Shown: one piece after another, positions 1 through 24,311 of the stretch | Layout: every line of letters begins with the position of its first letter | Numbering within the stretch: position 1 is the stretch's first letter | IMG/VR virus record: IMGVR_UViG_3300009537_000169 | Span: 1 to 24,311 of that record | From: a virus | DNA: 24,311 nt | Direction: 5' to 3' (one strand) | Translations under genes and position numbers: made by a program | Notes under the pieces: model-generated | What the model saw: the letters and a program-made list of their open reading frames with translations, nothing else | Database searches by the model: none | Told to the model about the DNA's origin: nothing

Positions 1-815
1 ACTTCTTTGTGGCGCTGCATCATTGCATCTGCCACCGCTTCATGATTGTACGGCGTCAGATAGTATGAGTCAAGGTCAATATCCACTGACACATAATGCA
101 CATTCGGAATGAGCGGGTCATGCTGCTCTACTCGAAGCCGTGGGCGAAGTAGTGGTACTCCAATACCAAACATTTCTATGTCTCTAAAGCAAATGTCCCC
201 ACCGATATTCATGCCCAACCCAAGCACCAATTTTTGTGACGCAAGTTCTTCAATAAACTGATCAAATGGAAGGCGTCCTAAATTGATAGATACATCATTG
301 GAATACTTCTGTTGCAATACTATGATACATGCTCTTTGTGGGTATACTGTGCCCCTAAAGTAGAGTTTGTCTTTTAGAACAATCTTACTGCGATGTTGCT
401 GAATGGACTCGTAATTGAGCATCCCGAACTGCCAAATGGTTTCTGGATAATAGCCCGGTCTAATCAACTTTCTTTTGACAATCAATGTTTCGGGTATATC
501 TCTGTCCAACCGATAAGAGTTGTATTGACCGCAGGTTGCACCAGCGAAATCGTCAAGGTTGACAAATGGCATTATATCGGAACATACATCACCAAACTCA
601 GATACATGAAACTTACCAGTATCGGCGTTTTCAATGATTGATAACGAACCATGTGGAATTTGTATGTCACGATATTTACTAACCGACGCATCCGTTAGAT
701 TGAGTGTGACTTCGTGCTCTTTGCTTAGTTCTTCCACCAATCGGTGCGTCATCCCATTATCAAAACGATATTCCGGTAGCCCGTAGTGGTATGCGTAAAT
801 GTTAAATCGCTTCAT
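1..815 (-). CDS. Partial glycosyltransferase, CAP10/GT90-like (C-terminus cut by window edge)
   Basis: I translated this frame by hand: it is open from 815 to the window edge (about 271 residues), and the C-terminus lies outside. Three ATG codons in a row occur at 821-813. A GAGG site 7 bases before the third one makes 815 the best start (MKRFNIYAYH). Residues 151-156 (LYFRGT) and about 205-223, with an FRDIEMFGIGVPLL core followed by HDPLIPNVHYV, resemble the CAP10/GT90 glycosyltransferase pattern. In that family an RG motif is followed by an acidic-aromatic segment ending near a 'LIP..HYV' element. The gene follows the methyltransferase and belongs to the same sugar-transfer block. Family-level confidence is moderate, and donor and acceptor are unknown. 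A general GT-B enzyme is the main alternative. Confidence 0.65.
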   Translation of the reverse strand, partial: MKRFNIYAYHYGLPEYRFDNGMTHRLVEELSKEHEVTLNLTDASVSKYRDIQIPHGSLSIIENADTGKFHVSEFGDVCSDIMPFVNLDDFAGATCGQYNSYRLDRDIPETLIVKRKLIRPGYYPETIWQFGMLNYESIQQHRSKIVLKDKLYFRGTVYPQRACIIVLQQKYSNDVSINLGRLPFDQFIEELASQKLVLGLGMNIGGDICFRDIEMFGIGVPLLRPRLRVEQHDPLIPNVHYVSVDIDLDSYYLTPYNHEAVADAMMQRHKE

Positions 816-913
816 CATCATACCTCAAAATGATAAAATCACAGCCCATTTGAGATTATATTTGCTTTTATAGCTAATGGGCTCTCTGCATTCTGGACAT
901 TCTAGCCAAAAGT
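816..913. other. Intergenic gap with small inverted repeat
   Basis: This 98-base gap is one of the few non-coding spaces in the window. It holds an 8-bp inverted repeat, AGCCCATT at 843-850 and AATGGGCT at 876-883, with a 25-base AT-rich loop. On the minus strand the repeat is followed by GTGATTTTATC, not a clean T-run, so a terminator is possible but weak. The loop reads TATAAT on the minus strand with no good -35 partner. It may be an RNA processing or pausing structure upstream of the partial glycosyltransferase. Confidence 0.35.
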
Positions 914-1717
914 TCATGATATTCTTTTCCAACACCTATTGTGTCCCACTGCAAACAATTCTGTAAATCTACTATCTTTCATAATAGTGTTTTCAACTGC
1001 TTGAGTAACTTCCACAAGTCCTTTGGAATAATGCTCATTTCTGTTCTCTATCGATCCTATAGGAGCTACACTGGTAGCTTCTAGCGGAAGCGCCAAATTA
1101 CAACTTGCGTCATCAATAACCAATAGTCCACCCTTTTTTGTCATTTCTGCATAATGTTTAATGTCACTTATAACCGTGTCGTATTCGTGGCCACCGTCAA
1201 TATAAACCACATCAAACGGTGCCTCAAGACTCGTAGTATAGATGACTGCTTCATCCATTGAGTTTCCAACTATAAGCTTGAAATTATTCGTGGGTTGCTT
1301 AGCGAAGGAAAATGTCTTTGTAATATCTTGTTCAAAATCAGGCTTTTGCTCGCCTGGTTGGTCGCCCGGATGAGTTCCACTAAAACCGATTGTACTCAAT
1401 GGTGTGACACCGAATGTCTTTCCGCTGATTTCATGCCGCTTAGCAAATAAAGTCACCAAACAAGGAATCTGCCCTCTATATACACCAATTTCAAGAAATT
1501 TAAAGTCCTGTGGTAGTTGAGAAACAATGAGATTCCACATCCAATAAAACTGAGTTTCACCATAACCGTGCTTGTTGACCAAGACCCACTTTCTTAAGTT
1601 GATCAGCTCTGGGTCTTCTTCTATGCGGCGAAACATATCGTCCCGCACTGCTGTATGAAACTCTACCGTATCTTCATATGCGTCTACTAAACCTTGAAAT
1701 GTATCAAATGCTTTCAT
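914..1717 (-). CDS. Class I SAM-dependent methyltransferase (Methyltransf_24 type)
   Basis: This 267-residue protein starts with an ATG directly after the TAA of the GT7-like gene (GGATAAATG). Residues 73-83 (KFLEIGVYRGQ) form the glycine-rich SAM-binding motif I. VVYIDGGHEYD at 170-180 and GGLLVIDDAS at 196-205 are the motifs typical of Methyltransf_24 and related sugar or small-molecule O-methyltransferases. The first 70 residues are mostly helical and poorly conserved. It sits inside a run of glycosyltransferases, so methylation of a sugar or glycan is the natural inference. The substrate cannot be read from sequence. The fold is clear. Confidence 0.8.
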   Translation of the reverse strand: MKAFDTFQGLVDAYEDTVEFHTAVRDDMFRRIEEDPELINLRKWVLVNKHGYGETQFYWMWNLIVSQLPQDFKFLEIGVYRGQIPCLVTLFAKRHEISGKTFGVTPLSTIGFSGTHPGDQPGEQKPDFEQDITKTFSFAKQPTNNFKLIVGNSMDEAVIYTTSLEAPFDVVYIDGGHEYDTVISDIKHYAEMTKKGGLLVIDDASCNLALPLEATSVAPIGSIENRNEHYSKGLVEVTQAVENTIMKDSRFTELFAVGHNRCWKRIS

Positions 1718-2455
1718 TTATCCATTATCCATCTCAATTTGGTAGTTTGTGCTCTTGACCCAAAATACATTCTCTTGCTCTTCCACTTCAAACTTCTCTG
1801 TGGTGGCATAAAGATTCTTATATCCAATGTGTTTGTATCGGCCAGCTTCATGTAAGAGTTGACGCCCTTTTACAAAGTCCATATAGCGGTCAGGCTCGTC
1901 AGGACCTGGGCAACTGTCTTTATGATACAACACATAGAAGGTGCCCACTTCATTTCTGACCACGGGAAGGTTAGCCCATTTGATGCGCTCGCGTATATCT
2001 TCGTCTTCATTGCCCCAACCCACATACATCGGATTGAAACCATTGACCGCTTCAAAATGCTCCCGCGTCATGCAAATGATGCCGCCGTAAAAGTTGGGGT
2101 CAACTTCCCTTTCAAACTCACGATAGCCGGCCGGCGTGTCCCAATAGTCACGGCGTTCGTCCATTGTTTCGTTCAGGAAGATGCCTTTTTTAGCGGGCAA
2201 CACTACCTTGTCGGTCACTTCGTAGCTCACATCAGCTGTGGGTAGCCAGTCAACCTGATGAAAGATGAGCTTATCGCCCCTAGAATATGTGAACCCAACA
2301 TTTTCTACGCACGCAATGCGGAAGTTGTCGTCGTCGTCTTGCTCCGATATGATGATTTCGTAGTCTTTCCCACGGAACAGCACTTGCAACCTTGGCAACA
2401 ACACTTCAAGTTGCTCTCGCCTATCTCTATAAGGAATGATTATGCTATACTCCAT
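1718..2455 (-). CDS. GT7 family (beta-1,4-galactosyltransferase-like) glycosyltransferase
   Basis: This 245-residue GT-A enzyme opens with SIIIPYRDRREQL, the N-terminal signature of beta-1,4-galactosyltransferases. Residues 64-78 (IFHQVDWLPTADVSY) align with the metal-binding DVD segment of that family. FYGGIICMTREHFEAVNGF at 122-140, followed by GWGNEDEDI at 146-154, matches the GT7 C-terminal motif (GGxxxxxxxxFxxxNGFxxxxxGWGxEDxD). The protein is shorter than animal enzymes because it lacks their membrane anchor and stem. The start overlaps the upstream gene by 11 bases, with AGGA 8-9 bases before the ATG. It probably transfers galactose or N-acetylgalactosamine from a UDP donor onto a phage or host glycan. 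The family is clear, but the sugar is inferred. Confidence 0.8.
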   Translation of the reverse strand: MEYSIIIPYRDRREQLEVLLPRLQVLFRGKDYEIIISEQDDDDNFRIACVENVGFTYSRGDKLIFHQVDWLPTADVSYEVTDKVVLPAKKGIFLNETMDERRDYWDTPAGYREFEREVDPNFYGGIICMTREHFEAVNGFNPMYVGWGNEDEDIRERIKWANLPVVRNEVGTFYVLYHKDSCPGPDEPDRYMDFVKGRQLLHEAGRYKHIGYKNLYATTEKFEVEEQENVFWVKSTNYQIEMDNG

Positions 2456-3305
2456 AGCGCTTTCCTACCGCTGATTTCAACTCTGGAATACGGTCATATT
2501 GATGAACTATAGTGAACGGCTCTTCGTTGCGTGTATAGCAAAGTCCGTTTTTGATATATGGTAATGGTTCTACAAAAGTTTCTTGTAATTGCGGACTTGA
2601 GAATGCAGAATGACACTGGCATGCCCACGGCGTATTGTGAGTCATTGTTATGGCTTTGTCTCTATAGGCCGTTTCCAGCAACAGGTTATAGACTGCCTGG
2701 TCACCAGCAACTTGTTTATTGTGCTTACAAGCAAAGAAGATGTTGAGAAACAAATCAGCTGCCACATGTCCCCGAACAGCGATGACGCCGGCGTTGTGGA
2801 TGACCGCGTTACGCATCCTGTAGCCCCACACGATTGGTCCGTGAGCGTGCTGCTGGTCGCCTGCGTTCCACGGTTCGTTTCTGTAAAGCTGGCCCTCACT
2901 GGATGCTAAAATAGTTGCGGCCGTCGGCTCCGACTCCCATATCTCTAAGAACTCATTTGGGTTCTTTTGGAACACCACATCACGAAGATCGGTAGAAATA
3001 ACCCAATCATAAGTTGTGGGTCTCTGCATCAGATACCACGCCATATGGAAAAAGCGATTTCTGTTTACCGTCGTCTTGTGATGTGGTTGCTCTTGGTGAT
3101 TGATAGGCTGACCATTATAATCTTGCTCCGCTGGTAGCAAATCAATGTTCAACTCTTTAGAAAAGGCAGAAAAGTTAGGGTCATTTACTCTATAGGTAAT
3201 GACCGCAGCTTCTCCATCATAGCCTGACTCTCTAAGAGACACTGCCCAAGTTCTTGCATCATCCCACCCCAATAAATCAACAGAGCTGATTAGTAAGTTT
3301 TTCAT
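2445..3305 (-). CDS. GT-A fold nucleotide-sugar transferase (GT8-like)
   Basis: The start is MKNLLISSVD at 3305, whose ATGA overlaps the stop of the preceding gene; a longer frame reaching 3356 would run far into that gene. The product has 286 residues. VISTDLRDVVFQ at 102-113 carries a DxxD metal-site candidate in the position expected of GT8-like and related enzymes. NAGVIAVRG at 171-179 and GDQAVYN at 201-207 are the downstream elements found in such transferases (NAG strand, then DQ). The central H-rich stretch (residues 60-90) is unusual. It works inside the same block as the GT7-like enzyme and the methyltransferase. Substrate unknown. Confidence 0.65.
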   Translation of the reverse strand: MKNLLISSVDLLGWDDARTWAVSLRESGYDGEAAVITYRVNDPNFSAFSKELNIDLLPAEQDYNGQPINHQEQPHHKTTVNRNRFFHMAWYLMQRPTTYDWVISTDLRDVVFQKNPNEFLEIWESEPTAATILASSEGQLYRNEPWNAGDQQHAHGPIVWGYRMRNAVIHNAGVIAVRGHVAADLFLNIFFACKHNKQVAGDQAVYNLLLETAYRDKAITMTHNTPWACQCHSAFSSPQLQETFVEPLPYIKNGLCYTRNEEPFTIVHQYDRIPELKSAVGKRYGV

Positions 3306-4051
3306 AAAACCATCTCCCAATTTGTAATAGCTGTCCCATGTAAGTGTGCTGCCCATTCTGGCATTGCGTGCGTTGACTTAGTTGGAATGGGCTGAATGAG
3401 TGCTCTTCCTTTTTGACGCAATTCTAAGAAAATGTTCATGTCAAATGGATAAGTTCCTTCTGTATATTTTCTCCAAATGTCAGCGTCTTCTTGTAAGATT
3501 GACACATGCGATGCGAATGTCATGGTGGTGCTGTTAGTCAGCATCCAATAAGAGCTATCTGTGACGAACACTTTAGTAGCTTCTGCTCCATCTTCATCTA
3601 TGAGAGGGTTTCCTCCTTTGGAAGCTGGGATATACTTGTCGGGGTGGTTGTATAAAGTGACATACGGCGATCGTTCCAATCCCTCAGCCAAGGCGGATCT
3701 TGATCCTGGAAGGTGGATGTAGTCGTCTTCAGCGAAGTAGACTTTCTCGTTTCCGTCGAGTTCCAAAGCTTTCTCAAAAACCAATCGGAAGGACGCTGCG
3801 CTACTTCCTGTGGAAGACCTATGCAAATCAATTCTGTAATGCCGATCCCCATCAGAAAGCCGATTATACCATAAAACAAGATTGTTGAATTTTTCATACG
3901 TTTCGTCCCTCACATTATCTAATAGTAGTAACATACTATCTTCGGGAGAACAAAACTCTCGCAGAAAGTTGTTGAGGCAACCTTCTTTGGTTGCCTTCTC
4001 AAATCTAACCCTAGGATAACTGCCGTCACTTAGTCTGTAAAATATTTGCAT
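3302..4051 (-). CDS. GT-A type glycosyltransferase
   Basis: This 249-residue protein contains KVYFAEDDYIHLPG at 103-116, an acidic EDD metal-binding motif on a hydrophobic strand as in GT-A transferases. VTLYNHPDKY follows at 131-140. The N-terminal MQIFYRLSDGSYPRVRFEKATKE resembles enzymes that begin with a donor-handling strand. The C-terminal half (DSSYWMLTNSTTMTF, then STHAMPEWAAHLHG) carries two histidines that could complete the metal or acceptor site. The start overlaps the preceding gene by 26 bases without a strong SD, so translational coupling is likely. Fold confidence is good; family and substrate are not resolved. Confidence 0.65.
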   Translation of the reverse strand: MQIFYRLSDGSYPRVRFEKATKEGCLNNFLREFCSPEDSMLLLLDNVRDETYEKFNNLVLWYNRLSDGDRHYRIDLHRSSTGSSAASFRLVFEKALELDGNEKVYFAEDDYIHLPGSRSALAEGLERSPYVTLYNHPDKYIPASKGGNPLIDEDGAEATKVFVTDSSYWMLTNSTTMTFASHVSILQEDADIWRKYTEGTYPFDMNIFLELRQKGRALIQPIPTKSTHAMPEWAAHLHGTAITNWEMVL

Positions 4052-4505
4052 CGAGCACTACCGGGGTTACAGGTTCATTTTCCATTCCTGGTTCATCTAA
4101 CTCGTCGGGCTCTCTACTTGTATCGTAAGTGACAACTTTGACATTGCTGAGTTTTCCTCTGTCATAAGTGCGATATGAGTCCCACTTCTTTATCCATGGC
4201 TTGTCTATATACAACTTGTAAAATTGCTCAGCAGTCATCGAACTTTTCACATCAAACAATGGTAACAACATCCTGCGCGGTAAAAATCGTATGTCAAGAC
4301 CATGCATCTTTCCTTTCCAAAGAGGGTGAGTAATGAATACCCAACGCTCTTCGCCCTTGTAGATAAATGTAATGACTTGACCGCGTTCAAAATCGCTCCC
4401 ATATGGCTTCAGTTTAGTGTCCATGAAGTGTGGGGAGTGCTGAGTGCGGTAGTCATGAAGTTTCCGACTTTCTCTCTGTTTGCTGGGCTTGCTTTCTTTA
4501 GCCAT
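4026..4505 (-). CDS. Phage protein of unknown function
   Basis: This 159-residue protein is not recognised. The N-terminal 30 residues are basic and lysine/serine-rich (AKESKPSKQRESRKLHDYR). Residues 35-85 look like a compact beta domain (QVITFIYKGEERWVFITHPLWKGKMHGLDIRFLPRR), similar in character to SH3-like or PRC-like modules. The C-terminal 35 residues are acidic. Its start overlaps the end of the GC-rich glycosyltransferase gene by 8 bases. The strong charge polarity suggests a nucleic-acid or protein-binding role, but that is inference only. Confidence 0.6.
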   Translation of the reverse strand: MAKESKPSKQRESRKLHDYRTQHSPHFMDTKLKPYGSDFERGQVITFIYKGEERWVFITHPLWKGKMHGLDIRFLPRRMLLPLFDVKSSMTAEQFYKLYIDKPWIKKWDSYRTYDRGKLSNVKVVTYDTSREPDELDEPGMENEPVTPVVLDANILQTK

Positions 4506-5964
4506 CTACTTGTTTACCCTCCTGAGCGATTGCTCCGGCGGAGGTGTCTTCGTCGTGAGCAGCTGCCTTCGCGCCGACGGCTGCTTCGGCCTCGGCTCCT
4601 TCGGGCGCGTCCATGCCGTGCTGCTCCGCACCAGGGGCCACTGGCGGCTTCTTGAGCGTGAGCTTGCTGAGCTTCGGGAGTGACGGCAGCTTGAGCTCCA
4701 CCTTGTCAGGAATGTAGAACTCAGGAATGTAGCGGCTGAACAGCTCGTCGGTCTCTCGCTGGATCTGCTCGAACGAGAAGCGCTCTGCGTTCCGGCGGCC
4801 GAGCTCCGCTCCGCGTTGGATAAACTGCGAGTAGTTCTTCCAAATGTGGTGAAGATAGTTTCCAGCCATTTGGTAATCAACCTGAAACCATCGAGTTCCC
4901 TTGTTGATCATGCCTTCCCACACCGCTGACTCGTGCACTTCCTCCAGCTGGCCGGGAAGCAGAACCGCTTCCTCCGCGGTCAGAAAGTCCATGTGGCCAG
5001 ACCAACCCGACACGATGACAGGTTTGCCAGTGACGCACGCTTCCAGGAGCGGGCGTCCGAAGCCCTCTCCCTTGGTGAACGACACGAACGCCTTCACTCT
5101 CGGGTGGTTGTTGAGGCTGTTCATTTCTTGGTCAGTTAGATGACCATGTAGCAGATATATGTTAGGAAGATTCTTGCCATTTACAAATGCTCTGACCGTA
5201 TCAATCTTTTTGAGCATTTCTTCGCGATCAAGCACAGAGAAGCCGGCCCCGCTTGTCTTGAGAATAAGTGCCGGACGCCTTTTCTTTGGGACCTGGCGAA
5301 ATACTTCCAGGAACACTTTGATCAACATTCCAACATCCTTGCGGTCGGCACCAATATGTCCGCTCAACCAATGACCAACAAACAGGAAACAAAAATTCTC
5401 TTTGATTTCTTTCATTGCCTTTTCTACCGACGGCAATATTTCTGTCTTTGGAATTTTACGGAAAATGTTCGGATCAATGCAATTGTGCAACACTTCAACC
5501 GGTTTTTCGTTTCGTAGTCTCCCAATAATGTTACCTTGTTGGTCTTTCTTGTCAAATATTGTGCCGGACAGCACCTTCTTAGAGTGTTCGGAAATGGTGA
5601 AAGTTACATCCATTTTGTTCATGCCTTCGGTCCACTTCGGGTCACATGCAGTTGTCTCGATGCCAGCAGTGATGCCTATGTTGAATTTGCCAAGAGGCTG
5701 AAACTCATTAGGTACCGTGATACTGACGAAAATTTCGGGTTGCCTTGGTAAGTTATTCTGCATAATGGTTCTATGCACAATAGGAACATCACGCGGGTCA
5801 TCACTGGTGAGCGCATTCATTGGCGTTTGTCCCCACGGGCAGGACCAAATCTTTACGTCCCACTTGTCAATATTGATAAGGTGACGGCAAATATCTCTTG
5901 CCATGTCTCCATATCCACTTCGAGTTCCAACAGGAGCTCGAATAAGCATTAGCGGTTTACCCAT
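4498..5964 (-). CDS. GT-B glycosyltransferase, family 4 type, with disordered tail
   Basis: This 488-residue protein has a GT-B layout. The N-domain starts with LMLIRAPVGTRSGYGDMAR. TFTISEHSKKV lies at 121-131, the C-domain strand FLFVGHW at 193-199, and the catalytic E-x7-E at 300-308 (EGFGRPLLE). Together these match GT4 retaining glycosyltransferases. Residues about 424-488 form a Pro/Ala/Glu-rich tail unlike anything else in the window, and the matching DNA (about 4500-4700) is strikingly GC-rich. The ATG shares one base with the TAA of the upstream GT4 gene. It probably adds a sugar to a glycan; donor unknown. The tail may be a linker or docking segment, or acquired sequence. Confidence 0.8.
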   Translation of the reverse strand: MGKPLMLIRAPVGTRSGYGDMARDICRHLINIDKWDVKIWSCPWGQTPMNALTSDDPRDVPIVHRTIMQNNLPRQPEIFVSITVPNEFQPLGKFNIGITAGIETTACDPKWTEGMNKMDVTFTISEHSKKVLSGTIFDKKDQQGNIIGRLRNEKPVEVLHNCIDPNIFRKIPKTEILPSVEKAMKEIKENFCFLFVGHWLSGHIGADRKDVGMLIKVFLEVFRQVPKKRRPALILKTSGAGFSVLDREEMLKKIDTVRAFVNGKNLPNIYLLHGHLTDQEMNSLNNHPRVKAFVSFTKGEGFGRPLLEACVTGKPVIVSGWSGHMDFLTAEEAVLLPGQLEEVHESAVWEGMINKGTRWFQVDYQMAGNYLHHIWKNYSQFIQRGAELGRRNAERFSFEQIQRETDELFSRYIPEFYIPDKVELKLPSLPKLSKLTLKKPPVAPGAEQHGMDAPEGAEAEAAVGAKAAAHDEDTSAGAIAQEGKQVDG

Positions 5965-7319
5965 TACGATTTCTCCATAACAAATCTTGGTGGCCTGTTA
6001 GTCTTATCTTCCCATTTCTCTAATGCAACATCCATTCCATTGATGAAACATTGACCCATGTTGGCTGCTGTGAATCCTTCTTCAATCGCGTACTTACGGC
6101 CCAGCGCTCCGCGTCTGTTCCGTTCTTCGGGAGTCATCTTGTAAAACTCCAAGAGCTTGTCTCCTGCAGTTTTCCAATCACACCGGTCATCAAAAATATA
6201 AGGTGTCTGTGGTGAACCAATCAGCCCGCGTTGTGCGGGAAAAACCGGCAGCACCCACTCACCATGTTTAGTATACTTCTTGACCGCGTTAGTTCCAAAG
6301 TCAGGACCGAAGTGCTTGTCGGGATCAAGATAGACGCCGCTCTTTGTCATGAAACCACACTGGTCTTGCAATCCGCCTGTTACATTGACTACAATCGGGG
6401 TCTCGGCCAAGATTGACTCAAGTGTGCTAATACCGAACCCTTCATTAGATGCAATGTTGATTGTCACATCACCAATGTTATAGAGTAGATTGAGCTGACG
6501 GGGCGCCAATCTATCAGTTGAAAATATCACCTTTATATCTGCTGCGCAATCGCGGATGACCGTGGGCAAATCCGTACCGTTCTCGTCCACAGGCTGCGTG
6601 TGCATGACTAGGCGGCAACGGCTTGCTTGCACGGGAGTAAGTTGCTGCGTGAAGTGCTGGAAAGCCAATATCACATCACCAGGCATCTTGCGTCGTATGT
6701 TGCGGTTATTCCAAAAAACCACAAAGTCTACTTGGTCGTGGCCGAACATTTTCTTTCGCATCTCCACCATTTCCCTCAGTTCCTCCTTAGAGGCAACTTT
6801 CCGAAAAAAATTCTCGTCCATTCCATGAGGAACGTAGCTGATGCGCCAGTCTTCTACTTTACCTTTGTCTTTCCCGTTCTGCCACACTTGTTTGACAATG
6901 TTGTAGGTTTGCTTAGAAATACAACCAATCCAATCACACGACCGATAATAGTTCTGGTTGTATTTCGGATACGGCGTGTCATCCCAAATATGGTAGAAGA
7001 ATATCGGACAATGCTCACGAAGTTCATTCTCCATCTGATATAACCATATCCAAAATCGGGGATCGGTAAAATGAAGGATCGCGTCAGGTTTCTCGTTCAT
7101 TAACAAGTAACGGACTATTTCGGGATTTCCATAGCCTGTGAACGGATAGACGCGAACCTTTGCGTCGGTCAATCCTGTTTCTTGGTTAACCGCATCCGAC
7201 ATGTCGTAGAGCTTCCCTTGTTCGGGATGCTTGACTGCTGCGGCGAGCTGGACCCAGTTGTATCTGTGCGCGGTTTTGCAAACGATCTCTTTGCTCATTA
7301 CACCGACGCCTGAAGTCAT
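5964..7319 (-). CDS. GT-B glycosyltransferase, family 4 type, N-terminus displaced by frameshift
   Basis: The open frame gives 451 residues from an ATG at 7319 (MTSGVGVMSKEIV). Strand DAILHFTDPRFW (79-90), IWDDTPYPKYN (111-121), SYVPHGMDENFF (161-172) and the E-x7-E at 293-301 (EGFGISTLE) identify a GT4-type enzyme. In this family the TSGVG loop is preceded by a first beta strand with a dipeptide of acids. That strand is missing here but is encoded just upstream in another frame (7329-7461, ILLLSDDMR). The 7319 ATG has no SD. So the gene is either frameshifted, recoded, or mis-sequenced by one or a few bases. If it is truly truncated, the Rossmann N-domain lacks strand 1 and activity is doubtful. 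Confidence 0.75.
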   Translation of the reverse strand: MTSGVGVMSKEIVCKTAHRYNWVQLAAAVKHPEQGKLYDMSDAVNQETGLTDAKVRVYPFTGYGNPEIVRYLLMNEKPDAILHFTDPRFWIWLYQMENELREHCPIFFYHIWDDTPYPKYNQNYYRSCDWIGCISKQTYNIVKQVWQNGKDKGKVEDWRISYVPHGMDENFFRKVASKEELREMVEMRKKMFGHDQVDFVVFWNNRNIRRKMPGDVILAFQHFTQQLTPVQASRCRLVMHTQPVDENGTDLPTVIRDCAADIKVIFSTDRLAPRQLNLLYNIGDVTINIASNEGFGISTLESILAETPIVVNVTGGLQDQCGFMTKSGVYLDPDKHFGPDFGTNAVKKYTKHGEWVLPVFPAQRGLIGSPQTPYIFDDRCDWKTAGDKLLEFYKMTPEERNRRGALGRKYAIEEGFTAANMGQCFINGMDVALEKWEDKTNRPPRFVMEKS

Positions 7320-7326
7320 ATGGTAG

Positions 7327-7418
7327 TCAGCGCATGTCGTCTGATAGCAGTAGGATAGTTTTCCGCTGTTCTCTCGGAATCCATCCAGGCTTCTGCGTAT
7401 CAGGGCGACATGCGCTGA
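7327..7418. repeat. Perfect 13-bp inverted repeat spanning the frameshift point
   Basis: TCAGCGCATGTCG at 7327-7339 and its exact reverse complement at 7406-7418 can pair. Further pairs extend inward with wobble pairs and one bulged base, leaving a loop of about 50 bases. On the minus-strand RNA the 3' arm ends exactly on the TGA that closes the N-terminal fragment. An AGGAGG (7422-7427) lies just before the 5' arm. It is not followed by a T-run, so it does not look like a terminator. Confidence 0.75.
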
Positions 7419-7461
7419 TAACCTCCTGTGCTTTAGTGTTAGTGATTTTGGTGTTAGTCAT
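7327..7461 (-). CDS. N-terminal fragment of the GT4 glycosyltransferase (44 codons)
   Basis: I found this 44-residue frame by hand. It begins at 7461 with a GGAGGG site 10 bases upstream (7472-7477) and ends at a TGA at 7329-7327. Its last residues, KTILLLSDDMR, read as the first beta strand of a GT4-type N-domain. The following gene starts with MTSGVGVMSKEIV, which should directly follow that strand. Skipping one base at the CGC-TGA-C junction would join the frames as SDDMR-DYH-MTSGVG. The residues before the strand (MTNTKITNTKAQ) contain a short internal duplication. It could instead be a leader peptide, but the strand match makes that less likely. Confidence 0.6.
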   Translation of the reverse strand: MTNTKITNTKAQEVISACRPDTQKPGWIPREQRKTILLLSDDMR

Positions 7462-7480
7462 TTATTTTCCGCCCTCCACA

Positions 7481-7696
7481 TTATTTCAATATTTCAATTC
7501 CATCAATTTCAACTTCTTCGGGAGCAAATCCTTCTCCAACCAAAACAGGACCAAAGTCATTGGTTGGGCGCTTCTGCCCAACGTAACTTACAAAAATGAT
7601 AATATTTTCTCCTTCAACTACAATTGAGTGTAGCTTTCCTTTTCTTTTTTTGGTTGTAATATCAATGTCTCTTTTCAAAAATCTAATTATGGTCAT
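7481..7696 (-). CDS. Small phage protein of unknown function
   Basis: This 71-residue protein is not recognised. I chose the ATG at 7696 (MTIIRFLKRD) because GAGG lies 5 bases upstream; an earlier ATG at 7714 has no such site and would overlap the RHH gene. The N-half is basic (KRDIDITTKKRKGKLH) and followed by hydrophobic strands (SIVVEGENIIIFVSYVG). The C-terminus is acidic (EEVEIDGIEILK). It follows the ribbon-helix-helix gene by 7 bases, so they are probably co-transcribed. No function can be assigned. Confidence 0.55.
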   Translation of the reverse strand: MTIIRFLKRDIDITTKKRKGKLHSIVVEGENIIIFVSYVGQKRPTNDFGPVLVGEGFAPEEVEIDGIEILK

Positions 7697-7703
7697 CGGG
7701 ACC

Positions 7704-7964
7704 TCATCTTCCATAGTAAAATTGCACCGTTAAAATTTGGTTTTCAGGGTCATTCTCTTCCCCGACAATCTTGCCGGGTGCGGCAAACTCAGGCGGAGCA
7801 TCTTCTCTAATCACATCAGCGTGACTACCTGAAAAATGGCCGTCGAGGAATCGCTCAAGAAGTCGTTTGACCACCTTTCCAGCGGGCCAGTGGTTTTCTA
7901 CACACAACTGCTTAAGCCGTGACGCAATTTCTGCATCTACTCTAATTGTTGTTGTTTCGCTCAT
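7704..7964 (-). CDS. Ribbon-helix-helix DNA-binding protein
   Basis: This 86-residue protein begins MSETTTIRVDAEIASRLKQL, the beta strand and first helix of an Arc/CopG/ParD-type ribbon-helix-helix domain. WPAGKVVKRLLERFLDG supplies the second helix (residues about 27-45). The C-terminal 40 residues are acidic and probably flexible. An ATG at 7964 with AAGAG 5 bases upstream is preferred over a GTG two codons earlier. Such proteins dimerise and bind short repeated operators. Three TGTCTA-type repeats lie immediately upstream, so autoregulation is likely. No toxin partner is evident next to it, although the 71-residue downstream protein cannot be excluded. Confidence 0.7.
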   Translation of the reverse strand: MSETTTIRVDAEIASRLKQLCVENHWPAGKVVKRLLERFLDGHFSGSHADVIREDAPPEFAAPGKIVGEENDPENQILTVQFYYGR

Positions 7965-7971
7965 ATCCACT

Positions 7972-8010
7972 CTTGTCTATTGTTTATATGTAATGTCTAC
8001 ACTTGTCTAT
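7972..8010 (-). promoter_or_regulatory. Candidate operator/promoter of the RHH gene
   Basis: Read on the plus strand, CTTGTCTAT occurs at 7972-7980 and again at 8002-8010, exactly 30 bp apart. A related ATGTCTAC lies between them (7992-7999). The core TGTCTA thus recurs at 7974, 7993 and 8004. Short direct repeats spaced by whole helical turns suit a ribbon-helix-helix repressor. A weak minus-strand promoter (TAGACA, 17 bases, TAAACA) overlaps the repeats. Confidence 0.5.
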
Positions 8011-8015
8011 AAGTA

Positions 8016-8474
8016 TCACACGCGCGGCGGATACAACCAAACTTCCTTATCAGGAGCTTTCTTCTGAAATTGGCGAATGATTTCTTTGGACACAGCGTCC
8101 CATTTCAAACCACCTAAACCACACCCAAGTGCTGGTATAGCAACAGAATGAACCTCGTGCTCATCCATTATACGAATAAGCTCCGAGATTCCTTTTCTGA
8201 TGTATTCCATTTTTGACGGATTTTTCCAATGGTCTTTTGTAGGAAGATTGAAAATGTAAAGAACTTCTTTGTAAGTGTCAATGACCCAAACAAACAACTT
8301 TCCCGGCTTCAACTTTTTCTCTTCACACGCCTTCTTGTATTCTTCATTCATATCGGGATAAAACTCAGCAAACTTCTTTGCCAGCCCCTTTCCCATTACT
8401 CCTACGCAGTTAACAGGATTGACGATTGCTTGTGTGTCAGCTTCAAAGATATTTCCTTCTACGAAGCGAATCAT
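8016..8474 (-). CDS. Macro domain protein, DarG-type ADP-ribosylglycohydrolase candidate
   Basis: This 152-residue protein is a single macro domain. NPVNCVGVMGKGLAKKFAEFYP (19-40) is the ADP-ribose-binding loop in the form seen in DarG. PGKLFVW (57-63) and YIFNLPTKDHWKNPS (73-87) follow, and AIPALGCGLGGLKW (112-125) forms the phosphate loop. The lysine in PTKDHW corresponds to the lysine used by DarG antitoxins to remove ADP-ribose from thymidine in DNA, as I recall the literature. The C-terminal DarT-binding domain of DarG is absent and no DarT toxin is adjacent. The start is an ATGA overlap with the upstream gene. A phage-borne DNA de-ADP-ribosylase countering DarT is the leading hypothesis. 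ADP-ribose-1''-phosphate processing is an alternative. Confidence 0.85.
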   Translation of the reverse strand: MIRFVEGNIFEADTQAIVNPVNCVGVMGKGLAKKFAEFYPDMNEEYKKACEEKKLKPGKLFVWVIDTYKEVLYIFNLPTKDHWKNPSKMEYIRKGISELIRIMDEHEVHSVAIPALGCGLGGLKWDAVSKEIIRQFQKKAPDKEVWLYPPRV

Positions 8475-8692
8475 TTTAGCGTCACCCTTTCTATTGGTAT
8501 TCGCACTTTATAGATCCACGGAATATATTCTTCCGTTTCTGGATTCATTACCTCAGAAAGAATTTCTACAATAAGAAAAGTATCTCCGCAGTCTTTAAAT
8601 GGAGCTCTCCTAATAACTGCTTCTTGTTCCCAGGCAGTTCCTTTATCTGAGATACACTTACTGCCCGGACGATACTTCTGCTTCTGTTTCAA
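8471..8692 (-). CDS. Small phage protein of unknown function (TTG start)
   Basis: This 73-residue protein starts with TTG at 8692, and no better start is visible in frame. It overlaps the preceding small gene by 35 bases. The sequence LKQKQKYRPGSKCISDKGTAWEQEAVIRRAPF followed by two strands (DTFLIVEILSE, PWIYKVRIPIERVTL) suggests a small beta-barrel, with no recognisable family. Its TGA forms an ATGA overlap with the macro-domain gene, so the two are translationally coupled. Confidence 0.55.
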   Translation of the reverse strand: MKQKQKYRPGSKCISDKGTAWEQEAVIRRAPFKDCGDTFLIVEILSEVMNPETEEYIPWIYKVRIPIERVTLK

Positions 8693-8810
8693 TCTTGAAA
8701 TCCTCGCTCATTACTGCTTCTGACCCAAGCTTGTTGGTGCACCGGCGAAGCAAATCGGTTTGATCTTCGTCGGTGTCAATAACTTCACCATAGAGAATTG
8801 CCTTATACAT
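8658..8810 (-). CDS. 50-residue phage protein of unknown function
   Basis: The start at 8810 (MYKAILYGEVIDTDED) is supported by a GGAGAAAG site just upstream, inside the end of the MazG-like gene. A longer frame to 8879 would overlap that gene by 77 bases. The product has 50 residues, is acidic and contains no recognisable domain. The first strand (YKAILYGEVI) is followed by a helix (DQTDLLRRCTNKLG). Confidence 0.5.
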   Translation of the reverse strand: MYKAILYGEVIDTDEDQTDLLRRCTNKLGSEAVMSEDFKIETEAEVSSGQ

Positions 8811-9099
8811 CTTCTTTCTCCATTTCACTTTCCATTTCGTCAAGAAATTCTCGTATCTGCTGTTCCGAATGTAAAACATCTTCTGCTGTACGTTGACACA
8901 TTGCTGAAACTTGAACTAATTCTTTCCACAAGCGTTCTGTAACTCGTGCGCCATCCTTGAGAAATACTTCAGCTTTGAATTCTTCCAGTTCTTCGAGAAT
9001 GATTGCATAACCTTCGTGAAGCGAATTAATGTTTGCGTGGAGTTGTCTAGCTCTATCCAATTCTTTTGCTACATCTTCTGTGAAAATATTATCAGTCAT
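8803..9099 (-). CDS. MazG-like NTP pyrophosphohydrolase fold protein
   Basis: This 98-residue all-alpha protein carries HEGYAIILEELEEFKAEVF (residues 28-46), in which EELEE matches the EExxE metal-binding helix of MazG-like enzymes. It is followed by a second helix (RLWKELVQVSAMCQRTAEDVL) that in this family carries an ExxD-type motif. The length fits the small phage MazG-like group. These proteins hydrolyse non-canonical or signalling nucleotides, or alter nucleotide pools. The second acidic pair is not perfect here, so catalysis is uncertain. It overlaps the nuclease stop by 8 bases. Confidence 0.65.
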   Translation of the reverse strand: MTDNIFTEDVAKELDRARQLHANINSLHEGYAIILEELEEFKAEVFLKDGARVTERLWKELVQVSAMCQRTAEDVLHSEQQIREFLDEMESEMEKEDV

Positions 9100-9973
9100 C
9101 CCAAACTCCTTCTGAGCAATGTTCCGTATGATTGTAAGGACAAAAGCGACATGCCGATTTAGATGGCGTCGCGGTCACTTCTATGGTGTGATCAGCATAT
9201 ACCTTTTCTGCTCCGTTTAAGAAACTCTCAAACTCGTTCATAGCCTTCTTGACAGCAGCCGTCTTGTTGGCTGGTACGAAGGAGCTGATGCGGGGAATTG
9301 GATATGGTGATCCCTCAAACAATTTCCTCTTAAGAATCAAAAATTCAACATCAATCCAATCTTCATTAACGTTAAACTTCTCAGAGTAGTAGCGCTTGTA
9401 GATTAGAAGTTGATTTGTCTTTGACTTATCTTTCTTAGCCCACTTGTTCCATCCCTTAGTGGAAGTTTTCAAGTCAACAATCCTGATAAGTCCTGTTAAC
9501 TTGTGGCGTAGGATAATATCCAAATAGCCACGGAAAAGAAGTTTATCTCTGACTTTGAGATTGAGCGGGACTTCTATACCCTCAAGTGTCCACTCTGCAG
9601 TCGGAAAGAATTTCTCGGAGTGCTCTTGAATGTATCTGAGAATATGCTTCCCGTCTTCAAAAAACTCCTTCAGTGTGGGCTTGTCGCACACGAATATTTT
9701 CTGTCCGTTTTCTTCAATGATGCTTTCTTCGAATCTCTTGATCAAATTGGCTTTGAGCACATCTTCTAAATCAACCGTACGAGCCATCACCTTTGACTTG
9801 TTAAACAGAATGTCCAACCAACTTTGAATCGTATCGTGCATTGCTGACCCAAAAACCGCGTGAATGGAATCTTCTCTGGGCAGCACCTTATCTACATAAG
9901 TTAACTTCCATTGAAGTGGGCAGTCTGCCCACATCTTATATTGACTATACGAAACAGTTCTTGTTCTACTCAT
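9092..9973 (-). CDS. PD-(D/E)XK nuclease with Fe-S cluster, Cas4/AddB-like
   Basis: This 293-residue protein has the Cas4/RecB-type nuclease layout. A first cysteine (C18, in ADCPLQWK) and a C-terminal cysteine set CRFCPYNHTEHC (C275, C278, C286) would hold a 4Fe-4S cluster. GSAMHD supplies the active-site histidine H46, GYLD gives D152, DLKTS gives D167 and K169, and QLLIY (188-192) is the QxxxY motif. Cas4-like enzymes are single-strand exonucleases, and phage homologues act in recombination or DNA end processing. No cas1, cas2 or helicase is adjacent, so a CRISPR role is unsupported. The start follows the FlbD-like stop directly (TAGATG). Confidence 0.85.
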   Translation of the reverse strand: MSRTRTVSYSQYKMWADCPLQWKLTYVDKVLPREDSIHAVFGSAMHDTIQSWLDILFNKSKVMARTVDLEDVLKANLIKRFEESIIEENGQKIFVCDKPTLKEFFEDGKHILRYIQEHSEKFFPTAEWTLEGIEVPLNLKVRDKLLFRGYLDIILRHKLTGLIRIVDLKTSTKGWNKWAKKDKSKTNQLLIYKRYYSEKFNVNEDWIDVEFLILKRKLFEGSPYPIPRISSFVPANKTAAVKKAMNEFESFLNGAEKVYADHTIEVTATPSKSACRFCPYNHTEHCSEGVWDD

Positions 9974-10237
9974 CTATTTTGATTTACCAAAGACTATATC
10001 AAAGATACTACGAAGGTCAGAGCTTATTTCTCTAATCATAGAATCTATTTGCTTTGAGGTTTCCCTTACTAACAAAATGGTTTTTCCTCCATGCAAAACA
10101 ACTCTCGTGCAAGGTACACGCTGTTCGCCCGTAGGGCGGGTGGAATCATTATGGTAGTGACCTTCATAATAAGAAATGTAAGACGGATTGACTCGCACAG
10201 GCTGGCCAGCCAATATTGTTAATGTGATAAATTTCAT
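9974..10237 (-). CDS. Small FlbD-like protein
   Basis: This 87-residue protein starts MKFITLTILAGQPVRVNPSYISYYEG and continues with TRVVLHGGKTILLVRETSKQIDSMI. This is the pattern of FlbD-like proteins (short strand, Gly-Gln, VNP, then GG.x.L.VRE and a helix). Phage proteins with this pattern are common and have no assigned function. It is separated from the Mom-like gene by 9 bases and has GAGAGG before its ATG. A link to flagella is not implied. Confidence in the fold relation is moderate. Confidence 0.6.
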   Translation of the reverse strand: MKFITLTILAGQPVRVNPSYISYYEGHYHNDSTRPTGEQRVPCTRVVLHGGKTILLVRETSKQIDSMIREISSDLRSIFDIVFGKSK

Positions 10238-10246
10238 ACGGCCTCT

Positions 10247-11074
10247 CTAAATATTGAAGAATTCCTTTGACTTTTCATAAGTCCAGACTTTTCGCTCGTT
10301 GCGCTGGAAAGTTCTATTGCTCTCACTTGTAATTGTTGGGTCATAATTGATTGATGAACAGGGTTTCCACCCACCCGCATTCAAGTCTCTAATTTTCCAC
10401 TCTAAGTCTTTGCTTTTCGGATACTCGATGTTCCATTCTACTGATGACTCTTTGAGTAATCTTCGTTTTTCTCTTTTGTCGCATAGGAATTGTAGGTATC
10501 TGAATTGCTTTCCTTTATAGTGGTTCCACCCAAACTCTTTCAATTGCTGACGCGTGGGCCGGTGTCCATACTTCGCTTGCTTCTTCTGATGCCTGCTTGT
10601 AATTCCTTGGGCACTGCGTGGATGAATACGTTCACCCTCTTCCGACATATACAAGTCAGTCCAAATGTAACCTCCATAGAGGAAGTTGGCTGACTGATAA
10701 ACATAACCAGGCTTTCCAAGAGTGCCATCGGCCCAAGTAAACAGCAGCTTCTTATCGGGCTTATTTTGCTTCAGCCACCGGATTGTTCTGCTCAGAAAGA
10801 CTGACTCGGAGTTTTTCGGCATATCTTCGTGCATACACATTTTGCCAATTTCATAGTAATCTTTTGCTGTAAGCGAGGGGAATAGGACTCTAATAGTATG
10901 CAGTGGTCGGACGCCCCATCCCAATGTAATCACCCCAACAAGCTCGTCATCAATAAATCCACCAAGATACACTTCGGTCAGCCGTGGCATGATTTTGCTA
11001 TAATGAAAACTGAATACAAGAGAGAGTGCTTCTACTTTGTCAATCTCTCTCACTTCCAGCGTTGTTATCTTCAT
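10247..11074 (-). CDS. Mom-like GNAT-fold DNA modification protein candidate
   Basis: The most sensible start is MKITTLEVREID at 11074, giving 275 residues. Upstream in-frame codons overlap the previous gene further and add a low-quality basic leader. HYSKIMPRLTEVYLGGFIDDELVGVITLGWG (about 21-51) and DYYEIGKMCMHEDMPKNSESVFLSRTIRWLKQ form the GNAT-like core. LLFTWADGTLGKPGYVYQSANFLYGG (about 118-143) matches the D..G..G..Y..ANF.Y.G signature of Mom-family proteins. Mom of phage Mu converts adenine in DNA to a carbamoylmethyl-type modified base that resists restriction. The C-terminal 100 residues are basic and may bind DNA. The regulator Com is not recognisable nearby. SD for this start is weak; a 35-base overlap suggests coupling. 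Confidence 0.75.
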   Translation of the reverse strand: MKITTLEVREIDKVEALSLVFSFHYSKIMPRLTEVYLGGFIDDELVGVITLGWGVRPLHTIRVLFPSLTAKDYYEIGKMCMHEDMPKNSESVFLSRTIRWLKQNKPDKKLLFTWADGTLGKPGYVYQSANFLYGGYIWTDLYMSEEGERIHPRSAQGITSRHQKKQAKYGHRPTRQQLKEFGWNHYKGKQFRYLQFLCDKREKRRLLKESSVEWNIEYPKSKDLEWKIRDLNAGGWKPCSSINYDPTITSESNRTFQRNERKVWTYEKSKEFFNI

Positions 11075-11354
11075 CTTGAACCGAAGCTTTCGCAGTAATT
11101 TGCTTAGGAATGACTTCTTCCCAAGCAGGTTCCCACTCCATCCTAAGTGTACCATATTTGTTGACTGCTTCCTGTAATCCATGAGGAGTGGTGCTTCTCA
11201 AAACTCTCAGCCCCTCACTCCCATCTTTGTTTTTGTGGAGTTTGGCATCCACCATTCCCTCCCAAACCAAACCTTCGCTTTTTGCATACGCTTTGAGCCA
11301 GTAGCTATAATATTCTAATGAGCCTACGCCTATAGCAACTTTATACTCTCCCAT
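11040..11354 (-). CDS. Phage protein of unknown function
   Basis: This 104-residue protein begins MGEYKVAIGVGSLEYYSYWLKAYAKSEGLVW and ends in an acidic tail. No family is recognised. It overlaps the cupin gene by 14 bases and the Mom-like gene by 35 bases, so it sits physically between them. The high aromatic content (Y, W) and the repeated pattern of basic-acidic residues suggest a small globular protein. A Com-like zinc regulator is not supported, because it has no cysteine. Confidence 0.5.
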   Translation of the reverse strand: MGEYKVAIGVGSLEYYSYWLKAYAKSEGLVWEGMVDAKLHKNKDGSEGLRVLRSTTPHGLQEAVNKYGTLRMEWEPAWEEVIPKQITAKASVQDEDNNAGSERD

Positions 11355-11670
11355 AGCGGTCTTCTAATCTGCATTCATCATTGGTGTGTTGGGTAGAAAC
11401 TTCCATGAGTTTTACATCAGTGATGGCAACGAATCGGTGGTGATCTTCGGGAATAATGTGCACTGTGTCGCCGGGTTTCATGATTTTCAATTTACCATTG
11501 TGCAGCAATTCCATTTCACCTTCCATAATCAACACATTTTCGTGTCGCAAATTGTGGTAGTGAACAGAAGTTTCTTCACCCTTTTTGATATACATTATCT
11601 TGGCAATGTACCAAGGCGTGTGAGCCCAAACCATTTCATAGCCCCAAGGCTTATTTGTTCGTATGTTCAT
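11341..11670 (-). CDS. ManC-type cupin (sugar phosphate isomerase-like)
   Basis: This 109-residue single cupin domain starts MNIRTNKPWGYEMVWA and carries KKGEETSVHYHNLRHENVLIMEGE, in which HYH and a later Glu are metal ligands. PGDTVHIIPEDHHRF follows, and it ends with RLEDRYGR. KPWG near the start and DxxRLEDRYGR near the end are the hallmarks of mannose-6-phosphate isomerase type II / ManC cupins. It lacks the nucleotidyltransferase half of ManC. It may supply an activated or isomerised sugar for the glycosyltransferases or for DNA modification. It overlaps the upstream gene by an ATGA. Confidence 0.75.
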   Translation of the reverse strand: MNIRTNKPWGYEMVWAHTPWYIAKIMYIKKGEETSVHYHNLRHENVLIMEGEMELLHNGKLKIMKPGDTVHIIPEDHHRFVAITDVKLMEVSTQHTNDECRLEDRYGRV

Positions 11671-12044
11671 TCTTTTGGCAGCCTATATAGAAAGTCAATT
11701 CCACTTTGAAGATTAATAAAATATACATCGGCAAGCCATTCAAATAATCGTAGGTAGCGAAAGCGATCGCTGGTGGTGGGAATTTCATCTACAAAAATGA
11801 CGCCTTTTCCAAGTCCCTTTCCATATCCCATTTCTCCACACAAACCATAGCCGCTTGGATTACATTCCTCAAAGTAAGAAAACATCCAATCACATTTCCT
11901 TATCATTCCAAAATCCCAAGCACTATATTGAGTCCACTTAGATAAGTTATGATCTCTTGGGTCATAGTAAATGTGATGCGGAACGGATTGGCGAACAATA
12001 TCCTGCCAACCACTTCGCATGCCGCCTGCTAAATATATTCTCAT
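11667..12044 (-). CDS. Nucleoside 2-deoxyribosyltransferase-like protein
   Basis: This 125-residue protein begins MRIYLAGGMRSGWQD, the first strand and nucleotide loop of nucleoside 2-deoxyribosyltransferase-like proteins. DWMFSYFEECNPSGYGLCGEMGYGKGLGKGVIFVDE (residues about 52-87) contains the conserved Gly-x-x-x-Glu helix with the candidate nucleophile Glu in CGEMGYG. Related proteins exchange bases on deoxynucleosides or cleave nucleotides, and phages use them in pool remodelling. The start is ATGA-coupled to the gp62-like gene. The substrate cannot be read here. Confidence 0.75.
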   Translation of the reverse strand: MRIYLAGGMRSGWQDIVRQSVPHHIYYDPRDHNLSKWTQYSAWDFGMIRKCDWMFSYFEECNPSGYGLCGEMGYGKGLGKGVIFVDEIPTTSDRFRYLRLFEWLADVYFINLQSGIDFLYRLPKE

Positions 12045-12484
12045 TTGGTTGCTCTCTTCACTTTTTTGGGATCAGTTCCATACATTTCAAGTATGCGCTT
12101 CAACCCATCCTTGCCGTCAACCGTAGACATATACAAGTCGAGATAATCTTTTGCTTCAGTCTTACTAACACAGAAATGGTGTGCCACCAACTCTACAATC
12201 CACTCTTCATGTTTTGATTCCTGTTTTGCTTTAACGTACTTGTTCCATTGCTTTCGTCGTGGAAGCATTTGACTATAAAACAAGTATGATTCTCGTGCAG
12301 TTAATGATTCATATAACTTCTGAAACTCATTAACCAACTCAACATAATCCATATTCATGCTGATCAGACGATTGATCATATACACGTTATAGGACTTTTG
12401 GTCTGCTGGACCAAGATCGTCCCAATAGTCTATTTGCTGATTGGTATAAACCGCATTAAGGTGCTGAAAAAGAGTTTTAGTCAT
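12041..12484 (-). CDS. Clamp-loader small subunit, gp62-like
   Basis: The best start is at 12484 (MTKTLFQHLN), an ATGA overlap with the lipoprotein stop and an AAAGAG-type SD. Two upstream in-frame ATGs (12520, 12535) would overlap the lipoprotein by 40-55 bases. The 147-residue product has the core MLPRRKQWNKYVKAKQESKHEEWIVELVAHHFCVSKTEAKDYLDLY (about 73-118), which follows the pattern of the T4 clamp-loader small subunit (VPRGKRYGKWAK, then LLAKRYQVN.NDA..Y). It would pair with the ATPase at 15048-15968 to load the clamp. The position in the same operon as gp44-like and gp45-like genes supports this. It is shorter than T4 gp62 (187 residues). Confidence 0.75.
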   Translation of the reverse strand: MTKTLFQHLNAVYTNQQIDYWDDLGPADQKSYNVYMINRLISMNMDYVELVNEFQKLYESLTARESYLFYSQMLPRRKQWNKYVKAKQESKHEEWIVELVAHHFCVSKTEAKDYLDLYMSTVDGKDGLKRILEMYGTDPKKVKRATK

Positions 12485-12918
12485 TCTACTCTTTCTAATA
12501 TAATTGGAGTAGCGTACCATTTGAGTTTTGTCCAAAACTCTATAACTTCGTAGCGAGCTTCAAAGTTTTCATAATAGTTGCTATCAGGATATGTGTAGTG
12601 CATCGTTGCTGTTAAATTGATTGCATTGCCAAGAACGGTGTAATAACAAACCCCTTTCGTGTTTCCGTACAACCAATCACTGCCGTCAAGCCTATCATAA
12701 CGAACGATTACTTGACATGCAGGATGACCATATAAATCCAACCGTGTAAACACTAATGCATGAGTGCTATCTCTAAATTGAACATTAGTCGTGTCGCTTA
12801 TATAGGTTCCCACCCAAGGCTGAGATGGAGGCCCATGAACAGTTGAAGGTGGTTCTGCTGGCTCCAGGCCACAGGCGGCTAGAAGCAAAACGAATACTAG
12901 AGATGCTTTAATCATCAT
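12481..12918 (-). CDS. Putative lipoprotein
   Basis: This 145-residue protein has a signal peptide: MMIKASLVFVLLLAACGLEP, with a hydrophobic stretch and lipobox L-A-A-C at residue 16. A Pro-rich linker follows (residues 20-35), then a beta-rich domain with three further cysteines or aromatic clusters (VWTYIS-type, YYENFEARY). It is probably lipidated and anchored in the host envelope after infection. Its function is unknown. Phage lipoproteins are sometimes superinfection-exclusion proteins, but this one is not identifiable as such. It ends in the ATGA shared with the gp62-like gene. A GGAAGAG lies upstream of the start. Confidence 0.65.
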   Translation of the reverse strand: MMIKASLVFVLLLAACGLEPAEPPSTVHGPPSQPWVGTYISDTTNVQFRDSTHALVFTRLDLYGHPACQVIVRYDRLDGSDWLYGNTKGVCYYTVLGNAINLTATMHYTYPDSNYYENFEARYEVIEFWTKLKWYATPIILERVE

Positions 12919-13051
12919 TCTCTATTCTCTTCCTTTCCTTTTCTTTGGTGACTTTCTTTTTATCACCTAAAGTACGTTTCCAATTTATATCAAATTGCTC
13001 CTCTGAGCAATAATCTATAGATATTGGACGGCGCTTACTTCCCTTTCCCAC
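12908..13051 (-). CDS. 47-residue phage protein, GKGxKRRP type
   Basis: I found this short frame by hand. It starts with GTG at 13051, with an AGGAG 6 bases upstream inside the zinc-ribbon gene. The product is MGKGSKRRPISIDYCSEEQFDINWKRTLGDKK followed by a charged tail. This GKGxKxRP...EEFxxxWxxxxG pattern recurs, to my recollection, as a small conserved phage protein of unknown function. It overlaps the preceding gene by 17 bases and the lipoprotein start by 11. A GTG start and small size would make it easy to miss. Confidence 0.65.
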   Translation of the reverse strand: MGKGSKRRPISIDYCSEEQFDINWKRTLGDKKKVTKEKERKRIENDD

Positions 13052-13406
13052 TTTTATCTCCTGGCATTACAATTTCTAACCCAGGCAACTTACTTCCTTC
13101 AATTTTTTCTTCATTAACTTTTGGGGAATTTGAATCTGGTCTCTTAAACCAACCACCCAAACTCTCATGAAGTTCCTTCGGAATTGTGTTACATACCACG
13201 CAAGTAAACGCCTTCATCGGAATGTAGCCACTCTTTCCGGTGGGTGAAATCAACGCTGGCATATGCTTCAACAAAATGACTTCGTGGAATGTATAATTGC
13301 CACACTTACACTTAACGTCTTCCAAATCGCTTGGGTTGACGTTTAATTGGGCGGTTGGTAATGCTTGTTGTTCTCCGCTTCCGGGCGGACTTATAAACTT
13401 ACCCAT
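13035..13406 (-). CDS. Zinc-ribbon phage protein
   Basis: This 123-residue protein contains CKCGNYTFHEVILLKHMPALISPTGKSGYIPMKAFTCVVC (residues about 33-72): two CxC/CxxC pairs that form a zinc ribbon, with a conserved SPTGK loop. The motif resembles a small phage zinc-ribbon family of unknown role. The N-terminus is proline-rich and the C-terminus is basic. A good SD (AAGGAG) precedes the ATG. It could bind nucleic acid or a replication protein, but that is inference. Confidence 0.65.
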   Translation of the reverse strand: MGKFISPPGSGEQQALPTAQLNVNPSDLEDVKCKCGNYTFHEVILLKHMPALISPTGKSGYIPMKAFTCVVCNTIPKELHESLGGWFKRPDSNSPKVNEEKIEGSKLPGLEIVMPGDKSGKGK

Positions 13407-13421
13407 TTGTTTCTCCTTTTA

Positions 13422-14546
13422 TTAGAATCCTACTTGCTTCTTTTTAACTTCTGGTTGCAATGATTCAATATAACCAAGCTTATGATACAATTCTGCGAGT
13501 GTCTTTTCATCCTTAACTTCTTCTTCATACCCCTGCTCTTTCATCCATTCCTTAGCCTCTTCGATAGTAAACTTCCTAAAGTTGATGTTGGCCAAACAAC
13601 GGCCTGGTCTTATGATGGCGGGGTGAATCTTTTCAATTGGTTCGTTGGTGGTGACCAGCACAAGAACTCTCAATCCCTGACCAATCATGCCGTCCACTAC
13701 ATTGAGCAGTCGGCTAAGTGCCTGACCGGAGCGAGACTTTGCGTCCTCTGTAAGAAACTCGTCACCATCCTCTACTACATAGAGCTTCCACGTTGGCTTA
13801 ATGGTCTCTGGCTCGGTTCGAGCGGCGGAGGGAAGCTCTGGTTCTTCATAGTCTCCACCAAGCAAGACGCTAATCATATACTCGGCACTATCTCCGAAGA
13901 ATCTTTCGGGGTCAACTATATAGTTGGCCGAGCACCACGAGCCCCACTCTCTAATGAGCGCACGAATAGCGTAGCTTTTGCCCGTACCTGGGGTTCCGTG
14001 AAACAATATAAGTTGCCCACTCTTGTCGGGTCTCAAACTGGCAAGCTCAGACAGTCCGTCGTCAATTCCTTTTGGATAGTTGCTAATAATATCTTCCCAC
14101 GAAGGAACTGTAATTTTCCTCTGTCGCATTACGGGTCCATGCTTACCCAAAGTCCAGAAGGTAACTGGTATTCTACCATCTTCAAGCTTTACTTCTGGAA
14201 TCCACTTGAGTAATCTTCGTTCTAGCGCATCTGCTTTCTTTTTATTATCGCTGGCAATTTGATAGGCAAATCCCTCTCCCAACCACCAAGATAGTTTACA
14301 GATACAAGAGTCATATTTGAATACGATATGATTGGATGCTTTGGAAAAGAATCTTCCCAATATTTTTTCTGCAATAGATTCGATTGACTTAAGAATTTCT
14401 GTAAAAGTAGCGTCAGATTGTCTTGTGTCAGAATCTTTAAGAACCTTTAGCGAATAAATTTCACGCAGGAAGCAAACATTGGCTACGGCCCCCAAACCAC
14501 TGCTGGCATCAGCCAATGAAATATTGTATACCTCTTTATTAGTCAT
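13422..14546 (-). CDS. AAA+ ATPase
   Basis: The ATG at 14546 (MTNKEVYNIS) with GAGG four bases upstream is preferred over a longer frame that would run into the preceding gene; it gives 374 residues. HGTPGTGKSY (about 183-192) is a Walker A, LYVVEDGDEFL (about 255-265) a Walker B, TTNEP (about 299-303) the sensor-1 position and IIRPGR (about 311-316) the arginine-finger region of classical AAA domains. The N-terminal 170 residues are a distinct, unrecognised region. Such proteins remodel protein complexes or serve as phage replication or morphogenesis ATPases. The role is unknown. It is not a second clamp loader, because the sensor and SRC patterns differ. Confidence 0.8.
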   Translation of the reverse strand: MTNKEVYNISLADASSGLGAVANVCFLREIYSLKVLKDSDTRQSDATFTEILKSIESIAEKILGRFFSKASNHIVFKYDSCICKLSWWLGEGFAYQIASDNKKKADALERRLLKWIPEVKLEDGRIPVTFWTLGKHGPVMRQRKITVPSWEDIISNYPKGIDDGLSELASLRPDKSGQLILFHGTPGTGKSYAIRALIREWGSWCSANYIVDPERFFGDSAEYMISVLLGGDYEEPELPSAARTEPETIKPTWKLYVVEDGDEFLTEDAKSRSGQALSRLLNVVDGMIGQGLRVLVLVTTNEPIEKIHPAIIRPGRCLANINFRKFTIEEAKEWMKEQGYEEEVKDEKTLAELYHKLGYIESLQPEVKKKQVGF

Positions 14547-14563
14547 TTTTCCTCTTCTGTTGA

Positions 14564-14806
14564 TTAATAATTTCTGTCTGCCCACTCTATTGCCGCAACA
14601 GCAAGCGCAGCAACCTTAATCATGTTCCTTTTGAATTCCTGTATGTCTGCTGGATGGTCCTTACAACAATAGAATGTCTTGCCGGCGTAAGCGGTGATAA
14701 ACGCAATCCACTCATTTGGGCCGTGTTGGTCATCGTGATCAGCTCCACCCCACCGACCATCTTGATATGCTCTTTCTTGTTTTATAGCTTCAAAAATCTT
14801 ATTCAT
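14564..14806 (-). CDS. Small phage protein of ERxxQ/AAIEW type
   Basis: This 80-residue all-alpha protein starts MNKIFEAIKQERAYQDGRWGGADHDDQHGPNEWIAF and ends VAALAVAAIEWADRNY. The ERxxQ...HDDxH...W and AAxAVAAIEW motifs mark a widespread phage family. Its fold resembles the MazG-like all-alpha pyrophosphohydrolases, but function is unproven. It overlaps the neighbouring 82-residue gene by an ATGA, which suggests coupling. Confidence 0.65.
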   Translation of the reverse strand: MNKIFEAIKQERAYQDGRWGGADHDDQHGPNEWIAFITAYAGKTFYCCKDHPADIQEFKRNMIKVAALAVAAIEWADRNY

Positions 14807-15051
14807 TTTATTTTATTGCTCCCATTTTGTAGGCTATCTCTTACAGCCAGTTGTTCCTCTGCAACATCGAATGCTTCTGCAATTTTAATAGCTTCGTCTT
14901 GTGTATATTCCTTTGGTAATACTATTGATTTGCATGCTACTTTAAGTGACCACCATAAAAGTTTGCCAGTGTTGCCGGATTCCGCCCTATTTAACCACAC
15001 TATATCTCCATGCCAAACAAGGTGGTAACTTGTGTAATCGTTAGTGTTCAT
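14803..15051 (-). CDS. Phage protein of unknown function
   Basis: This 82-residue protein is not recognised. It begins MNTNDYTSYHLVWHGDIVWLNRAESGNTGKLLWWSL, rich in aromatic residues, and ends in a helix (DEAIKIAEAFDVAEEQLAVRD). Its start is an ATGA overlap with the clamp-loader stop, so it is probably coupled to it. No motif supports a function. Confidence 0.5.
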   Translation of the reverse strand: MNTNDYTSYHLVWHGDIVWLNRAESGNTGKLLWWSLKVACKSIVLPKEYTQDEAIKIAEAFDVAEEQLAVRDSLQNGSNKIK

Positions 15052-15968
15052 TTCTGCAACCTCAATACATTAATAATGGTAGCCATAGCGTTAATTTCAT
15101 GATCGACAACCAACGCATCATTAACCTGTCCGTCTGCTATTGCCAGTATGGTTGCTGAAATATTGTTTGGGCTGATTTGCTCAACCTTATCAAACAAAAG
15201 GCGATAGAAAGGTGTAAAGTCTCTCACTCTTGAGTCGGCCAAAATTTGTCGTATCTCTTGAAACTTTGCTTTTGCGGGTGACGCACTTGTTAGCACTTGA
15301 ATGATGTGCGTCTTATAGTCGCTCTCTGCTATCTCCCGTGCCTCAACATCCAGGATTCCGTTTTTGGAGTGACTCTGGCAATCGTTGATGATTTGACGCA
15401 AATCGGGGTAGTGAGCGTCTACGAGCAATGCTAAGTCTTTGGGAGTAAACTTGACGCCCTCCTTCTCAAGTATCTTGGCGACGTGTAGTGCAGCGTCCTT
15501 GCGTGACGGTGGTACGATCTCAAAGACTTGACACCGGCTGATGAGCGGTTGGATCACGCGGTCACGATAGTTCGCCGTCAGAATGAAGCGACAAGTCTTG
15601 CTGAACTGTTCCATCAGGTTGCGTAGTGCTGCCTGACCCTGTGGTGTCACGAAGTCTGCTTCGTCCAACACCGCGACCTTGAGCGACCTGAAGCCGAGGC
15701 CGCTAGCGAAGCCCTTGAGCTTGTTGCGAATCGTGTCAACGCTGTTCTCGTCAGACGCATTGATGAAGAGCGAGTCGCAGTCAATCGTGTTGACTATGAT
15801 TTTGGCTGCGGTCGTCTTGCCAGTGCCCGCGGGCCCATAGAGAAGCAAGTGTGGAATGTCGCCTTCGGCGAGCCAGCCCTCTAGCTTCTCTACGAAATGC
15901 TTGTTGCCAATGTAGTCTTTCGTGGATGCTGGCCTATATTTTTCGCACCATAGATAGTGCTCATTCAT
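15048..15968 (-). CDS. Clamp-loader ATPase subunit, gp44/RFC-small type
   Basis: This 306-residue AAA+ protein starts MNEHYLWCEKYRPASTKDYIG, the RFC-type box with W-x-x-KYRP. GPAGTGKT (45-52) is Walker A, VAVLDEADF (98-106) Walker B with a DEAD box, LTANYRDR (130-137) sensor 1 and ISRC (143-146) the arginine-finger SRC motif. These are the signatures of clamp-loader ATPases. The length is close to T4 gp44 (319 residues). With the gp62-like protein it would load the clamp at 19920-20642 onto primer-template DNA. The DNA between about 15500 and 15900 is more GC-rich than its neighbours. Confidence 0.92.
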   Translation of the reverse strand: MNEHYLWCEKYRPASTKDYIGNKHFVEKLEGWLAEGDIPHLLLYGPAGTGKTTAAKIIVNTIDCDSLFINASDENSVDTIRNKLKGFASGLGFRSLKVAVLDEADFVTPQGQAALRNLMEQFSKTCRFILTANYRDRVIQPLISRCQVFEIVPPSRKDAALHVAKILEKEGVKFTPKDLALLVDAHYPDLRQIINDCQSHSKNGILDVEAREIAESDYKTHIIQVLTSASPAKAKFQEIRQILADSRVRDFTPFYRLLFDKVEQISPNNISATILAIADGQVNDALVVDHEINAMATIINVLRLQK

Positions 15969-15970
15969 TG

Positions 15971-16405
15971 TTATATCTTTCTTTGAAATCTGTAATCCAA
16001 AAAGAAAATACTGCCTGATATTTTTGGATATGGCTTCAATGGAGGTTCCTTTATTTCCTCGCGCATCTTTTCAAGCCCGTCTGCAACTTCGTCCCAATAG
16101 TTTTCCCATTCTTTGTAGTTGTCTGCTTTACATCCATTCTTTAACTCTACTTCCCACCCTCTATTGAGTAGTTGCGCTACAAGTTGCTCGTCGGTCATAT
16201 CACCACACATCGGATAATCTCCCCATTCAAAACCAAGCACTTCTTTACCACGAACAGCAGTCCAAATGTTTCCATCTTCCTCCCCGATCCTTACACTACA
16301 CCAATTGTTACGAAACCTAATATAAACAGGCCTGCCGTCGTCTAGCTTAGCATCCCATTGGGATGGGCATGCAATACAGGTTCTCACCAATTCAACTATC
16401 TTCAT
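15971..16405 (-). CDS. Phage protein of unknown function (CPSQW type)
   Basis: This 144-residue protein begins MKIVELVRTCIACPSQWDAKLDDGRPVYIRFRNNWCSVRIG. The CIACPSQWDAxxDDGRxxYIRxR pattern looks like a recurring phage protein family. CxxC is followed by another Cys at residue 36, so metal binding is possible but not clear. The middle region (TDEQLVAQLLNRGWEVEL) is helical. It ends 3 bases before the clamp-loader start. No function known. Confidence 0.55.
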   Translation of the reverse strand: MKIVELVRTCIACPSQWDAKLDDGRPVYIRFRNNWCSVRIGEEDGNIWTAVRGKEVLGFEWGDYPMCGDMTDEQLVAQLLNRGWEVELKNGCKADNYKEWENYWDEVADGLEKMREEIKEPPLKPYPKISGSIFFLDYRFQRKI

Positions 16406-16722
16406 ATCATTCCCAATTCCGCTTCAAGTTCTGCAGTAGCGTTAAGCACTTCTGTCAATGCTTCCGTTGTGGGGAGAGTTTCTTCTTCAAACTTGCGAAC
16501 TTCTTCTCGGCGATCAACGATGAATTTCATAGCCTTATTAACTGCCCTATGTAATTTTCTATGAGGCCAGCTTATATCATCATCTGAAAAAAAAGGAGCT
16601 ATAATCCTACGCCAATCATGTGGTCCGGTTGCGGTAACAAGAACTCGGCCGTCATCTCGCAACTCTAGCTTGATAGAATATCCTTGACCGACACTAACAT
16701 TTTTAGTAATTGATCTTCCCAT
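16402..16722 (-). CDS. Phage protein of unknown function
   Basis: This 106-residue protein has a strong AGGAGG site 5 bases before its ATG. The first third reads as a small beta domain (GYSIKLELRDDGRVLVTATG), and the last third is an acidic coiled-coil-like helix (REEVRKFEEETLPTTEALTEVLNATAELEAELG). It is ATGA-coupled to the downstream gene. No family recognised. Confidence 0.55.
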   Translation of the reverse strand: MGRSITKNVSVGQGYSIKLELRDDGRVLVTATGPHDWRRIIAPFFSDDDISWPHRKLHRAVNKAMKFIVDRREEVRKFEEETLPTTEALTEVLNATAELEAELGMI

Positions 16723-16750
16723 TATGGCCTCCTAACATCTTCAATAGATT

Positions 16751-16984
16751 TTAACTCTTGTTCTTAGTCGCATAGTCTCTTTTCTCCAACTCACGGCGAC
16801 GTTTCTTACACTTAGAGCAAACTACCATATATGGCCCATAAATGTATCGGGCAGTTGCGTCACCCAAGATATTCCATTTGAACCATCTTAGCAATTTGTC
16901 TTTTCGAGAAATTGGATACACATTTACCCAACTGCTTCCGCAGTAACACTTAATGTAAGTGAATTCTTTCATGAAATCCTTCAT
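16751..16984 (-). CDS. Small zinc-finger-like phage protein
   Basis: This 77-residue basic protein has CYCG near residue 13 and CSKCKK near residue 57, two CxC/CxxC pairs that could bind one zinc ion. Between them is a tryptophan-rich segment (RWFKWNILGDATARYIYGPY). The C-terminal KCKKRRRELEKRDYATKNKS is very basic, which would suit nucleic-acid binding. It is ATGA-coupled to the upstream gene. Role unknown. Confidence 0.55.
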   Translation of the reverse strand: MKDFMKEFTYIKCYCGSSWVNVYPISRKDKLLRWFKWNILGDATARYIYGPYMVVCSKCKKRRRELEKRDYATKNKS

Positions 16985-17196
16985 TTTCTACTCCATTGTG
17001 GAATTGTGGATCGTATTACCTTTTCAACTGCTGGGTCAAGCAATCGGGGACGTAGAGAACTCCAACTCTCGCCGGTAAGAACATTGTAACCTTTACAAAA
17101 CAATCCAGTGGTAAGCATTTCTGCGAATTCAACTTGACCAATCAATCCATGATGACAAACGCCCAGGTGGCCGATAACTTTCTCTTCCAGTTTCAT
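16981..17196 (-). CDS. Phage protein of unknown function
   Basis: The start at 17196 (MKLEEKVIGH) is chosen because GGGGGA lies 9 bases upstream and the ATG comes 4 bases after the glycosyltransferase stop; an earlier ATG at 17220 overlaps that gene. The 71-residue product contains LGVCHHGLIGQVE and SWSSLRPRLLDPAVEKVI. It looks like a small globular phage protein with no assigned function. Confidence 0.55.
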   Translation of the reverse strand: MKLEEKVIGHLGVCHHGLIGQVEFAEMLTTGLFCKGYNVLTGESWSSLRPRLLDPAVEKVIRSTIPQWSRK

Positions 17197-17200
17197 AATT

Positions 17201-18556
17201 CTATATCCCCCGAATTTCATATCTGTTTTTTGTTAGTTTAATGTTGGGATCTGACCGTAGCATGTTTCTATAAGGACTCCATAGTATGCTAACTCCCCAA
17301 TCCATATACTTCAGAATATCCAATTTAGATACACTGCCTCTTCTCTCAATGAGTCGAAGAATGTCCATATATTTTTCGGTGCGCTTCCGGAGAGTATATC
17401 TATCTAAGTTGAATACTTTGTTCCAACCACCGAACCATTGTTCAATCTCAGAATTCCACATCATATCGGGAACGCTTTGCTTAAGTGATTCAAATGCTTT
17501 CTGTCGCTCCACACTTCCATCTAACAACTCCAGAAACTTTCTTTCAAATTCTACCTTGTTTGAATACAGCAGCGGATAGTCAGTCCTCACCATTTCTGGA
17601 TAACAAAGATGATTTGGTAAAAGGTAAGGAGTTCCTCTACTCAATCCGTCCGTAGTTGAGATGCTCCATGCGGAATACTTTTCAAAACAACCGACGCCGA
17701 AATGCATTCCTTGTAAGAAGTCAAGATAGTCAGCGCGAGTTGGCAAATTATGATTTTGACACCACGGCTTCTTGACAGTAGCAAGAGTAGTATGAACAGT
17801 GAAATCTTGCCGCTTGAGCCAAAGCTTGTCCATCAGAGCCACGAACCAATTCCAGCCGGTGTATTCGTTTGGTCTGTGATTGAAAACAACGTGAGAGTGT
17901 GCCTCGTCTGGCCTGAGCGAAAGATTATGACTATCAATTCCAAGATAATGAGGCTGAATTGTTTTGTCCAGTTGAGCAATCACATCTTTACTCACCATTT
18001 TTTTGAATCGCTCGAGAATGAATTGTTTCAACCATTCACTATTGACGCCGCACTCTTCCATTTCCAACAGCCCGGCCAAATTGGCCCACAACATATTCTT
18101 TTCGTAAGCGGTATTCTCCGGAACTTCAAACCAATGACAATAACCTACAAACTTGGGTGTGAGATTTGTGCTGTTGTAAAACACGTTAGCGAGTTGGGCA
18201 GTGTGTTCTGGAAGATGACTATAAACAATATCGTAATCTTCATTGTGCCAATCTACTACACTCAAAATTCTGCCGACGTCGAAGTGAATGCGCATTGTAT
18301 TCGGGTAAGACGGAAGCGACAAAATTCTCTGCTCAACATTGGGCAAGCTGAGGCTGTTTATTACTCGGGGCACCAGCAAAATCCAATAAACTTCCGGTTG
18401 TGCCTCAATCAAATACTTTAGAACATTTCGTATGACCACAACATACGAATCTCTCTCTAAATCTTCCTGATAAGTGATATTAGGATAGACGAGAACTCTA
18501 TATTTATACTCTTTTTGTGGCGTTGGGTCAACAAGCCACTGGCTAATATCGCTCAT
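17201..18556 (-). CDS. GT-B glycosyltransferase fused to a predicted winged helix-turn-helix
   Basis: This 451-residue protein combines two parts. Residues about 15-385 form a GT-B enzyme: the N-domain has YDIVYSHLPEHTAQL (108-122), the linker reaches VVFNHRPNEYTGWNWF (223-238), and the C-domain has WSISTTDGLSRGTPYLLPNH (297-316), where the DGLSRGTP loop would hold the nucleotide sugar. Residues about 393-451 (TEKYMDILRLIERRGSVSKLDILKYMDWG, then a strand pair) read as a winged helix domain. A GT with a DNA-binding end suggests it acts on DNA, as T-even phage DNA glucosyltransferases do, but no signature of those enzymes is present. It is ATGA-coupled to the DUF4338 gene. A protein or tRNA target is an alternative. 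Confidence 0.7.
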   Translation of the reverse strand: MSDISQWLVDPTPQKEYKYRVLVYPNITYQEDLERDSYVVVIRNVLKYLIEAQPEVYWILLVPRVINSLSLPNVEQRILSLPSYPNTMRIHFDVGRILSVVDWHNEDYDIVYSHLPEHTAQLANVFYNSTNLTPKFVGYCHWFEVPENTAYEKNMLWANLAGLLEMEECGVNSEWLKQFILERFKKMVSKDVIAQLDKTIQPHYLGIDSHNLSLRPDEAHSHVVFNHRPNEYTGWNWFVALMDKLWLKRQDFTVHTTLATVKKPWCQNHNLPTRADYLDFLQGMHFGVGCFEKYSAWSISTTDGLSRGTPYLLPNHLCYPEMVRTDYPLLYSNKVEFERKFLELLDGSVERQKAFESLKQSVPDMMWNSEIEQWFGGWNKVFNLDRYTLRKRTEKYMDILRLIERRGSVSKLDILKYMDWGVSILWSPYRNMLRSDPNIKLTKNRYEIRGI

Positions 18557-19743
18557 CTACCAACATCCGTTAGATAAAGGTCTCGGGCGTGTTCCCAAGA
18601 CACCCCAATCAAATCGTTGTAATACAACACCTCTGGCTTGAGTCTCTGTTCTGCGTGAAGTTTCTTATAGCGATTGACTGCTTTTTCAATCCACCAATTA
18701 TATACACCTTCCGGCCCCTTCATTCGGGGATGTAGAATCAACTCTTCTTGTGGTATCTCTCCGCGCATGTATTCACGACCATTTTGGTATCTCATGCAAT
18801 AATAGACGCCGCGCTTGAAACCGTGTGTATAGAGGCTTGCTTTTATGCCCGATGTTTGGAAGATCATATCCATAATCTTTTGTTTGATTCCAGTAATGGG
18901 GCCGACAATATCTTCTTTGACTGTTGCCTTAATGTAGGCATCCTTCTTGTTCTCTTTCAACCAGTGATGCCACTCTTTATACACAAAATCGTCCGGCTTC
19001 AGATAGATTTTGCCTTGAGTGGCTCCCAGTTTCTTCCACCACGGCATGCTGTTATACATTGATTCTGTGCCATAGAGGCTGGTTGTGGTCAGTCCGACAA
19101 GCTTGTGGTCTGTTGCCTGTTCCCATGCGTCTGCCACAGGGTCATCCGTCATCAGAGCTGCTACAAGCTTACCGCCGAGAAAGTTGTAGCCGAGAGGCTG
19201 GCATGCCATGATGCAGGTGGCGATTGTTGAGTTGTTCAATCGGCCCGACTTCACTCTTTGGTCAAAACTCCACCCTATCCATTGGTCTCTGACGCGAATG
19301 CTTATAACATCACTTCCAATTGAACCACAGCCGAGATACTTCTCAGTAACATCATCATAAACTATAAAACGAAGGAAACGACCTGGGTTCTGCTCAAATG
19401 CCATTGTGTGACAGAATATTCTTAACATCAACCAATCGTCCATGAGCCGATTGTCTGTGTCTGGATTGACATAACAGATGCGTGGACGCAAATCACGAAG
19501 CTCTTGCTCCGTTTGTTCTACATTCCTTATATCTGTCGGGACCCATATCTTTGCTTTCACCACTTCCGACCGATTAATCAATCGTTGATAATCTTGAGCT
19601 TCTTTCCATTTTTTGTATAAAGTGTGCTCATACACATCCTGTTGTTTGAGCATTTCCATGTGGGAACGAAATTTCTCCCGCAGCGTATCTACGGTGGTAG
19701 GTTCCAAATCAAAAAACTGACTTGGAAGGAAGTCATTAGGCAT
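18553..19743 (-). CDS. DUF4338 protein, DruA-like
   Basis: This 396-residue protein carries the core of DUF4338, the domain of DruA from the Druantia anti-phage system. It reads FLRFIVYDDVTEKYLGCGSIGSDVISIRVRDQWIGWSFDQR (123-163), then PLGYNFLGGKLVAALMTDDPVADAWE (183-208), then KLVGLTTTSLYGTESMYNSMPWWKKLG (214-240). The domain's biochemistry is not established, as far as I know. The N-terminal 80 residues and the C-terminal 140 residues are extra. It lies between the clamp and the winged-helix glycosyltransferase and overlaps both neighbours, so it belongs to the phage early operon and is not an isolated defence gene. The other Druantia components are not seen. A DNA-modifying role parallel to the Mom-like protein is an inference. 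Confidence 0.75.
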   Translation of the reverse strand: MPNDFLPSQFFDLEPTTVDTLREKFRSHMEMLKQQDVYEHTLYKKWKEAQDYQRLINRSEVVKAKIWVPTDIRNVEQTEQELRDLRPRICYVNPDTDNRLMDDWLMLRIFCHTMAFEQNPGRFLRFIVYDDVTEKYLGCGSIGSDVISIRVRDQWIGWSFDQRVKSGRLNNSTIATCIMACQPLGYNFLGGKLVAALMTDDPVADAWEQATDHKLVGLTTTSLYGTESMYNSMPWWKKLGATQGKIYLKPDDFVYKEWHHWLKENKKDAYIKATVKEDIVGPITGIKQKIMDMIFQTSGIKASLYTHGFKRGVYYCMRYQNGREYMRGEIPQEELILHPRMKGPEGVYNWWIEKAVNRYKKLHAEQRLKPEVLYYNDLIGVSWEHARDLYLTDVGR

Positions 19744-19909
19744 CTTCGTTGTGATGTTCTCTAAGATGTGCCTTATAATGCTCAGCTAAACTCTTGAACT
19801 CCTCAGCTAAATGAATGTGTCGTTTAACCCAATGGTTGTGTCTATCAATCAATTGATAAATCTTATAACTGAAAAGTAGGATAGCTAATATGAAAATTAT
19901 TTCCCACAT
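19736..19909 (-). CDS. Small single-pass membrane protein
   Basis: The start at 19909 (MWEIIFILAI) has AGGAGAG 5-6 bases upstream, in the gap after the clamp gene. A longer frame to 19984 would overlap the clamp gene. The 57-residue product has a hydrophobic helix (residues 2-16), then a histidine-rich basic helix (DRHNHWVKRHIHLAEEFKSLAEHYKAHLREHH). It is a membrane-anchored protein with its C-terminus on the cytoplasmic or periplasmic side (not determinable). Function unknown. It overlaps the DUF4338 gene by 8 bases. Confidence 0.6.
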   Translation of the reverse strand: MWEIIFILAILLFSYKIYQLIDRHNHWVKRHIHLAEEFKSLAEHYKAHLREHHNEDA

Positions 19910-19919
19910 GATCTCTCCT

Positions 19920-20642
19920 TTATGACAGTTTGATCTCAACCAAATAATACTCCACGGTGAAGCCGTCAATATCAAACGACACATGCGATAGTCCCTTTTC
20001 AGAAACTTTCATTGTGCCGCCGCGGGCTTCTTTATTGGCTAAGAGAATGTCTTTTAGGTATCGTGCCGAAAAACTAACCGCTCTGTTTAAGCGATCACCA
20101 TTTGACAAGTCAACTGTAAATGCGATGCGGTTGGTATTTTGTGTTGCGGAATAACCAAGAACGATTTGTGTCTTATTGTCTTCCGTTAAGACCGTAAAAG
20201 TCTCTACATCAGGAAGTGCATTCTTGCCCTTGACGAAAGTGTTCATAAACTTGTTGTCAAGTGTTACCTCAATTGCAAACTCAGGAAGTGCTTTCACATC
20301 AGGCACTGCTGGAATGACGCTTGGTTCGGCCAGAACGAATGTCACCTTCGTTGCGGCATCACGCAATCCAAGTGACTTTGCGCTGTCATTCTTCTTATTG
20401 ACCGTAACTTGTATGTCGTCATCCAAAACACCGAGTTCTCCGCGGAGCGTTGCCGTGTCAAAGATGGCGTACTCACCCTTCTCAAATCCTGCGTCAGTCG
20501 TACTTACTATTCCTAACACATTCTTGTCGTCAGAAATGAAACGGGTTTTCAAGAGCTTCTTGTCAGTAGTCCAAATGACGGATTCTGCTGCTCCGCCAAG
20601 ATTATACTTGGCAATAAATCTCTCAAGAATTGATTTTTGCAT
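19920..20642 (-). CDS. Sliding clamp, gp45-like
   Basis: This 240-residue protein fits the T4 gp45 class of trimeric clamps in length (228 residues in T4) and layout. The N-terminus is helical, then YAIFDTATLRGELGVLDDDIQVTV (about 77-100) matches the first clamp repeat, and RIAFTVDLSNGDRLNRAVSFSARYLKDILLANKEARGGTMKVSEKGLSHVSF (172-223) the second. The product would encircle DNA and tether the polymerase and late transcription factors. An AGAGG lies 5-6 bases before the ATG and a promoter candidate upstream of it. It lies between the polymerase and the DUF4338 gene. Confidence 0.88.
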   Translation of the reverse strand: MQKSILERFIAKYNLGGAAESVIWTTDKKLLKTRFISDDKNVLGIVSTTDAGFEKGEYAIFDTATLRGELGVLDDDIQVTVNKKNDSAKSLGLRDAATKVTFVLAEPSVIPAVPDVKALPEFAIEVTLDNKFMNTFVKGKNALPDVETFTVLTEDNKTQIVLGYSATQNTNRIAFTVDLSNGDRLNRAVSFSARYLKDILLANKEARGGTMKVSEKGLSHVSFDIDGFTVEYYLVEIKLS

Positions 20643-20693
20643 TATAACCTCTTTAAATGATTTTTAATTGTGATTGAGTTGATTGAACAATGT

Positions 20694-20722
20694 AATGTAA
20701 ACATTTATTGGTTGTTTGTCAA
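20694..20722 (-). promoter_or_regulatory. Candidate sigma70-type promoter for the clamp gene
   Basis: On the minus strand a perfect TTGACA (20717-20722) is followed by exactly 17 bases and TACATT (20694-20699), a -10 with four of six consensus matches. It lies in the only sizeable gap of the replication block (20643-20718), about 50 bases upstream of the clamp ATG. The -35 overlaps the stop codon of the lipoprotein gene. Confidence 0.55.
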
Positions 20723-21270
20723 TAGGTTGTCCGCCCGTCCTGCCAGAGTACGGATCTTGTTGTCCTGCATATTACTAAACTAAACCAATGATACAAACCT
20801 CTCTCTTGTAGGTAGAGAACATCGCTATAGCTATGAACACATGGTTTGTTGGCTCGGGTGTCGGGATGTGTGTGGCCTGCTCCGACCAATCGTCTATGAG
20901 GTAAGCAAGCTACACGATCAGTATACCATATCCCAAAATTTGTTGTGGAATCAATCCGAGCGACCGCTACACTGTCAATGATAGCGATTTTGGATGGCCG
21001 TGGAGCTGCCACACCAGTAAAAACATTAACAGAGACAATTGATGTGTCTTTTGCATATCCATAGAAACAAAATCCTATTTCTTTGGGTAATGCAGCTATA
21101 ATTTTTCTTCGCATGAAGTTGATAACAGACGTATCACCAAAGGATATACCAATAAATTCTCTGGTATCTACTCTTTCTACAATAGGCAACGGAGATTCGT
21201 GATCCGTATATCTGGCGTTGGTGCCACAACCAAACAGCAACACCGAAAAAAGTAGCAAAGTTTTAATCAT
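20719..21270 (-). CDS. Lipoprotein with JAMM/MPN-type metalloprotease motif
   Basis: The start is the ATG at 21270 (MIKTLLLFSV), because GGGAG lies 9 bases upstream; an ATG at 21285 carries that site inside the reading frame. The 183-residue product has a signal peptide ending in a lipobox-like L-F-G-C at residue 15. E64 in KEIGFCFYG and the H-x-H at 133-135 (GHTHPDT), followed by S-x-x-D at 147-150 (HSYSD), match the JAMM motif (E...HxHP...SxxD). The gap between HxH and SxxD is longer than usual (11 residues). It would be an envelope-anchored zinc metalloprotease or isopeptidase. It sits between the polymerase and clamp genes. Target unknown. Confidence 0.7.
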   Translation of the reverse strand: MIKTLLLFSVLLFGCGTNARYTDHESPLPIVERVDTREFIGISFGDTSVINFMRRKIIAALPKEIGFCFYGYAKDTSIVSVNVFTGVAAPRPSKIAIIDSVAVARIDSTTNFGIWYTDRVACLPHRRLVGAGHTHPDTRANKPCVHSYSDVLYLQERGLYHWFSLVICRTTRSVLWQDGRTTY

Positions 21271-21303
21271 ATAGAATTCTCCCATTTATCATAAATAGTA
21301 AAT

Positions 21304-23826
21304 CTAAAATGAGAAAAATTCCCTTGCCATTTGATTTACTTCGGTGGGTATCTTTCCCCATCCCAGCGCAGCGTAGAAGTCTTGTAGTTTGTGAGCAAAT
21401 TCTTTCTCAAATAGCTTGCGATAGTCAATGTATTCCTTCACCAACTTTGCTACTTCAGGCGGATCAGTATCGTCACCAATAAACGCTACTGCTTCAACTT
21501 TGTAGGGGTTGTCTTTTAGATAAACCCATTTGATTTTCGTGCCGTCAGAAATAGTACGATACCTTCTATGAATATTCAAATGTCTCAACAGAACATTGTA
21601 GTTAAGAGCTGCCTTGACGTGAGCGGGCGCTCCAAGTTGATAATCACCAAGTTGTTGGTTTGTCTTTTCCCACTTGCTGATATTCTTTACTGCTGTATTG
21701 CGGGCAACATCAGGAATAGGCATTGATGGTAGTTTGTTTCTGAAGGAGATTATTTTGGCGTCCAATTCATCTTTCGGAGTGTGGTCAAGAATGTTGCTAA
21801 GCACTTCCTTCATAAACTTGCGAAAAGCCGCAGGAAAGCTTGACCGCACTACGTCCAACCCTTTGACAGCAACTTTGTTTACCTCTTGGTCTGTTTCTAA
21901 ATCATAGACCTTGCGCATCGCGTAGCGCTTCTTGTTAACCCAAAACGCAGAGCTTGCCACGCTCTCCCCTTTAATAACAAACCGATGTTTTCCTTGAATA
22001 AAGAACATTCTCTGAGCCATCGCATCATAAAAGTTGTTCAAATGAGATTCCATTGTGCGGGCCAATTCAATTGTAGCTTTCTTCATATCAGTTGACGAAC
22101 ACAAAGGAACTGCGGAGAAGTAAACAGAATCGGTATCAATGTAAATACAATAATCTTCGTTGTCTGCTAATTCGTCGTTATATTTGCTGTTCACATATTT
22201 AGCAGATGTTTTAATCACATCTTGGCCACTGGCAGTAACCGCCAGTGCGTTGTCCAAGTCGTAAAAACGAAACACGGGCAAACCCAACACACCATATAAT
22301 GAGTTGAGGAAAATCTTCTGGATATGTTGACGCATGTTCCAGTAATCTTCTTGCTCTTTGTTTCCGCTCTGGGCGGCTTCCTTCATCTTATCTTTGTATT
22401 CTACTCGTTCCGCAAACCATTTGTCGAGTATCTCTGCCAACAATCCAGTTCGGTCGGTGCGATAGATGATTCCGTTGGATGAAAGTGTAAATGCACCGTC
22501 CTGCATGAATTGAACAAAGCTCTCACGATTGAGGTTGGTTTTCTTGTTATCACTGTCTTCCACAACATAAGTTTCAATGTTGTTTTGAAAGTGCTGTTCA
22601 ATGTCCCAATTGACCACTCTGCCCGCTTTTGTTTCAGGTGAGATATTGAGACTCATAATGAGCGATGGATATAGAGATTGTAGGTCTAACGAAAATACCC
22701 ATTCATGCCGACCAATTTTTGGTGCTTTCACAAACGCTCCGACAAACCCCACTTGGCCGCCGTCTAATGCTTCCATCTTCTCTTTTGCGCCCGCGGGCTT
22801 GTTGGGCGCAATAATTCCCTTGCGATGTAGGTCGGTAATAAGCGCACCTTCCAGCCATCTGCTTGAATGGTCGTAATCTTCATACGGGACATGACCGAGC
22901 GTGCAAATACCGCGGACCAACTCAATCAATTTCATCTTACTATCTAACTTGTCTACTATATGCACGTCACGCAAGTTGTATTCAACAAATGTCTCAATGT
23001 CACTTTCAAACAAGTCATCAAGAGTTCCCTCAAATTCTACCTTTCCCAAGCTAACTTCAATCTTACCGATAGTGTCAAGACGATAGTTTGGCTGTTCCGT
23101 GTAAGTGAATTTTTTGTATAAGTCAAGGTAGTCTAATGCTGATATGCCCGCGATACGGTACATATTCTTGCGGTCACTCCATTTGATGATATGAATGGGA
23201 CTGAGCCGCAAAGCTTCATCCTCTCCCAGGATGTTGCTTATTCTTCTGAACAAATAAGGAATGTCAAAGTAGTCAATGTTCCAACCACTGACTATTGTTG
23301 GATTGATTTCTTCCCAAGTGTTTAGGAAGTCTGACAGAAGCTCTTCTTCCGTTCTGGCGTTATAGATGGTGAGCCCTTCTACATCAGTTTTGTAATCATC
23401 CAGCTGGCCATCAGGATCAAGAATAAACACATACTCTTCATTTGTAGTTTTATCTTTAAGAGCGACCGAAGTGACTTCACGGTCAGCAGTTTGTGTGTTT
23501 GGAAGACCGGTGCGGGAATCTACCTCAATGTCAAGCAAAAGAATTTTATGTCCCTTGGATGCTTCATCTGACTCTAAATACAGATCAGTCAGCACCCGCG
23601 TTTCTTTTGGCAGGTCTGACTCCAAAATGTGTGCGTCATCCTTTTTCCAGCGTCTTACTTTCTTGACTTTCTGCCCATGTAAAGACAAAGTGCTTCCCTG
23701 CTTGTCTATGCGATAAGCATAGTCAAAGTCGTTATACGGGAAGCACGCGTAACCTTCCTGGTCGTCCCAAAGGTGAACCTGGAAGGTTCTGTCTTTTACA
23801 TGTTCTATAAAGATGCTCTGATACAT
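21304..23826 (-). CDS. Family B DNA polymerase, T4 gp43-like
   Basis: This 840-residue protein has all the landmarks. LLLDIEVDS (96-104) is Exo I, VSGWNIDYFDIPYL (179-192) Exo II and YNLRDVHIVDKL (283-294) Exo III. SLDLQSLYPSLIMS (379-392) is motif A, KIFLNSLYGVLG (504-515) motif B, YIDTDSVYF (562-570) motif C, and NKKRYAMR (631-638) the KKRY segment. Proofreading and polymerisation are therefore both intact. It is slightly shorter than T4 gp43 (898 residues). The C-terminal tail QMAREFFSF resembles the hydrophobic clamp-binding tails of T4-type polymerases. The start uses an AGGAG with a short spacer. It replicates the phage genome with the clamp and loader in this window. Confidence 0.97.
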   Translation of the reverse strand: MYQSIFIEHVKDRTFQVHLWDDQEGYACFPYNDFDYAYRIDKQGSTLSLHGQKVKKVRRWKKDDAHILESDLPKETRVLTDLYLESDEASKGHKILLLDIEVDSRTGLPNTQTADREVTSVALKDKTTNEEYVFILDPDGQLDDYKTDVEGLTIYNARTEEELLSDFLNTWEEINPTIVSGWNIDYFDIPYLFRRISNILGEDEALRLSPIHIIKWSDRKNMYRIAGISALDYLDLYKKFTYTEQPNYRLDTIGKIEVSLGKVEFEGTLDDLFESDIETFVEYNLRDVHIVDKLDSKMKLIELVRGICTLGHVPYEDYDHSSRWLEGALITDLHRKGIIAPNKPAGAKEKMEALDGGQVGFVGAFVKAPKIGRHEWVFSLDLQSLYPSLIMSLNISPETKAGRVVNWDIEQHFQNNIETYVVEDSDNKKTNLNRESFVQFMQDGAFTLSSNGIIYRTDRTGLLAEILDKWFAERVEYKDKMKEAAQSGNKEQEDYWNMRQHIQKIFLNSLYGVLGLPVFRFYDLDNALAVTASGQDVIKTSAKYVNSKYNDELADNEDYCIYIDTDSVYFSAVPLCSSTDMKKATIELARTMESHLNNFYDAMAQRMFFIQGKHRFVIKGESVASSAFWVNKKRYAMRKVYDLETDQEVNKVAVKGLDVVRSSFPAAFRKFMKEVLSNILDHTPKDELDAKIISFRNKLPSMPIPDVARNTAVKNISKWEKTNQQLGDYQLGAPAHVKAALNYNVLLRHLNIHRRYRTISDGTKIKWVYLKDNPYKVEAVAFIGDDTDPPEVAKLVKEYIDYRKLFEKEFAHKLQDFYAALGWGKIPTEVNQMAREFFSF

Positions 23827-24039
23827 CTACTCCTGTATCCAATCGTTTTCAAGTGCGACGGCCCTGAGTGCCTCATAGGCCGCAAGAGTTTCTTCATTCA
23901 CCTTGTTGGGTGGACCATCTTTCACACGCCGAGTGATCTCCTTTCGGCTGCGCAGTCCACTATGATAGTGCTCCAATAGCTTGTGAAAGCTTGGAGCTGT
24001 CTGCTTTATTGGTTCTCTTTTGCGTCTTCTTGGTGCCAT
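23827..24039 (-). CDS. Small basic phage protein of unknown function
   Basis: The ATG at 24039 (MAPRRRKREP) follows the upstream stop by 2 bases and is preferred to an in-frame GTG at 24102 that overlaps the upstream gene by 60 bases. The 70-residue product has a very basic N-terminus (RRRKREPIKQ), then a helical middle (KLLEHYHSGLRSRKEITRRVKDG) and an acidic end. A DNA-binding role is possible but unproven. Its stop codon directly precedes the polymerase ATG, so expression is linked. Confidence 0.55.
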   Translation of the reverse strand: MAPRRRKREPIKQTAPSFHKLLEHYHSGLRSRKEITRRVKDGPPNKVNEETLAAYEALRAVALENDWIQE

Positions 24040-24041
24040 GT

Positions 24042-24305
24042 TTATGAACTCGCCCACTTGTTCCCAAGGAAGTCTGTCCTGATAAGCTGGCGTCCGTCCC
24101 ACGCATCTTTTGTGTGCTCTACTTCTGCATCTTTTATGTGCTCTACAATTTCGTAAGTGTTGCGAAGCTTTTCAAGAGCAACAAGTGCGAGCTCCACGAT
24201 GCCGTGCGGTTCAATGCCTGACGGCAACCGATATATTCCTTCATTGAAGTCATTCTGAACCCTCTCTAATGCCAATTGAACGTAATCCCATGCTGAATAT
24301 ATCAC
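24042..24305 (-). CDS. Phage protein of unknown function, possibly truncated at window edge
   Basis: The frame gives 87 residues from a GTG at 24305, but it stays open to the window end (24311), so the true start may lie outside. The protein is helical (YVQLALERVQNDFNEGI, ELALVALEKLRNTYEIVEHIKD), with an in-frame 8-residue duplication (VEHIKDAE/VEHTKDAW). No family is recognised. It is immediately upstream of the basic protein and the polymerase. Confidence 0.5.
   Translation of the reverse strand: MIYSAWDYVQLALERVQNDFNEGIYRLPSGIEPHGIVELALVALEKLRNTYEIVEHIKDAEVEHTKDAWDGRQLIRTDFLGNKWASS
24103..24150. repeat. 24-bp tandem duplication inside a small gene
   Basis: Two adjacent 24-bp units, 24103-24126 and 24127-24150, each begin GCATCTTTT and contain GTGCTCTAC, with few differences. 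They encode VEHTKDAW and VEHIKDAE in the minus-strand gene, a recent in-frame duplication of eight residues. Confidence 0.7.
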
Positions 24306-24311
24306 ATCTTC

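What the first reader, a model, noticed from the sequence alone, without database searches (positions are those of the whole stretch)
17201..19743. DUF4338 (DruA-like) protein coupled to a winged-helix glycosyltransferase: possible new DNA-modification pair
A glycosyltransferase with a predicted DNA-binding end is translationally coupled (ATGA) to a DUF4338 protein, directly downstream of the clamp. A GT that reaches DNA suggests base glycosylation, and DUF4338 has no established reaction. Its known context, the Druantia defence system, makes its use by a phage notable. Coupling implies joint function. The pair could install or extend a modified base or act as an anti-defence unit.
Basis: partly seen in the sequence, partly recalled or inferred. 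Interest (0 to 1): 0.65.

Follow-up and report, generated by a model that had tools for sequence, protein, structure and literature searches.

The report
DruA–glycosyltransferase pair in marine phages
Many uncultured marine phages carry a fixed two-gene unit, a DruA-type transferase followed by a sugar-transferring enzyme with a DNA-binding tail, usually beside their DNA-copying genes and often with DNA-cutting genes, which most likely puts an unknown sugar-bearing mark on phage DNA.

Summary
In the window a DUF4338/DruA gene (18553-19743, -) overlaps a 451-aa glycosyltransferase gene (17201-18556, -) by ATGA, beside the sliding clamp. The glycosyltransferase is GT-B/GT4-like and its C-terminus is a confidently predicted winged helix. 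It has no relative in 50,697 phage records but hundreds in IMG/VR. Where at least 3 kb of flank is available, over 90% of these lie by a DruA gene, nearly always same strand, in about eight gene contexts. In one large clade 54 of 68 pairs overlap by exactly 4 bp, and the pair sits inside the clamp-loader operon (gp44-DruA-GT-gp62). In another clade a variable slot between the two genes holds Mom, DNA methyltransferases, TAGT or PLOD glycosyltransferases, or nucleases (GmrSD-HNH, ParB-nuclease, EcoRI-like). Dependence runs one way: DruA often occurs without this GT, the GT rarely without DruA. Best reading: a DNA hypermodification unit in which DruA, a predicted GNAT-fold transferase, primes the base and the GT adds a sugar, often coupled to a restriction arm. 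Joint function is well supported, DNA as target probable, order and chemistry inferred. DruA in phages and its GNAT fold were known; the conserved pair, its contexts and nuclease slot appear new.

The parts
18553..19743 (-). DruA/DUF4338 protein, 396 aa, predicted GNAT-fold transferase; motif QPLGYNFLGGKL at residues 182-193, TTSLYG at 220-225
   Evidence: Pfam PF14236 2.3e-25; PADLOC DruA1 2.5e-23; AF2 pLDDT 91; top PDB fold matches are GNATs but E>0.01; conserved residues
17201..18556 (-). GT-B/GT4-like glycosyltransferase with C-terminal winged helix, 451 aa
   Evidence: AF2 pLDDT 91.1, pTM 0.89; Foldseek PDB GT4 enzymes E down to 2.6e-12; 64-member alignment
17204..17380 (-). Winged-helix (HHH-EE) domain of the GT, residues 393-451
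   Evidence: DSSP on AF2 model; region present in 64 of 64 relatives, K411 and R430 invariant or nearly so
18553..18556 (-). ATGA overlap: GT start codon over DruA stop codon
   Evidence: sequence; the same 4-bp overlap in 54 of 68 pairs of the second set
19920..20642 (-). Sliding clamp (gp45-like), upstream gene of the operon
   Evidence: PHROG 223 E=3.3e-9
19736..19984 (-). Small ORF (82 aa) between clamp and DruA, function unknown
   Evidence: ORF list
15048..15968 (-). Clamp loader large subunit (gp44-like)
   Evidence: 36% identity to clamp-loader-type genes of related loci
12041..12535 (-). Clamp loader small subunit (gp62-like)
   Evidence: Pfam Phage_clamp_A 7.9e-9
21304..23826 (-). 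Family B DNA polymerase
   Evidence: Pfam 5.4e-42
10247..11182 (-). Mom-family DNA modification enzyme in the same replication region (independent modification gene)
   Evidence: Pfam Mom 9.8e-48; PHROG 1384 1.3e-39

Best explanation
DruA and the winged-helix GT are two steps of one phage DNA-hypermodification pathway, made as a coupled pair beside the replisome. DruA, a predicted GNAT-fold transferase working like Mom in general terms (not a Mom family member), attaches or exposes a small group on a base. The GT, positioned on DNA by its winged helix, transfers a sugar from a nucleotide sugar to that group. In many relatives a nuclease encoded between the two genes supplies a restriction arm that attacks DNA lacking the mark or bearing a rival mark, such as host or competing-phage DNA. 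Shown: the genes, the folds (predicted), the strict pairing, the contexts. Inferred: DNA as substrate, DruA first and GT second, the chemistry, the target base, and the self/non-self role of the nucleases. My component estimates: joint function about 0.95; DNA as target about 0.65; DruA priming for the GT about 0.4.
For: Pairing: among GT loci with at least 3 kb upstream, 30 of 31 have DruA upstream, all on the same strand, and 25 of 28 in the second search set, which shares seven loci with the first. The one exception of the first set has DruA elsewhere on its 69-kb contig. In 54 of 68 pairs of the second set the overlap is exactly 4 bp, as in the window. Pairwise identities of the two proteins track each other, r=0.92 over 88 loci, as expected of co-inheritance. 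Contexts differ: gp45-gp44-DruA-GT-gp62-RegA, pol-DruA-GT-UvsX, DruA-slot-GT-HD, the window's clamp-DruA-GT, and GT-DruA reversed in L029. Cyanophages carry DruA alone in the same gp44-gp62 gap. In G001, a 165-kb relative, Mom lies between clamp and clamp loader where the window has DruA-GT. Slot genes: Mom 1.2e-38, TAGT 7e-10, PLOD GT 2.9e-29, D12 methylase 1.3e-21 with an EcoRI-like enzyme 5e-11, N6_N4 methylases, GmrSD_N plus HNH; clusters c26 and c81 match the GmrSD-HNH group by profile. GT loci lacking DruA nearby carry a DNA methylase-like gene, a PLP enzyme and TAGT instead. No hydroxymethylase was found to make a standard acceptor. Precedents: T4 alpha-GT copurifies with the clamp (PMC13216743); Mom-REase modules in jumbo phages (PMC7824862).
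Against: No chemistry has been shown and no modified nucleoside measured. DruA also occurs without this GT in cultured cyanophages and pelagiphages, so it must have a role that does not need it. DruA's GNAT match to solved structures is weak (E>0.01) and it is not similar to Mom by profile (1% probability). The pair is found mostly in related T4-like marine phages, so many counts are not independent. The TET/JBP absence had no positive control, and most contigs are fragments. Pfam-supported modification genes occupy only some slots; several large slot proteins have no family match.
Confidence: 0.55

Rival explanations
1. Anti-defence or host-takeover pair: DruA and GT modify a protein (host RNA polymerase, a nuclease, or a Druantia component), and the winged helix only brings the enzyme to its target.
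For: DruA is named from a defence system; phage GNATs that modify host proteins are known (PMC7824862); cyanophage DruA sits near regA.
Against: The recurrent neighbours are DNA-modification enzymes and DNA nucleases, not protein modifiers; Mom occupies the equivalent replisome position in a related phage.
Confidence: 0.15
2. The pair is the specificity or immunity part of a phage-borne conflict element: the nucleases in the slot are the active weapon (type IV or homing-like), DruA and GT mark self DNA only locally or act as sensors, and bulk phage DNA is not hypermodified.
For: 40 of 55 loci in the first set have genes between DruA and GT, many of them nucleases; ParB-nuclease and GmrSD types are conflict nucleases; a bacterial MAG has the GT beside a ParB-DruA fusion.
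Against: In the second set 57 pairs have no slot gene against 10 that do, and the window has none, so the pair works without a nuclease between the genes.
Confidence: 0.15
3. RNA or nucleotide-pool modification: the pair acts on tRNA or on deoxynucleotides before incorporation rather than on polymerised DNA.
For: Deoxynucleotide monophosphate kinase and dGTP-diphosphohydrolase-like genes occur near DruA in other phages; GNAT and GT enzymes also act on tRNA (general knowledge).
Against: A conserved winged helix on the GT and co-location with clamp and clamp loader fit polymerised DNA better.
Confidence: 0.1
4. Ordinary polysaccharide glycosyltransferase that happens to lie beside DruA.
For: GT4 fold; the window has a separate glycan-type cluster at 914-7319.
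Against: The pairing persists across about eight contexts with 4-bp overlaps; the glycan-type cluster lies elsewhere and has different GT families.
Confidence: 0.03

Closest known systems
T-even 5-hydroxymethylcytosine glucosylation (alpha-GT, beta-GT, TAGT)
   Same: A phage GT-B enzyme proposed to decorate DNA beside the replisome; T4 alpha-GT copurifies with the clamp gp45 (PMC13216743); TAGT occurs next to the DruA-GT pair in some relatives.
   Different: No thymidylate-synthase-type hydroxymethylase found in 18 contigs; the GT hits neither the AGT nor the BGT Pfam family and carries a winged helix; DruA is the near-obligatory neighbour instead.
Mom (momylation) with associated restriction-fold nucleases in jumbo phages (PMC7824862)
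   Same: A GNAT-fold enzyme marks phage DNA, a linked nuclease is predicted to attack unmarked DNA; Mom genes occur in the same slots.
   Different: DruA is a separate family (profile comparison 1%) and is paired with a glycosyltransferase.
Druantia type I DruA
   Same: Same Pfam family and PADLOC model; a 2026 review lists Druantia as methylation-dependent (PMC12904381).
   Different: No DruBCDE recognised near the pair; the partner is a GT and the owner is a phage.
DruA-like proteins of Synechococcus phages (Phold, PMC12774648) and DUF4338 as GNAT domain of DndF (PMC10853773)
   Same: Same domain; the cyanophage genes sit in the same gp44-gp62 gap.
   Different: Neither paper, in the passages read, describes the GT partner or the nuclease slot.

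Membership tests
DruA (PF14236) | Match above the Pfam gathering score | tested here: met
   89.8 bits against a cut-off of 27
Druantia defence system type I | DruA with DruBCDE, including the large DruE helicase | tested here: not met
   No ORF in the window is larger than the 840-aa polymerase, so no DruE-sized helicase is present; the window is a fragment and not every ORF was scanned with PADLOC
GNAT superfamily | GNAT fold | tested here: inconclusive
   Nearly all best PDB matches are GNATs but E>=0.012; literature assigns DUF4338 to GNAT
Mom family | Mom profile or detectable homology | tested here: not met
   hhalign probability 1%; no Pfam Mom hit for DruA
GT-B / GT4-like glycosyltransferases | GT-B fold with GT4 resemblance | tested here: met
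   Foldseek E down to 2.6e-12 with SenB, MshA, BshA, on a predicted model
T4 alpha-GT / beta-GT families (PF11440, PF09198) | Pfam match | tested here: not met
   No hit up to E=1
Phage base-glycosylation systems | Glycosylated base in virion DNA | not testable with these tools
   Needs LC-MS of virion DNA
Phage base-glycosylation systems | Enzyme making the hydroxyl acceptor (hydroxymethylase or TET/JBP) | tested here: inconclusive
   PF00303 absent in 18 contigs with working controls; PF12851 absent but the control was silent; most contigs are fragments

The most novel reading that the evidence does not exclude
DruA is the founding enzyme of a new base-modification chemistry: a GNAT-type transferase builds a non-hydroxymethyl acceptor on a base in duplex DNA at the fork, and a winged-helix GT4 enzyme glycosylates it. 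Druantia type I would then use a related DruA mark for self/non-self discrimination, and marine phages would carry full modification-restriction islands made of exchangeable nucleases between DruA and GT.
Probability: 0.3. Interest if true: 0.87.

Novelty: new variant of a known kind. Interest (0 to 1): 0.67.

Why it matters
The papers found here give no reaction for DruA. A conserved partner enzyme with a guessable activity, sugar transfer to DNA, makes DruA's function directly testable: express both, look for a modified nucleoside, then drop one gene. It would add a new base-modification pathway to abundant marine phages, explain why restriction-type nucleases sit between the two genes, and suggest how type I Druantia may mark DNA.

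Tried and rejected
Single-sequence searches for relatives of either protein in IMG/VR gave nothing; profile queries were needed. The GT has no relative in cultured phages even at E=10 apart from short chance matches. Sequence search of solved structures found no real hit for either protein. DruA as a Mom family member: rejected. Standard hydroxymethylated base as acceptor: no thymidylate synthase/hydroxymethylase in 18 contigs; TET/JBP not decided. The 9IR0 phage HY126 glycosyltransferase match was not pursued because no paper on it was found. Treating the cyanophage DruA as evidence for the pair: rejected, those phages lack the GT. Conservation of VYPNITY in the GT is partly a product of the search patterns used and is not used as evidence. 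Literature on restriction resistance of cyanophage DNA gave nothing usable.

Full report
What is in the window. The window is a 24-kb virus fragment. Its replication region runs on the minus strand: family B DNA polymerase (21304-23826), sliding clamp (19920-20642), a small 82-aa ORF, DruA (18553-19743), the GT (17201-18556), several small ORFs, clamp loader gp44-like (15048-15968), gp62-like subunit (12041-12535, Phage_clamp_A 7.9e-9) and a Mom-family enzyme (10247-11182, 9.8e-48). DruA matches PF14236 at 2.3e-25, PADLOC DruA1 at 2.5e-23 and PHROG 19197, unknown function. GT and DruA overlap by ATGA.

What the proteins are. Alignments of 64 GT and 71 DruA relatives gave AlphaFold2 models with mean pLDDT 91 for both. 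The GT is a GT-B enzyme: 269 PDB matches at E<=0.001, led by SenB, a mannosyltransferase, MshA and BshA. Residues N226-H227-R228, R249, D303, G308 and P310 are invariant; D303 falls where GT4 enzymes have the second acidic residue of their EX7E motif (my reading). The last 58 residues fold as three helices and a two-strand wing, and all 64 relatives have the region. DruA's nearest solved folds are nearly all GNAT acyltransferases but with E>=0.012; DUF4338 has been called a GNAT domain before (PMC10853773). DruA's invariant Q182-P-x-G185-x-N187-x-x-G190-G191-K192-L193 resembles the GNAT pyrophosphate loop (my reading). It is not detectably a Mom.

The pair is real and widespread. tblastn found no relative of the GT in 50,697 phage records, while DruA-like genes occur in 31. 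A first IMG/VR relative, L029, turned up among DruA loci with GT and DruA adjacent in the reverse order. Using it as a second profile sequence found 140 GT relatives, 80 kept; a divergent sub-clade query found 247, 80 kept. In the first set, of 31 GT loci with at least 3 kb upstream, 30 have DruA upstream; all 57 DruA ORFs are on the same strand. The exception, L128, has DruA elsewhere on its contig. In the second set (seven loci shared) 25 of 28 loci with enough flank have DruA, and 54 of 68 pairs overlap by exactly 4 bp. The counts are inflated by relatedness, but the pair survives in about eight contexts: clamp-loader operon, polymerase-UvsX, PhoH/HD region, RNA ligase-NAD genes, the window's clamp side, a polymerase-Mom region, reversed beside a methylase-like gene, and beside a second GT-like gene in L253, L262 and a Saprospiraceae MAG contig. 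Identities of the two proteins rise and fall together (r=0.92, 88 loci).

The dependence is one-sided. DruA alone is common: in cyanophages it sits between gp44 and gp62, in pelagiphages by gp46/gp47 and the peptidase, and of 96 DruA loci only L029 has this GT within the DNA held. The GT without DruA is rare. In the clearest group (L173, L242, L243, L245, L248) the GT is preceded by a DNA methylase-like protein (N6_N4_Mtase 3.8e-7) and/or a PLP enzyme (PALP 7.8e-9) and followed by TAGT-type genes. No DruA was found on those fragments of up to 31 kb. This is what one expects if DruA supplies the group that the GT decorates and another base-modifying set can replace it.

A variable slot of DNA enzymes. 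In the first set 15 pairs have nothing between them and 40 have one or more genes. These include Mom (1.2e-38), TAGT (7e-10), PLOD GT (2.9e-29), a D12 adenine methylase with an EcoRI-like enzyme on L130 (1.3e-21, 5e-11), N6_N4 methylases on L131 and L109, GmrSD_N with HNH (2.7e-11, 3.5e-11), an endonuclease VII-like protein (1.6e-7) and ParB-like nucleases (PHROG ParB hits down to 1.2e-10). Profile comparison ties clusters c26 and c81 to the GmrSD-HNH group (96.7 and 98.8%) and c46 to c54 (97.1%). Several 600-750-aa slot proteins have no family match; one carries a DGxHR-like motif of GmrSD proteins (L162). In the second set 57 pairs are directly adjacent and 10 have slot genes, again ParB- or GmrSD-like in several (partly by eye). 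A bacterial MAG contig (L264) has the GT facing a 621-aa protein whose N-terminus reads as ParB and whose C-terminus is DruA.

Exchange with Mom. On G001, a 165-kb contig with the same order of polymerase, clamp, clamp loader, gp62 and PD-(D/E)XK genes as the window, Mom lies between clamp and clamp loader and again after gp62, while DruA-slot-GT lies elsewhere (assignments there by sequence reading and by the Mom and window-gene matches). So the position that the window fills with DruA-GT is filled by a DNA-modification gene in a relative.

Mechanism. The best reading is a two-step DNA hypermodification: DruA puts a group on a base, the GT adds a sugar, both near the fork. T4 alpha-GT copurifies with the clamp (PMC13216743), although that paper finds that expression level, not clamp binding, mostly sets the share of alpha-glucosylation. 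Mom with linked restriction-fold domains was interpreted as modification plus attack on host or superinfecting DNA in jumbo phages (PMC7824862). A standard hydroxymethyl acceptor is not evident: no PF00303 protein in 18 contigs with working controls; the TET/JBP search was negative but its control was silent. What is shown is the pairing, the predicted folds and the neighbourhoods; DNA as substrate, the order of the steps, the sugar and the base are inferred.

Known and new. DruA in Synechococcus phages was reported with Phold (PMC12774648). Searches for DUF4338, and for DruA with glycosyltransferase, found no description of this pair in the library; most subscription papers are not covered. 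I rate it a new variant of a known kind, a phage base-modification module, with a plausible route to something more.

Noticed in passing
window 10247-11182: Strong Mom-family gene in the same replication region; G001 appears to have at least three Mom genes (129723, 132167 and 163260 on the contig).
   Followed up: partly
L264:7962-11344: Acidiferrobacteraceae MAG contig with the GT facing a 621-aa protein that looks like a ParB domain fused to DruA; possibly a bacterial defence locus or prophage remnant.
   Followed up: partly
L130:6090-8001: A phage contig with an EcoRI-like endonuclease gene next to a D12 adenine methylase, between DruA and GT: an apparent complete restriction-modification system.
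   Followed up: partly
(BFVD matches): Giant viruses (Faunusvirus, Yasminevirus, Dasosvirus) have proteins with strong fold similarity to DruA (E 1e-17 to 1e-7).
   Followed up: no
L018:5977-8233: Two tandem DruA-like genes (46% and 38% to the window) and no GT beside them.
   Followed up: no
L096:7654-8472, L087:5780-6067 and about 40 related DruA loci: Downstream of DruA in many pelagiphage-like contigs lie a winged-helix protein (HTH_39) and a possible GT-A enzyme (weak Anp1 match, PHROG 1574 unknown), perhaps an unrelated version of the same pairing.
   Followed up: partly
window 18553-18564 (DruA C-terminus) and alignment A4: The C-terminal end of DruA is almost invariant (V/I-G-R, terminal R in 70 of 71), unusual for a protein end.
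   Followed up: no
L029:8306-11192: DNA polymerase B appears split into two ORFs with a 76-aa ORF between them.
   Followed up: no
window 11667-12044 and 8016-8474: Nucleoside 2-deoxyribosyltransferase-like protein (4.7e-5, below cut-off) and a macro-domain protein (7.9e-21) in the same region.
   Followed up: no
L184:9599-12337 (G001): Phage gene for a 912-aa protein that reads like a carboxypeptidase-regulatory/TonB-receptor type outer-membrane protein.
   Followed up: no
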